Below, in pieces: positions 1 through 64,000 of a stretch of DNA of 64,000 nt. How positions within the stretch are numbered: the first letter of the stretch is position 1; each line of letters opens with the position of its first letter. The position numbers and the translations under genes are program-made. Location: contig JALJCQ010000025.1 of NCBI GenBank assembly GCA_023091665.1, positions 62,001 through 126,000 of the forward strand, written 5' to 3'. The DNA is from Pythium myriotylum. Taxonomy: Eukaryota > Oomycota > Peronosporomycetes > Pythiales > Pythiaceae. Under the pieces are notes generated by a model that saw only the letters and a program-made list of their open reading frames with translations, did not search any database and was not told the origin of the DNA.

Positions 1-1079
1 ATAAAAACAAGCTCGGTTAGCCACCGCTGCGCCACCGGCTCGCTTGTGCTGCGCATCGTTCCCTGGCCTGCGCTTCGATACTTGACGCACTTGCCCTTGG
101 CATTCCGCTCTAACACCTCAAATGAAGACCAGTAAAAGTGGCCACCCCAAACGGCGTCCTCGTCTGGCAACGCTGCTCGCACTTCGGGTGCCTGCACGGC
201 TCGCTTGATGATGAAGATCGTGTCGCCGACCCGTACGCGGAACAGCAGCATGACCATGTGGAGAATGACAGGAGTGTTGGGATACTGCTCGACGACTCGA
301 ACGATACATCGGTCGTCGTCGATGTCTTGGAGTACCTCGCAAAAGCCTCGACAGTTGGGGCCGATTTTGATTTTTGCGTAGTCATCATGAGATCGGTTCA
401 GGCTCCACACTGACGCGCTATCCCTCTCGGCATCGCCGGGAGTTGTCTTGTACAAACTGAACTCGACAGCTGACGACGATATGTCGACACGGCGCTTGTC
501 GCGCCAACCTAACACGGTGAGTCCGGTTGTGACAACATCGTTCTTTGCTGCAAAGCCGTTGATATACTCCATGGTTTCCCGAACAACTGCATCATATTGG
601 GAGGGAGTCCATGGCTCGAAGCTGGCTCGCGTCAGTGCACGCCACCTGAGCACCCTCCAGTTCCAGTCTTCGTGTCTCTTTGCATCCTCGAGCATACACC
701 GCACGAGCGCCTCGAACGTCTGTCTTTCCTCCACGAGACGACGCAGCTCGGTTTGTTCTTGGACAAGCCGCAGCTTGTCGAGCTGCAGGCGAGACACACG
801 TCTCAGAAACTCACGAACGCGTTTCGACTCGTCGTCGTCCAGGAAGCAGTCATCAGCGTCGGCTGGCTCCTCCTTGACAAACATGAGATTTGCCAGCACG
901 CACTCGAGCGTTTTGACTTGGCTTTCCATAATTTCGCGGTTGGATTTGCGCGTCGACCGAGACTTTCTCGCGGCCAAGCGGTTGCGCAGTCTCCGTTCGT
1001 CGGCATCCAGCGGAACCATGGCCGTTTGCTTGGATGGATCGACGAGAGCCGAGTCTGCAGGGGTGGAAGTATCGATCAT
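1..1079 (-). CDS. bZIP-START-like transcription factor, 3' end cut by window edge
   Basis: Reading the minus strand from the ATG at 1079-1077 gives about 359 open codons that run off the window start; by comparison with the neighbour at 2682 about 20 C-terminal residues are missing. Residues ~28-46 form a bZIP basic region (LRNRLAARKSRSTRKSNRE) that keeps the Asn-x7-Arg DNA-contact pair. It is followed by a short zipper-like helix and, from ~residue 140, the long module common to all bZIP genes here: WRALTRASFEPWTP, GWRDKRR, EVLQDIDDDRCIVRVVEQYP and FYWSSFEVLER. I read that module as START-like from its pattern; this is inference. No intron is needed. It lies head to head with its closest paralogue at 2682, with a 1.6-kb gap between them. 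Likely a nuclear DNA-binding protein with a ligand-binding C terminus. Confidence 0.85.
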   Translation of the reverse strand, partial: MIDTSTPADSALVDPSKQTAMVPLDADERRLRNRLAARKSRSTRKSNREIMESQVKTLECVLANLMFVKEEPADADDCFLDDDESKRVREFLRRVSRLQLDKLRLVQEQTELRRLVEERQTFEALVRCMLEDAKRHEDWNWRVLRWRALTRASFEPWTPSQYDAVVRETMEYINGFAAKNDVVTTGLTVLGWRDKRRVDISSSAVEFSLYKTTPGDAERDSASVWSLNRSHDDYAKIKIGPNCRGFCEVLQDIDDDRCIVRVVEQYPNTPVILHMVMLLFRVRVGDTIFIIKRAVQAPEVRAALPDEDAVWGGHFYWSSFEVLERNAKGKCVKYRSAGQGTMRSTSEPVAQRWLTELVF

Positions 1080-2681
1080 TGATGCTTCCGACGCTTTTTG
1101 TTTACTGAGCCCATCGGCGCGCCTCACGCGAATGAACAATCAGCTGATGTCAAGTGGCTGTTAAAATGTCTACTAGGTTATGGTAAATGGGTGATTTATC
1201 TTGCTTTGAGAGAGCCTCGTCGCGCCTTGGGAGTGTACCCAAACATAGTACATCGTTCGGATCAGGTCAATTGTGGATTCTGGACTGGCTAGACGGGATT
1301 TACGATTTGATAAAAATGCGAAGCGTTGTCTCAAGACAGTGAGATGGCTGATGAATGGGCGACGTTCGGTCTGTTTCCGCCGACGGCAACCAGAGCCGGG
1401 CCATCCGGACGAAACTTAGACCCACCAATGCACCATCTAAGCTTGCATTGAGAACTGTTCGGTTCCTACTGGAATGAACAAAGAGCAATTCTTAATGCAA
1501 CCGCAAACCAAAGGACCTTCCTTTGGTTCCGGCCACGGGCAGGTCAACTGTCGAACCGTCGAGAGCAAAAGGCCTGGTCTCATCACCATCCCAAGCGGCT
1601 GCTCCAATTGCAGTTTGGCTAACTCACGACACGTCACCCTAAATCTGGAAAATTTTACGATACGAGCATCGCAGCTCCCCTTGTATCAACTACCTTGAAC
1701 TCAATAAACTTCACATGCATCATCATTACGTCATGTTTTCTTGGATCAGCCATGGCCCGAAACAATCGGCTGGCAATGTGGCATAGAAAACCTGGACACT
1801 AGGTGATAAGCGCACCCAGCTCCACAGCACCAGAGTATGGAGATGCCCACGGTGCTCCTCAATCTGTTTGTCCAAGATGAAAAGAAAAACGCAATCGACT
1901 GTAAATGTGATGGGAGCAAAAGCATCTTGCAACTGCGGCTTACTCAGTGATTGGACTTGGCACTCTACAGTATTGGTAGAAGTGCTGCGGATTGGACAGT
2001 CGCTGGAGGAGGATCGACGTGAAGCGCAACATTGCGCAAAACCGTCGATACCGATGACGTCTCAGGACAGCACTGGACAGGAATTCGGATGACGCACCAA
2101 GGTAACATGAGGAGCCCAGAGCCTGCGATGCATAAGCGATGGTTATAGACCTCGAGTTCTCAATTCGACGAATCGCGCTGGGAACACTTGGAAATCAGTC
2201 GTTTCAATTGCAACTACCAGGCTCGACAGCATCCACGTTTGGTACTGGAATACAATCACGTGCTAGGTGACACCTAGATCTACAGCATCCAATGGGAGCG
2301 GTGTCATACGAATTCGACAACTGATAGATCCACTTCAGCCAGGCTCGAAATGCGTTGGCGACGTCAGATAGTCGACAACACGCCGAGCTTCTAACTCAGG
2401 TCTCATGAATCATGGTCAGATTGTGGCAGGATTCTTGCCAGGATTCAAGTCGCCGCATCACTAACGTGTGGCTTAGCGACCAGCCACCGTGGGTGAGCTC
2501 CGTCGCGTGATAAATGTACTAGCATAGTAGAATTCAGTTTCAGCTTGGTCTGTCTGCTCTGTTCAATACTGAGTCCAGCATAACTCACATTTCTAACATA
2601 ATGTAGTTGTTTACCAGGTCTCGGTGGACAAGCTCACGCGGCTGGTCAGTACCGACCCTGGCAATTTTCAATTTTTCCACG
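1080..2681. other. Divergent intergenic region between two bZIP-START genes
   Basis: 1.6 kb between two head-to-head paralogues. Only short unconvincing open frames are present and none resembles a known family. It should hold both promoters. I recognise no motif with confidence. Confidence 0.5.
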
Positions 2682-3824
2682 ATGGCGACAGTCCAAGATC
2701 CACCACCCTCAACGCATCTCGTTCTCGCTTCTCCAACTCAAGAAACCGCACTTGTTGCTCCCGACGATGAAGAACGGAGACTCCGTAATCGCCTCGCGGC
2801 GAGAAAGTCCCGGTCAACGAGGAAGTCAAATCGTGAGACCATGGAGAGCCAAGTCAAGGCGTTCGAATGCGTGCTCGCTAATCTTATGTTCATCACGGAT
2901 GGCAACGAGCAGACCTGCGATGAGGTCTTTCTCGATGATGACGAGTCGAGGCGCGTGCGTGACTTTCTGGTTCGTACAAAGCGCCTGCAGCTTGACAAGA
3001 TGCGGCTCGTCAACGAACAGAGTGAACTACGCCGCTTGCTCCAGGAGCACCAGGCTTTCCAAGCAGTCGTGCGTCGTCTCCGTGCTGAGCAGGAGGAAGA
3101 AGAAGATTGGAACTGGTGCGTGCTGCGCTGGCGCGCACTTACCCGTGCGAGCTTCGAGCCCTGGACTCCAGCGCAGTACGATGCTGCGGTTCGAGAGACG
3201 ATGAACCACATTAGGCACTTTGCCAAGATGAACGAAGCTGTCACATCGGGGCTTACGTTCATGGGGTGGAGAGAAAAGCGCCATGTCGACGAAGACAACT
3301 CGGCCGTTGAGTTCTCTGTGTACAAGACAAACAACGGCGACGCCGAGGTAGACAGTGGGTTGATCTGGAGTTTGGAACGATCCCACAACGACTACGCGCG
3401 GATCAAAGCCGGCCCCAACTGCCGTGCATTTAGCGAAGTGCTGCAAGATATAGATGAAGATCGTTCCATTGTTCGCGTCGTCGAGAAGTGCGCCAACACT
3501 GAGGTTGTGGTCCATATGGTGATGCTGCTCTTCCGTGAACGGATTGGTGACTCGATCTACATGATCAAGCGCGCAGTGCCTATCCCGGAAGTTCAAGCCG
3601 CGTTGCCCGATGAAGACGCCGTCTGGGGCTCCAATTTCTACTGGTCTCGGTTCGACACGGTCGAGCGAGATGATGACGGGAAGTGCACCAAGTACAGAGT
3701 TGCCGCGCAAGGCACGCTCTGCAGCAAGAGCGAGCCAGTAGTACGCCGCTGGCTGACGGAGATCGTCTTTATTATTGTACGCATGGAGCAGTGGTGCCGT
3801 GGCCTGAAGACACTGCTTGAGTGA
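2682..3824 (+). CDS. bZIP-START-like transcription factor
   Basis: An intronless frame of 380 codons. I chose ATG 2682 because it gives an N terminus like that of the divergent paralogue; the frame is open further upstream but without a good start. The basic region at residues ~32-50 (LRNRLAARKSRSTRKSNRE) is identical to the gene at 1-1079 and keeps the canonical Asn-x7-Arg. A short zipper-like helix follows (ESQVKAFECVLANL), then an acidic linker, a helical stretch, and the C-terminal START-like module with GLTFMGWREKRHVD, EVLQDIDEDRSIVRVVEK, HMVMLLFRERIGD and a closing RWLTEIVFIIVRMEQW helix. The domain order suggests a DNA-binding protein that may respond to a hydrophobic ligand; the ligand part is inference. 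Confidence 0.88.
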   Translation: MATVQDPPPSTHLVLASPTQETALVAPDDEERRLRNRLAARKSRSTRKSNRETMESQVKAFECVLANLMFITDGNEQTCDEVFLDDDESRRVRDFLVRTKRLQLDKMRLVNEQSELRRLLQEHQAFQAVVRRLRAEQEEEEDWNWCVLRWRALTRASFEPWTPAQYDAAVRETMNHIRHFAKMNEAVTSGLTFMGWREKRHVDEDNSAVEFSVYKTNNGDAEVDSGLIWSLERSHNDYARIKAGPNCRAFSEVLQDIDEDRSIVRVVEKCANTEVVVHMVMLLFRERIGDSIYMIKRAVPIPEVQAALPDEDAVWGSNFYWSRFDTVERDDDGKCTKYRVAAQGTLCSKSEPVVRRWLTEIVFIIVRMEQWCRGLKTLLE

Positions 3825-4512
3825 GAGTTTTCTTGTGTAGTTTTTGGATTCGTATCGTAAGTGTTGAATTTGTTCTCTGCCTCACATCATTTGGGGGGCG
3901 GATGCTTCAGCCGACGCATTTGTCGAGTTGTGATGCTCGTGGGTACTGGTGACGCGACACCTTCGGGTCCGAAATTCTTGTTACATGCACGCCGGATCGA
4001 CCCGTATCCATACTTGCTCTCAACTAAGACTCTGCTCCACGGCCTGCGTTCGTGAGTACTAGTAAAAATGAGTGAACGGCGCTGTCCGCAGAGTTCTCTT
4101 TGCTTTGAGCTCAGCAAATAGCGAGATACAGACACCCACCAAGTGTCTCAATCTGCATCTCCAGGCGTTCCTCCAGCAAATCATTGGCGTTTTCCTGGTG
4201 AGCTGTTCAAGCGTCAATGTTTGGACACCGACATAAATCAGTCCAATCCAATGAATACTCCAGAATATTAGTCCAGGCTTCGGACTCATCTTCCAATCGA
4301 GAGCGATTGAGAAGACTTCGGTTCCACCACATGGACATTTCGCTGCACTGCATCGTGGTGGAACGGGATCTTCGCGATCCAGCATTCTCTCTGCCGAGCT
4401 TCTCTCCCGACGGCTTTCCAACGCAGGGATGCTTCATGGAGGTCCGGATCGATCTGGGGTCACTCACACGAGGGAGGCGCTCCCTCCACGATGGGCTCAC
4501 TTATTCTCTCCG
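3825..4512. other. Intergenic region
   Basis: About 690 bp between two co-oriented bZIP-START genes. I see no gene or clear regulatory motif in it. Confidence 0.5.
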
Positions 4513-5773
4513 ATGGACCGAGCGCTCGCGCCCGTCGTCGCCCCGGGCGACGTGCAGCTGGACGCGCTGCTCTGCGAGTCTCCGCACGACGAGCTCGGCG
4601 TCGATCGCGATCTCTGGGAGCTGCTGGCGGCCGAGGACTCGCCGCGTTCGGTGGCGACGACAACTGTGGCCTCACAACGCAGTAGCCGTCGAGAGAGCGA
4701 GCGCAAGTCCCGACAAAGACGCCAGGTGAACGCCGCTGGAATGCCGCGGCTCTGTTGCTACCGAGACTGATGGCTTTTTGGTGTCGATTTAGGAGATGCT
4801 GGGCGCGATGCGAGAGCAGATTTCGACGTTGGAGTGTGCAATCGCTGCGGCGACACCCGACGCGAACGGAGATATCGTGTGCGTCACGTTGCCGGCCATG
4901 CAAGACTATCTCCGTCGCTCCAAGGCACTCGCTGATGAGGCCGTCAAGCTGCGCGCCCAGAACCAAGAGCTCGGGCGGATGGTCCAAAAACGCGAGGCCT
5001 CGCTGCGAGAATTGCGCAAGCTCACGAACGGCATGGTTGTGGACCAGTGGGAGCTCGATGCAGAGCGTTGGTACGAGACGACGATGGCAGCTTTCACGCC
5101 TTGGTCATTAGAGGCGTGCGCTGAAGTCGTTCGAGAGTCGATGAAGCGGATCGAGCAACACCGCCTGGGCAGCGGACCGTACGTGACAACGGGGTTGAGC
5201 TTCATGGGCTGGCGCGATCGGCGACGACTAGACGCGAGCACGGGCACCCTCTATTTCAGCTTTTCGAAGCGATATTCTGGCGTTGTCGACGTTCACTCGA
5301 TCGCCCAGTTTTATTGGGCTATCCTGGGCGAAGGCACAGACTCCAATGTCAGCTTGCTTTCGCCGAGTGTCACGTCTTTTGACAAAGTGATCCAGCGAGT
5401 GTCTCGGAATATCTCGATCCTCCGCTGTGTGGAGAAGTACCCCGGTGTGGACTTTAAGGCGCACATGCTTATGATGGTCTTCCGAGTGCGATCGTCTACG
5501 GGATTTGTCGTCTGCGTCAGGTCGATTCCGTCCCCGGAAGTGCAACGTGCGACGGTGGACGACGATGCGTACTGGGTCAGCAACTTCTATTGGGTCAGGA
5601 TGGATGTACTGAAGTGGAGTGAGAGCCAGCAAGCTCTTGAGTGGACTATGACGATCACCGGTACACTAGCGAGCGACCAAACGGAGTACGCAAATCGGTG
5701 GATGACCGACGCGCTGGCAGCGGTGATTCGCGCGGAAAGCAAGGTGCTGGGTACTGGCTTGTTGAAGCTATGA
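4513..5773 (+). CDS. bZIP-START-like transcription factor, one intron
   Basis: Two exons, 4513-4725 and 4793-5773, with a 67-bp GT-AG intron that begins GTGAAC and ends TTTAG. The joined protein is 397 residues. Exon 1 ends right after the basic region (RRESERKSRQRRQ), in phase 0; exon 2 opens with the zipper-like EMLGAMREQISTLECAIAAA. Exon 2 is 981 nt, the same length as in the genes at 36234 and 41841, so the splice position is a family trait. The START-like module has FTPWSLEACAEVV, GLSFMGWRDRRRLD, RVSRNISILRCVEKYPG, HMLMMVFRVRS and YANRWMTDALAAVIRAES. The basic-region Asn is replaced by Arg when aligned on KSR, so DNA specificity may differ from textbook bZIPs. Confidence 0.88.
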
Positions 5774-6664
5774 GAAGTTCCCATGCATCTAGCACTTGAG
5801 AAAGTCCGTTTATTTATAAAGGAGGCGTGGAAGACCTGCGCGAGTTCGATTTGAGCATCCAACTAAGCGTGGTGTGCTCATGCAGCTCAAAGATATTCAG
5901 TCATCGAAACTCGGCAAAGCTTCAAGTACACTGCTGCCTTTCTATCATCTCTGAGGCACGAGATCATTCTTCCACCCGTTGGACTTCCACTGCTGAACGA
6001 GGAAGAAGCCTCAAATGGAATGAGATGTCGACTCTGGAAAATTTTGAGCCACCCATCTCCAAAGCAACTGCTGCCAAGATATGGTTCATGGAATTGTCCC
6101 TCCAGCCTTCCCTCTGCTCATGTCTCTGAACAGAATCGTGAGTCGATCTCCCGTGGAGGTTTTGTTTTTGTAAGAGCTGCATGTCAACGAGGAAGCGAGA
6201 CCCAAACGCAGGTGGACGGGGCAACCATTCTCCTTGTCAGCTGACAATAAGATTTACGTCGAATATGGCTGCCTCGCGGTGCTGGTTCTTCGATGTGTGA
6301 GCACTCGCACGAACCTCGCTTGCTCACTCATCTCTTGCCTATTTCCTGCTTTTTTTGGGATCTTCCATGGGAAAAGATCCTTTTCGAGTGATATAAATGT
6401 CTCCAAATCTTCAGACCAAGACAAGGACAGAACCCATCGAAAGAGTTCAGAGGACGCTTGCTCACTGGCCAGTGCACGTGCAGAAACCTGCCGAGAATCC
6501 ACCTGCGCGCTGCATCCCCTCAGTTCCGACGCACCGTCGCTTGCACGACTGCTGATTGGGATAACCACATATTACAAACGTCGCCTGGAAGTGACCCCCA
6601 CCCACTCCGTAAACTGGGGCGGTCAGTGAGCCAGCGCAATCCGGACTTGTTCATTGGCGAAGGA
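5774..6664. other. Intergenic region
   Basis: About 890 bp between two co-oriented bZIP-START genes. Short open frames on both strands lack any recognisable domain and I treat them as chance. Confidence 0.5.
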
Positions 6665-7919
6665 ATGGACGCGGCCAGCAATGATGCACCGGCAGTCGAA
6701 GCGCTCGCCACGCTTGACCTCCCCAGCGGAGATGAGCTCTGGGACGCGCTCGGCCTCGAGTCACCGCGCTCCGTGACGAGCGTCAAGGCTTCGCAAGCCG
6801 AGATCCGTGCCAAGCGCCGCGATTCCGAGCGCAAGTCCCGCGAGAAGCGCCAGGTGAGACAAAAATATCGATCTGCACCACTCGTTCTGTGTAGCTGAGA
6901 CCGTGGCTTTAAAGGTCAAAGTCGACAAGATGCGCGAGCAAATCAAGGGCTTGGAGTGTGCGATCGCCGTGGTGACCGAGTCCGAGTCGGATGCCACGAC
7001 CTCTGACAGTGGGAGCGAAGTCGTCAGGATATCGTCGCCGGCAATGCGAAGATATCTACGACGCTCGAGAGGTCTCGTGCAAGAGGCCGCGCAATTGCGA
7101 GCGGCGAATAAAGAACTCGAACAAATGGTGAAAGTGCACGAGACGGCTGTGGCAGACTTGCGCAAACTCACGCATGGCATGGTTGTGGATGAGTGGGCGC
7201 TCAACAGCGAGCGTTGGTTTGAGACCACGATGGCTGCGTTCACGCCGTGGACGCTCGAAGCCTGTGCAGAGGTCGTTCGAGATTCGCTGACAAAGATTCG
7301 CGAGAATTCGTTGGACGACGGTAATTTTGAAACCACGGGACTGAGCATTTTGGGCTGGCGCGATCGGCGACGACTCGACAAAGCTACAGGCACGTTTTAC
7401 TTCGGCTTCCGCAAACGGTACTCGGGTGTGATCGACGTCGAGGCCATTGGCCAGCTCTATTGGCAGATGATCAGCGAGGACAACCACACTGGGTACAGTC
7501 TACTCGCACCGAACGTTAAGTCGTTCGATCGCGTCATCCAGCGCGTTTCCCGCGACATATCGATCATCCGATGCGTGGAGCAATATCCAGAGATGCCTGT
7601 GAAAGCTCACATGCTCATGATGGTGTTCCGTGTCCGCACGCCGACGAGTATCATCGTCTGTGCGAGATCAATTCCAAGCCCAGAGGTCGAGCACGCAACG
7701 CTTGACGACGATGCATATTGGACAAGCAACTTCTACTGGGTCAAGCTAGATGTACTCAAACGCAACAGCGATGGACTTGCAGTCGAGATGCGTCAGTCGA
7801 TCAGCGGCACACTTGCGAGTGAGAATGTGGCGTACGCGAGCCGCTGGATGGGCGAGTTGATCTTATCGCTGATCTACATCGAAAGTCAGGCCCTCGGCAC
7901 AAGTTTTCTGGGGCTCTAA
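6665..7919 (+). CDS. bZIP-START-like transcription factor, one intron
   Basis: Exons 6665-6853 and 6915-7919 with a 61-bp intron (GTGAGA to TTTAAAG); the joined protein is 397 residues, the same as the gene at 4513, of which it is a close tandem paralogue. The basic region KRRDSERKSREKRQ sits at the end of exon 1; exon 2 starts VKVDKMREQIKGLECAIAVV. The canonical basic-region Asn position holds Arg. The START-like module runs through FTPWTLEACAEVV, GLSILGWRDRRRLD, RVSRDISIIRCVEQYPE, HMLMMVFRVRT and IPSPEVEHATLDDDAYWTSN. Regions after exon 1 align almost residue for residue with the neighbour, pointing to a recent tandem duplication. Confidence 0.88.
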
Positions 7920-8421
7920 GCCGGTTACTTAGTATGTTCTTGGTGGGAGTTGGCTCTCTTTGTGCACGGTTCGTCTTTAATTAAGGGTATTCATGCAAAC
8001 TATTTGTAACGTCGTTTGAGACCTTGATAGTGCCCAACTCACGTGGGGCGGCTGGATTCACCGGACGATGGACAAACACTTCCGCCGGAACTTCATGGCG
8101 TTAATTAAAAGGTAATGAGTCTCCACAAAGCGGAAGAAACAACATCTGAATGGAAAAAATGTGTCGCCGGGACCGAGATTCACGTCCCACTCGTTGTTCA
8201 GATCACTTTCGATGAGAGAGGTCAAGTGAAGATCACCAGTTGATCAAAACAGGAAATGTTGAGTACACTTTCCATCTGTCCTGTTTTCATTGACACGATC
8301 ACACGAGAACTGTGGCCATGCTGACTGCATCCAGTGCAGGAATCTCCAACTCGCTCGTGTTTCTTCTCTGAGAAAGAGCGTGGGGGAAACGTCAGAGCTC
8401 AAAGACTCAGGCCAGCGGAAC

Positions 8422-8452
<31 letters not shown>

Positions 8453-9785
8453 AGTCGAGAATCGACTACCGATTTCTAAACAATCGATGTCATGTTCGTA
8501 ACAGACCGATACGCTATTGTAACATACAGACATGTTCTAACCGCATCAACGGATCATGGTTCGAGCGTCACTGAGCTCTTCCGACGACGTCGCTGAGCCG
8601 CGAGGCCACGGCCACGAGCGTGCGAGCGAGAGACCGACGCGCTCGCTTCTGAGCAGCAAAAGCGTGCGTGGAGCTTCTCCGCCCAGCAGCTCAGCAGCGA
8701 CTTTTTGCGGGAGAGGACCGAGCTCGAGCAGATGCGCGATCGCGCTTTGCGACGGCGCCGAGAGTGGGGGACACAATGTGTGTGTGTGCAATTGCATCGC
8801 TTGAGAGACGCGCATCCAGAATGGCGAGTGTTTGCTCTGTGGCGAGAGAGGCTAAAGCCTGCAGCTTGGCGAGCCCAGTCGGATCGCACAAGCTGATGAC
8901 GTGGCCGCGACGGACTCGCAAAGGCCCACGCGTGGCGTGGTCGTGGACCACTGCAAGCACAATGTGGGGCGTCGTTTGAGGAGACGGTGGGTGTCGTCGA
9001 GGCTCGAAGGCTGAAACTGCACGAATAGTGGGACGAAAGAGACCACCCAGTGGGAGCAAGTCTCCGGGACTTGCGGAGTAAGATTGCCGACGTTGCCGAG
9101 AATCCCCCCCAAAACTCAAAAGGTAACCGTCGCCGATTGATTTAGCATCATTTTCCCGTCACGAATGCCTGGAACCGAGGAATTTACTGACCTTCCAACC
9201 GCCAAACTTTAGGATCAAAGTCTACGCTGCAAGATTGTGGCTGAATAGTTACGCATGCTTGAGCTCTATTTCTCGCCAGCTTTTGCTCGTCAATGCCAGC
9301 ACGTGATATGGTCTTGGCTCAAGACTTTCCTGGTTGGTTCGGGACTCCCATGAACTCCAATTTATGGATTGCACAAAATGGATTACAAAAATGTGGCGAA
9401 TCTGGGGTAGTATCTCTCCAAGGGGTGGTCGCGGAGTACGAGAAGCACCGAAATTGTTTGAAAAGGGATTTGGTGCCGACTTGTCAGGTAGAATATCGGC
9501 TAGGAGTAGGTATCGACCGCTCGAAAACTACGGAAGTCCATGGTTGCTTTTGAGCAAGAGCTATCTGTCGAAAGACCACGTACTAGAACAACGTAAATCT
9601 ACAAAGCAGATGCAACCGTGGATAAGGCGTTGCTGCTGTTACCCGTAGCGGCGTTGTATAGGACTCAAGAGTTGCACGATAGGCCAATGGTTCTCCGAGT
9701 GACGAGTCCGAAGAGTTGGAATCTCTAAGGTGAACTGTTTCATTAAGTCATACTTCCACGTATCCTTTGGTAGCCGAAGGTGTAA
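7920..9785. other. Intergenic region with a homopolymer tract and possible bZIP remnant
   Basis: About 1.9 kb with no intact gene. At 8421-8453 there is a C22-A11 tract. On the plus strand around 8660-8780 one frame has coding-like, charged coiled-coil character (EQQKRAWSFSAQ, RERTELEQMRDRALRRR), and at about 8925-8960 a stretch reads RGVVVDH, reminiscent of the GMVVDQW motif in the neighbouring bZIP genes. Stops interrupt it. It could be a decayed bZIP-START copy, but the match is weak. Confidence 0.3.
8421..8453. repeat. Homopolymer tract C22 then A11
   Basis: A run of 22 C is followed directly by 11 A. Such a tract is unstable in replication and sequencing, so the exact lengths should not be trusted. 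Confidence 0.9.
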
Positions 9786-9965
9786 GCGTTTTTTTGTTGT
9801 TGTTGTATTTGTTGTTTGTCTGTTGCTTGCTACATCAACCTTTTTTCTCTTGGAGCGTTGCTTCCTCCTACCTTCTGTTGCCTTTCGTTGTCGCTTTTTG
9901 TCTTGCTCTTGGTGACGAGTGGATAGCCGACGTGGCTCGAACGAGCTCGCCAAAGCCAAACACGC

Positions 9966-10346
9966 TCACTCGCGTTTGCCCGTAGCTTTCTTGCCCTTGC
10001 CTGTATCCGCCTTCTTGGTGCTGGTGCTCGCTTCTCCCTTCTTGCCTGTGGTCGTGCTTGCCTGTGGCGTTGCGGCTGGCTTCGGACCGAGGTCCTTGCA
10101 AAAGCAATAGTAGCTGCCCTTGAGAAGCTTCGGCGCCATCTTCTTCGAGTTGTAGCAGGTCGTCGGCCCACTCACGACAGGCCACGCACTCGTGTCCACG
10201 TTGTGAGGATGCTTCTGTTCGCACGTCCTGTATCCTTCTGCCTCACACCCCTTTTCGTCTCCTTTGCACGGGCCAATCGCACTCGCAGAGCCGAAGAGCA
10301 CGATGGATGCACAGAGAGCGAGTTGGACGATAGCGACGGTCTTCAT
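9966..10346 (-). CDS. Small secreted cysteine-rich protein S1, left-arm copy
   Basis: 126 residues from ATG 10346. The N terminus is a classic signal peptide (MKTVAIVQLALCASIVLFGS, cleavage likely after ASA). The mature part starts IGPC and has six cysteines in the family pattern GPC-x7-GC-x6-TC-...-TC-...-YYCFCK, with the strictly kept block KHPHNV..SAWPVVSGP. Unlike its relatives it continues past CFCK with a ~42-residue Lys/Thr/Ser-rich tail. Upstream in-frame codons exist, but this ATG is the one shared by every family member. I do not recognise the family. Size, signal peptide and cysteines suggest an extracellular, perhaps effector-like protein; that role is inference. The encoded protein is identical to that of the right-arm copy. 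Confidence 0.85.
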   Translation of the reverse strand: MKTVAIVQLALCASIVLFGSASAIGPCKGDEKGCEAEGYRTCEQKHPHNVDTSAWPVVSGPTTCYNSKKMAPKLLKGSYYCFCKDLGPKPAATPQASTTTGKKGEASTSTKKADTGKGKKATGKRE

Positions 10347-10617
10347 GGTGGTTGGATGTGGTGGATGGGAGGTCGAGTAGTTGGTTCGTTGGTTGGTGGT
10401 GGTCGCTGGTTGGTGGCCAATTTGGGAGTGAGTGAACTCCAAGACCAATAGCGAAACTCGATGCTCGGCGTTCAATCCTCCATGGCGCGATCGCTCCCAG
10501 TAGGGTGCGTGTGGATGTGGCCCACATCCACACTGCTTAGTCACCCACATCCGATGTGGGTGACTGAGCAGTACAGTAGTGGGTGCGAGAGAACTCGTAA
10601 AGATCTCTGCCAGCGTG

Positions 10618-11106
10618 GAGTGTACTGTACATATGCCTTTGTTTGTCAGAGATGACAGTCAATATGTGGTCCTGTGTCGCGTGCCTGGAGCCAAGGTTGT
10701 GTAGTTGCGAGACACTTTGTGTTCACATCTCGTCCACAGATGGTCAGATCGGTACATATTGCTTCTTTGTTTCGGCATGGACAAATGTTGATGGCCACGT
10801 TGGCGGACGCGATCCAGTCGATCTTCGTGATCCACTCACCACCGATTGGATGGGAAGAAGACGGGTGTGTTGAGGAGACTGGCCATCCTTATTAGGCGAC
10901 AGACTGGCCGACAGCTGTCAGTATTCGCGACGTTGGCCTCCATACACTTCACTTGCATCGTCTTCGAGACTTGCGTCCAGGTTATCAACCATATTCCAGC
11001 AATATGGAAGGACTGGTGTTTCGTGTCAAAAGACGTTATTTATTTCCATCTGCTGACGGGGTTGAGCGAATCCTACGTCTCATCCATAGAATCGAAATCC
11101 ACTCTA
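10618..11106. other. Single-copy centre of palindrome 1
   Basis: 489 bp lying between the divergent S1 copies. It has no convincing gene. Confidence 0.6.
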
Positions 11107-11292
11107 CACGCTGGCAGAGATCTTTACGAGTTCTCTCGCACCCACTACTGTACTGCTCAGTCACCCACATCGGATGTGGGTGACTAAGCAGTGTGGATGT
11201 GGGCCACATCCACACGCACCCTACTGGGAGCGATCGCGCCATGGAGGATTGAACGCCGAGCATCGAGTTTCGCTATTGGTCTTGGAGTTCAC

Positions 11293-11307
11293 TCACTCCC
11301 AAATTGG
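11293..11307 (+). promoter_or_regulatory. Putative initiator-type motif of S1
   Basis: TCACTCCCAAATTGG, 85 bp before the S1 ATG, mirrored at 10417-10431 for the left copy. It resembles the known oomycete core promoter (initiator TCAYTYY followed by a CAWTTT-like flanking element). The other three gene types have an equivalent motif at 80-127 bp from the ATG. Confidence 0.5.
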
Positions 11308-11377
11308 CCACCAACCAGCGACCACCACCAACCAACGAACCAACTACTCGACCTCCCATCCACCACATCCAACCACC

Positions 11378-11758
11378 ATGAAGACCGTCGCTATCGTCCA
11401 ACTCGCTCTCTGTGCATCCATCGTGCTCTTCGGCTCTGCGAGTGCGATTGGCCCGTGCAAAGGAGACGAAAAGGGGTGTGAGGCAGAAGGATACAGGACG
11501 TGCGAACAGAAGCATCCTCACAACGTGGACACGAGTGCGTGGCCTGTCGTGAGTGGGCCGACGACCTGCTACAACTCGAAGAAGATGGCGCCGAAGCTTC
11601 TCAAGGGCAGCTACTATTGCTTTTGCAAGGACCTCGGTCCGAAGCCAGCCGCAACGCCACAGGCAAGCACGACCACAGGCAAGAAGGGAGAAGCGAGCAC
11701 CAGCACCAAGAAGGCGGATACAGGCAAGGGCAAGAAAGCTACGGGCAAACGCGAGTGA
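11378..11758 (+). CDS. Small secreted cysteine-rich protein S1, right-arm copy
   Basis: Encodes the same 126 residues as the left-arm gene: signal peptide ending ASA, six-cysteine mature core, and the basic Ser/Thr/Lys tail (KKADTGKGKKATGKRE at the end). The ATG lies in a leader poor in G and rich in CCA/AAC repeats, as in the other family genes. The gene reads away from the centre of palindrome 1, so the two S1 genes are divergent and about 1.03 kb apart from start to start. Protein identity between arms is complete, meaning either a recent inversion-duplication or gene conversion between arms. Confidence 0.85.
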   Translation: MKTVAIVQLALCASIVLFGSASAIGPCKGDEKGCEAEGYRTCEQKHPHNVDTSAWPVVSGPTTCYNSKKMAPKLLKGSYYCFCKDLGPKPAATPQASTTTGKKGEASTSTKKADTGKGKKATGKRE

Positions 11759-11936
11759 GCGTGTTTGGCTTTGGCGAGCTCGTTCGAGCCACGTCGGCTA
11801 TCCACTCGTCACCAAGAGCAAGACAAAAAGCGACAACGAAAGGCAACAGAAGGTAGGAGGAAGCAACGCTCCAAGAGAAAAAAGGTTGATGTAGCAAGCA
11901 ACAGACAAACAACAAATACAACAACAACAAAAACGC

Positions 11937-12304
11937 AAAGGTCAGGTTTCCGGGCGTAACAACGTTCGTAAAGCTTGTTTTCCGAAGGCGAGATGGGTGG
12001 CTCTCAAGGACTCAATCACGAAGCGTAGGATCGATAGAACAGGCCACATTTCAATTAGCGGCGTAATTCACCACTCCACTCCTGGGGGGCATCCCCAGCT
12101 GTCCTGCTGAGGCCGTCGACAGATCAATACGCTCTCATCCAGCTCGCTGGCGAGCGTTGCCCCCATGCCGAGCACACAAATCTGGAGAAAAAAACACCTA
12201 CGCTCTATGCTACAAAAGAACGCGACTCGTACAAAGCGGGTGAACGCAGGCCCACGTGAAGAGGATTCTTCCTAGACGACGACCGGGTTTGTCGACTGAG
12301 ACGA
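11937..12304. other. Spacer between palindromes 1 and 2
   Basis: 368 bp between the right arm of palindrome 1 and the left arm of palindrome 2. No gene is seen. Confidence 0.5.
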
Positions 12305-12946
12305 TGGCACATCCACGAGCGTTGAACATCGTGGCATTTGTGAACTTCCAAGCCGATGCGCACCAGCAGAATGTCGCCACGCGCAATGCCACATTCCACC
12401 AGATCAACCAGGAGTTGGAAACTGCCACGAAGAAAGGGCATCACGCAACCTCTAATCGAGAGGACACCATCGGTCCTTCGTTGCCAAGGGCGCGGCCAGA
12501 GTCTTCATGGCGGGGTTTATCGAAGTACCCACCTCGCCCGAGCCGTTCTAGATCTGTATAAAAACTAAAGAGGTGTCGATCTTGTAAGACCACCCATCAC
12601 CATGACCACCAATCACCCATCGAGACAGAGAGCACGTGTTTAGGTCTTGACTGCGCGAGTAAACGTAGGGGTGATCTGGGAAATTCTGTTCGCATGTCGG
12701 TGGCTTTTTACAATGTCAGTGAAAGTTCCATAATACCAAAGTTACTCGCCAAGTTTGGTTGTATTAAAGGGAGCACATGTGTTTTGTACTTGTAGTTATT
12801 GCTCGCTAGTGTATGAGCTCTTTGATTATCTGTCGTTCAAAACTGAACCCGTCCAATCTGAGGTTGACCTCTTCGCCCTTGACGAGCCGAAGAAAATCGA
12901 GTCAAGATAGACCGAACGAGCGCGCCAAAGCCAAGGCTCGCTTAGC

Positions 12947-13198
12947 TTACTTGCAGAAGCAGTAGTAGCTGCCCTTCTTGAGCTTCGGCGCCAACTTCTT
13001 GGACTTGGAGCAAGTCGTGGGTCCACTCACGACAGGCCACGCACTCGTGTCAACGTTGTGGGGGTGCTTCTGTTCACAGGTCTTGTATCCTTCTTTCTCG
13101 CATCCCTTCTCATCTCCCTTGCACGGCCCAACGGCATCCGCAGCGCCGAGCAGCAAGATAGCGCAGACTGCCATTTGGACGATCGCGAAAGTCTTCAT
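12947..13198 (-). CDS. Small secreted cysteine-rich protein S2, left-arm copy
   Basis: 83 residues from ATG 13198. A signal peptide (MKTFAIVQMAVCAILLLGAADA) is followed by the six-cysteine core beginning VGPCKGDEKGCEKEGYKTC and ending YYCFCK, where the protein stops; it lacks the tail of S1. The block EQKHPHNVDTSAWPVVSGP is shared with S1 and nearly so with S3. Longer in-frame extensions upstream are leader sequence, since all family members align from this Met. Function is unknown; it is secreted by inference. The protein is identical to that of the right-arm gene at 15346. Confidence 0.85.
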   Translation of the reverse strand: MKTFAIVQMAVCAILLLGAADAVGPCKGDEKGCEKEGYKTCEQKHPHNVDTSAWPVVSGPTTCSKSKKLAPKLKKGSYYCFCK

Positions 13199-13443
13199 AG
13201 TGGATGGAGGTGGTTGAGAAGTGGGGAAGTTGGTTGGGGTGGTCGGTGGTTGGTGGTCGGTGGCCGATTGGGAAATGAAACCTCTCGTCAGTGGTGAATG
13301 CTCAATGGCGAGACCATTCACGTGAGACCCACTGGACTCTGTGGGTGGCGTGAATGAAGAGGTCACTGCTTCGCGGATGGATCGCATCTGGATGATTTTC
13401 CCTTCAAGTGATGGCTGCTGGAGATCGGTAGTACCAATCATCG

Positions 13444-15100
13444 GCAGACGCTCGGGTTCCTTTTCTCCTCGATGTTGACGGTTTGTCCAAAGTTTGTGCA
13501 GACCAGACAGTCGAGTCACACAGGAGAAAAGAACATCTTCCCCACACAGAAGTCCGAACATATCTTAGCACGTTGCGTTGCTCTCGGTTTCCGTGGCGAA
13601 GCCGGTGAATTATCTGATGCGACAAGCCTCCCAACAGCCGGAGCAGTGGCCGCCATCAGCCGTCGCAAAATATAAAGGATCGAAGGATCGATGTGTCTTT
13701 CGATGGAATGTCGCAGTCTCATCGATGCAACGTTCTAGTTTAAATGGGTGAACAGATGGATCGGACGTCTGTTTGCACCTAACATCCGTCTTCATGTTGC
13801 TGTAGTATGGGTGATGCAACACTGACGGAATGGACAGCCCCAGCACAAGAGACACCGCATCTCACTTCAACTTCAAATACCGCAACCACCTCGTGATGAC
13901 TGGATTGTCAGTGTTTGTCATCCCGCCGTTACAAGTATCGACATACGTTACCCAGACAATTCTTCCGATGAACATGCTGTGAGGGTGGTCGTCGTGGATT
14001 CTGTCGATAACGTCCGAATCGGACGTTATGCTCATGGGAGCTCGGATTCCCCAAGGACGCTCGATTTACATGCAACGCGCAGATTGTCTGTAGCTATCAG
14101 TACTGGGTCAATCGTCGACGCTTTGAACAGATTGTTCAAACACGATAGACTACGACTTCTATCACTTCGGGCCAGGATGCATCTAGTCCAAGTCACAGGC
14201 TCGACACACAGTTTCACGAAAGAGCCGGAATCTTTGATGATCACAGAACCTTACAAACACTTTTTTTTTTTATCGTTTTCTCATGCTCCACGCAGCTCGT
14301 CAAGGGGCAATCGATGTATTGACCATGCACTCGAGGGCGTGGTGAGGCGGACGTTTAAGCGTGTGATCAATATAGTTTGTCGGAGTTGTTCGTGGGGCCT
14401 TGGTCGCCCAGACCGTTCCTCGCTTCTTACCGCATCGAAAAGCCGCAACATCCTCGAGCAATGTTCTGCTTCTCTTTGATGCTAAATATGTTTAGTTGGT
14501 GCGATGTATCGAGTTGAAGGAGTATTCACTGCTCACGTTCTCGTACTCCAAACGACCGATCACATTTCAGCGAGTGGACAGGGCAGCGTGGGCTATTCCA
14601 ACAGATCAACGTGCCGTAATGTGAATTGCACCACTCATCCATCTTCGCCGAAGTAACCAAGTTTGCCCCGATGCACCCAACGGAACGTAAGAAACAAGTC
14701 GAGTGCAAGTGAAATCGACTGAGCGATATTCAACAGCCATGCGTGATATGCACCCAGATACCACGACACCGATCATCACGATTGTCGGTGACTGGCCATC
14801 ACGGGGACGATAAGGTAAGTGCTCGCACGGCAGGATCCTGCTTCAAGAATGCCCCGTCTACCTGGGCCAGCCACTCCCAGGCAAGCGCCAATGCTTGTCC
14901 GCTTGAGGGAGAGGTAGCGCCCATGCAAATCATCTTTTCCCTTTCTCTATGGTTCTCGCCAGCAGACGATGGACCGTCCATCGGATGGAATCCATCAACG
15001 TACGTACATGATCCATACGAGTAACTACAGCTGTACATTGGCGCGCAGTGTGTACTGTACTATACTATTGATAGTTGAGCTTTCTTCTACACAAGATGGA
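13444..15100. other. Single-copy centre of palindrome 2
   Basis: 1657 bp between the divergent S2 genes. The longest open frame (about 13979-14479, plus) has no recognisable domain or start context and I do not call it. A small perfect dyad, AACGTCCG-AAT-CGGACGTT, lies at about 14008-14026. Confidence 0.5.
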
Positions 15101-15265
15101 CGATGATTGGTACTACCGATCTCCAGCAGCCATCACTTGAAGGGAAAATCATCCAGATGCGATCCATCCGCGAAGCAGTGACCTCTTCATTCACGCCACC
15201 CACAGAGTCCAGTGGGTCTCACGTGAATGGTCTCGCCATTGAGCATTCACCACTGACGAGAGGTT

Positions 15266-15280
15266 TCATTTCCCAATCGG
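15266..15280 (+). promoter_or_regulatory. Putative initiator-type motif of S2
   Basis: TCATTTCCCAATCGG, 80 bp before the S2 ATG and mirrored in the left arm. It is a good match to the oomycete initiator plus flanking-element pattern and to the motif before S1, S3 and S4. Confidence 0.5.
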
Positions 15281-15345
15281 CCACCGACCACCAACCACCG
15301 ACCACCCCAACCAACTTCCCCACTTCTCAACCACCTCCATCCACT

Positions 15346-15597
15346 ATGAAGACTTTCGCGATCGTCCAAATGGCAGTCTGCGCTATCTTGCTGCTCGGCG
15401 CTGCGGATGCCGTTGGGCCGTGCAAGGGAGATGAGAAGGGATGCGAGAAAGAAGGATACAAGACCTGTGAACAGAAGCACCCCCACAACGTTGACACGAG
15501 TGCGTGGCCTGTCGTGAGTGGACCCACGACTTGCTCCAAGTCCAAGAAGTTGGCGCCGAAGCTCAAGAAGGGCAGCTACTACTGCTTCTGCAAGTAA
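15346..15597 (+). CDS. Small secreted cysteine-rich protein S2, right-arm copy
   Basis: Encodes the same 83-residue protein as the left-arm copy: 22-residue signal peptide, then a compact mature domain with six cysteines (GPC, GC, TC, TC, YC, FC), so three disulfides are possible. It stops directly after YYCFCK. The gene reads outward from palindrome 2. Compared with S1, the core is mostly conserved but clearly a different paralogue (KTCEQ against RTCEQ, CSKSKKLAPKLKK against CYNSKKMAPKLLK). Confidence 0.85.
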   Translation: MKTFAIVQMAVCAILLLGAADAVGPCKGDEKGCEKEGYKTCEQKHPHNVDTSAWPVVSGPTTCSKSKKLAPKLKKGSYYCFCK

Positions 15598-16637
15598 GCT
15601 AAGCGAGCCTTGGCTTTGGCGCGCTCGTTCGGTCTATCTTGACTCGATTTTCTTCGGCTCGTCAAGGGCGAAGAGGTCAACCTCAGATTGGACGGGTTCA
15701 GTTTTGAACGACAGATAATCAAAGAGCTCATACACTAGCGAGCAATAACTACAAGTACAAAACACATGTGCTCCCTTTAATACAACCAAACTTGGCGAGT
15801 AACTTTGGTATTATGGAACTTTCACTGACATTGTAAAAAGCCACCGACATGCGAACAGAATTTCCCAGATCACCCCTACGTTTACTCGCGCAGTCAAGAC
15901 CTAAACACGTGCTCTCTGTCTCGATGGGTGATTGGTGGTCATGGTGATGGGTGGTCTTACAAGATCGACACCTCTTTAGTTTTTATACAGATCTAGAACG
16001 GCTCGGGCGAGGTGGGTACTTCGATAAACCCCGCCATGAAGACTCTGGCCGCGCCCTTGGCAACGAAGGACCGATGGTGTCCTCTCGATTAGAGGTTGCG
16101 TGATGCCCTTTCTTCGTGGCAGTTTCCAACTCCTGGTTGATCTGGTGGAATGTGGCATTGCGCGTGGCGACATTCTGCTGGTGCGCATCGGCTTGGAAGT
16201 TCACAAATGCCACGATGTTCAACGCTCGTGGATGTGCCACCGCTGTCGGGCATGTCACCTGCAAGAGCGAGTTGTTGAAATTACGCCGCGGTACGCCGCT
16301 GGTCCTGACAGTATCCGCGATTTCTTCTCCGACAGAGTTTCTCACGGTGACCCAGGACACCGACGTTACCGATACCTTAACCTGCATTGAAAGCAACCCG
16401 TGCCATTCAAGATGCTACGTATTTCGGAACAGAGCTGTAGTACGCTGCACACATCTGAGTGTGGTTCTTCCGTGGTAGGTACAGTAAGCTACATGTATTT
16501 GTTTTTCCATCTTTTTTAAATTCTCGTTTGAGCTTGAGTGCCCGGGATCGTCGGGTGTTCGTGTTGGCTTGAACGAGCCGATCCAATACGAGTGCAGAAG
16601 AATCGAACGAACTCGCCAAAGCCAAACATCACGTGGC

Positions 16638-16889
16638 TTACTTGCAGAAGCAATAGTAGCTGCCCTTGAGGAGGTTGGATACCAATTTTTTGGACTTGGT
16701 GCAAGTCGTGGGTCCACTCACGACAGGCCATGCACCCGTGTCTACGTTGTGGGGGTGCTTCTGTTCGCATACCGTGTATCCTTCTTTCTCGCATCCTTTC
16801 TCATCTCCGTTGCACGGACCAAAAGCATCGGTCGAGCCGAGCAGCAAGATAGCGCAGACGGCCATTTGGACGATCGCGAAAGTCTTCAT
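16638..16889 (-). CDS. Small secreted cysteine-rich protein S3, left-arm copy
   Basis: 83 residues from ATG 16889. The signal peptide (MKTFAIVQMAVCAILLLGST, cleavage likely after DA) precedes a core starting FGPCNGDEKGCEKEGYTVC with EQKHPHNVDTGAWPVVSGP and the family ending YYCFCK. Closest to S2; differences are spread through the mature part. In-frame sequence continues upstream of the ATG but belongs to the leader. Encodes the same protein as the copy at 21530. Function is unknown; extracellular by its signal peptide. Confidence 0.85.
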   Translation of the reverse strand: MKTFAIVQMAVCAILLLGSTDAFGPCNGDEKGCEKEGYTVCEQKHPHNVDTGAWPVVSGPTTCTKSKKLVSNLLKGSYYCFCK

Positions 16890-18962
16890 GGTGAATGGAG
16901 GTGGTTGGGAAGTGGGGAAGTTGGCTGAGGTGGCTGGTGTGGTCGGTGGTCCGAGGCAAATTGGGATGTGAGGAGGAAGGAATCGATACCTCTTCCGCGC
17001 TCGATTCGCTGCGCCACTAAAGAGCACGATGCAACGTTGTATTTTTTTCCCGGCTTTTCGTTGCCCTGTGCTATTTCTTTTCGTCCTGGCCACAAGCCGT
17101 TGCCTGCTTGGTGGAGGCCACGCTTTGTGTATCCTGGTTTCCGTTACCGTTACGAAGATTCCTCGTGGGTTCATGTTAACCCGTGAGCCTAGTCTGCACC
17201 GGCGGAATCAAATCACCTCCGATTTCTAATAATCTCAAAAACCACGTGCGCGATGTCGGTTTTTTGCGGCCGAGCTCAATGATCTCGACTGAAGCTATCA
17301 ATACCGCTAACGAGCAACGGCAGCCAACTCAATGCCGGTGGATGGCCAAGTACGAGATCAGACTCGCTGACGGTAGTGTGAAGCAATATGTAGGTCAATG
17401 CTTGCCGATGATTGTATTGACAACCGGATGAACCCTTTCAGCACGATGGCAGCTGAAGATCGGCAGTGACGATCATCTGGACATGATTTATGTCCTTTTT
17501 GACGATCGAGCGTAAATTTTGGGCATTCCGAGGAGACAATGCTGCTCCGACCTGTAAACCTGGGAAAGGAGACGCGGCGAAGTGGGAGGATGAGCTGGTG
17601 CGGCTGTGTTCAACCTGTCTGCGTCTAGTTCAAATGATCTGCAACTGACTACTAGTACTCTGGCATGTTGCACTCGGTTGTCAGACCACGAGATAAGTCG
17701 AGAGTCGACAAACGATGTCATTCGAGTGAGGAGTGCGATGCGAGTTGGAGTTCTTCTCATTTTTTTTTTTTTATAGAGAGAGTCTGACGTTGGTAAACTA
17801 TTGATGGATTGAGTAGATCGATACGATGATGCTATTGAGCGCAAAGAGAGAACCCTAATAGCTGGGGCGAGTTGCGTATATTTCTAGAATCGATATACTA
17901 CGAAGTACGTTACTGTTGTTATTATTATAGGGAAAAAGATAGGTATGTGGAGTATGTAGATCGTCATCTGGCTATGTTGAAACTCAATGAAGCTTCACCA
18001 GCCGCACGCAGTTAGCCCTCTCACCGGGATAGAGTCGACAAGACCGTGCCAACGGACAAAGCAACAGACCAACACGCCGCGCCACCACTCCACACAAGAG
18101 TAAGCCTCATTTTCTCGCCTTGTGGTACGCTTCACATCCCACTGCCTTGATTCGATGCGAACGCGGTAGCGACAGATTCGACTGGTGTCCAGGACTGAGG
18201 GCAGCTGCGGATCCCTGGTCACTGTCAGCATCTTGATTTTGAAGTGATTCGCCCGCGCGCACAAAGGCCGCATACGGCGAACCCACTGGCGATGATGATA
18301 CATACTTGTACCTTGAAGAGTGGACCACCCCGACCGTTTGATTACCAAATTCGGATTACTCGCGTTCGACCCTAGCCCACCGGAAGGAATGTGAAGGCAC
18401 TAGTACTCGTGTCTTCACAAAGTCACAGTCCCCTGTCTCTTCAACCTATTCCATTCCTAAATTGCAATACTAGCTCCAGAGAATCAACTGAAAGATCTTC
18501 AATATGAACCCAAGACCATGACGCATTGCCCAAACCTATCCCGACATCTCCAACGAAGGTAAGTTCTGTGACGCGCTCCCTTGTGCGCCTGAAAACCAGG
18601 CTAAGTGGGATTAGCGAATGAACCGCACTAAGCTCCGAAGGAAGTGCTGGTCGCGCAAGACGCGACAAGTGTTGGAGTTTCCTATCTGTTTCACGGAACG
18701 TCTATTGAGCAACGAATAAGTGCCTGCGAAGTTGAAGTAGAACGGAGAGAAAGTGCAGCATCTCAAGTGCGTGCACGACACAAGATCGCATTAACGACAG
18801 CACCTACAGCATGAATAACTCGTTGCACATCACGTTCACTAAGATGAACTCGCGTGTTGAAGGTACAGGACGCACTGACAATCACTTCACTTTTGTTTCC
18901 ATTCCACCGCATGGATTGTCATCTATCTCCTTTGGAATAGGATACGAGCTGCAGCTCCATGA

Positions 18963-19044
18963 CCTGGCACGACCCTCTTGACGAAGATTTCGACAATGAG
19001 GCTGTCCTCATTGTCGAAATCTTCGTCAAGAGGGTCGTGCCAGG
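18963..19044. repeat. Perfect hairpin: two 39-bp stems, 4-nt loop
   Basis: Positions 18963-19001 are the exact reverse complement of 19006-19044, leaving a loop of CTGT. The very short loop and perfect stem are typical of fold-back synthesis at a hairpin rather than of a transposon. Confidence 0.95.
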
Positions 19045-19095
19045 TTTCCGGATCTGCACAGTCAATCACTCCAACACCAAATCCTAACCCGCAGT

Positions 19096-19159
19096 TCTGC
19101 TCTAGCACGACATCCGATGTACGCACAGTGCATACGTCGGATTGTCGTGCTAGAGCAGA
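19096..19159. repeat. Near-perfect hairpin
   Basis: A stem of about 25 bp (TCTGCTCTAGCACGACA with its complement) with a 1-nt indel and few mismatches; the loop is about 10 nt. It lies directly after the 39-bp hairpin. Confidence 0.85.
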
Positions 19160-19592
19160 TTCGAATGGGGTTCATGACTCCAGTCGAATCTGCCGCTACC
19201 GCGTTCGCATCGAATCAAGGCAGTGGGATGTGAAGCGTACCACAGGGCGAGAAAATGAGGCTTACTCTTGTGTGGAGTGGTGGCGCGGCGTGTTGGTCTG
19301 TTGCTTTGTCCGTTGGCACGGTCTTGTCGACTCTATCCCGGTGAGAGGGCTAACTGCGTGCGGCTGGTGAAGCTTCATTGAGTTTCAACATAGCCAGATG
19401 ACGATCTACATACTCCACATACCTATCTTTTTCCCTATAATAATAACAACAGTAACGTACTTCGTAGTATATCGATTCTAGAAATATACGCAACACGCCC
19501 CAGCTATTAGGGTTCTCTCTTTGCGCTCAATAGCATCATCGTATCGATCTACTCAATCCATCAATAGTTTACCAACGTCAGACTCTCTCTAT

Positions 19593-20646
19593 CCCTTCGT
19601 TGACGGACGGTCCTTATATGATGCAAATATGCATCAGATTGCCTATACAATAAACAAGTATATTTTGCATAGACGGGTCACAACGTTGTGTGGAATTTGG
19701 CGAAGCAATTACGCTTTTGGTTGCAGCACAAAGCAACCTTGCAATGGGCGCACATGACCGCAGTCTGTGGGGCATCTTCAGCACTCTTGTTGTCGTCGGT
19801 GAGCCCTTGGTAGCGACACAAAAAGCACCGGAGACGAGTCGAGATGAACTCTGGAAGGTGATTGCCTGGTAAAAGACGACACGATGGCAACTCCACACTC
19901 GCAGATGTCACGTAGGTTCTTGTAGTCGATGCCGCACTCGCGGAGACGGTGATTCTCTTTTTCTGTGGACGATCACCTCGTGGGGCTGGTGCACCTTCGG
20001 CAAGTAGATCCATCGCCAATTGAACACGGAAGTCCTTGTGGTCAAGTTGACTGGAAGTACTTTGGCGGTGGATGATGTAGGCGTTCACGACAGCGGTCTC
20101 AATCAACCAGAAGAACAATGGCATCCACGTCCTGGACGATATGAGTTGAAGAGAATAGTAGCGTGTACGTTAGTAGTAGATGAAATACGTTGGCCGGTGT
20201 GAGAGTTTGGAGTCGTAAGTCGGGCGGGAGCAGCACATACGGCTCGTGATCGCGGATCTCGTGAACAAACGGACTGAATGAACCATTCGCTGCACCAGCA
20301 GAGCTGGTTTGCTGGCCTGGGACGTCGTTGGGTTCGCCGTTGCTTGATGGTGTCATTCGCATTCCCAACAGCATACGCGTGACAGCAAACAGTTCGACAT
20401 CCACATCTTGCGGTTCGTTGGTGTCGGGAGAATCCATGGTTGGCAGTGACTGAATGGCCCCCGACCCATTTCTCATCAACGGGAGCGCCAATCTCGAACA
20501 TTCGACCCACGTTTGAATCGTCTTGATCTAGGCAATCTCCTCGTACAACTCGTTTGGTGTAGATCACACTATTTCAGACGTTTTGATTCAAAAATCCATC
20601 ATAATTGCCAATCTGATGTAAATTTGCATCAGCCGTCAACGAAGGG
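19593..20646 (-). mobile_element. piggyBac-like defective DNA transposon, present in one palindrome arm only
   Basis: 1054 bp bounded by 14-bp terminal inverted repeats, CCCTTCGTTGACGG at the left and its complement at the right. A subterminal inverted repeat (GATGCAAAT..CATCAGATTG) follows, 12 nt further inside at the left end. The flanking AT at 19591-19592 and 20647-20648 looks like a 2-bp target duplication; the left arm of the palindrome shows the empty site. CCC-ends fit piggyBac, but the target is not the usual TTAA. The inside holds pieces of a piggyBac-type transposase (see next entry) too short to be autonomous. Confidence 0.85.
19678..20567 (-). pseudogene. piggyBac-type transposase remnant
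   Basis: The C-terminal part (20124 to 19678) reads FFWLIETAVVNAYIIHRQ, LDHKDFRVQLAMDLL and a terminal zinc-binding ring with RCFLCRYQG, MCAHCKVALC and CFAKFHTTL. This is the signature of the piggyBac transposase C-terminal domain. Upstream (20491 to about 20120) another frame encodes an unrelated-looking N-terminal region ending near HLLLTYTLLF, out of frame with the C-terminal part. The central catalytic domain with its Asp residues is missing, so the copy is an internal deletion product with a frame break. Confidence 0.75.
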
Positions 20647-21447
20647 ATAAAAAAAAAAATGAGAAGAACTCCAACTCGCATCTCACTCCTCACTCGAATG
20701 ACATCGTTTGTCGACTCTCGACTTATCTCGTGGTCTGACAACCGAGTGCAACATGCCAGAGTACTAGTAGTCAGTTGCAGATCATTTGAACTAGACGCAG
20801 ACAGGTTGAACACAGCCGCACCAGCTCATCCTCCCACTTCGCCGCGTCTCCTTTCCCAGGTTTACAGGTCGGAGCAGCATTGTCTCCTCGGAATGCCCAA
20901 AATTTACGCTCGATCGTCAAAAAGGACATAAATCATGTCCAGATGATCGTCACTGCCGATCTTCAGCTGCCATCGTGCTGAAAGGGTTCATCCGGTTGTC
21001 AATACAATCATCGGCAAGCATTGACCTACATATTGCTTCACACTACCGTCAGCGAGTCTGATCTCGTACTTGGCCATCCACCGGCATTGAGTTGGCTGCC
21101 GTTGCTCGTTAGCGGTATTGATAGCTTCAGTCGAGATCATTGAGCTCGGCCGCAAAAAACCGACATCGCGCACGTGGTTTTTGAGATTATTAGAAATCGG
21201 AGGTGATTTGATTCCGCCGGTGCAGACTAGGCTCACGGGTTAACATGAACCCACGAGGAATCTTCGTAACGGTAACGGAAACCAGGATACACAAAGCGTG
21301 GCCTCCACCAAGCAGGCAACGGCTTGTGGCCAGGACGAAAAGAAATAGCACAGGGCAACGAAAAGCCGGGAAAAAAATACAACGTTGCATCGTGCTCTTT
21401 AGTGGCGCAGCGAATCGAGCGCGGAAGAGGTATCGATTCCTTCCTCC

Positions 21448-21462
21448 TCACATCCCAATTTG
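21448..21462 (+). promoter_or_regulatory. Putative initiator-type motif of S3
   Basis: TCACATCCCAATTTG, 82 bp upstream of the S3 ATG. It is the copy closest to the published oomycete flanking element (CAWTTT). It is mirrored in the left arm. Confidence 0.5.
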
Positions 21463-21529
21463 CCTCGGACCACCGACCACACCAGCCACCTCAGCCAACT
21501 TCCCCACTTCCCAACCACCTCCATTCACC

Positions 21530-21781
21530 ATGAAGACTTTCGCGATCGTCCAAATGGCCGTCTGCGCTATCTTGCTGCTCGGCTCGACCGATGCTTTTGG
21601 TCCGTGCAACGGAGATGAGAAAGGATGCGAGAAAGAAGGATACACGGTATGCGAACAGAAGCACCCCCACAACGTAGACACGGGTGCATGGCCTGTCGTG
21701 AGTGGACCCACGACTTGCACCAAGTCCAAAAAATTGGTATCCAACCTCCTCAAGGGCAGCTACTATTGCTTCTGCAAGTAA
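21530..21781 (+). CDS. Small secreted cysteine-rich protein S3, right-arm copy
   Basis: 83-residue protein identical to that of the left-arm S3. Signal peptide, six cysteines, and the KHPHNVD..AWPVVSGP block are intact. It reads outward from palindrome 3. The arm also holds the piggyBac-like insertion about 0.9 kb upstream, between the gene and the palindrome centre, which the left arm lacks; the two S3 genes therefore have different distal upstream regions. Confidence 0.85.
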   Translation: MKTFAIVQMAVCAILLLGSTDAFGPCNGDEKGCEKEGYTVCEQKHPHNVDTGAWPVVSGPTTCTKSKKLVSNLLKGSYYCFCK

Positions 21782-22188
21782 GCCACGTGATGTTTGGCTT
21801 TGGCGAGTTCGTTCGATTCTTCTGCACTCGTATTGGATCGGCTCGTTCAAGCCAACACGAACACCCGACGATCCCGGGCACTCAAGCTCAAACGAGAATT
21901 TAAAAAAGATGGAAAAACAAATACATGTAGCTTACTGTACCTACCACGGAAGAACCACACTCAGATGTGTGCAGCGTACTACAGCTCTGTTCCGAAATAC
22001 GTAGCATCTTGAATGGCACGGGTTGCTTTCAATGCAGGTTAAGGTATCGGTAACGTCGGTGTCCTGGGTCACCGTGAGAAACTCTGTCGGAGAAGAAATC
22101 GCGGATACTGTCAGGACCAGCGGCGTACCGCGGCGTAATTTCAACAACTCGCTCTTGCAGGTGACATGCCCGACAGCGGTGGCACATC

Positions 22189-22429
22189 AATCGATGATCA
22201 CGTACGCTTCTCTATCTCACACGTTCGGCGAACAACACCATGGCTGATCTTGGGCTATGATTTGTTGAGTCGCGTCGATTTTCTAGGCGGAAACTAGAAA
22301 ATCGACGCTATCCAACGGATCGTCGCCAATTTCAGCGGTTGTTTGACTTGTTGTTCAGTTCTCAGCATCATAACCACCAGTCTGTACTTGGCAAACTTAT
22401 GAGATGGGAGCATCCGCACTCACTCGCAT
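22189..22429. other. Spacer between palindromes 3 and 4, with a hairpin
   Basis: About 240 bp. It holds a perfect 15-bp-stem hairpin (22272-22286 with 22294-22308, loop GCGGAAA). No gene. Confidence 0.6.
22272..22308. repeat. Perfect 15-bp-stem hairpin
   Basis: GCGTCGATTTTCTAG pairs exactly with 22294-22308 around a 7-nt loop. It sits in the gap between two gene-bearing palindromes. Confidence 0.9.
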
Positions 22430-22659
22430 ACCATTTTTGTTCTCCTTTTCATATCATGTATTTGATGTTTGCTGCCTGCGACTACTTACGGCTCGTGTTC
22501 GTCGACTGTGTTCGCCAGCTTGGGTCCACGTTGTCTTCCTTTGCTCTTGGCTGGTGCTTCCCCACGACCAGAATGTTGCCAACGTAACTCGAACACGGGG
22601 AAACGCAGACCCAAAACCAAAGCCGAGCCAGGACGCAACGTCCAAACCGAGGCCACTGC

Positions 22660-22914
22660 TTACTTGCAGAAGCAGTAGTATTGGCTCTTGACGAGCTTCG
22701 GTAGCGCCTTCTTTGTTTTGGTGCAGCCCTCTGGCCCACTCACGTAAGGCCACGAGCTCGGGTTGACGTTGTGAGGATGCTTTCGTTCACACGTGCCGTG
22801 GTTTTCCTTGGCACACCCTTTTTCCTGTCCTCCGGTGCACGGCCCGATCGCCTCTGCAGATCCGAGGAACACGATGGCGCAGACTGCCAGTTGCACGATA
22901 GCGAAAGCCTTCAT
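22660..22914 (-). CDS. Small secreted cysteine-rich protein S4, left-arm copy
   Basis: 84 residues from ATG 22914. The signal peptide (MKAFAIVQLAVCAIVFLGSA, cleavage after EA) precedes IGPCTGGQEKGCAKENHGTC, ERKHPHNVNPSSWPYVSGPE and a C terminus ending YYCFCK. It has six cysteines in family spacing. It is the most divergent paralogue: SSWPYVSGPEGC replaces the SAWPVVSGPTTC of S2. It differs from the right-arm copy by one residue (LVKSQ against LVKNQ). The 8-bp repeat array lies in its 5' leader and is open in frame, but I place the start at the family-wide Met. Confidence 0.85.
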   Translation of the reverse strand: MKAFAIVQLAVCAIVFLGSAEAIGPCTGGQEKGCAKENHGTCERKHPHNVNPSSWPYVSGPEGCTKTKKALPKLVKSQYYCFCK

Positions 22915-22932
22915 GGTGGTTAAGGTGGTAAG

Positions 22933-23012
22933 GCGGTGAGGTGGTGAGGTGGTGAGGTGGTGAGGTGGTGAGGTGGTGAGGTGGTGAGGTGGTGAGGTGG
23001 TGAGGTGGTGAG
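22933..23012. repeat. 8-bp leader minisatellite, left arm
   Basis: Nine perfect tandem copies of GTGGTGAG (CTCACCAC on the gene strand) plus one variant unit, in the 5' leader of S4. The right arm and the tandem copy have eight perfect units plus one variant. Confidence 0.9.
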
Positions 23013-23727
23013 AAGGCGCTTGTGGGGTCGGTGGCCGATTCGGAAATGAAGAACGCGCAACCAACTCTACTCAACGCTGCTACTCGATTGCTCCATGACG
23101 CGAACTTTCACACGGGAGACCCACCGGTGAGAGCTGCTGGTGGCTACTGCTGGTGACTACGGCTAGTGCCTGCTGTTGGTGCCTGCTGTTGATGCCGATT
23201 GGCGATGGCTACTGCTCGTGGTGTCTACTGGTGGCGTGAGGCGGTCGGTCCTCGCTATCCAGACGGTTCGGCTTCCGACGACACGCATCTAGATGATCCC
23301 TATCTGCGGTAGATGATAGATGATTGTGTGCGGTGGGTCAATATGCTCCACAAGAGTGTGTAGAGCGAGTCTGGAGCGTATTGAGTGCTGTACGGAGAGT
23401 GGGGCTGTACGTCTTGTGTCATCGCGACGCGCGTCTTCTGCATCACCGGTCGGCACCTGGACCTGGATACTCACACTACTGTACGTACTGCCGAGGATGG
23501 ATGGTGGATTCCATCCGCTGGACGGCGGTCCATCGCCTGCTACTTACTTTTGTGTCCACTGTCTTTGTGTGCCTCATGGCGAACAAAGATCGTCTTCTTA
23601 TTTTCAGACGTGATGGTTTAGATCGCTCTGTGTCCAATGGAATCGACACAGCCATCCGCAAATCATCTCCGCAAATCATCTCGCTGGTCATCTCGCTGGT
23701 CATCTTGCTGGTCATCGGCAGCCATCA

Positions 23728-24313
23728 CCCGGTCGCTATCTCACTCTTCTCCAACTCTCCTCCCCAGTGTGTAATTAATTGAAATCGATAAGTGGATGGA
23801 TGAGTTGGTACGACACCTCTCAGAAAAGGTAGAACTGTTAGATTGCCTACCGAGTGTGCATGTGTGTACGTGGGTAAATAAATGTGTTAGTGTGTGGTAC
23901 ATATGTAGTAGCAAGCTGGTCCGGTATCCGTTGATATCTTGCTCTGGCTGCACAATGTTGCAATGCTGTGAGAGGTGTTGGGATCAAGACGTCGTGCAGA
24001 AGTAAGCTCCAGCAAGTGGATGAGTACGCGTAATCAGACCTGAGAATGGCGTCGCATCGTCTCTCGCCTGAATGAAACGGCTGAACGCGATGGACTTCAC
24101 TCCGATCATCATCGACAGCCTTGTCATTCCCAGTGATCTTCGTTGAAGGTTTTTTCGCAGACAGTTGCGCTCGATTCTTTTGTTGGAACTATTTGGTTGG
24201 TCTTCCAGCGACGGCTGGATCGCAACTCTGGATAGAACGACGGACAAAAATGCCGGCGTGGTTTGTCGCACATGTCGACCTATGGGTCTAAAAAAACAAC
24301 CAGCTCCACCACA
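23728..24313. other. Single-copy centre of palindrome 4
   Basis: 586 bp between the divergent S4 genes. I see no gene. Confidence 0.5.
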
Positions 24314-24967
24314 TGATGGCTGCCGATGACCAGCGAGATGATTTGCGGAGATGATTTGCGGATGGCTGTGTCGATTCCATTGGACACAGAGCGATCTAAA
24401 CCATCACGTCTGAAAATAAGAAGACGATCTTTGTTCGCCATGAGGCACACAAAGACAGTGGACACAAAAGTAAGTAGCAGGCGATGGACCGCCGTCCAGC
24501 GGATGGAATCCACCATCCATCCTCGGCAGTACGTACAGTAGTGTGAGTATCCAGGTCCAGGTGCCGACCGGTGATGCAGAAGACGCGCGTCGCGATGACA
24601 CAAGACGTACAGCCCCACTCTCCGTACAGCACTCAATACGCTCCAGACTCGCTCTACACACTCTTGTGGAGCATATTGACCCACCGCACACAATCATCTA
24701 TCATCTACCGCAGATAGGGATCATCTAGATGCGTGTCGTCGGAAGCCGAACCGTCTGGATAGCGAGGACCGACCGCCTCACGCCACCAGTAGACACCACG
24801 AGCAGTAGCCATCGCCAATCGGCATCAACAGCAGGCACCAACAGCAGGCACTAGCCGTAGTCACCAGCAGTAGCCACCAGCAGCTCTCACCGGTGGGTCT
24901 CCCGTGTGAAAGTTCGCGTCATGGAGCAATCGAGTAGCAGCGTTGAGTAGAGTTGGTTGCGCGTTCT

Positions 24968-24982
24968 TCATTTCCGAATCGG
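24968..24982 (+). promoter_or_regulatory. Putative initiator-type motif of S4
   Basis: TCATTTCCGAATCGG, repeated at 26716-26730 in the second tandem unit and mirrored in the left arm of palindrome 4. It is 127 bp from the ATG, further than in S1-S3 because the 8-bp repeat array lies between. Confidence 0.5.
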
Positions 24983-25004
24983 CCACCGACCCCACAAGCG
25001 CCTT

Positions 25005-25076
25005 CTCACCACCTCACCACCTCACCACCTCACCACCTCACCACCTCACCACCTCACCACCTCACCACCTCACCGC
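25005..25076. repeat. 8-bp leader minisatellite, right arm
   Basis: Eight copies of CTCACCAC and one CTCACCGC in the S4 leader. The same array recurs at +1748 in the second tandem unit. Confidence 0.9.
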
Positions 25077-25094
25077 CTTACCACCTTAACCACC

Positions 25095-25349
25095 ATGAAG
25101 GCTTTCGCTATCGTGCAACTGGCAGTCTGCGCCATCGTGTTCCTCGGATCTGCAGAGGCGATCGGGCCGTGCACCGGAGGACAGGAAAAAGGGTGTGCCA
25201 AGGAAAACCACGGCACGTGTGAACGAAAGCATCCTCACAACGTCAACCCGAGCTCGTGGCCTTACGTGAGTGGGCCAGAGGGCTGCACCAAAACAAAGAA
25301 GGCGCTACCGAAGCTCGTCAAGAACCAATACTACTGCTTCTGCAAGTAA
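25095..25349 (+). CDS. Small secreted cysteine-rich protein S4, right-arm / tandem unit 1 copy
   Basis: 84 residues, with signal peptide and six-cysteine core ending YYCFCK. It is identical to the copy at 26843 and differs from the left-arm gene at 22660 by one residue. It is convergent with the truncated bZIP-START copy about 550 bp downstream. Function unknown; predicted extracellular. Confidence 0.85.
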   Translation: MKAFAIVQLAVCAIVFLGSAEAIGPCTGGQEKGCAKENHGTCERKHPHNVNPSSWPYVSGPEGCTKTKKALPKLVKNQYYCFCK

Positions 25350-25895
25350 GCAGTGGCCTCGGTTTGGACGTTGCGTCCTGGCTCGGCTTTGGTTTTGGGT
25401 CTGCGTTTCCCCGTGTTCGAGTTACGTTGGCAACATTCTGGTCGTGGGGAAGCACCAGCCAAGAGCAAAGGAAGACAACGTGGACCCAAGCTGGCGAACA
25501 CAGTCGACGAACACGAGCCGTAAGTAGTCGCAGGCAGCAAACATCAAATACATGATATAAAAATGAGAACAGAAATGGCACGTGAGAGAGAGAGGATGTA
25601 AAGAACGCTTTGTACTTCCCCTCCCCGTATCGTCGAAGTGACGCAGGTCATCGGGCCAGTCAGGCCGTTTCACTATGCAAAGTCCTGAGTAGCACTCGGA
25701 TGTGTTCACGCGCGACGCCTAAGTCTTCAGAGAACCCGCGACCTTGATATCCGGACTGGTGGAATCGAATGTTTTCTCATCAGTATTTAGAGAACTTTTG
25801 TCGGCGCTTTCTGACTTGCTCTCGCGAAAGACAAACGCTCGTTTGCAAGCCCATTTCTAGAGTTCAACGTAGCTTGCATGGGGTGGAAATGATTT

Positions 25896-26662
25896 CTACG
25901 ATGCATTGTTCTCATATGAAGGAGTATTTTTTGACTCGACAAGAGACACTTGTGGACCAACCACGAAAGTATCTACACGTGCCAGTGCGAATATAAGCTC
26001 AGTGACCCAGCGCCTTGCATATCCTGGATCATCTGCGCCGATCGAACCGGTGAGGGTAGTCAAAAACTCTCGACATTTTCCGTTGGCATCTTGTGTCAAA
26101 ACGTCCCAATTGCACCAGAAAAAATTCTCAGCTTTGGCAATACCTTCGCATTCCATCACGCTGTCAAGCTCCGGTGAGCAAGTGCATCTTAAGACCAGCA
26201 TGTATCCTGCGGTTGTCTGCATTCGAAAGACGAGAGCGAGTTGACGAACCATCTTGTCCATCCCTGGGTACTGTTCAATAGTGTGCAGGACCATCATATC
26301 GTCCGAGATGCGCTGAATGATCTCGTGAAAGAAATTCCCGAATCGGCCGATGTTGAACTCTTTGAACCGCTCTGCGTGTTCGTATATGGACCACGTCTCC
26401 TCTGCGGCGGTTTTGATGTCCGGCGAGCAGTAGGTCTTGCGTTTGACGAAGTGGATGAACCGCTCGTCCACGGCCTGCGAATCGCGCCACCCATAGAAGC
26501 TGTAGTTGTTCTCGCGAGCGCCGCTTGGCATCTTAAAGCACTTGATCGCGCGCATGGTCTCTTTGACGAGTGCCACGTATTCCTTTGGTGTGAACGGATG
26601 GTAGTACTCGGCAGACAACGACCGCCACCGCTCGCATTGCCAGTACCAGTCGTTCAGATCCA
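25896..26662 (-). pseudogene. 5'-truncated bZIP-START copy left by the tandem duplication
   Basis: Reads from the tandem junction at 26662 as about 255 codons in frame, identical to the C-terminal part of the gene at 27644 (DLNDWYWQCERWRSL, NNYSFYGWRDSQAVD, EIIQRISDDMMVLHTIEQYPG, RRWVTELIFALARVDTF). The N terminus, basic region and zipper are gone, so it could encode at most the START-like module. A Met codon sits at the junction, but upstream is the S4 leader of the next unit in reverse, so expression is doubtful. Confidence 0.85.
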
Positions 26663-26842
26663 CGCGTCATGGAGCAATCGAGTAGCAGCGTTGAGTAGAG
26701 TTGGTTGCGCGTTCTTCATTTCCGAATCGGCCACCGACCCCACAAGCGCCTTCTCACCACCTCACCACCTCACCACCTCACCACCTCACCACCTCACCAC
26801 CTCACCACCTCACCACCTCACCGCCTTACCACCTTAACCACC

Positions 26843-27097
26843 ATGAAGGCTTTCGCTATCGTGCAACTGGCAGTCTGCGCCATCGTGTTCCTCGGATCTG
26901 CAGAGGCGATCGGGCCGTGCACCGGAGGACAGGAAAAAGGGTGTGCCAAGGAAAACCACGGCACGTGTGAACGAAAGCATCCTCACAACGTCAACCCGAG
27001 CTCGTGGCCTTACGTGAGTGGGCCAGAGGGCTGCACCAAAACAAAGAAGGCGCTACCGAAGCTCGTCAAGAACCAATACTACTGCTTCTGCAAGTAA
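26843..27097 (+). CDS. Small secreted cysteine-rich protein S4, tandem unit 2 copy
   Basis: Exact repeat of the gene at 25095, 1748 bp downstream, with the same leader minisatellite and initiator-like motif. It is convergent with the intact bZIP-START gene at 27644-28878. With this copy the window holds nine family genes in total: two each of S1, S2 and S3, and three of S4. Confidence 0.85.
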   Translation: MKAFAIVQLAVCAIVFLGSAEAIGPCTGGQEKGCAKENHGTCERKHPHNVNPSSWPYVSGPEGCTKTKKALPKLVKNQYYCFCK

Positions 27098-27643
27098 GCA
27101 GTGGCCTCGGTTTGGACGTTGCGTCCTGGCTCGGCTTTGGTTTTGGGTCTGCGTTTCCCCGTGTTCGAGTTACGTTGGCAACATTCTGGTCGTGGGGAAG
27201 CACCAGCCAAGAGCAAAGGAAGACAACGTGGACCCAAGCTGGCGAACACAGTCGACGAACACGAGCCGTAAGTAGTCGCAGGCAGCAAACATCAAATACA
27301 TGATATAAAAATGAGAACAGAAATGGCACGTGAGAGAGAGAGGATGTAAAGAACGCTTTGTACTTCCCCTCCCCGTATCGTCGAAGTGACGCAGGTCATC
27401 GGGCCAGTCAGGCCGTTTCACTATGCAAAGTCCTGAGTAGCACTCGGATGTGTTCACGCGCGACGCCTAAGTCTTCAGAGAACCCGCGACCTTGATATCC
27501 GGACTGGTGGAATCGAATGTTTTCTCATCAGTATTTAGAGAACTTTTGTCGGCGCTTTCTGACTTGCTCTCGCGAAAGACAAACGCTCGTTTGCAAGCCC
27601 ATTTCTAGAGTTCAACGTAGCTTGCATGGGGTGGAAATGATTT

Positions 27644-28878
27644 CTACGATGCATTGTTCTCATATGAAGGAGTATTTTTTGACTCGACAAGAGACACTTG
27701 TGGACCAACCACGAAAGTATCTACACGTGCCAGTGCGAATATAAGCTCAGTGACCCAGCGCCTTGCATATCCTGGATCATCTGCGCCGATCGAACCGGTG
27801 AGGGTAGTCAAAAACTCTCGACATTTTCCGTTGGCATCTTGTGTCAAAACGTCCCAATTGCACCAGAAAAAATTCTCAGCTTTGGCAATACCTTCGCATT
27901 CCATCACGCTGTCAAGCTCCGGTGAGCAAGTGCATCTTAAGACCAGCATGTATCCTGCGGTTGTCTGCATTCGAAAGACGAGAGCGAGTTGACGAACCAT
28001 CTTGTCCATCCCTGGGTACTGTTCAATAGTGTGCAGGACCATCATATCGTCCGAGATGCGCTGAATGATCTCGTGAAAGAAATTCCCGAATCGGCCGATG
28101 TTGAACTCTTTGAACCGCTCTGCGTGTTCGTATATGGACCACGTCTCCTCTGCGGCGGTTTTGATGTCCGGCGAGCAGTAGGTCTTGCGTTTGACGAAGT
28201 GGATGAACCGCTCGTCCACGGCCTGCGAATCGCGCCACCCATAGAAGCTGTAGTTGTTCTCGCGAGCGCCGCTTGGCATCTTAAAGCACTTGATCGCGCG
28301 CATGGTCTCTTTGACGAGTGCCACGTATTCCTTTGGTGTGAACGGATGGTAGTACTCGGCAGACAACGACCGCCACCGCTCGCATTGCCAGTACCAGTCG
28401 TTCAGATCCATACCGCGCATGAGCTTGTGGAGCGAGGTCGTGCTCTCGTAGTGGTGCTTGAGCATGGCCAGCAACTCCGTTCGTACCTGGCGCTCGGACT
28501 GTTCCTGCGACACCAGCGTGACCATATTGCGGAGAAAGGCGCGCATGCGCCGCGTCTTCTCGTCGTTCGGTGGATGCTCCTCATCGTCATCAGGCGACTG
28601 CAGCGCATACGGCAAGTTTGCCACGACGTGCTCGTAGGCCTCGGCACGTGCGCGCAGTCGCTGGAGAGAAGGCTACCATCGAGCAAGCGATTATTATTAG
28701 CGATGCGCACGGTTGTGCGTGGCACAATTGTGAGGAGACCACAAACCGTTCGGCGGCGTGGTGCGCGTGTCACAGACGCAGTTAAAATGGGCGAGGGAGA
28801 AGGCGAGGAGACGGGCGACGGCGTGGCGTCGGCGGCGCTTTCGTCGTCGTCGCAAGAGAGCAGCCGCGCGATGTCCAT
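27644..28878 (-). CDS. bZIP-START-like protein with degenerate basic region, one intron
   Basis: Exon 1 is 28747-28878 and exon 2 27644-28660, joined across an 86-bp intron (28661-28746, GTTTGT to CTCCAG) in phase 0; the protein is 382 residues. Exon 1 (MDIARLLSCDDDESAADATP) ends APRRRT and exon 2 starts RLRARAEAYEHVVANLPYALQ, so the basic region across the splice is short and has no Asn-x7-Arg. The C-terminal module is the most divergent in the window (FTPKEYVALVKETMRAIKCF, YSFYGWRDSQAVD, FRMQTTAGYMLVLRC). The splice sites are my prediction; they keep frame and match the position used in the paralogues. The 5' half is single copy; the 3' half is duplicated upstream. Confidence 0.8.
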
Positions 28879-29088
28879 GGCCGCCTGAGCCTTCCACTTG
28901 ACGTGGACTCTCCGTGGACGGGCCTCCCGTTCTCGGGAGACCTTCTCAGCAGTGTGAGTGGCTAAGAAACTAGAAATTGGTGGTCCAAAAAGAAGTGATT
29001 GAATTGAGAGTGGGAGGTCGAATCATAATTCGACGCAACGGGATGCGGTTCAGCGCTTCTTTGACAGCGTGGACTGGAACGTCTTTGT

Positions 29089-30340
29089 TTACAGCTGCTG
29101 GTAGAGCTCAATCACACGCTGGACGTCACGCGAGCAGCCGAGGAAGATTGGAGATCGCTCGTGGATGTCAGTCTGCAAGCGAAGGTCAGCCTACCATCAT
29201 AGCATGTTCACGAGCCAAACAAAACGCGTACCGGCACAATATCAAGCACTCGCTGCGTGCCCGTGGTCGACATGCCGCCAGCTTGCTCCACAATAAACGA
29301 CATCGGGTTGCCTTCGTACAATAGCCGCAGCTTGCCTGAAGCGCTCTTCTTGGTGCCCGGGTACATGTAGATGCCTCCGTAGAGAAGGGTTCGGTGCACG
29401 TCCGAGACCATACTGCCGACGTAACGCGCCGAGTACGGCGTGGGCTTATTCTTGCATTCGTCAACGAACGCCTTGGCTGCGTCGTCCCAGAGCGCGTAAT
29501 TGCCTTCGTTGCATGAGTAGATCTACGATCGCATGAGGACGATTGTCAGCAACTGCCTCTGACTCAAGAATCGCTCCACGAGTGCGCCTCACCGTCTTGG
29601 GCTCGTCCGGAATACGAATAGAGTGGTGCGAGAGAACAAATGTGCCGATGGTTGGATCAAGCGTAAAGCCGTGGACGCCCTTGCCCCACGTCAGGACGAG
29701 CTGCGTCGAGCTGCCGTACATACAATAACCAGCAGCTACGAGCTTGTTACCAGGCTGCAAGATGTCCTGGTACCTACACACATATTGGCCACGTCAGATA
29801 ATCATTCGGGTGTCAAGTATGCCTAGGGATGGCTTACCCATTTGATGGTTGTGTGTGGTCGCCCTGGTAGATCGCAAAGATCGTACCCGTCGAGACGTTA
29901 CAGTCAATGTTTGATGAGCCATCAAGCGGGTCAAACGCGATGCAGTACTGAGCTGTGTGATTTTTTCTCCGCGTCATTCACAAAACCATCAACCAAGAGA
30001 CAAAGACCACCCTACCTCCTGTTGAACGACCTTCGACGATGATCGGCTCGGCATTCTCCTCCGAGACCATCACCTCGATCTTGGTCGAGAACTTGAGTGC
30101 GTTGACGAACACATCATTCGCAAGAATATCGAGCTTCTTGACCGCATCACCAGTGGCATTCTCCGAGCCGTCGAGACCGTAGAGGCCTGTGAGACTGGCT
30201 CGGCGAACAGCACTGGCGATGACCTTGCAGGCGAGTTCGATGGACGAGAAGAGAATGGAGAGGTCGGCGTTGGACTGGATGTCCTTTTCTGCGAGAATGA
30301 AGCGCGAGAGCGTGATCGGGTTCGATTCCGGGGCTGACAT
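29089..30340 (-). CDS. FBP1: Fructose-1,6-bisphosphatase class I, copy 1 (five exons)
   Basis: Converts fructose-1,6-bisphosphate to fructose-6-phosphate, the committed step of gluconeogenesis. Predicted exons on the minus strand: 30016-30340, 29838-29952, 29593-29773, 29232-29522, 29089-29172; introns of 63, 64, 70 and 59 bp are all GT-AG and keep frame, giving 331 residues, normal for the family. The metal-binding motif [11 protein letters not shown], the sugar-phosphate region [15 protein letters not shown], and the C-terminal [19 protein letters not shown] with [18 protein letters not shown] are intact. No targeting peptide is obvious, suggesting the cytosolic form. A close paralogue follows upstream at 30818. 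Confidence 0.93.
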
Positions 30341-30817
30341 GTTTGCAATTGGAGGCGATTTGACAAATGCTCGACTGATAGCTGCAAATGATCAGGACCG
30401 AAGCTGAGACGGAGTTCCGTCGAGAGAGTCATCAACAAGATGGTTGAGCAGACATGGGTGCGTCATCATACCAGGCTCATGCGGGAATGTACTGAGAGCT
30501 TATCAACATCGTTTCTATACATTTTCCAAGACTTGTAAAGTGTCGCGACCAGCGAGATATAATTTCCATCTCAAATCGAAATTATTACCTTGTTTGAATG
30601 ACATGGAACTTTGTTTTGAGATTATTGCGGACATCCTTCATCATCCTTCACACACAAACGAAAGCAACGCGCAGTGAAAAGTGACAGCATTCGCAGAAGA
30701 GATCAAGTGGGATGGCTTTCGATTGGTTTGGGTGTTGATAGACTCAGTGTGTGTCTCAGTCTCGATGCGAGACACATGCGGTTTGGGAATGAAGGGCTGC
30801 TGCTCGCAGTGATTCGC
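30341..30817. other. Intergenic region between the two FBPase genes
   Basis: 477 bp containing the promoter and leader of copy 1 and the 3' flank of copy 2. I see no other gene. Confidence 0.6.
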
Positions 30818-32106
30818 TTACTTCTGCTGCTCGTAGAGCTCAATCACACGCTTGACGTCGCGCGCACAGCCGAGGAAGATGGGCGATCGCTCGTGAATGT
30901 TCGTCTACAAATATCAGTTTAGGAGGTGAGCAGAAAGTCTAGCGTGACGCTTTAAACGACATAACGTACCGGCACGAGATCGAGCACGCGCTGCGTGCCC
31001 GTGGTCGACAGACCGCCGGCCTGCTCCACGATGAACGACATCGGGTTGGCCTCGTACAGCAAACGCAGCTTGCCCGACTTGCTCTTCTTGTCGGCTGGGT
31101 ACATGAAGATACCTCCGTAGAGCAAAGTACGGTGCACATCCGACACCATACTACCAACGTAACGAGCCGAGTACGGCTTCGGCTTGTTCTTGCATTCGTC
31201 GACGAACGCCTTGGTCACGTCATCCCAGAGAGCGTAGTTACCCTCGTTACACGAGTAGATCTTCACAAAAAAAAATCCTCCGTCAGCCTGGATTCGACCC
31301 GTACCACATGCCAATATGTATCGGCGTACCGTCTTGGGCTCGTCCGGAATACGAATGTTGTGGTGCGAGAGGATGAACGCGCCGATGGTAGGGTCAAGCG
31401 TGAAGCCGTGGACGCCCTTGCCCCACGTCAGCACGAGCTGCGTCGAGCTACCGTACATGCAGTAGCCGGCGGCCACGAGCTTGTTACCCGGCTGGAGGAT
31501 ATCTTGGTAGCTATACAAGTCCAAGTACCAAAAAAAAGTCAATCGACCACGTCCACGATCATACCAAATATCCATGGAAGAGATCAACGCACCCGTTGGA
31601 AGGCTGCGTGTGGTCGCGCTGGTAGATCGCAAAGATCGTACCCGTCGAGACGTTACAGTCAATGTTGGACGAGCCGTCGAGCGGGTCGAACGCGATGCAG
31701 TATTGCGCTGCGCGTCACAACTCCCTCAACATCCTCCTTTTTTTCCTCTTTGCCTCCACCACGAAAGACACTCACCTCCGGTCGACGCGCCTTCGACGAT
31801 GATGGGCTCGGCGTTCTCCTCCGAGACCATCACCTCGATCTTGGTCGAGAACTTGAGCGCGTTGATGAAGATATCGTTCGCGAGGATGTCAAGCTTCTTG
31901 ACCGCATCGCCCGTGGCGTTCTCCGAGCCGTCGAGACCGTAGAGCCCCGTGAGTCCCGCGCGACGCACGGCGCTCGCGATGACCTTACAGGCGAGCTCGA
32001 TGGACGAGAAGAGAATGGAGAGGTCGGCGTTGGACTGGATGTCCTTCTCCGCGAGGATGAAGCGCGAGAGCGTGATCGGGTTCGAGTGGTCCACGGGCGC
32101 AGCCAT
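30818..32106 (-). CDS. FBP1: Fructose-1,6-bisphosphatase class I, copy 2 (five exons)
   Basis: Exons on the minus strand: 31776-32106, 31593-31707, 31330-31510, 30970-31260, 30818-30904. The middle three exons have exactly the lengths seen in copy 1 (115, 181, 291 nt), and all four introns (68, 82, 69, 65 bp) sit at the same positions; the protein is 334 residues. [11 protein letters not shown] and [20 protein letters not shown] are intact. The N terminus ([20 protein letters not shown]) and intron sequences differ from copy 1, so the duplication is older than the palindromes nearby. Both copies look functional. Confidence 0.93.
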
Positions 32107-32546
32107 GATGGAGAGAGAGCAGCGAGCGAATCGGCAAGTGAGCTCGGATCCCCTCCCAAGCGGAGCTGCTCACGAGCTCTTGGTGACGCGCCGTGGTCAT
32201 CGGCAAGATCGTTCTTGAAGTTCGGGAAGGAGCCGGAGTACATTTTCAGCCAATGGAATGAGAGAGATGTTAACGTAGCGTGACAGCGGCCGCGTCAGCA
32301 TGTCGCTATTTTTAGTATCGGGAAAAAATATAGAGAGCTTCGCTACAGAACGTGGTTCGGAATCATGGCGTCCCGACTGTCTCATTCATGACCCACAGAC
32401 GGTCTCTGCTCCGAGAGGCAGTCATCATCACGGCCTGTAAGCATGCAGAGCGTCAACATGAAGGATTCGTCGAGTCTGGTTCGCAGTGCAATGGCCATTC
32501 CCATTCATTGCATGGAGCTCTTGAAAAGGCTAAAACTTGAGATTTG

Positions 32547-33854
32547 TCAAGAGGTCTCGCCTCGCACGACAGCCGCAAGACCCTCGACGAGCCACCGCGC
32601 TGCGTAGTTCGGGTCCTGGCCAGCGAGCGAACCGCCAATGTGGAAGGTGTACTCGGTGCCGGCGTCGTTCAGGACGTCCCATTGGAGCCAGACGGTGTTG
32701 GACGCCCACATATCTGTGTTCTGGCAGGTCTTCTTCTGGATCTTGGGCATGCACAGCGAGCGCACGCCCTGGGTGTACCCGGTGTCGGTCTTGACGCGGA
32801 AGACGAGGTAAATCATGTGTGCGTCCATGGAGATGGCAGGATACCGCTCCACACATCGAACGATCCAGATCTCGGGCGAGAGCTTCTGCAGTACCTCGAC
32901 CCAGCCTCGCGAATGGCGACCAACTAGGACTTGGTTGTACGTGTCCAAGTCAGTATACGTTCGCCAGACAAGATCGAGATACTTGGTCACGTCGTGACCA
33001 TGAAACGTCTTTCGGAAGCCAAACTGGAACGCCCCCCTCGAGTGGACGATGCGCCGTCGATCTCGCCAACCCAGGAAACTCACGCCAGACGAAATCGTGT
33101 CCTGGCTCCACAAGAACGCATTCCATTCTCGAAGTGTCGCCTCCATCTCGACCAGGCACTCGTCCAGCGTCCACGGGACGAAGTACCTGTGCGTGATCGC
33201 TCGCCACTGTTGGATACTTTCTTCCCAGTCGTCAGTTGGTCGGGTCGCGTGGAGCCCTGCAATCGCGTAACTTGCCAAGCGATGCTCATGGAGAAGGCGC
33301 TTGAGCTCGACGCGATTGCGCTGGAGCTGCTTCGCCTCTTGGGCTAACACGAGTGTGCGTCGCAGGTGCTTGCGAAGCCTCTGAGCGTCGGAGTCCAAAA
33401 GAACTCCCCACAGACTTTCATCGTCGTCATTGCCGCTGTCCAGTGTATGTAGAACGGGCACTACACACTCCAGGGCCTCAACAGTCGTCCGCATCAAGGT
33501 TAGCTGCGCCTGGTGGACACCGACATAATTACGTGAGAGGACGTCTAAGCCGTCTCGTCTTGCACCCATACGAACCGAACGACGCTCGCGGGACTTGCGC
33601 TCGCGCTCGCGGAGCACCGAGCGCATCATCTTGGTCGTGAGATCTCTCGCGGCTGTCTCGTCGGAGAAGACAAAGTGTGCTGATGACAGTCTGATTTGCA
33701 ATTGCTCGGTGATCAAACCTGTTTGTGGATTCCTAAATCTGGTTTGGGGTGTCACTTGCAGCTGTTGGGGTTGTGCTCGTTGAATCAACGAGCACAGCCA
33801 ATTCATCAACGGTTGATGAACTGATGAACGGAATGTCTTGACAGGTGATAGCAT
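32547..33854 (-). CDS. bZIP-START-like transcription factor with a frame-preserving 66-bp intron
   Basis: Open from the first Met at 33854 to 32547. Within it, 33510-33575 begins GTTCGTATGG and ends CACCAG exactly where paralogues have their intron, so I predict splicing to exons 33576-33854 and 32547-33509 (up to 413 residues). Because 66 bp is a multiple of three without a stop, the unspliced message would also be translatable with 22 extra residues between basic region and zipper. The basic region RERERKSRERR has Leu at the canonical Asn position. The START-like module has YFVPWTLDECLVEME, GVSFLGWRDRRR, EVLQKLSPEIWIVRCVERYP and MDAHMIYLVFRVKT. The true start may be a later Met (e.g. MMRSVLRERERKS). 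Confidence 0.85.
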   Translation of the reverse strand: MLSPVKTFRSSVHQPLMNWLCSLIQRAQPQQLQVTPQTRFRNPQTGLITEQLQIRLSSAHFVFSDETAARDLTTKMMRSVLRERERKSRERRSVRMGARRDGLDVLSRNYVGVHQAQLTLMRTTVEALECVVPVLHTLDSGNDDDESLWGVLLDSDAQRLRKHLRRTLVLAQEAKQLQRNRVELKRLLHEHRLASYAIAGLHATRPTDDWEESIQQWRAITHRYFVPWTLDECLVEMEATLREWNAFLWSQDTISSGVSFLGWRDRRRIVHSRGAFQFGFRKTFHGHDVTKYLDLVWRTYTDLDTYNQVLVGRHSRGWVEVLQKLSPEIWIVRCVERYPAISMDAHMIYLVFRVKTDTGYTQGVRSLCMPKIQKKTCQNTDMWASNTVWLQWDVLNDAGTEYTFHIGGSLAGQDPNYAARWLVEGLAAVVRGETS

Positions 33855-33985
33855 TGTGTAATCTGGTCGCTTGTCCTCTACTCTATGTCAAAGTTGGTTC
33901 GTACCGGATACGACAAAGGAATGAGACCTCGACGTCATTGGGAAACAAGGGCGTATTCATCCACAACGGCAATCATTTGTATTAG

Positions 33986-35165
33986 CTACGAACCTTTGTC
34001 TGTCGCAGCGGTGACCGGAACATCCATCATATCATCGTCGAATACGAGCATTTTCTTCGTCGCCATCCGTTCCATTCGCAACATCACGGCCAACGTCTCT
34101 ATGAGCCAATGCTCTGCGTACTTGGCGTCGATAGCCGCCAACTTCCCACCGAGGTGGGCACGATACTCTGTCCCGTCATCGTTCAAGCGGTCCCATTGTA
34201 ACCACACCGAGTTGGTCGCCCACACGTCTGTGAAATGGCAAGTTTCCTTCTGGACTTCTGGAACGCATAGCGTCCGTACAAACTGCGTGACGCCTCTCTC
34301 GGTCTTAGTTCGGCTAACGAGGAAGATCGTGTGGGCATCCAATAACATCGCTGGATGCCGCTCGGTGCATCTCACGATCCACATATCGCTCGTGATCTTC
34401 TGAACAACTTCGAGCCACCCGTGAGCGCGGCCGTTGAACGCCAGTTTGTTGTACTTGTCCAGATCAGTGTACAGTTGCCACCCTACCTGGACGAAGTCCG
34501 ACATTGGATATCCGCGGAACGTCTTCTCGAAGCTAAACTGAACCACGTCTCGAGACCGCGTCATGCGGCGTCGCACGCGCCAGCCCATAAAGTTCGAGCC
34601 GATCTCACGCGTGTCCATGCTCCACAGGAACGCGTTCAATTGTTTCTGTGCGATCTCAATTTCTGCTTCGCACTCCTCGATGCTCCACGGGCGGAACTTG
34701 TTGAGTGTGATGGATCTCCACTTCGTACGCTCTCCTCCCAATCTTCCAGCGCGCTTGTCGCCTGGATCCTAGTGACCATCAGCGAAGCAACGCGGTGTTC
34801 GTATAGAAGGCGCTTAAACTGGTTCTTGGACCCCACAAGCTCTCGAGCTTCCTCCGATAAGCGCAGCGAGCAAAGAAGGAATTTGCGCAGACGCAAAGCG
34901 TCTGGGTCAAGAATTGCCTCCCACACAGTGCCATCAGAGTCATACACTGACGGGAGCACGAGAAGAACATACTCGAGTGTCTCGGCGGTCGCCCGGAGCT
35001 GCTTGAGCTGCGCCTGCAACTTCCATATCAGGAACGTGATGAGCAAAAGCAGAGGCCTACGAATCAACATACAGCTCGTCGCTCGCGGGATTTTCGTTCT
35101 CGTGCGCGCAGCGTCTCCGGCGCTGCACGCGGTCGCGATGGCGTCATTCGAGTGACGGATGCCAT
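33986..35165 (-). pseudogene. bZIP-START-like gene with a single frameshift
   Basis: Exon 1 is 35073-35165 (MASVTRMTPSRPRAAPETLR, then ARERKSRERRA) and the 59-bp intron is 35014-35072 (GTATGT to TTGCAG). Exon 2 is open until EDWEESVR at about 34725, where the frame breaks; the rest (KWRSITLNKFRPWSIEECEA to AATDKGS, stop at 33986) continues in another frame. Paralogues suggest loss of one base in the run CGA-AGTGG at 34721-34726. The remainder of the module is undamaged (GWRVRRR, EVVQKITSDMWIVRCTERHP, YAEHWLIETLAVMLRMERMA), so this is a very young pseudogene or a sequencing error. The canonical Asn position is Leu. Confidence 0.82.
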
Positions 35166-35502
35166 GACTACTTAACGGGAAGACGAATAGTAACCCTCGA
35201 TGGGTTTGTCAAACCAGGGGACCAGAAGATATGACGCGTTGTTGGTCCGACTAATCATTTTGTCGGAAACTGACGGCATTGGTCAAGAAGGCAAACCAGA
35301 GAGATCAAACAGATCCACTCGAGGACGTTCTCACAATTCTGATCGTAATCCATCGAGCTGGGAGGGGCAGACCTTCATAGCAGCTGTGTTCGGTCGTCAA
35401 CTGGAGGATTTAACCCTGGCATGGAGTTTCCATGTAACATACGAACTCGCTTTTCCCCCCAGTGTTGGCAATGAAGCTGAACCGTACAAAAGAAATACCT
35501 TG
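35166..35502. other. Intergenic region
   Basis: About 340 bp upstream of the frameshifted bZIP gene. I see no gene; it should include its promoter. Confidence 0.45.
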
Positions 35503-35790
35503 TCACTCGCTAACCAGAAGAGCTCGTCTCGTGGCCATCAGCTCAAGTCGTTGTGTCACAGCTAACGACTTCATCAGCGAATACCGAACGTAGTTTGCGT
35601 CCCGTACCGAGCACTTGGACTGTCGGCTTGAACGCTTGTAGCCGAAACTGTCAACTCCGAAGCTCACGAATAGTTTTTGAGGATTCAAGAAATCTCTCGA
35701 CGCTCCAGCGCTTTGCGCTCTCGTTCACACTGAAGCATTGTGAGCGCCAACATATTTGCGTTTTCCTTCCCCATTTAGGGAGCGTTCGAA
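35503..35790 (-). pseudogene. Relict bZIP-START fragment (basic region joined to C terminus)
   Basis: At 35503-35688 the frame ends ANYVRYSLMKSLAVTQRLEL then MATRRALLVSE. This matches the closing helix of the family (compare NYAARWLIGSLGVVTRLEAI in the gene at 36234). Just upstream, at about 35725-35775, another frame reads MLQCERERKALERRE, which resembles the exon 1 basic region RERERKSRERR. The ~300 residues between are missing, so this is a deeply decayed copy with a large internal deletion. Confidence 0.55.
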
Positions 35791-36233
35791 ACAGATTGGC
35801 TCGTACGATTTGGTGGTAGGGACAATGGTGAGTACAAATGTGGATGACAGTGAGAATACAGCATCTGATCATGGGCCGTGCGGCATTTCGCAGAACAGCA
35901 ATCGTCAGAAGTTCATCGTCACTCGTCTTTTATCACCAGAGTTGCCTTCGGCTTGTTGGTTAGTCACTCGTACTCACACGATTTCAACGTCAAAGCTTGA
36001 TGTAGACACGGTTTAGGTGTGCGATGGCACGAAGAAGCAATCAGCCTTGACCACGCGACAAAATCAGTCCCTGTTCTGAGGTCTGATCATGTCGGCTTGA
36101 GCGCGAAATCACGGGCAAGATGCACCTTATGCATCTGGTGGATGACCCAGATAATTACCTGTCGAGCGAGAAGGCTAGGTGACTATCGACCGAATTTGCT
36201 TGTCATAAGGTCAATTATCGAGAGCAAGGTTAC
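35791..36233. other. Intergenic region
   Basis: About 440 bp downstream of the next bZIP gene. I see nothing I can name in it. Confidence 0.45.
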
Positions 36234-37395
36234 TCACGAGTTCGATAACATCCCTCGCTTCGTAGCAATGGCTTCAAGACGCGTGACAACGCCAAGTGAA
36301 CCGATGAGCCACCTAGCCGCATAGTTGGTGTCATCGCCGGCGAGCTTACCACCGACTTGGACTCGAAAGTCATTCCCATCAGCATCCAGACGATCCCACT
36401 TCATCCACACAAAGTTTGAAGCCCACATGTCTGTGTACTCGTTAGTCTTGTTCTGGAGCCTCGGCATCCAAAGCGACCGTGCGAACTGCACGAACCCCGT
36501 TTCCGTCTTGATGCGACTGACGAGGTACAGCTTATGGACGTCCATCATGACCGACGGGAATCTCTCTGCCACGCGCACGACACACATATCCGGCGTGACC
36601 TCTTGGAGGATCGCGACCCAGCCTTCTGCGCGGTGGTCCATGATCGACTTGTACACGTTATAGTCTGTGTACAGACCCCAGCCTGCACGAACAAAGTCCG
36701 CCATCGGGAACCCTCGCAGCGTCTTGTCGAAGCTAAACTGGATCGCGTCTCTTGCCTGCACAATCCGCCGCCGCACGCGCCACCCAAGGTAGCTCGCCCC
36801 GATCACCTGCGTGTCGAGACTGTACGTGAACGCGTTCATCTCGTTCTGGGCGGCCTCGATGTCAGTCTCGCATTCCTCCACAGTCAGCGGTTCATAGTAT
36901 CGCAGTGTGATAGCCCGCCATTTCTCAACACAGGCCTCCCATGCATTCGTGGGCCTCGTCGCATGGAGCCCAGCGATCGCATAGGACGCCAAGCGATGTT
37001 CGTGAAGCAGGCGCTTGAGTTCGATCTGGTTTTGTTTGAGCTGCTGCGCCTCCTGTAGCAAGCGCGCGGACCGCTGGAGATGGTGACGCACGCGCAGTGC
37101 GTTCGTATCGAGAATGACGCTCCACACAGCGTCGTCGGCGTCGCCGAGCGTCGGCGCGATCGAGAGCACGTACTCGAGCGCCTCGGTGGTCTCGCGCAGT
37201 CGTCGTAAGTTTGCCTGGCCTACAGTGGTCAGAATCAAGCCGGAAAGGCGCGGATCGAGAGGCGAGACGCACCGCTCGACGCTCACGCGACTTGCGCTCG
37301 CGCTCGCGCTGCGTCTGCGGCGAGAGGCGCGGCGCCGACGTCAAGAGTTTGCCACCAAGTCTCATTTGGGATTGCGTGGTGCTTGGGTTCGCCAT
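36234..37395 (-). CDS. bZIP-START-like transcription factor, one intron
   Basis: Exons 37273-37395 and 36234-37214 with a 58-bp intron (GTGCGT to GCCAG); the protein is 367 residues and exon 2 is 981 nt, as in other members. Exon 1 ends with the basic region QRERERKSRERRA; Gln sits at the canonical Asn position. Exon 2 opens ANLRRLRETTEALEYVLSIA. The module then has LLHEHRLASYAIAGLHATRP, GWRVRRRIVQARDAIQFSFD, EVTPDMCVVRVAERFP, MDVHKLYLVSRIKTETG and AARWLIGSLGVVTRLEAIA. It shares a long helical block with the gene at 32547, indicating a close tandem relationship. Confidence 0.88.
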
Positions 37396-37797
37396 TCCCT
37401 TATCAGTATCCTACAAATATAGGATGATAGACTACATAAACTACATTTCTAAACACGCCTGGCTCTGTCCATCAGGATCACTTGCCTCGGATCAGGTCGG
37501 GAGAAGGCAACTGGTGAAGAAGCCTTCGAGGCTTTGGGCGTTTGAGGCTTTGGGCGTTGTCCAACTCGACGCGATTGCGATTCTCAGTGGCCTCGTCCGT
37601 CTCGTCTCCAGTTGGTCTCCACGAAGCGTTCTCGGTGGTCTGGTCGTGGATCACGGACCAAACCAGACGTTCTTGGGCTCGGATGATGCAGAGGAATGAT
37701 GATGGCTACCGGAGCCATCATGAGTCTTGAGGAGCGTCATCAACGACCTACCACAGCCATAGACCGTGTACTGTATGTTGTAGAAAACGTAGGGTTC
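37396..37797. other. Intergenic region
   Basis: About 400 bp between two bZIP-START loci. Low-complexity direct repeats such as GGCTTTGGGCGTT (twice near 37530-37556) are present. No gene. Confidence 0.45.
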
Positions 37798-38055
37798 TCA
37801 CGAGTCGCTCGGGAGGAGGCCTCGTCGGGTGGCTACGCGCTCGACTCGCATGAGCGCCGCCAGCGTCTCCATGAGCCACTCGGCGGCGTAGTTGGTATCG
37901 AGGCTCGAGAGCGTGCCGCCAATGTGGACGTCGTAGTCGGTCGCATCCTCGTTGAGGGCGTCTACGTAGGACCAGACGCAGTCGGTGGCCCACATGTCCG
38001 TGGGCTGGCAGATTCTCCTCTGCACCTCGGGCACGTGTAGTGAGCGCACAAACTG
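37798..38055 (-). pseudogene. 3' part of a bZIP-START gene split by a MULE-like element
   Basis: Encodes the C terminus QFVRSLHVPEVQRRIC, TDMWATDCVWSYVDALNEDA, YAAEWLMETLAALMRVERVA and a stop at 37798. Upstream it runs into the element that starts at 38056. The 5' part lies at 40643-41532. Removing the element and one target copy joins EKWSVQFV to RSLHVPEVQ in frame, so both fragments come from one gene. Confidence 0.9.
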
Positions 38056-40642
38056 GGTTGCGACTAAAACAGGTCAATTTGACGGTCAGGTCAGCGTCTT
38101 TTCTATGTGCAGGGCGTGACCTGTGGGGCCTCGGGCGCAGAACATACTAATTTATTGGGCGAGCGAAGGACAAATCGTTCACAAAGTGCATTAGGTATTT
38201 AGTTAACATCATCTTGGTTGAGGAGTCCCCACTGCGATCTGAGTCATTCTCATCATTGTCGTGCATTTCGTGGGCCGAAAGCCCGCGCATGTCGTCAGGT
38301 GCAGATGGCTCATGAGACCCTTTCGATCGTTCTCCAGCGACGGGTGGGACGCATCAAAAGACTATTGGCGGCATGGTGTTTGAGATTGCGATCAGATCGA
38401 TCTCGTTTTTTTATCGCGGTGATAGCATTTCCAGCGGCGTATGACGCCCCACCACTGCATCACGCGGACACGCGGAGTAAGTTGTGGGTAGGCTTACATC
38501 ATCATCATCAATGTGAGGTCTATTGGTTTACTCGTCTAGAAACCTATAGCCGGCGTGAAGCGCCTGGTTAGGATTGAAGTCCTATTCTGTAATGCGCAAT
38601 GTCTATGCTAAGTAGCGCAGCAATTTGCTTGTGCTCTGGTCGGTGAGTTGGGTGAAGAACTTGACTGCTACGTTCCTCGTCCATGGCGAGGTTGGCCGCT
38701 GCGTCTGCCATTCGGTTGGCTGCTCGCGGATGATGCTTCCAAGTGCGGACGCCGAGGATGTCCGCTAAGCGTCGAGCGACTGCATACGAGCGCTGAAGTC
38801 TCCGGTTCTGAGGTGCCTTGTACCTCTTCATTTGCTGGATAATGAGCATACTATCGCCGACCACCTCTAGTGGCGTCCATTGAAACTGGGTGGCTGCGGT
38901 CAAGCCGGTGACGAGGCCCTTGTACTCTGCTTGGTTATTTGTGGTCGTCCGCGCGGCGTGGGACATTGCTGCTGTGTACACAACCGTTGCGTGGGTAGCT
39001 TCATCGGTAATGCGTGCAATTACTGCTCCTGAGCCCCCAGGCCCAGGGTGGGTAGGCTTACGATCCCAGGCGCCAGAGGGCAAGCCTGGAGATCTTGGAG
39101 GCGGCAAGCCGACGGACTTGGCCGCCGGTATCCGACGTGTGGGGAGAGATCAAGTTCCGAGAAGGCGCTAGGGCAGAGATATAGCTGTGCTCCTCACACT
39201 GCTGCACAGTCGGGGTGCTGTTGCCCGATACCAGAGCCGGAGTCGGCGCTGGCTCTGGAGCAGGAGTGCCCAACGCCCATGGTGCCGGTCCGTCACTAAA
39301 GGCGCAGTCAAACCGGCGGTGAAGGCGCGCTCGGGATCTCGCCTCCACTCCGCTTGAAGCCGGATGTGGAGCAGGAGCGGAAGCAGAAGCTGAGGTCAAA
39401 ACCGACGACCACGAGCCAGAGTCCCCGCTGCCCTGCCCTTGCTGCCCTTGTCCTTGCCGCACTTGGACGGACGCGGTGTGTCAGCGAAGTCTCCTTCACC
39501 AAAAGTTACGCTCGACGAAGTTTTACGCAGCCTTTAGGTGAGCTCAACCCGGGTCGGCGGGGTTACTGTCAGGTCTGCCGCTGCTGTCATATGGTCCGTC
39601 ACAAAGAATAGGTCTTCCGTATGCAGGGGCAACTGCACACAATGGCGGAGGGCGCTTTGGATAGCACGATTGACATGGGCTCGCTGACCTCAAGTTCGCA
39701 TCCGTTCAATAGCGCCTGACCTAGCATGGTGACGCGACGCGAAGAGCGTGACTCCCACATCCAACCGACCACAACGGAGGAACGCTTGCTTGAGCGACGG
39801 CGCTGGCGCAGGCGAGAACGAACTTACGCAACTGAGGCCAGCATGATGATGATGGATTAAGTGGAGTCTGTTGAGTTTGTCTTAATGAATCCTAACAGGT
39901 TTCCTGCTGCGCTCCACATACTTCGTTTAGGACTCAATAGTGTCGCCAGCCAAACTGTGCAAACACATCTAACGCATTGCTGTCAACAACGAGTGTTGAG
40001 GCTCGCGCGCAGGCTCTACTTAGCGCGCCACTCCACACTCCACGAGCACAAAGCGCCCAGGCTCTGCCCCGAGGCCGATGAGGACACGAAGCGCCACGGC
40101 CGACGACCACAGTTGGCGGACAAACCGCCCGAATAGCTCGCTGCTTCCAGACGCAGTGCCGGCGGCAGCAGTTGCGCACGGAGCTCTCTCGGGTGGCCAA
40201 CGACGAGGCGCAACGCCTGGCGGTCTGCTGCCCGAGCTTGTGCGGCGGCGATGGCGCAAGGCTTCGCGCGAGCGCGACCACCCACAAAGGCGTTAGACAG
40301 AGGTCGCGCCATCGCTACCCGCGGCCGGGGTGACGTTCGACCACGCGCGAGCGCGACCTCGGGCGTTTCCTCGAGGCCGCGCTGTTGCCGTGACTCACAG
40401 CCGACCGCGTGCACTCGGGAGGGCGCGACCTCCTTGGCCGGCAGATCGAGCCCTGTTCTTGTTTGATTGGCTTGTTGGTTGTTCGACCTTGGAAAGTCTG
40501 TTTCGGCGTCAAAAGTCTGACCTCGGCAGTGACAGTGAGCATTGGTCACGTGGCTCGACGTGACCTGTTGCCTGACCAAGTCGATGTGTGCATAGAAAAG
40601 ACGCTGACCTGACCCACAAATTGACCTGTATTAGACGCTTCC
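38056..40642. mobile_element. MULE-like non-autonomous element with 9-bp target duplication
   Basis: 2587 bp flanked by CACAAACTG at 38047-38055 and 40643-40651. The ends are inverted repeats of about 53 bp: GG.TTGCGACTAAAACAGG at the left against GGGAAGCGTCTAATACAGG at the right, then a nearly identical GGTCAGGTCAGCGTC and TTTTCTATG. A 9-bp duplication and long inverted repeats beginning with G are typical of Mutator-like elements. No transposase is present. The interior holds an RNase-H-like frame and GC-rich non-coding-looking sequence (39600-40560), so it may be a carrier of captured fragments. Confidence 0.85.
38568..39107 (-). CDS. RNase H-like protein inside the MULE-like element
   Basis: About 179 residues. 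From residue ~20 it reads PGPGGSGAVIARITDE, then TTTNNQAEYKGLVTGL with the catalytic Glu, EVVGDSMLIIQQMKRY with a catalytic Asp, and NRMADAAANLAMDEE with the last Asp. The first catalytic Asp may be the one in AWDRKP, slightly displaced. The order fits a type I ribonuclease H, as found alone or at the end of retrotransposon polyproteins. With no reverse transcriptase nearby, I infer a captured piece. Whether it is expressed is unknown; the start Met lies in an ill-fitting Pro-rich stretch. Confidence 0.6.
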   Translation of the reverse strand: MPPPRSPGLPSGAWDRKPTHPGPGGSGAVIARITDEATHATVVYTAAMSHAARTTTNNQAEYKGLVTGLTAATQFQWTPLEVVGDSMLIIQQMKRYKAPQNRRLQRSYAVARRLADILGVRTWKHHPRAANRMADAAANLAMDEERSSQVLHPTHRPEHKQIAALLSIDIAHYRIGLQS

Positions 40643-41532
40643 CACAAACTGAACCGACCACTTTTCAGTCCTGACGCGAGACACGAGGTAGATCATATGC
40701 GCGTCCATGGAGATAGTGGCATACCGGTCGACGCAACGCACGATCCACATGTCAGGCGTGAGCTGCTGGAGAACTTCCAGCCACCCACGACCGCGGTCGC
40801 CTAGCATCACCTTCGTGTAGCTGTCGTGGATCGTGAACGCATGCCACACCGTCGATATGAAATCCTCCATCGCGAACCCGTACATCGTCTTCGCGAAGCT
40901 GAACTGCACGGCGTCCTTGGACTGGAGGATTCGCCGGTGTACACGCCAGCCGAAGAAGGCCGAGATGATCAACTCCGTATCCATACTCCAGAGGAACGTG
41001 TTGAGTTCTTGTTGAGCCGTCTCGGTTTCTGCCTTGCAGTCTTCGAGAGTCCATGGTCGGTAGTAGCGACTCGTCGTCATGCGCCACTGACGTATAGAGT
41101 CTTCCCACGTCGTCGTCCCCATAGTCCCGAGCCAGCCTTCGATTGCAATGGCCGCAAGGCGGTGCTCCTGGAGCAGACTACATAGCTCTGCGCGTTCACG
41201 TTGAAGCTAATATTGCTCTTGGATGAGTCGTAGCGTTCGTTGCAAATGGATCCGCAGTCGCAGGGCATCGGGATCCAAGACGCTCTCCCAAGACACATCA
41301 CCCGTGATGACGAGGGTTGGGAGGATAGCCACCACGCTTTCGAGGGCCTCAAATGTTGCGCGTTTCTGGGAGAGAATTACCTTGGAGGAATCGACACATC
41401 ATCTCAGTCACGTGAAAAAGTCTACAAGACTGAACGAGCCATACCGCGCGGCGCTGTCTCGACTTGCGCTCCCGCTCGCGATCGCGTTAGCGGTGCCGCG
41501 ACCATCTTGTTGCTCATGGGAGCCACGGACAT
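40643..41532 (-). pseudogene. 5' part of the MULE-split bZIP-START gene
   Basis: Exon 1 (41445-41532, RERERKSRQRRA at its end) is one base out of frame with its ATG. A 79-bp intron (41366-41444, GTATGG to TCCCAG) leads to exon 2, which starts KRATFEALESVVAILPTL. An in-frame TAG at 41207-41209 interrupts EQY*LQRERAELCSLL. After that the frame is open (WEDSIRQWRMTTSRYYRPWT, GWRVHRRILQSKD, EVLQQLTPDMWIVRCVDRYA, MDAHMIYLVSRVRTEKWSVQ) up to the element at 40642. So it has three separate lesions: a frameshift, a nonsense codon and the insertion. Confidence 0.88.
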
Positions 41533-41840
41533 CTTGGAGGCGGTAAAGAAAGTATTCGATCGTGAAATGATGGGTGCTGGTGCACCGTGTGTTAGTCAAA
41601 CATCATCTGGCGTCTTTGGATAGTCTCGTTTAACTCAGAAATGTAGATCGAGGAAACCACGCAGCCCTGGATCTTTCCGTTCTGTCTCATGATCGCCGCC
41701 CAACATTATGGCGCTCGGATCTGCCATCATCGGTGCAAAAGAAACGTAGAGCACTTGACAAACACAAAAAATGCAGTGACAAACACACGACGCAAGCGCT
41801 GATCAAAGTGTGTTTCTCACACCATACACGTGATCCCGTT
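41533..41840. other. Intergenic region
   Basis: 308 bp between two bZIP-START loci on the same strand. No further gene seen. Confidence 0.5.
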
Positions 41841-43007
41841 TCAGATGTTGGAGAGAAGGTCTCGCTTCGTCGCGGCTCTCTCCGTGCGCAGTAGCACAGC
41901 CAACGTACCCACGAGCATCTGAGCTGCGTAGTTGGTGTCCTGGCCAGAGAGTGTTCCGCCGATGTGAACGCGATAATCGGTTGCATCGTCGTTGAGAAGA
42001 TCGAAACAGACCCACACAAAGTTGTACGCCCACATGTCTCTCTCCTGGCTGGTTCGCTTCTGGACCTGGGGCTCGTGCACGGATCGCACAAACTGTGTGA
42101 AGCCGGTGTCGGTCTTACTCTGACTCACGAGGTAGAAGGTGTGGACATCGATCATGAGCGCTGGCGACCGCTCGGTGCACCGAACGATCCAGATATCCGG
42201 TGTGACCTCTTGCACGCGCTCCATCCAACCCGTTCCGCGGTCACCGATCATGACCTCACAATACGCCTCATGGCTGGTATTCATATCCCATGTGACCTTG
42301 GCAAAGTCGGCGACGGGAAAACCACGAAATGTCTTCTCGAAGCTGAATTGGATAGCGTCTCTCGATGGTACCAGGCGACGTCGAGCACGCCATCCGAAGA
42401 AGGTCGAGCCGATGAATTTCGTATCCACGCTCCAGAGGAATGCGTTCAGTTCTTTCTGCGACGTCTCGATCTCGGTCAAACAGTCCTCCAGTGTCCATGG
42501 CTTAAAATTGCGACGGGTAATTGCTCTCCACCGCCTCACGCTTTCCTCCCAGTCGTCGCTTGGTTCTCTGGCTAGAAGGCTCTCGATTGCGTAGGATGCC
42601 ATTTGATGTTCTCGCAACAGGCGAGTTAGAAGCCTGCGCTCCTGCTCGAGATCTTGCTGTTCTTGAACTAGTCGTGCTGTCCGCTGGAGGTGAGATCTCA
42701 TCCTCGCGGACTTTGAATCGAGCAGAATCTCCCAGAGGCCGTCATCGTCTGCGATCGTCGGGAGAACCGCGGTCATGCGCTCGAGAAACTCGACTGTCGC
42801 GTGCTGTTGCGCGATGACAACCTCGAGTTCGCACATCACGACTCAATTATCCTCCCACGGAACAAGTCGAATTTTTAAAGGATCTCGTGAGCGTACCTTT
42901 CGGCGCTCCCGGGACTTGCGTTCGCGTTCGCGCAGCGTCTTGCGGTCAAGGCGCGACACCGCCGATGGCACAACGGCCAACGAGGGGGAGCCCGTAGACA
43001 CTTTCAT
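41841..43007 (-). CDS. bZIP-START-like transcription factor, one intron
   Basis: Exon 1 is 42897-43007 (MKVSTGSPSLAVVPSAVSRL, then LRERERKSRERRK), the 75-bp intron is 42822-42896 (GTACGC to CTCGAG), and exon 2 is 41841-42821, again 981 nt; the protein is 363 residues. I chose this acceptor because an earlier AG would bring in a stop and this one aligns exon 2 (VVIAQQHATVEFLERMTAVL) with the paralogues. Leu is at the canonical Asn position. Module motifs: NFKPWTLEDCLTEIE, GSTFFGWRARRRL, EVTPDIWIVRCTERSP, IDVHTFYLVSQSKTDTGFTQ and YAAQMLVGTLAVLLRTERAA. Confidence 0.87.
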
Positions 43008-43366
43008 TGTTCGAGAAGAACAAGAATTGAGACCGTCCCTGATACCTTGGCACTGGGCGAGATGATGGCTGCCGACTGTCTTCTCTGCCGACTTCGCATT
43101 TAACAGCATTTAAGTCGGGCCAAATTGCTCACTTGATGAAGTACTCAGAGCCTGGCGTCATCGCAACAAAGTTCCCGCCTCTATTGTGATTGGATATCAC
43201 ATTACCAGACTTTTATGGGATCAGACTGGCTGATCGGGTGGCTCTGTGGGACAGATGTCATCATTTTTTCCACTGATCGGTTTTGTTGATTGCTGTTGTG
43301 TGGCTCGGCGTTCAGTGTTTTGAGCAATCAACAGGATTTTGTGTACCTCGCATCCCACAGACAAAG
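43008..43366. other. Intergenic region
   Basis: About 360 bp between the divergent bZIP-START gene and the Crypton-like gene. It should hold the bZIP promoter and perhaps the left end of the Crypton. No clear motif. Confidence 0.45.
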
Positions 43367-45196
43367 ATGGAGACGTCTGAGGCACTAAGTGTACGGGAAC
43401 GTGTCGCACTCATTCGCGCGAACACGATATCAGCAACTTCACGTCGCTCGTATCGCGCGACGTGGTCGGCTTTAGTCCAGTGGATGCTCCAGCACAAGCG
43501 CAACCTCATCCCGATACCATTTGTGGAGCAGCTTCACGACCCCAGTCGCACGCGCAAAGCTATCCTCGCTGCGATCGACGCTGACGTTGACCACACCCGA
43601 CCTCCGTTGGATTTCGAGCGGCTGCAAGCAGCAGACTTTGTGGAGTGGCTCCTGACCCTGCGCAAACGCGACGGAAAGCCCCCCGGCTTCTCAACGTTCA
43701 ATAACCACCGGGCGGCGCTGTTCAATCTCTTTCGAGAGTATCGCTGTCTGATGAGCAATGAGCTCCAGACCGAGCTGACTACGTACTTCCGAGGCCTCAA
43801 GCGTAGTACCACCGAGCAAGCAGCGAATGGCGACGTTGCCGTCAAGGTCGGGAAGGATCCACTCTTGCTGGAGATGTATGAGTTCATCTGCACGCAGATG
43901 TTGAAGTCCAGCTCCAAGGACATGGTGTTCGCACATGCCTTTCTTGTGATCTCGTGGAATCTCATGTGCAGGTCTGCAAACACAGTGGGCATCATGACAA
44001 GCCACATCGAGTGGCGGGACGATTCTTTCTGTGTGTTTTTTGCGCACATGAAGAACGATCAAACCGGTTCCAGACCAAGAGATCCTCGTCACATTTACGC
44101 GAACCCCCTACCAAGAATCTGTCCGCTCTTGGCGCTGGGGATCTATTGGGCTGTGTTTGCAGTGGACCAAGACCGCTTGTTCCCGGGATCGGCACAATAC
44201 GACCGATTCCGCAAGCTACTGCACGCTTTCCTCGAAGAAGACGCAGTGAAGGCAGAGTTGTTCCGACGTGGCGTCGATTCAAACGACATCGGCACTCACT
44301 CAATCCGCAAAGGCTCGGCGACGTACTGCTCATCCGGTTCAACTGCTTGTCCATCCTCCACAGCGGTCCATCTTCGTGCTGGTTGGTCTCTCGGTGGTGT
44401 ACAAAACACATATCTTCGCTATCAGGGCGCTGGCGACATGCATGTTGGTCGCACGGTGTCCGGTCTTCCACCAAACAGCGAGCTCTTTGCATCCCTCCCA
44501 CCCCGTTTCGACTACAACGACGAACTCGTCAAGCTCGGCATCAAGACCGCGTTTGGTGATGTTCCGTTGAACCTTCGATTTGTCTGCGAGCACGCACTCG
44601 CGGCGCTTGCGTACCACTCCGACTATCTGATCGCAACACTACCCGCCGCTCACCCCTTGTTCCAAACCCCGATCTTCCAGACAGGCGATCGCCTCAAGCA
44701 ACTTCGCGACCGCGTGCGTGTCGGCATCGCCTCCGATGATCCAACACAGATTGCTTCTGGTGTGCCTCCTCACTGTGCCATGCTCGGTCGTCTACGGTCT
44801 GTGGAGCAGGAACTACAGGCACTACGATCCACCGTTGTTGAACAAGTCGTGGAAGGTGTTGTAAGTGCCATCGACGGGCAATCGCACTCGTCAGCAGCAG
44901 CAGTCAAACGCGCCATCATCGCATCGTTCCAAGAGCTCGGTCTCGTGGGCCTGGTTGAACAAGTGCGAGTCGGCTGCCAGCCTGACACACAGTCCTCTCC
45001 AACGCCCGACGAATCGACGATCTTTTTGTATACGTGGGGAGGCAGGTACAGACGTCTCCCCGAGGACTATCAGCTCCACGACGGAACTCCTCGACAGATG
45101 TGGGTGGACTTGCGGTGGCACAAAGCCAAGCGTCCCACCACTACGTCATGTCCAACCGAGCGACCTGAGCTCAGCCAACTCGAGGAAGCGACTTAG
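43367..45196 (+). CDS. Crypton-like tyrosine recombinase
   Basis: 609 residues from ATG 43367 (METSEALSVRERV); the frame is open a little upstream. It has an N-terminal SAM-like phage-integrase region, then the tyrosine recombinase core: Arg in MCRSANT (~202), HSIRKG (~311-316, His-x-x-Arg), AGWSLGG, and the nucleophile in NTYLRY (~349). Near the end YTWGGRYRRLPEDYQLHDG with WVDLRWH resembles the GCR1-like DNA-binding domain of Cryptons. Such enzymes move circular DNA by site-specific recombination without terminal inverted repeats. The stop at 45196 may be premature: another frame continues KRLSDLRFLMSRLESAARG to 45395. Element ends cannot be fixed from one copy. Confidence 0.82.
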   Translation: METSEALSVRERVALIRANTISATSRRSYRATWSALVQWMLQHKRNLIPIPFVEQLHDPSRTRKAILAAIDADVDHTRPPLDFERLQAADFVEWLLTLRKRDGKPPGFSTFNNHRAALFNLFREYRCLMSNELQTELTTYFRGLKRSTTEQAANGDVAVKVGKDPLLLEMYEFICTQMLKSSSKDMVFAHAFLVISWNLMCRSANTVGIMTSHIEWRDDSFCVFFAHMKNDQTGSRPRDPRHIYANPLPRICPLLALGIYWAVFAVDQDRLFPGSAQYDRFRKLLHAFLEEDAVKAELFRRGVDSNDIGTHSIRKGSATYCSSGSTACPSSTAVHLRAGWSLGGVQNTYLRYQGAGDMHVGRTVSGLPPNSELFASLPPRFDYNDELVKLGIKTAFGDVPLNLRFVCEHALAALAYHSDYLIATLPAAHPLFQTPIFQTGDRLKQLRDRVRVGIASDDPTQIASGVPPHCAMLGRLRSVEQELQALRSTVVEQVVEGVVSAIDGQSHSSAAAVKRAIIASFQELGLVGLVEQVRVGCQPDTQSSPTPDESTIFLYTWGGRYRRLPEDYQLHDGTPRQMWVDLRWHKAKRPTTTSCPTERPELSQLEEAT

Positions 45197-45395
45197 TGAT
45201 CTGCGATTCCTGATGAGCCGTCTCGAGAGTGCTGCACGAGGACATCCTGCCTGGAGTGCACGCAACGTGGATGTTGAGACCGCTTGTCGTGTTTACGACG
45301 AAAACGCAAACGTCGGCACTCCCAGCTCGGTTGGCGTACAGTCGTCAACGAGTTGCGAAAGCGTCAACGTCAGGTGCATGACAACCAGTAGGTAG
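45197..45395 (+). other. Possible out-of-frame C-terminal continuation of the Crypton recombinase
   Basis: In the frame of 44865-45395 the sequence after the recombinase stop reads SSANSRKRLSDLRFLMSRLE and on to NANVGTPSSVGVQ. The charged helix is what one expects after the W..W domain in related proteins. It would need a single frameshift near 45180. Weak evidence. Confidence 0.35.
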
Positions 45396-45692
45396 TCAAC
45401 AAAATACAAGTACCGGTGTAGGTTGAACAGTGTAACGATACATAACCGGTTACATTTACGGTGTTCCCACTCCGTCCCACAAAGTCCTTCCAACAGTCGT
45501 TGGATATAGACGAATCATAATTTCTAATGATACTAGTAACCCGTTCAGTTCGTAACGAACTGAGAGGTGATGAATGTTAGAAAATGCGGTAACGAATAGT
45601 GTTAGAAAATGTAGTAAACATTAGAAATCAATGTGAAGAGTTTCTGTGCCAGCGCGAGGGCGAACCGTTGCAATGTTGCTTGAAGTCGCAGT

Positions 45693-45959
45693 CTAATTGC
45701 TGGAGTGTGTGAGATCGATTAGTGCACTGCTCGCAAGATAGACGTCGCCATCATTGTTTTCTGGAGGCTGTGTTTTCGCAACGTGTGCAGTAGTATTCCC
45801 GGTGGGAGGGACAGGGTGCACTTCAGCGAGCGTAGCAATGGACTTGGCATAATCCTTACGCATGGTGGTAGCTGGAAATGTGGGTGGTAGGGGTGTCACA
45901 TCCGCGTGAATGTCAGCGACACGAATGTCGTGCTCGCGCAGAACCTCGGCGATACTCAT
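45693..45959 (-). CDS. Small hypothetical protein inside the Helitron
   Basis: 88 codons from ATG 45959 (MSIAEVLREHDIRVADIHAD). It is located 145 bp downstream of the helicase stop and before the 3' terminal hairpin. No domain is recognised, and coding status is uncertain. Confidence 0.3.
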   Translation of the reverse strand: MSIAEVLREHDIRVADIHADVTPLPPTFPATTMRKDYAKSIATLAEVHPVPPTGNTTAHVAKTQPPENNDGDVYLASSALIDLTHSSN

Positions 45960-46104
45960 TGTAACTACCTGCAGCTCATGATCATCTGGGATCTTGCCGC
46001 GAGCGTTGTTGAGGCGGTCGATAAAGAGCAGATGGGAGGGTTAGTGGAGGGGTGGGGTGGGGGGTCGAAAGGACGTGGAAAGAAGAGTATTGTACTAAAT
46101 TTCG

Positions 46105-49100
46105 TTATATTAGAGCCTCTCGGAATACAACATTCTTTGCTCTGAATCTGCCTTGCTCATCTCGTGGTGTGAGGATCTTGATACTGTCTGGGGAACCAAC
46201 CCTAGACATTGCGACATATAGCTGGCCGTGGGTAAAGACGGGCGGCGTAAGCATCAATCCGACAAACGAAAGCGTCTGACCCTGGGACTTGTTGATGGTC
46301 AAGGCGAACGCTGGTTGTAGTGGAAATTGAAGTCTTTGGAATGGAAATGGAAATTTGGAATCTGAGGGGCACGTAATCACGCGTGGAATCAGTGCAAGTG
46401 TGCCAGCATGGTCACCCACTGCGATTTCGCACGAAACAATTCTTGTACCAATATGGCGTACAATCATTCGCACACCATTGCAGAGACCGGCAGCTGGGCG
46501 AAGATTACGCATTAACAGTACTGGTATGCCTGGCTTCAACTTAAGGAGATGGGGTGGCAGCCCGGATGGTGATAAAGAGTTGAGAAATTCTGTGGGATAG
46601 ATAGATGCTCCTCGGTCACTGGTCATAGTATCAGTAGACCTTAGCGTTACAGCGGTGCCCGGCAGCTTGTCGAGCATATGTCGGTTTATTTCTTCTACCA
46701 CGTCGTTCTTCGCCGCAAGAATTGCGCGAGAAATAATGAACTGTTCGTTCGATACGTTTGACGTAAAGTCTGGGAATGTAACATCAATAATTCGCTCGAT
46801 GCTCGCAACGTGGTTGGGGCCTGGCTCGATACAGAGTGCCTCTGGGAGTTCAACGTAGTCATCTTGGGTTGTAGTTTGGAGTAATCCTTTGCCAACTGAG
46901 AGAAGGAGGTTTGAAAAAGCGGTCATTTGGGTCGCGTCACGTCCTTCCTCGAGCAATCTGTTGATCCGCATGTTTATTGTAAGTCTCATGACAATAACCT
47001 TCCCCCCAAACGGTAAACGCTGGAAATCTTCGTCAACATTGCGCATGATATCCCTGTAAAGGCGTTCAACGGCTTCAACGCAAAATCGATGGATCATTCC
47101 AACTTCATCCCAGATGGTGATAGCTGATGTGCGGATTATGGTAGCCATTCGCGTATTCACAGAGAGTCCGCACACGGAGTCATGAGAGAGTCCCGTAATT
47201 GGAATCTTGAAAACAGAATGAGCAGTTCTTCCTCCTCGGAGTAAAATTGCGGAAATCCCAGATAATGACACCACGACTGCATGGGACCCCTGCGCGCTCA
47301 GGTATTGAATAATAGAATTGTAAAGGAACGTTTTCCCTGTTCCTCCGGGACCGTCGACGTAAACCAAATGGCCGGGCATTCCAGCTGGTCTCGAAATGGC
47401 TTGGACGACGTGTTCAAAAATCGCACGCTGGTCATCGTTCAAGAGCTCAATGGTTGTGTTGTGAGAATGCGTGTTTTCTAGTGGCTCATATGTTTCTGGG
47501 ATTTCGGTGACAATATCCATGTCTGGAAAAGATCTGAGCGATTTCCCAACCAATTGAAGCTCTTGCTCAACCTCGTTCAATGCGGCAGCTATATCTTCGG
47601 GTAAGAGGTTTGGGTTGTTGTCCCTGGCCCTACGCTCAAATCGAAAATCCTCCGCCAGATGGCGTTAAAAACTGTCCCACAATGCCCTTGGTTCCGCCAC
47701 ATTTCCAAAGAGTAATATGGTTACGAATAGTGCTCGTAGTTGTTTGCAATTTGTAATTGCCTCGCAAGCCTCTTCCATGCACCTGTACCATTCTGAGTCA
47801 TCGTGGAGCAGGCCCTGTGCAATACACGCAGCCCCAAACGTGGCATATTGTGTCCCGTTGACTGTTTTCAGGCTGGCGAAACTCGTTGCACCTGTGACAC
47901 GCGTGAGGAGCAAACGGAGACAGAAGCGTTCGGTGTCACTGGGAGAAACGAAGTACATTCGCCCAATCGTCGGTGTTCTTTGTTTGTGAGTCCTTCGAAT
48001 CCAGGAACCTGTGCGCTTGTTCCAGCTGTATAAAGTGGGGATATCATGATAAAGAATGTCTCGGGCTTGTGGATCAACCGTGTTGAGAAGAATGAACGCT
48101 GTGAGTGTCGTATTTCTTTGTGGCGCTTGAGTCACCACGGTGGAGCCAGACAGTATCACATTCTGCATTCCTTCCTCGTGAACTGCCAATCGCTGGACAG
48201 CTGGTGAGCGATCATGCAATTTGAATTGGAAGATTCGATGTAGCGCTTCACACTGTGAGACATACCTGCCAGTTGTAAATCGCTCAATTTCGTCAACCGG
48301 CTCTGTTCCAGGAGTTGTGAGGGCTCGATTTGTCCGATCATGGCCTTTATGCACGTACTTGAAAAGGTACTTGACACTTTTTACGCTTGAGCATATCTCG
48401 ACGTTTATGTGGCAATTGTACTTTTGGGTTAAAAAGGGGTTGTATGGGACAACAAACTGGTTCGTGAAAGCTGACCCATTTCTAACCACGCTGACTCCAT
48501 CATCTCGTCTTCTATACAGCGGGTATCCATCTTCATTGTCAGCTGTAACCTCTTGAAAGGGCTTTGGAAAGTCTTTCGAACAGACTCCATCCTCGGTTAA
48601 TCATCTGCCGTCGCAGGGTCCGTGCAGCATACATGTAGAAACAGTTTCATACAGCTGTGGGAATATCTGAGCATCTGGTATTTCTGCTGACACGAAGCGG
48701 TCATAGTCATCCACTGTTCGCGGCTTGCTTTCGTCATCCAAAATGAGGAGAATGTGAGCATGCGGTAAATCTCTTTTCTGAATTTCGATCACCCAAACAT
48801 AGGCCAAAACTTTGCCAAAGACTTCATTGTGGAGAAGGTCTTGAAGCAGTGCCTTTAGCTTCAAGTAGAATACACGCACGGCTAAGTCTGGACGATCGGC
48901 AGCTGTTTGGTGGGCGAGGAGGTTTTCTTGTATTTCCGGCCAGTTGCTGTTGCACGTCATTGTGATAAACATGTCCGGTTTCATGTACTTGCGAATGATC
49001 GCCATGGCGTCTTGGTATTGCTCGTGCATATGCCGCGGTGACCCATGAAAAGATGAAGGCAATACGATACGGCGCCCCACAGATGAGTAAGCAACAGCAC

Positions 49101-50499
49101 CTTCTGCGTCAAGGGCGTCGCAAAGTCCACGATATGACTCTGCACGTAAATCATCTTGATGGGCTCGAATGTATAGGAGGCGTTGAGACTCGATTCGTGC
49201 GTAATTATCGACAACAAACTGAAGAAACAACCGACCAAACCTGAACAGATGGGTATTGGGCCTAATCATAAGTCGATAGCTGGTATACTGGAGTAATGAT
49301 ACAAATCTTCTCGATCTTCCTCGCTGACTTTGATAAGAATCTGGCGAATCATCACCGTCACCCTCAGCTGAGAGCAAGTGTCCATCGACGTCCTCCCCAT
49401 CGTCATTTCTCACGACTTCATCGTTGTCATTCACGTTTGTGTTGTCGGTCCCAGTATTCGTTCGAATTCGCAGCTGAATTCCAATACGCCAACCGTCTTC
49501 TCCTGTTGGGAAGAGTATAGGGTAATGGAGCGCGTTGTACGCGGGGTGATTGAAAGGTATTCTTTTCAGCCTTGATGACCTGTACTGGATAATAATGTCG
49601 CGGGTGCCAACAGCATTGTCCTCACCAGATCCTGGCAAAATAATAGCAAATTCATCATTGGTAGGGAGGTCGTGAGTTCCAGCTGTTTGGTCTTGGCGTG
49701 CGCCAAGTAAACGAATATGCAGCTCTTGATGGGGAGTTTGGGCAAGTTTCGCAGCTGCTGATCGGAGCACCTGTGCGTACGCATTTGTAGTCATTAGCAT
49801 CTGGGTCAACTCATCAAGAAGCCGTGGAAGGTTCAGATTGCGGTCTTGGACTACTCGCATAAGGTAAGCCGACCGGGCTACAGATGCCTCGTGTGCATCA
49901 TAAACGTACAACTGTGCAAATCGACCCTCATCGCTCTCTCGTGGCAGAAGCGAGCCAATCAGATGATGCATTTCACCGGAAATCACGTAACATGGAGATC
50001 CACGTGTGAATGTTACGTCTTCTTCACATACACCGGTGGACGTGAAAGCGAGATTTGAATTAAAAGCGCGTACGTTCTTCAGAAACAGCCTGCTGAGAGG
50101 GTGTTGATGAGTAGTTAGCTGCTCCAAGAGGGGTGGAAGTGGCGGGGCAGGAGTCAAGTTGACACGGCCATGACTACAGCAAATGAGAAATGTCCCTCTA
50201 GAACGAATTGGCTGCTCTTCAAACCACATTTGCGCAAAGCAGTACCGACAGATGGCGTGCATAGCTCTTAAACGATGGCGTCCGTTCTGAACATTCTGTT
50301 GATGACGCATAGCTTCACGAAAGTCAGGTCGTGTTGCAGCTAGTCGGATTTGAGAAACCTGTCGAGAGCCGGGACAACGCGCCGACCTGGCTGTGTGTCC
50401 TTGATTACCGCATACTGAGCATCTGGGTACTCGGACCACCTCTTGCAAATGGCACGTTCGTATGTTGTGCCCCAATTCTCGACATCGCCCGCACCTCAT
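46105..50499 (-). pseudogene. RepHel replication-initiator/helicase of the Helitron, broken by two stops and a deletion
   Basis: A single frame runs from ATG 50499 to 46105, interrupted by TGA at 48601-48603 (after HGPCDGR) and TAA at 47665-47667 (in LWDSF*RHLAEDF). The N terminus has CCHC-like knuckles (CGRCRELGHNIRTC). The Rep HUH motif is LPHAHILLIL and the catalytic tyrosine pair lies in VKYLFKYVHKG. The Pif1-type helicase has Walker A GPGGTGKTFLY, motif II IWDEVGM and a late TINKSQGQTL and YVAMSRVG. After FGGKVIVM the usual GGDFRQ region is absent, and RLTINMRI follows directly, an in-frame deletion of roughly 35 residues. The element could not transpose by itself. Confidence 0.9.
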
Positions 50500-50755
50500 T
50501 TGCCGCTTGGTGAGCCAACTGGAGATTGTGGCCCTACCAGCCGACTTCCAAGAGGTGACCTTTCATTCCTAGAATACGTACCCATTCCCAGCCTTGCACA
50601 ACCCTATCCATCCCTATTACACGAATTGGCTCGAGGGGTTGGGCTCGTATATCCCGAAACCTACCAAGAGGCGACGCTTCTGGCTAACTGTAGACGCTTT
50701 TTGCACTCGACCCAAAAAGCGCCACAGTGTTGTAGTCAATCCCGGTGCGGATTGC

Positions 50756-50893
50756 CAAAACCGACTCCGAAAGTAGTCGTTTTTAGCGCGAAGTGCCAAA
50801 ATCGACTCCGGGAAGTAGTCGTTTTTAGCGCGGGGTACCAAAATCGTCTCATCGGTGTAGTCGATTCTAGCGCGGGCACCAAAACCGTCTCAT
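50756..50893. repeat. 41-42-bp minisatellite in the Helitron
   Basis: Three units of CAAAAYCGACTCC...GTAGTCGTTTTTAGCGCG type (50756-50796, 50797-50838, 50839 to about 50879) and a partial fourth. Each unit has a CGACTcc...gtAGTCG inverted core. It lies between Rep and the RING gene. Confidence 0.75.
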
Positions 50894-51124
50894 GATTCAC
50901 TGAGTGACCTTAAAAGAGTGAAAACTGGCAATTTTTATACTTCAACATGTTTTATTTTAAGTAACCCTGGAGAACTCCCGAAATTTATCATCCGCTCAGT
51001 AACAAATCATTCATGTAAAATACCTTAACTTGTTCATTTTTATACTTTAACAGGCATTTACATTTCACAGGAACTTCAATGTACTGGTGTTGACATTTCA
51101 AATACATGAAATATATTAATGGAA

Positions 51125-51730
51125 TTAATACTCTGTGTTGATCCTTTTAGGGCAAGAGCGTACAGGGCATGTTGGATTCGGGCACAAAGGATTGCGCCGA
51201 CGTTGAAGTACGGCGTCTATGCAGACGGCGTGATACCTGTGGGGACACCCAAAAGATGGGCGCCAGTGTCTTGTTGGTCTTCCACAGAGCGAGCATGACG
51301 ATTCAGGCAAGTTGCATGGTGTGATGAGTTGGCGGCAAAGTGGGCAACAAACGTCAACTCTTATTGGATGCTGTGCATACCACCTTTCGAGACACTCCGC
51401 GTGGCAAATATGCCCGCAGGGTAAAGTCGCTGGGTTCAGAACCGGCTCAAAACAACAGACACAATCTTGAGCGCTCGCCATACGCTTCTTTGTACGATAA
51501 CGTTGTTGCCGTTCGGCCTTTTTCTTACGCTTATGGCTTACAGGGTCAGAGATAAGTGATTTTGCGTTTTCGCACCTGCCCTGCACGCTCTGATGGCGCT
51601 TCAGGCCTGATTTTCTCTTGAACGTGCGGTTGCACCCGCTGCACCGGAATGTAGGATCGGGAGGAGGTGGGGGACTTGGTGGTGGAGGAGGTGGATCCGG
51701 AGGTGGTGGTGGTGCACTGACACTTGCCAT
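51125..51730 (-). CDS. C2H2 / RING-type zinc finger protein carried by the Helitron
   Basis: 201 residues from ATG 51730 (MASVSAPPPPP); the open frame upstream is disregarded because this Met precedes the first domain. A proline-rich stretch is followed by one C2H2 finger (FRCSGCNRTFKRKSGLKRH), a basic region (KRKKKAERQQRYRTKKR), and a RING-like cluster (CVCCFEPVLNPATLPCGHIC, then CCPLCRQ). A second Cys/His cluster follows (CSLCGRPTRHW, GCPHRYHAVC, CPNPTC). RING proteins usually act as E3 ubiquitin ligases; here that is only a family expectation. Its place between the Helitron 5' end and Rep, on the same strand, suggests an accessory or captured gene of the element. No lesions seen, in contrast to RepHel. 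Confidence 0.75.
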   Translation of the reverse strand: MASVSAPPPPPDPPPPPPSPPPPPDPTFRCSGCNRTFKRKSGLKRHQSVQGRCENAKSLISDPVSHKRKKKAERQQRYRTKKRMASAQDCVCCFEPVLNPATLPCGHICHAECLERWYAQHPIRVDVCCPLCRQLITPCNLPESSCSLCGRPTRHWRPSFGCPHRYHAVCIDAVLQRRRNPLCPNPTCPVRSCPKRINTEY

Positions 51731-51894
51731 GAAGGACAGGAAATGAGGCAGAGGTTTGGCCGAAGCCCTCCGAGAACACACACAAAAAATCCGTATCTTT
51801 TCGATCTTACTGCGCCGTGTATACTTAGACCATTTGGATGTGTAGCTCGAAATACCCACCGATTGATCGTCTCACATGGTCGTGCATATAGAGA

Positions 51895-52585
51895 TGACAC
51901 CCCCCAATTTTCGGCTTTTGGAAGAGTTCTTACCGTAGTTTTGCTATTGCGGCTACCTACGGGGATGGAAGTCCTGAACGTCAGACGGCTTTTAATTGTT
52001 TAGATTTACACCTTATTTTGTCAGGACTTGAACCATGCACACAGGATCAAATCCGGAAGGCATTGGTTTTGAAAGAAACAACGGAGGCGTGGAAACAGTC
52101 GTTGGCCAGTAATGTTGAGTCCACAAGAAATCGATCGGTATTTTGTCCGCTACAACACAAGCTCCTTCTATCGACTCTCCGATGGGAGTCCTGCGGATGC
52201 TGCAGTCAGGTCAACAAGTTGCGATCACGCCGTTGGCTGCGGCGTGCCATCATGTGAAACTACCGATGGTACCATTCGTGAACTCATGCGCTGGGCTGTT
52301 CCTGGCGTCATTGGCGGTCGATATGGTTTTGTGATGATACGACTTGTTAGTGGAGAGGAAAATGGAAGAGTCAGTATATTTCAGTAGCAGCAAATGCAAC
52401 AAACAAAACAGGTCCTAGTTCGGGCTGCCCCCTACGTCTACCCTGCTACGCGCATGGTCCAGATGCGCTTGGTCCGATGAGTCTTGATGCATCGTGATAC
52501 GTCCTTGAGTCATCTTGTTTGCCATAGTGCTTTCCAATGGAGCGGAGTTGAGTGCCTGTCTACTTTCCCCAACACTCCCACTCGC
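51895..52585. other. Region between the Helitron and the copia remnant
   Basis: About 690 bp. No intact gene; part may be the 3' end or LTR of the copia-like element, but with only one copy I cannot delimit it. Confidence 0.35.
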
Positions 52586-53297
52586 TCAGCATCGATCCAC
52601 ACTGCTGCTCGCACGTACGCCCATTTTAGCTCGAAGCCCCTCAAAACGCTTCGTCGCCAAAGCCTTCGTGGTAATGTCGGCGATCTGCTTACTGCTTCCA
52701 GGTATCATAGCCTCAGATCCTTTGTGCTGATCTTTTCGCGCACAAAATGGTGTCGAATGTCGATATGCTTCGCTCGTCCGCTGTACTCGACGTTTGGCGC
52801 GAGGCGATGGTACCCTGGTTGTCCTTGTACACCACAGTCGGCCCGCGCTGCTCGGCGTCCAAATCAACAAGCAAGCACGCGTCCATGGTATCTCTTGAGC
52901 ACACAAACTGAGCGCCATGCACTCTAATGCCACGGTTCTTTGGTACCGTGACTTGAACACTACCGACGCGCCATTTACAATTAACACGACGCCCGACACA
53001 GAGTACCGGTCGTCCAAGTTGGCGCCACAGTCGGCGTCAAAGTAGATGCTCAGAGTCACAGTCGGAGAGGTCGCATGATAGTATAGACCGTGGTTGCGGG
53101 TCGTGTAAAGATAGCGGAGTACTCGGATGCCCCCGAGCCAAAGGCATTCACCAGGCGCCTCGACATAGCGACTCAAGTGCCCAACAATGTAGCATACGTC
53201 GGGTCTTATAAAGGTACAGACGTATAGCAAGCATCCTATCAATGACCGATACGGTCGACGGTTCATTGTCATCTCTTAATCTGCCGTTGTTGGCGCA
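52586..53297 (-). pseudogene. copia-like polyprotein, RT C terminus and RNase H
   Basis: Minus-strand frame PYRSLIGCLLYVCTFIRPDV, GHLSRYVEAPG, IYFDADCGANLDDRYSVSGV, then FKSRYQRTVALECMALSLCA, and a tail KQIADITTKALATKRFEGLR typical of the end of Ty1/copia pol. Frameshifts occur after CAQEI; another frame has VVYKDNQGTIA. It is the downstream half of the element whose upstream half lies at 60457-63012; the Gypsy at 53298-60451 separates them. Confidence 0.85.
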
Positions 53298-53600
53298 TGT
53301 AACGGGGTACAAGGTTACACAAGTAGGTTAGGTTGTGTAGGTACATAATGTGTGTGGTCCACTTAGGGGAAAAGTTACCCTAAGTAGTGACTCTCTTTTA
53401 TTAGATTCAGTAGGTGATATCCCTGGGTATTAGATACCAGGGATATCAGGTATAGGGGGAATTATTCCCCAGGGGACAAATCTGAATACAATCAGTTCGC
53501 TTTTTGCCAAGTCCTTGGCGCTCGTCGACAGGGGTCGACTCGGAGCGGCTGCTCACGCTTCCTCAAGCGCAGGTGCTGTGTACGGTCGTGGACCGTTACA
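53298..53600 (+). repeat. 5' LTR
   Basis: 303 bp, TGTAAC at the start, GTTACA at the end. It appears the same as 60149-60451. It contains a dyad around CCCTGGGTAT/ATACCAGGGATATC at about 53420-53450. A primer-binding site would begin at TGG 53604; its tRNA is not identified. Confidence 0.9.
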
Positions 53601-53639
53601 CTTGGTAGCACTCGTCGTCAATCCGACGCCGACATCGTG

Positions 53640-54776
53640 ATGTCCGAAGCTTCCGACTTCGTGATGGCGTCAAGCCATCCGACGCTGTCGCGTCAAGACC
53701 ATCCGTACCTGGATGAGGCCCAGTGGGCCTATCTCCAGAAGATGGAGGCCATCAATGGCCGAGCAAGTGTCATCGAGCTGCTCGGACGCGGCTCCGGCGA
53801 AGTCCTCGCCCATGTCGCGCGTTTTCGCGACTACGAGACAGCTCTCGAGAAGTATCTTCTCGACGTCGTGACGTCCCGCGTGTCCGCGACTCAGGCTACT
53901 CAGCCAGCTCAGGTGCCGCCGACGGCTACGTATGTGCCATCGCCGGCACCTCCGGAACGTCCGAAGGCCGTGAAGGTTACGGTGTCCCCGTATTCGGGTG
54001 ATGAAAGCGACAATCTTGCCTTCTGGCAACGCGAGATCGAGCTCGCCACAGCAGCCGGCTGCATCCGTGATGAACGGCAGAAGATCGCCTTTGCGATCTC
54101 GAACATGACTGGCCGGGCGAAGATCTGGGCCCTCACGTGCGAGACCTCGCATCCCGGATGTTTTTCCGACTGGGCAACGCTTGCCAAGGCGATGAAGTCG
54201 ATGTTTCAACCGCCAAATGTGGCGCATCGCCAGCGAGCTGCGTTTCTCGCTTGTCGGCAAGGTGGCCGCGAGCTGCACACGTATGTGCAGGAGTTACGTC
54301 AACTCCGGGCCAACATGGCTGCGAATGCGCTCGCAGAAGACGTCATGCTGACGACGTTCATGGAAGGGATGGATCCCGGTCCTGAGAAGGCTGCGGTTTT
54401 CCGCGAGGAGCCCATGCTCCTAGAAGACGCGTTCGTCGTCGCGCTGCGGGAGGACTACGTCCAGCGTCTCTCGCGCGGTTTATCCGCGAGTCCGGCTGCG
54501 CCGCCTCCGGTCACGCCGGTTCCACCACCGGTCATCGAACCGATGGACCTGAGTGTCATCGACCTCAGTGGAGTCGATCTCAGCACGGTCGACTTGCGTG
54601 CGATCGACGTGAAGGCTCTTCACATCAAGTGTTCTACTTGTGGGAAGTTCGGTCACTTCCAGCGGAATTGTCCGCGCAAGAGGGGCGGTGGTCGTGCTCG
54701 CCGTGGTCGGCCGCGGCGCTCGGGAAACCGAGGTGGATCTGCTTCCACGTCGCAGGGAAACGACAGTTCCCAGTAG
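53640..54776 (+). CDS. gag: Gypsy Gag
   Basis: 379-residue (approx.) structural protein of the element's virus-like particle. The retrotransposon gag core lies in the middle (FWQREIELATAAGCI, AKIWALTCE, FSDWATLAKAMKSMF, YVQELRQLRANMA). A zinc knuckle CSTCGKFGHFQRNC lies at ~331-344, followed by an Arg/Gly-rich nucleic-acid-binding tail. It stops with TAG at 54774-54776. Pol lies in the same frame downstream, so Gag and Pol are separated by stops rather than by a frameshift. Confidence 0.92.
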   Translation: MSEASDFVMASSHPTLSRQDHPYLDEAQWAYLQKMEAINGRASVIELLGRGSGEVLAHVARFRDYETALEKYLLDVVTSRVSATQATQPAQVPPTATYVPSPAPPERPKAVKVTVSPYSGDESDNLAFWQREIELATAAGCIRDERQKIAFAISNMTGRAKIWALTCETSHPGCFSDWATLAKAMKSMFQPPNVAHRQRAAFLACRQGGRELHTYVQELRQLRANMAANALAEDVMLTTFMEGMDPGPEKAAVFREEPMLLEDAFVVALREDYVQRLSRGLSASPAAPPPVTPVPPPVIEPMDLSVIDLSGVDLSTVDLRAIDVKALHIKCSTCGKFGHFQRNCPRKRGGGRARRGRPRRSGNRGGSASTSQGNDSSQ

Positions 54777-54851
54777 ACGCGGGGCAGTCTACTGGGGCGA
54801 TCACTCCTCGCTCCGCGACGCCGAGTTCGGCAGTATCGCAAGGCGGGGTGA

Positions 54852-57800
54852 GAAGATCTCTTCTCAGCAGTTGATGAGCTGCGCATCAGTGGCGAGCTCA
54901 TCGTCGTCACTGCTCAAGTGAAGGGATTTGCACGTCCCTTCAGAGTCTTAATCGACTCTGGTGCGACGCGCAATTACGGTCGCAAGCAAAGTATTGCTGA
55001 GAATGCTTCTCTGTTTGCTCAAGCTTGTGAGCGAGATCTCGGAAGAGTCTCGGTGCGTCTTGCGACGGGCATCGTCGCAGAGACGAAGAAGATCGAAGTC
55101 GATCTACGCATTGCGTTTGTCGATTTCGACTCAGTCGAGCGCTTTACAGTGCTCGACATGGATGAGAGGTTTGACCTCATCCTCGGCATGCCGTGGCTTG
55201 AGCGCCACGAGCCATGGATCGACTGGAGAACCAAGTCGATTGGGAGCACGTCTCCCGGCAGGAACGGAGCTCAGGAGCGTCATGAACCCTCCTTCGTCCG
55301 CCGGCTGATGAGCCCCATCAAGGATGATGGAAGTGCCTACTTCATTGGCGTAGTGAACGCCATGGACACCTCGGGTGTTCCGGAGACGGTCGTGCCGTCT
55401 GCCGTGGAGTACGGCGTAGAAGAGGGCGTCGAGTTGTCTCCGCCCCCTCCAAGTACCAGCATGGAAGATGCCTCCGGGATTTGTCCCCTTGTCGCGTGTC
55501 CGCGTGCGGTCGAGCCGCTTTCAGGGTCGTCAGGTATGACCGAGCCCATGCCTGAGCCACTCCCGCTCTCGGGCGCGTCGTATGACGTGCACATCGTTGA
55601 TGTGATGACGGGATCGTCGATCGATCCGTCCACGGTCGATATGGCACCGTTGCCAGAGTTCTCTGAGCTGACTAGCTTGGAGGAACTCCCTATGGACGAT
55701 TTCGTCCGCGAGCTCAAGGCTGGTGAGATCGCTGAGGTTGTGATCCTCCGATCTGAGCGAGACCTCGCTGAACTCAACACCTCGACGGTGATTGACGAGG
55801 ATGTCCTCGTTGAGTTTCGTCAGAAGTTTGACGCGCGCCGTGGTTCGGCCATCCTTAAGAATCCGAAGGATCGGTTCTATCCGCTAGCTAAGCGGTTTGC
55901 GGAGACTTGCCTCAGCAAGAATCCGCCGGCGGGGTTGCCCCCTGATCGTGGCGTTCGTCACGAGATCAAGCTCAAGCCTGGCTCGAGCTATGCGACGGTT
56001 CGCCAGTGGGCTCTGCCGGCCGAACAATCGGACTTCATTGATGAATTCTTTGCCAAGAAAGCCAAGGCTGGCCTGGTGCGCGAGAGCGTCTCGCCGCACA
56101 GCGCACCAACGTTCTGTGTGCGCAAGCCAAATGGCAAGTGGAGGATCGTCCACGCGTACAACAAGTTGAACGCACAGACGATTCCTGCGTCCACTCCGAT
56201 CCCTCGGAAGGATGTGATCATCCACCGGATGTCCGGCGCGAAGAAATTCAGTTCTCTCGACTTGGTCGACGGTTATTACCAAGTGCTCATGGAGCGTGGG
56301 GACATCCCCAAGACTGCCGTCAGTACGCCGAGCGGTATGCTCTGGGAGTGGCTCGTGATGCCACAGGGGCTGTCGAACGCCCCAGCGACGTTCAATCGCT
56401 TGGTGACCCATTTGTTCCGTCCCCTGCGAGCGTTCGCACAGACGTACTTCGACGACATCTACGTCCACACGAAGCCGGAGCCCGGTCGTGATTTGGATAC
56501 GCTCCATGAGGATCACCTCCGCCAAGTTCTCGAATGCCTCGAGGAGCATAAGCTTTACGCCAACTTGGATAAGTGTATCTTCGGTGCCGAAGAGATCCCA
56601 GTGCTTGGGTGTTTCGTCGGAGTCGACGGTGTTCGGGCGGATCCCGAGAAGGTGAAGGCAATCGCCGAGTGGCCATCGCCACGGTCCGTGAAGGACCTAC
56701 GCAAGTGGTTGGGTCTCGCCAACTACTTGCACCGGTTCACGAAGAACTACGCCGAGATGGCTCGGCCGCTGACTCAGCTGCTCAAGAATGACGTTGAGTG
56801 GTCGTGGTCTCACGACACGGAAGCTGCCTTCCAAAGGATCAAGGAGAGTCTCCTCCAAGCGCCGATCCTGGCGTTGCCGGATGACTCCGGTCCGTATAGC
56901 GTCGTCTGCGACGCCTCCGATTATGCGATCGGCTGTGCACTTCTGCAGAAGGACCACGATGGTCACGAGAGAGTCATCTCGTATCAGTCTCGCCAGCTCC
57001 AAGCGGCCGAGAAGAACTATCCAGTTCACGACAAGGAGTTGTTGGCGATGAAGTACGCCCTGGTGAAATTCCGCGTTCACCTTCTCGGCGCGTTGCCGTT
57101 CGTGGTCTACACAGACCATGCGTCTCTACGCACGGCGACACAGTCCCCGCACTTGTCGCCGCGAATGGCTCGCTGGTTGTCATTCTTTTCAGAACACAAC
57201 TTTACTGTTGAGTACAAGCCGGGTCGGCTCAACGTGCTGGCAGATGCACTCTCTCGGCGTCCCGACTACGAGATGAACCATCTCACATCAGTTGCTTCTG
57301 ATGTCTACGACTTGATTCGTGACGCCTACGCAGGCGACGCACAGTGTGCGGAGATCATTCGTGCTCTCAAGTCATCCGACTCGGAGAAGTCTCTCTCGCC
57401 TCGTGTTCGAGCCCGACTCCATCGGTACACGTTCGAAGGCGGCCTCCTGAAATATCAGGTCTCGAACAGCGAAGAAGCTCGCGTTGTCGTTCCTGCAGAC
57501 GACGACCTGCGATATGTGATCGCGCATGGTGCCCACGACGCACCTGGTGCTGGCCATCTTGGCCGTGAGAAGACGTACGCGCTTCTCAGCCCAAGGTTTT
57601 GGTGGCCCAAGATGTACAAGTGGGTGTCGCGGTATGTCCGCACGTGTGACGTCTGTCAACGAGTGAAGCCAAGTGCACACTCTCAGGCTCCGCTTCAGAG
57701 CTTGCCTGTCCCCAGCGACTGCTGGCGCTCAGTGAGCATGGACTTCTTCTTTGGCATGCCAAAGACGTCCGCTGGGCACAATGGTGTGCTGGTCTTTGTT

Positions 57801-59192
57801 GACCGTTTGTCCAAGATGGTGCATCTTGTTCCGGTCTCGGATACCTGCACAGGTCTCGACTGTGCTCGACTTTTCGTCGACACCGTGTTTCGACTACACG
57901 GTCTCCCCGACTCAATCGTATCGGATCGGGATCCCAGGTTCACTGGTGATTTCTGGGAAGGTCTCTTCCAAATCCTGGGCTCCAGGCTCGACATGTCGAC
58001 GACAAACCATCCGGAGACCGATGGTCAGACCGAGCGCGCCAACCGCGTCGTCGAGGATATCCTCCGCTCGTATTGTGCGAGTGACCCACTCTCGTGGTGC
58101 GACCACCTCCCCATGGTGGAGTTCGCCATGAACAACTCTGTTCATGCCTCGACAGGTCTGTCGCCGTTCTACGTGAACGGGTTGAGACACCCAGCGCTGC
58201 CGCTCTGTCTCATGGGCAGTGCCCAGTCTGGTGAGGGAGGGGCTCGGCAATTACTTGCCTCCCAGTTGGAAGGTGTTTCAAAGTCGGCGGAGCGCCGCAA
58301 GATCGACGGGTTCTTGTCGACACATGTGAACGTCATCACCCGCGTGCGTGACGCGATGGCAGCTGCCCAAGATGTTCAGAAGGAACAAGCCGACAAACAC
58401 GGTCGGAAGAACACGCACGTGTTCAAGCCAGGCGACTATGTGCTTGTCAGCACGAAGAACCTGTCTCAGAATGCTGTGTCCAGCTTGGGCAGCTCAAAGC
58501 TGCTGCCGAGATATATCGGCCCGTTCAAGGTGTTGAAGCGGAGTGGAAACTCCTACAGGGTCGACCTGCCAACATGGTTGCAGACGCACCCGACGTTCTA
58601 CGTCGGCTTGCTCAAGCCATATCTCCGCCCCGATGGAGATGCATCAGACGAAGAGTCGTCGGAAACAATTCCAAGCGGAGTTGGCGTCGATATGCAACCA
58701 CCCACAGTTGCGCACGAGAACGTGCCAGTCACGGATGGTTCCTCTAGCGACTCTCTCGCAGTGCAGGGTTCTGCAGGTGGCGTGGTTCACCCACACAGCG
58801 AAGCGCCAAGACGCTCTGCACGGCTTGCTCAAGCCCGTCGAAGTGCGACATGGTCGTCAAATGCGACGGCAGCGTCGTCAATACGACGTCGGGTTACGTT
58901 TGCCGAACCCGAAGGAGCACGTCGGATCCCCGACACTGGTGTGAAGACCAGAAGGAAAGCGCTGCGACCGGTGCGCGCTCCTTTGCCTGTGATCGACAGG
59001 AATGGCGAACGCCATTATCACGTCGAGTCTCTCGACAGTGTGCGTGTGCACAATGACGTCCGCCAGCTCTTGGTCAAGTGGCTTGGATATCCAAGCAACC
59101 AGAGCTCCTGGGTCGATGAGAGTGTTCTCAGGCAAGATTGCTCTGATCTTGTTCGTGCATGCGAACATGATCATCCTGGATGGTTCCAGTAG
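54852..59192 (+). CDS. pol: Gypsy Pol polyprotein with chromodomain
   Basis: Open from just after the TGA at 54849-54851 to 59192; I see no good ATG at the start, so it is probably made as Gag-Pol. In order: aspartic protease (VLIDSGATRNY), reverse transcriptase (QGLSNAPATFNRL, YFDDIYVH at about 56445), RNase H (VVCDASDYAIG, YTDHASLR) and integrase. The integrase has an HHCC zinc site (GHLGREKTYA, CDVCQRVK) and a DDE triad (SMDFFFG, IVSDRDPRF, NHPETDGQTERAN). A C-terminal chromodomain (HYHVESLDS, LLVKWLGYPSNQSSWVDE) typically steers insertion toward marked chromatin. All catalytic motifs are intact. Confidence 0.95.
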   Translation, partial: EDLFSAVDELRISGELIVVTAQVKGFARPFRVLIDSGATRNYGRKQSIAENASLFAQACERDLGRVSVRLATGIVAETKKIEVDLRIAFVDFDSVERFTVLDMDERFDLILGMPWLERHEPWIDWRTKSIGSTSPGRNGAQERHEPSFVRRLMSPIKDDGSAYFIGVVNAMDTSGVPETVVPSAVEYGVEEGVELSPPPPSTSMEDASGICPLVACPRAVEPLSGSSGMTEPMPEPLPLSGASYDVHIVDVMTGSSIDPSTVDMAPLPEFSELTSLEELPMDDFVRELKAGEIAEVVILRSERDLAELNTSTVIDEDVLVEFRQKFDARRGSAILKNPKDRFYPLAKRFAETCLSKNPPAGLPPDRGVRHEIKLKPGSSYATVRQWALPAEQSDFIDEFFAKKAKAGLVRESVSPHSAPTFCVRKPNGKWRIVHAYNKLNAQTIPASTPIPRKDVIIHRMSGAKKFSSLDLVDGYYQVLMERGDIPKTAVSTPSGMLWEWLVMPQGLSNAPATFNRLVTHLFRPLRAFAQTYFDDIYVHTKPEPGRDLDTLHEDHLRQVLECLEEHKLYANLDKCIFGAEEIPVLGCFVGVDGVRADPEKVKAIAEWPSPRSVKDLRKWLGLANYLHRFTKNYAEMARPLTQLLKNDVEWSWSHDTEAAFQRIKESLLQAPILALPDDSGPYSVVCDASDYAIGCALLQKDHDGHERVISYQSRQLQAAEKNYPVHDKELLAMKYALVKFRVHLLGALPFVVYTDHASLRTATQSPHLSPRMARWLSFFSEHNFTVEYKPGRLNVLADALSRRPDYEMNHLTSVASDVYDLIRDAYAGDAQCAEIIRALKSSDSEKSLSPRVRARLHRYTFEGGLLKYQVSNSEEARVVVPADDDLRYVIAHGAHDAPGAGHLGREKTYALLSPRFWWPKMYKWVSRYVRTCDVCQRVKPSAHSQAPLQSLPVPSDCWRSVSMDFFFGMPKTSAGHNGVLVFVDRLSKMVHLVPVSDTCTGLDCARLFVDTVFRLHGLPDSIVSDRDPRFTGDFWEGLFQILGSRLDMSTTNHPETDGQTERANRVVEDILRSYCASDPLSWCDHLPMVEFAMNNSVHASTGLSPFYVNGLRHPALPLCLMGSAQSGEGGARQLLASQLEGVSKSAERRKIDGFLSTHVNVITRVRDAMAAAQDVQKEQADKHGRKNTHVFKPGDYVLVSTKNLSQNAVSSLGSSKLLPRYIGPFKVLKRSGNSYRVDLPTWLQTHPTFYVGLLKPYLRPDGDASDEESSETIPSGVGVDMQPPTVAHENVPVTDGSSSDSLAVQGSAGGVVHPHSEAPRRSARLAQARRSATWSSNATAASSIRRRVTFAEPEGARRIPDTGVKTRRKALRPVRAPLPVIDRNGERHYHVESLDSVRVHNDVRQLLVKWLGYPSNQSSWVDESVLRQDCSDLVRACEHDHPGWFQ

Positions 59193-60148
59193 GTGGGACC
59201 GACCACCTCCATCAAGATGAGAAGAGTCTCAAGTTCCTCAAGGAAGACGGTCAGTGGAGCACACGGAAGGTCCGTCTCAGTCAAGTCGACTGTCCCTGTC
59301 TATTGTAGACATGGGTACAAGACCCAAGCAGAAGGCCATAAAGATGGCGAGAACGCCGCGTTCGGCGCAGTCGAAGCTTCGACAACGTCCACCGACCTCA
59401 TCGGTTGCGTTGGACAACGCTCGCACCAAGCCAGAGTGGCTGGCTCAGTTTGGTGTTGCTACACCGAGCAGTTCTCTGCGGTGTAGCCATCACGCCCGAG
59501 CGTATGGCCGACAACACGAAGTTGTCCGGCAGCGTCGTTGTTCGACTGCCACGGGTATCCCCGCACTCCACGAACTCAGTTGAGTCGCTGGATGAGGCTA
59601 GCCAGCCTCTCGAGTACTTGGTAGTACTCGCGGTGAATACCCACCGACCACAGTCTCCAGAATTGGACTGGACCCAGTTCTGGGCACCGTCAAGAGACGA
59701 AGTTTGCGAGTTCGCATCGTACAGGTCTGTACGCTTGCACGAGGCAAGAACCCATCGCACTGAGTGTGTGTGCCAAGTTTGGGCTTGCCGCGAGCTCTGC
59801 TCGCCTCGCAATGGTCGTCTGACCATGCCATTTTGGCTTGCCGCCGTCAGACGGCAAAATGGCCCAGTTTTGGGGGATCGTCATGATCCAGTGGTCGCTG
59901 GCGACCGCGCGCACGTCTGCATGCGTCTCATGACGCAGCGAGGTGTTGCGCCAAGCCGCTGCGGTTCTCGGTCAGTCGTTGTCGAAAAATCGACACGCGA
60001 CTTCGCGCTCATGGTCGCCATGAGTCTGTACCCATTTCCGTGTGGGTCCTCGGAAATTCCGTACTGGAATAGGCTCGTGTTCCTTTTCTAGGACACGGCT
60101 GTTCCTAAAGTAGGGACAAGGGTGTTCCTCATTTTGGGTGGGGGGTGG
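59193..60148. other. Gypsy 3' untranslated region
   Basis: About 950 bp between pol and the 3' LTR. It has an open frame at 59405-60091 with no recognisable domain, which I do not call. It ends in a G-rich polypurine tract next to the LTR. Confidence 0.6.
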
Positions 60149-60451
60149 TGTAACGGGGTACAAGGTTACACAAGTAGGTTAGGTTGTGTAGGTACATAAT
60201 GTGTGTGGTCCACTTAGGGGAAAAGTTACCCTAAGTAGTGACTCTCTTTTATTAGATTCAGTAGGTGATATCCCTGGGTATTAGATACCAGGGATATCAG
60301 GTATAGGGGGAATTATTCCCCAGGGGACAAATCTGAATACAATCAGTTCGCTTTTTGCCAAGTCCTTGGCGCTCGTCGACAGGGGTCGACTCGGAGCGGC
60401 TGCTCACGCTTCCTCAAGCGCAGGTGCTGTGTACGGTCGTGGACCGTTACA
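60149..60451 (+). repeat. 3' LTR
   Basis: 303 bp, appearing identical to the 5' LTR; followed by the GCGCA target duplication. Confidence 0.93.
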
Positions 60452-60456
60452 GCGCA

Positions 60457-63012
60457 TCATGTGTCGACTACTTCCCACTAATCTCGCACTGATTGTATGT
60501 CGCCCGGGAATTCAACTGGTTCTATCGCGTCGCCACATCTACAATATACTGTGTCTAGCTCAGCACGATCGTGCCTTGTTTCACGTCCCGACCGATTTCC
60601 ATACCAAGCACGAACTTAGCAAAGCCGAGCTCCTTGTGTCGAAAGTGTTCAACGAGCTGGTCTTCGATTGACACAGCCACTTCTGCGATTTTGGCAGCGA
60701 TCAAGATGTCATCGACGTAGTCTCCTTGCTGCCATGCTTGACAAATATGCACGAGTCCATGTCGGACGACACAAAACCCATAGCAATCAACACTCGGTCA
60801 ATTGTTCGGTTCCACACGTGTGATGCTTGCTTGAGGCCATAGAGGGACTTGCGTAGAACACACACCATGTCTGACTGTACGTCGACAGCATCCGGCACCT
60901 CCATATAAACGACTTCATTCAGCACACCATAGAGAAAAGCTGTGTCGACATCAAACGGCATTACGACAAACTTCTTGCTGCTGCACACGGCCAGCAACAC
61001 TCGAATCGAGTTGATGTTTGCAACCCGAGAGTAAGTCTTGAAGTAGTTCACACCGAACTGTTGTCGAAAACCACGAGCAACAATGGGTGCCTTGTAACGC
61101 ACTACCTCACCCTTTTCATTCCGATTCTTTGCGAAGATCCACTTACATCCGATAACATTCATGCCACGTTCAGGAGGGACTACTTCCCATGTGCCATTTC
61201 GCATGTGCGCAGCAATCTCCTCACAGATGGGGTCGCGCTAACGGGGTTGTTCACGGCCGGTCGTTGCATCTCCATAAGTTGATGGTACATCAGTCAAACC
61301 GACTGCCGCAAAGCTGTACTCTTCTTCCCAATCATTCAGTCGCTTCGGCCGTGGCGCACCAGGAACGTCATCTCCATGATCATACAAGACAATGCTACGG
61401 GCATCCGTTGTCGTCGATTCACCATTGGCAAGTCGTAGTGGTTCATCATTGTCACGCAGGCCCCCAGTGGTCTGAAACCTATTGCTTGTTTTCGGGTAAG
61501 CCGTCTGTTGGAAGACCAAAGCATCGCTGAGGTTTCTTGGAGGGTTTTGGTGCACTAGAGCCGGTCATTCCGCCAACGGCAATTCAGCAACACCTTTTCC
61601 GTTCATGTGGCCCTGTGGCACGGCAGTACCACTCGAATCGGTTTCTTCCATCTGCTCCTCTATCTATACATCTTTGCCGTGTCTGCATCGTCAGTCTTGT
61701 TGGCGTCGTCGGCGTCTTGCTTCCCAAATATTCTGAATGCTAGTCTCAGTCTGTGTGTTATAGAGGCCATCGACCTCCCGCTCATCCATTGCGAGCGTTC
61801 GGCTAAGCTTGACCTTACCGGTCTCAACATCAACGACCCGGTACGCCTTGGTCTGGTCCGAGTAACCTATCATCATGCACTAATAGCTTTTGGCGTCAAG
61901 ATTATTAGCTTATTGTGCCTGGTCGAGTCGATGTGAGTATAGCCCATGGATCCAAATACTCGTAGATGGCCGAGGTTCGGGCGACGGTCATGGCAAAGTT
62001 TATACAGCGTGACGTCTGGATGCACAGTATTTGTTGGAATGAACACAGCAAGACTCTATTGAAAAAAAGTTCCCTTTATTACTCGTTCCCTTATTCCTAG
62101 TTGCTAGCTCTAGACGTGCTCAGTCTGAAGCAAAAAGGAAAGTGAGCTCCACTTTCCTCGCTTCTTGTTCCTCATCGCACTGGTTGTGGGCCTCGGTCAG
62201 GCCGGAGAGGTTGCCACCCAACCGTCCAGTCTGACCGAGGCCTTTACCGAATTGCACTTGTATAAAACTGTATTAAACATAGAGTCTAACAGTATTGACT
62301 TGTCGATTCAGCAGATACACTGTCGTGTTCACCGCGTCAGCCCACCATCGTACGTCCAGGCCTTCAAAGTGCAGCATGCTCCGCCCCGACTCGATGATTG
62401 CGCATGAATAGGATGTCCTATTCATTCGCTCGGCAAGTCCGTTTTTCTGAGGACCGTACGGTGTCGAACGCTGATGATCGATACCACTCGCGCGGCAAAG
62501 TGCGTCGACCGACGTGTTGACAAATTCGATCCCATTGTCGGCCCGAAATGTCTGGATCTTCTTGCCAAACTGGTTTTGTACGAGAGCCTTGTACTCTGCA
62601 AAGCGAGCTGCTACTTTGCTCTACTTTTTCTTGAGAAAATAAACAGTGACGTAGCGTGAGTAGTCGTAGATGAATGTCAGTATATACCGTGCACCACCAG
62701 TCGAGGGGGTCTTGAATGGTCCCATGTGGTCACTGTGGATTAACTCGAGGACTCTATAACTCTTTACATAAGACTTTGACGAAGGGAACGAAGCGACAGT
62801 CTGCTTCCCCTTCAAGCATCCTGAGCACAAGGCGCCGGCTTCGCCCTTAATCATCGGCAAACCATCCACAGCCGCCTGTGTGCCAGTGTAGCGTCCGCTT
62901 GATGCATGGCCTAAGCGCGCGTGCCAAAGCTCCCACTGCGCTGGAGCTCCAGCACAGTCGACCATCATGGCCGTCTCAGGTTCTACCGAGAGCTGGTACA
63001 TGGTCCCGACCC
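60457..63012 (-). pseudogene. copia-like polyprotein, integrase and reverse transcriptase half
   Basis: Minus strand, from high to low coordinates: GAG-pre-integrase and zinc region (ELWHARLGHASSGR, LCSGCLKGKQ, 63001-62621), integrase core (FRADNGIEFVN, STPYGPQKNGLAERMNR, to about 62285), LRVFGSMGYTHIDSTRHNKL (about 61930), linker, and RT (GCKWIFAKNRNEKGEVV, PFDVDTAFLYG, LYGLKQASHVWN, then YVDDILIAAK). Stops and frame changes occur at several points, including two TAG codons after TIVLS near 60540. A 225-bp stretch (62057-62281) interrupts the integrase. The element is dead. Confidence 0.88.
62057..62281. other. Small insertion in the copia integrase region
   Basis: The copia reading frame stops at YLLNRQVNT and resumes at VFIPTNTVHPDVTLYKL, with 225 bp of unrelated sequence between. 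It is flanked by AGACTC on the left and GAGTCT on the right. It may be a short mobile element or solo LTR; type not determined. Confidence 0.45.
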
Positions 63013-63081
63013 TTGGTTTATTAAGAGTAAGATGACGCTCTTGGAACCTTCAAGAGCGTCATCCTACTCTTAATAAACCAA
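63013..63081. repeat. Hairpin with 31-bp stems at the junction of two element remnants
   Basis: 63013-63043 pairs with 63051-63081 with a single mismatch around a 7-nt loop (GAACCTT). Copia-like sequence lies on its left and transposase-like sequence on its right. Confidence 0.92.
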
Positions 63082-64000
63082 CAAAAACTTATGCCGAACT
63101 TCACAGCAATTCCACGCGCTGTGATCTGAGCGATCGAGATGTGGCGACGACCCAGTATCGGAATGTGGAGAAACTGAACGATTTCGACGCCGTGCTTGGC
63201 CAATATTTACGGAAGGAGCACTAGCAGAAGCATGTTCTGGTAGCAGGGTGCATTATCAGACTGGAACACGATGCGTGTAACTTCAGGGAGGTCCTTCCGC
63301 AGACGGATAATCACAGCCTCAATCATTGATAACATCTTGCTTATTGTCAGGTGGACAAGTGATCGTAGTACAGCTTCTGGTCGATCACCTCGGGTTCATA
63401 TCCGTCGTAGCCCTCTTGATACTCGAGATATTGGACTAACGCACCATGCCACGTCATACCGCGTTTGCCGTAGTGCTCAACCGTCTTCCCACGATAGTAC
63501 AGAGGCTCCAACTTCATTTTGAAGTGGTTTAACGCTATCACTTCTGTTGTCACTTTGCTCTGTAGCGTTGCATTTTTCAGATCTTCCGTGGCCTGGTAAA
63601 TCACAGCCTGTTGGTTCAACACTCGTAGACGATGGCCGAGGTATAGTCTCGCCTTATTTGCGCATTCGTCAAGCGCCTGAGACGCCGTTTTTGGTGCACC
63701 CGCAGCTCTCAAACCTGTTCTGATGTGCTTGAAAACGCGAAGATGTTGACACAATCATCACATGCGCCAGCTTCAGGAGTGCATTTCTCGGGTGTGTGGC
63801 CGAGCGCGTACTGGATGTCATGAAGCCTGCAGGGTAGGTTGGACTGAACATGCTCGTCAAATCCATACTTCTAGTACGATTGCACTACCTCGACGTCCAC
63901 GAGGAGCGACCCTTCATCATCTTTTGAAGCAGCCGCTGTGTCATTCACTAGAAGACCCACAACGTAGTCAACGGCTGTCCTAGTATCCGGGTCTCGAGCA
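63082..64000 (-). pseudogene. DDE-transposase-like remnant running off the window
   Basis: Minus strand, with stops and frame changes. CRLHDIQYALGHTPEKCTPE with CDDCVNIFAFSS looks like a zinc-binding N-terminal part (about 63860-63740). Then VTTEVIALNHFKMKLEPLYY and EHYGKRGMTWHGALVQY follow (about 63580-63420). Then ISKMLSMIEAVIIRLRKDLP and VFQSDNAPCYQN follow, where the Asp fits a catalytic position (about 63340-63220). A final HSDTGSSPHLDRSDHSA is in yet another frame. I believe this is a decayed DNA-transposon protein common in oomycetes, but I cannot name the superfamily. Confidence 0.45.

Follow-up and report, generated by a model that had tools for sequence, protein, structure and literature searches.

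The window, the whole 64,000-nucleotide stretch of Pythium myriotylum DNA analysed here, contains a chain of four consecutive inverted repeats (P1 to P4), with one outward-reading gene in every arm. Alignment of arm against arm confirmed in the assembly all four inverted repeats described in the earlier note and showed that the arms are near-identical inside. In P1, the left arm (9791-10618, forward strand) and the right arm (11106-11933, reverse strand) show 0 substitutions in 827 bp. The P2 arms (12305-13443, forward; 15101-16239, reverse) are identical at 1139 of 1139 positions. P3 comprises a left arm at 16231-18189 (forward) and a right arm at 19176-22188 (reverse) that is split by an element described below; its outer arm block (16231-17770 and 20649-22188) contains 1 substitution in 1540 bp, and its inner block (17773-18189 and 19176-19592) 2 substitutions in 399 bp after trimming, or 4 in 417 bp untrimmed. 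The P4 arms, at about 22451-23692 (forward) and about 24325-25558 (reverse), differ by an indel of one 8-bp repeat unit and by one substitution. Sharp edges bound P2, and P3 also ends sharply on its outer side. P4 has a ragged outer edge (22411-22450), where the next 40 bp outward are only about 78% alike, with 9 differences, before the arm becomes almost identical.

The spacers between the arms, of 487 or 477 bp (depending on the P1 end chosen), 1657, 986, and 632 bp in P1 to P4, are not duplicated in any of the four palindromes, judged against 264 kb of the contig; some 200 bp within the spacer of P2 have 79% matches on contigs C13 and C1. Among the self-matches of at least 300 bp and at least 90% identity listed for the same 264 kb, 16 in number, six are inverted, and because all six fall within the array or the adjoining third copy of the P4 gene, the array is not due to chance. 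Both arms of P1 and the spacer of P3 contain hairpins; 5 of the 22 found in the 264 kb lie within the array, two of these being the two arms of P1, and the numbers are too small to use.

The genes encode small, cysteine-rich secreted proteins. S1, with 126 residues and six cysteines behind a signal-peptide-like start, is encoded at 9966-10346 (reverse strand) and, as an identical protein, at 11378-11758 (forward). Identical pairs are likewise found for S2 (83 residues; 12947-13198, reverse, and 15346-15597, forward) and S3 (83 residues; 16638-16889, reverse, and 21530-21781, forward), while the S4 proteins (84 residues; 22660-22914, reverse, and 25095-25349, forward) differ by one residue, S to N. 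This pattern bears out the earlier note, as does the strong divergence of the four genes between palindromes (dS 0.37-1.35). Searches of the S proteins matched 0 Pfam families, 0 PDB entries by sequence (with S1 only as query), and no scored relative in the homologue searches. A structure model of low confidence (mean pLDDT 62.5) gave 28 Foldseek matches at E ≤ 10, of which none reached 0.001 and the best had an E value of 2.6; it was set aside. A search for relatives of a neighbouring 300-residue protein likewise scored none.

The layout given in the earlier note is corrected by an insertion in P3, a 9-bp overlap of P2 and P3, and a third copy of S4. The insertion is a 1056-bp element (19593-20648) with terminal inverted repeats CCCTTCGTTGACGG and TA/AT dinucleotide flanks, present in the right arm of P3 and absent from the left, where its empty site lies at 17770/17773. 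Its confinement to one arm fits insertion after the duplication. A second copy, on contig C17, matches it over two blocks of 488 and 360 bp at an identity of about 97.7%. Features of the element suggested a piggyBac-like name, but the element has no Pfam match at E 0.01 and was left unnamed. The third S4 copy (26843-27097, forward) is supplied by an exact tandem duplication just outside P4 (24915-26662 and 26663-28410; unit 1748 bp, 100% identical), whose second unit contains it. Between P1 and P2 lies a dispersed repeat (11937-12193) with 87-89% matches on contigs C31, C8, C11, C17, and C41, probably LTR-like, as copies occur in pairs separated by about 5 kb.

A Shared Junction between P2 and P3

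The right arm of P2 ends, and the left arm of P3 starts, in the same 9 bp, GATGTGCCA (16231-16239). The far arm ends, at 12305-12313 and 22180-22188, consist of these 9 bp on the other strand, such that P2 and P3 agree in their outer ends with base precision and the match recurs at all three sites. Overlaps of at least 9 bp arose in a fraction of 6e-5 of 200,000 random joins drawn from 264 kb of the contig, a rarity to be read with the caveat that template switching itself favours such matches. At the other two switch points that the event would require, clear microhomology is absent by eye. Written as segments, P2 and P3 read a x a' b' y b, and none of these segments is present in triplicate. 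Because the arms meet in 9 bp that also end both far arms, P2 and P3 together are best explained by one inverted insertion of two joined segments. The suggestion that each locus inverted separately is thus probably wrong, given that P2 and P3 have one junction in common. A tandem duplication followed by inversion was rejected as a route to P2 and P3, since it predicts spacers of the same sequence, yet the spacers differ, unless extra deletions are assumed.

Divergence within and between Palindromes

Between palindromes, homology is concentrated close to the start codon, from roughly -270 to +380, and the same gene-centred limit holds for S2 and S3 despite a dS of only 0.37. Two exceptions are a weak 138-bp match of S2 and S3 further upstream in S3 and one match of S1 right with S2 left that extends to -495. 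Since little homology extends beyond the gene and the sequence close to it, a single ancestral palindrome was not the source of the long arms, in agreement with the earlier argument that the four are not copies of a single block. Which arm is the original? Anchored extension beyond the arm ends (32 tests, 60 shuffles each) leans to S2 left, with z of 7.1 against S3 and 4.8 against S1 right. Opposing scores came from S2 right with the T copies (5.2 and 3.1), from S1 right with S2 left (4.5), and from S1 left with U (4.4). With scores this mixed, the approach was abandoned as a way of picking the original arm.

Within palindromes, the arm interiors of P1 to P4 contain 0, 0, 3, and 1 substitutions over 748, 1059, 1879, and 1162 bp, fitting one rate of about 0.08% (p = 0.44). 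A first Fisher test of edge against interior was post hoc and dominated by the 9 P4 differences, and we rely on the trimmed version, in which a further 25 edge substitutions were removed (P3 2, P4 9, E1 9, E2 5). In the trimmed inverted repeats, 7 of 1800 edge positions are substituted as opposed to 3 of 7275 interior ones (Fisher p = 0.0008), where edge denotes at most 100 bp from a heterology edge, a limit picked after looking at the data. Of the three P3 substitutions, two are close to the inserted element, at distances of 34 and 97 bp. For two extra inverted pairs, p was only 0.19. Four direct repeats, used as a control, show the same bias (13 of 800 edge and 12 of 10370 interior positions); because direct repeats of the same genome share it, the bias is not specific to conversion, and edge clustering was dropped as proof of gene conversion.

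The architecture recurs in the same genome. An elicitin cluster contains at least three more palindromes at the DNA level, with spacers of 1501, 890, and 1098 bp, and in all three primary palindromes the spacer is not duplicated within the 26.1 kb examined. Mirror pairs, seen as match coordinates, also occur in the Kazal, CAP, and sugar-transporter families. The array thus does not stand alone in its genome.

Discussion

Our analyses revealed four palindromes with near-identical arms around non-duplicated spacers, two of them joined at a base-exact junction. We lean, with modest confidence, to the following model for their origin: four old, diverged paralogues were each doubled by a local inverted duplication through template switching, with at least one compound event. 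Each doubling would probably be recent. Replication or repair synthesis would copy a segment of 0.8-3 kb in reverse, comprising one whole gene and its upstream region, with the copies kept apart by a loop of 0.5-1.7 kb, in the manner of fold-back or microhomology-mediated template switching; the near-identical arms and non-duplicated spacers count for this type of duplication, and so do the further palindromes in the elicitin cluster. In the compound event, copying may have gone back through the S2 arm, jumped by way of the 9-bp microhomology into the S3 arm at its outer end, copied this arm back as well, and then rejoined, such that P2 and P3 were born together. Near-identity of the arms would reflect youth, possibly in combination with arm-to-arm conversion, and a likely consequence would be raised gene dosage in divergent pairs. 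Against recency, the 78% outer edge of P4 and the edge-biased substitutions could indicate that the interiors of some arms make them look younger than they are.

It is conceivable that the palindromes are indeed older and that ongoing arm-to-arm conversion, as on sex chromosomes, keeps the arms alike, with differences persisting only at edges beside non-matching DNA. Seven of the ten substitutions left after trimming are at most 100 bp away from a heterology edge, a zone that makes up 1800 of the 9075 positions, some P3 substitutions cluster near the element, and the outer edge of P4 gives way to near-identity, all of which such upkeep would predict. We nevertheless consider this account unlikely, although a real possibility: the same bias in the four direct repeats, the p value of the two extra inverted pairs, and the sharp edges of P2 and outer edge of P3 speak against it, older homology at the breakpoints explains the bias as well, and the P3 element has been neither spread nor lost, with all these tests coming from one assembly. 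A series of inverted duplications that were fully independent and differed in time, the contact of P2 and P3 being a coincidence or a breakage hotspot, would accommodate the hairpins in P1 and P3 and the elicitin palindromes, whose arms differ more than those in the window, such that events in this genome need not share an age. The coincidence of the P2 and P3 outer ends, with a 9-bp match at three sites, makes this reading quite improbable.

Could the mirror pairs be products of the assembly, either chimeras produced by fold-back or amplification or a mirror-wise joining of two haplotypes? Amplification chimeras are typically nearby mirror joins at short matches, and mirror pairs do occur at several places of this assembly. 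We regard an artefact as improbable since each palindrome has a different spacer, the matches listed for the 264 kb include no other inverted repeat of at least 300 bp and 90% identity, and P3 and P4 carry private arm differences (the 1056-bp element, the repeat-unit indel, and a coding change), an argument that covers these two palindromes only, the P1 and P2 arms being without substitutions. Fold-back elements, in turn, have long inverted arms around a short centre, and the palindromes resemble gene-carrying transposable elements with long terminal inverted repeats to that extent; the 9-bp direct repeats bounding the P2-P3 composite (12305-12313 and 22180-22188) could even pass as a target-site duplication. 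Those 9 bp belong to the arms, however, no terminal sequence is common to the outer arm ends across P1 to P4, and the best candidate matches in the genome include no dispersed arm copies besides gene homology and short repeats, leaving the transposon reading with almost no credence.

How does the array compare with known systems? Human fold-back inverted duplications, in the cases described in PMC3907307, have single-copy spacers of 766-70466 bp and 2-8 bp of microhomology at 13 junctions. They resemble the array in their short single-copy (disomic) loop and short inverted matches at the inner boundary; they are large and lie beside terminal deletions, translocations, or rings, whereas the array is interstitial, gene-sized (0.8-3 kb), and chained. 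DUP-TRP/INV-DUP rearrangements of the MMBIR type, as presented in PMC4352052, and ODIRA, as outlined in PMC10766186, likewise feature template switches at short matches that join inverted copies, with a single event comprising several. Unlike DUP-TRP/INV-DUP, P2 and P3 lack the order duplication, inverted triplication, duplication, and the insert is the inverse of joined b-a. Human Y palindromes, according to the portion of PMC6790999 consulted, also hold genes within near-identical arms around a spacer, and a new one is ascribed there to MMBIR. Their arms measure tens of kilobases, are sex-linked, and have documented conversion, whereas the array is smaller and conversion only possible.

The growth of secreted-protein families in oomycetes is usually ascribed to tandem duplication and transposons, in the sections available of PMC2678259 and PMC11139960. 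The Phytophthora Avr3c array, with sequence exchange between its copies (PMC2678259), and the tandem-duplicated RxLR and elicitin genes of P. sojae (PMC11139960) resemble the present locus as local amplifications of secreted-protein genes. These arrays are described as tandem, whereas the array here is inverted; by word search of the text available, "inverted" is absent from the Avr3c paper (PMC2678259) and "palindrom" from PMC11139960. In the window, inverted duplication doubled four neighbouring paralogues, with one compound junction exact to the base, and the elicitin cluster repeats the architecture. Such pairs may have been collapsed in short-read assemblies. If confirmed, the array would offer a naturally occurring series of small palindromes with genes, suited to telling their birth by template switching apart from their upkeep by conversion.

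We speculate, more doubtfully, that all four palindromes came from a single local burst of replication, a chromoanasynthesis at gene scale, and that such bursts, alongside tandem duplication, repeatedly serve the genome as a means of increasing the copy number of its multi-copy genes. Gene-bearing palindromes would then be a standing route of amplification in an oomycete rather than rare accidents.

Architecture of the Palindromes

The best reading of the array is a local inverted duplication, probably recent, that includes one compound event. Four inverted repeats (P1–P4) were located in the window sequence where the earlier note had placed them, each arm carrying a single outward-reading gene of the secreted-protein family (S1–S4, respectively). 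The encoded proteins (126 aa for S1, 83 aa for S2 and S3, and 84 aa for S4) are, as had been reported, identical between arms for S1, S2, and S3 and differ by one residue for S4. Base-by-base alignment of the arms revealed no substitutions in 827 bp of P1 or in 1139 bp of P2. The P3 arms show 1 substitution in 1540 bp and 2 in a trimmed block of 399 bp (4 in 417 bp untrimmed), and the P4 arms show 1 substitution in two trimmed blocks (484 and 750 bp) as well as an 8-bp repeat-unit indel; the outermost 40 bp of the P4 arms are about 78% alike, and a 24-bp repeat-unit difference is suggested by eye at the inner flanks. For 264 kb of the contig, C25, the self-matches listed at minimum values of 300 bp and 90% identity number 16; 10 of these run in direct orientation, and the 6 inverted ones all fall in the array or in an adjoining third S4 copy. 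The palindromes are real in the assembly, local, and not due to chance.

Is the array one palindrome copied four times? Homology confined mostly to the vicinity of the gene, together with high dS, bears out the earlier view that it is not. The paralogues are clearly diverged between palindromes: comparing S1, S2, S3, and S4 left in all six pairings gave dS of 0.37–1.35 and dN/dS of 0.12–0.37. Relative to the start codon, most of the homology lies between about −270 and +380, the exceptions being a 138-bp match (66%) at −610 to −476 in S3 and a match between S1 right and S2 left (65%) that extends to −495. In simulations of 29, 40, and 50% divergence, nearly the whole 2945 bp still aligned. Arms of old common origin would therefore be expected to show up, most clearly for S2/S3; each level was run once with substitutions only, and heavy insertion or deletion could weaken this inference.

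A Shared Junction between P2 and P3

Where P2 meets P3, the last 9 bp of the P2 right arm (16231–16239) are also the first 9 bp of the P3 left arm, and both far arms terminate in this sequence as well, P2 left at 12305 and P3 right at 22188. With a and b denoting the S2 and S3 arms, x and y the P2 and P3 spacers, and primes inverted copies, the locus reads a x a′ b′ y b. We conclude that P2 and P3 probably share one event, in which an inverted copy of the b–a junction would have been inserted between x and y. The proposal that each locus inverted separately probably fails here, since P2 and P3 meet in the common 9 bp; two independent inversions meeting at one base by accident would be a much poorer account, given that an overlap of at least 9 bp arose in only 6e-5 of 200,000 random joins. 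The same arrangement would also result if a circle carrying the b–a junction had entered in inverted orientation and lost some sequence afterwards. The lack of any detected common sequence between x and y speaks against simple inversion within a tandem duplication. As to which arm is original, anchored extension leans to S2 left, but other comparisons also score on the opposite side.

Arm Similarity, Age, and Gene Conversion

With 40 bp excluded at each end, P1, P2, P3, and P4 carry 0, 0, 3, and 1 substitutions, and a single rate near 0.0008 per site fits all four (p = 0.44). A single burst, four events of similarly low age, or homogenisation could each underlie this low divergence. The last of these, in which gene conversion keeps the arms alike, is a live rival to recent duplication. 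In nine trimmed inverted segments (P1, P2, both parts of P3, both parts of P4, and E1–E3, three palindromes of an elicitin cluster on contig C1), 7 of 10 substitutions are no more than 100 bp from a heterology edge (7/1800 edge versus 3/7275 interior positions, p = 0.0008), tip trimming having removed 25 more (2 in P3, 9 in P4, 9 in E1, and 5 in E2). Two additional inverted pairs, overlapping the nine segments, gave 2/400 versus 3/2045 (p = 0.19). However, four direct repeats are also edge-biased (13/800 versus 12/10370, p = 2.8e-9), the two from the elicitin cluster accounting for all 25 substitutions while the other two are free of them, and the bias is therefore not specific to palindromes. 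Breakpoints inside older homology can serve as an alternative source of it.

Inverted Duplications in Other Gene Families

Elicitins are an oomycete marker family. The elicitin domain (PF00964) has 135 matches in this genome, which point to an oomycete source, and none in 14 control genomes, those named elsewhere being prokaryotes. At the DNA level, the cluster at C1:2498801–2524900 (loci L041–L045) holds at least three palindromes, with arms of 2784 bp (12 differences, 8 of them in the outermost 62 bp), 811 bp (7 differences), and 420 bp (2 differences) around spacers of 1501, 890, and 1098 bp, respectively. Elicitin matches in these palindromes point outward. Additional inverted pairs in the cluster overlap direct repeats, and its long direct repeats measure 3936 bp (99.5%) and 3298 bp (98.8%).

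For the Kazal domains on C26, match coordinates alone show exact mirrors at 1791263–1793113/1799804–1801654 and 1795915–1796523/1797639–1798247, the inner gene reading inward; the coordinates of the whole mirror (1791263–1801654) also give a net 1245-bp offset between its outer and inner parts. Judged likewise by coordinates, adjacent opposite copies with equal scores occur for CAP genes (C12:3716240–3721696 and C31:79409–80760, the C31 genes facing each other) and for sugar-transporter genes (C27:855789–861287; 9 of 83 candidates scored). All four Pfam families searched, which were chosen as likely multi-copy and not at random, thus contain at least one mirror pair, and one of them is not secreted. 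Outward gene direction is not a rule, the S array is not unique in this genome, and the inverted-duplication architecture recurs in it. Titles and abstract openings of the listed open-licence papers yielded no description of gene-bearing oomycete palindromes; known kinds built from the same parts occur in other organisms (PMC3907307, PMC4352052, PMC10766186, PMC6790999).

The S Family and Other Features of the Window

A six-frame search of the genome (58.7 Mb, 55 contigs) with S1 as query confined the S family to C25 (738 kb). Of its 15 matches, 9 fall in the window, 5 lie at 183–193 kb, and 1 lies at 259 kb. Four copies at 183–192 kb score equally on one strand, three of them forming a direct array with 1741-bp spacing; direct and inverted duplication hence both act on this family. 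Judging from its sequence, the product looks like a secreted protein, with a signal-peptide-like start followed by six cysteines; searches among proteins, Pfam, and PDB found nothing similar. The palindromes may exert a dosage effect.

While the four palindromes of the earlier note stood, three features were missed or lay beyond its span. An exact tandem duplication (unit 1748 bp, 24915–28410) adds the third S4 copy and yields a shortened (219 aa) copy of a neighbouring 300-aa gene. A dispersed repeat, possibly LTR-like, lies between P1 and P2. A 1056-bp terminal-inverted-repeat element (19593–20648) occupies the P3 right arm only, at a TA/AT target, with an empty site in the left arm and a second copy on C17; its two ORFs have no Pfam match, and its distribution reflects either gain after duplication or precise loss from the left arm. 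The P3 spacer contains a near-perfect hairpin (18962–19045; arms 40 bp, loop 4), the longest of five in the array.

Outside the array, a 77% identical direct repeat links 29094–30325 and 30826–32085; an ORF on the minus strand (29978–30340), overlapping the first copy, matches the fructose-1,6-bisphosphatase N-terminal domain. An exact 303-bp direct repeat occurs at 53298–53600 and 60149–60451, about 6.9 kb apart.
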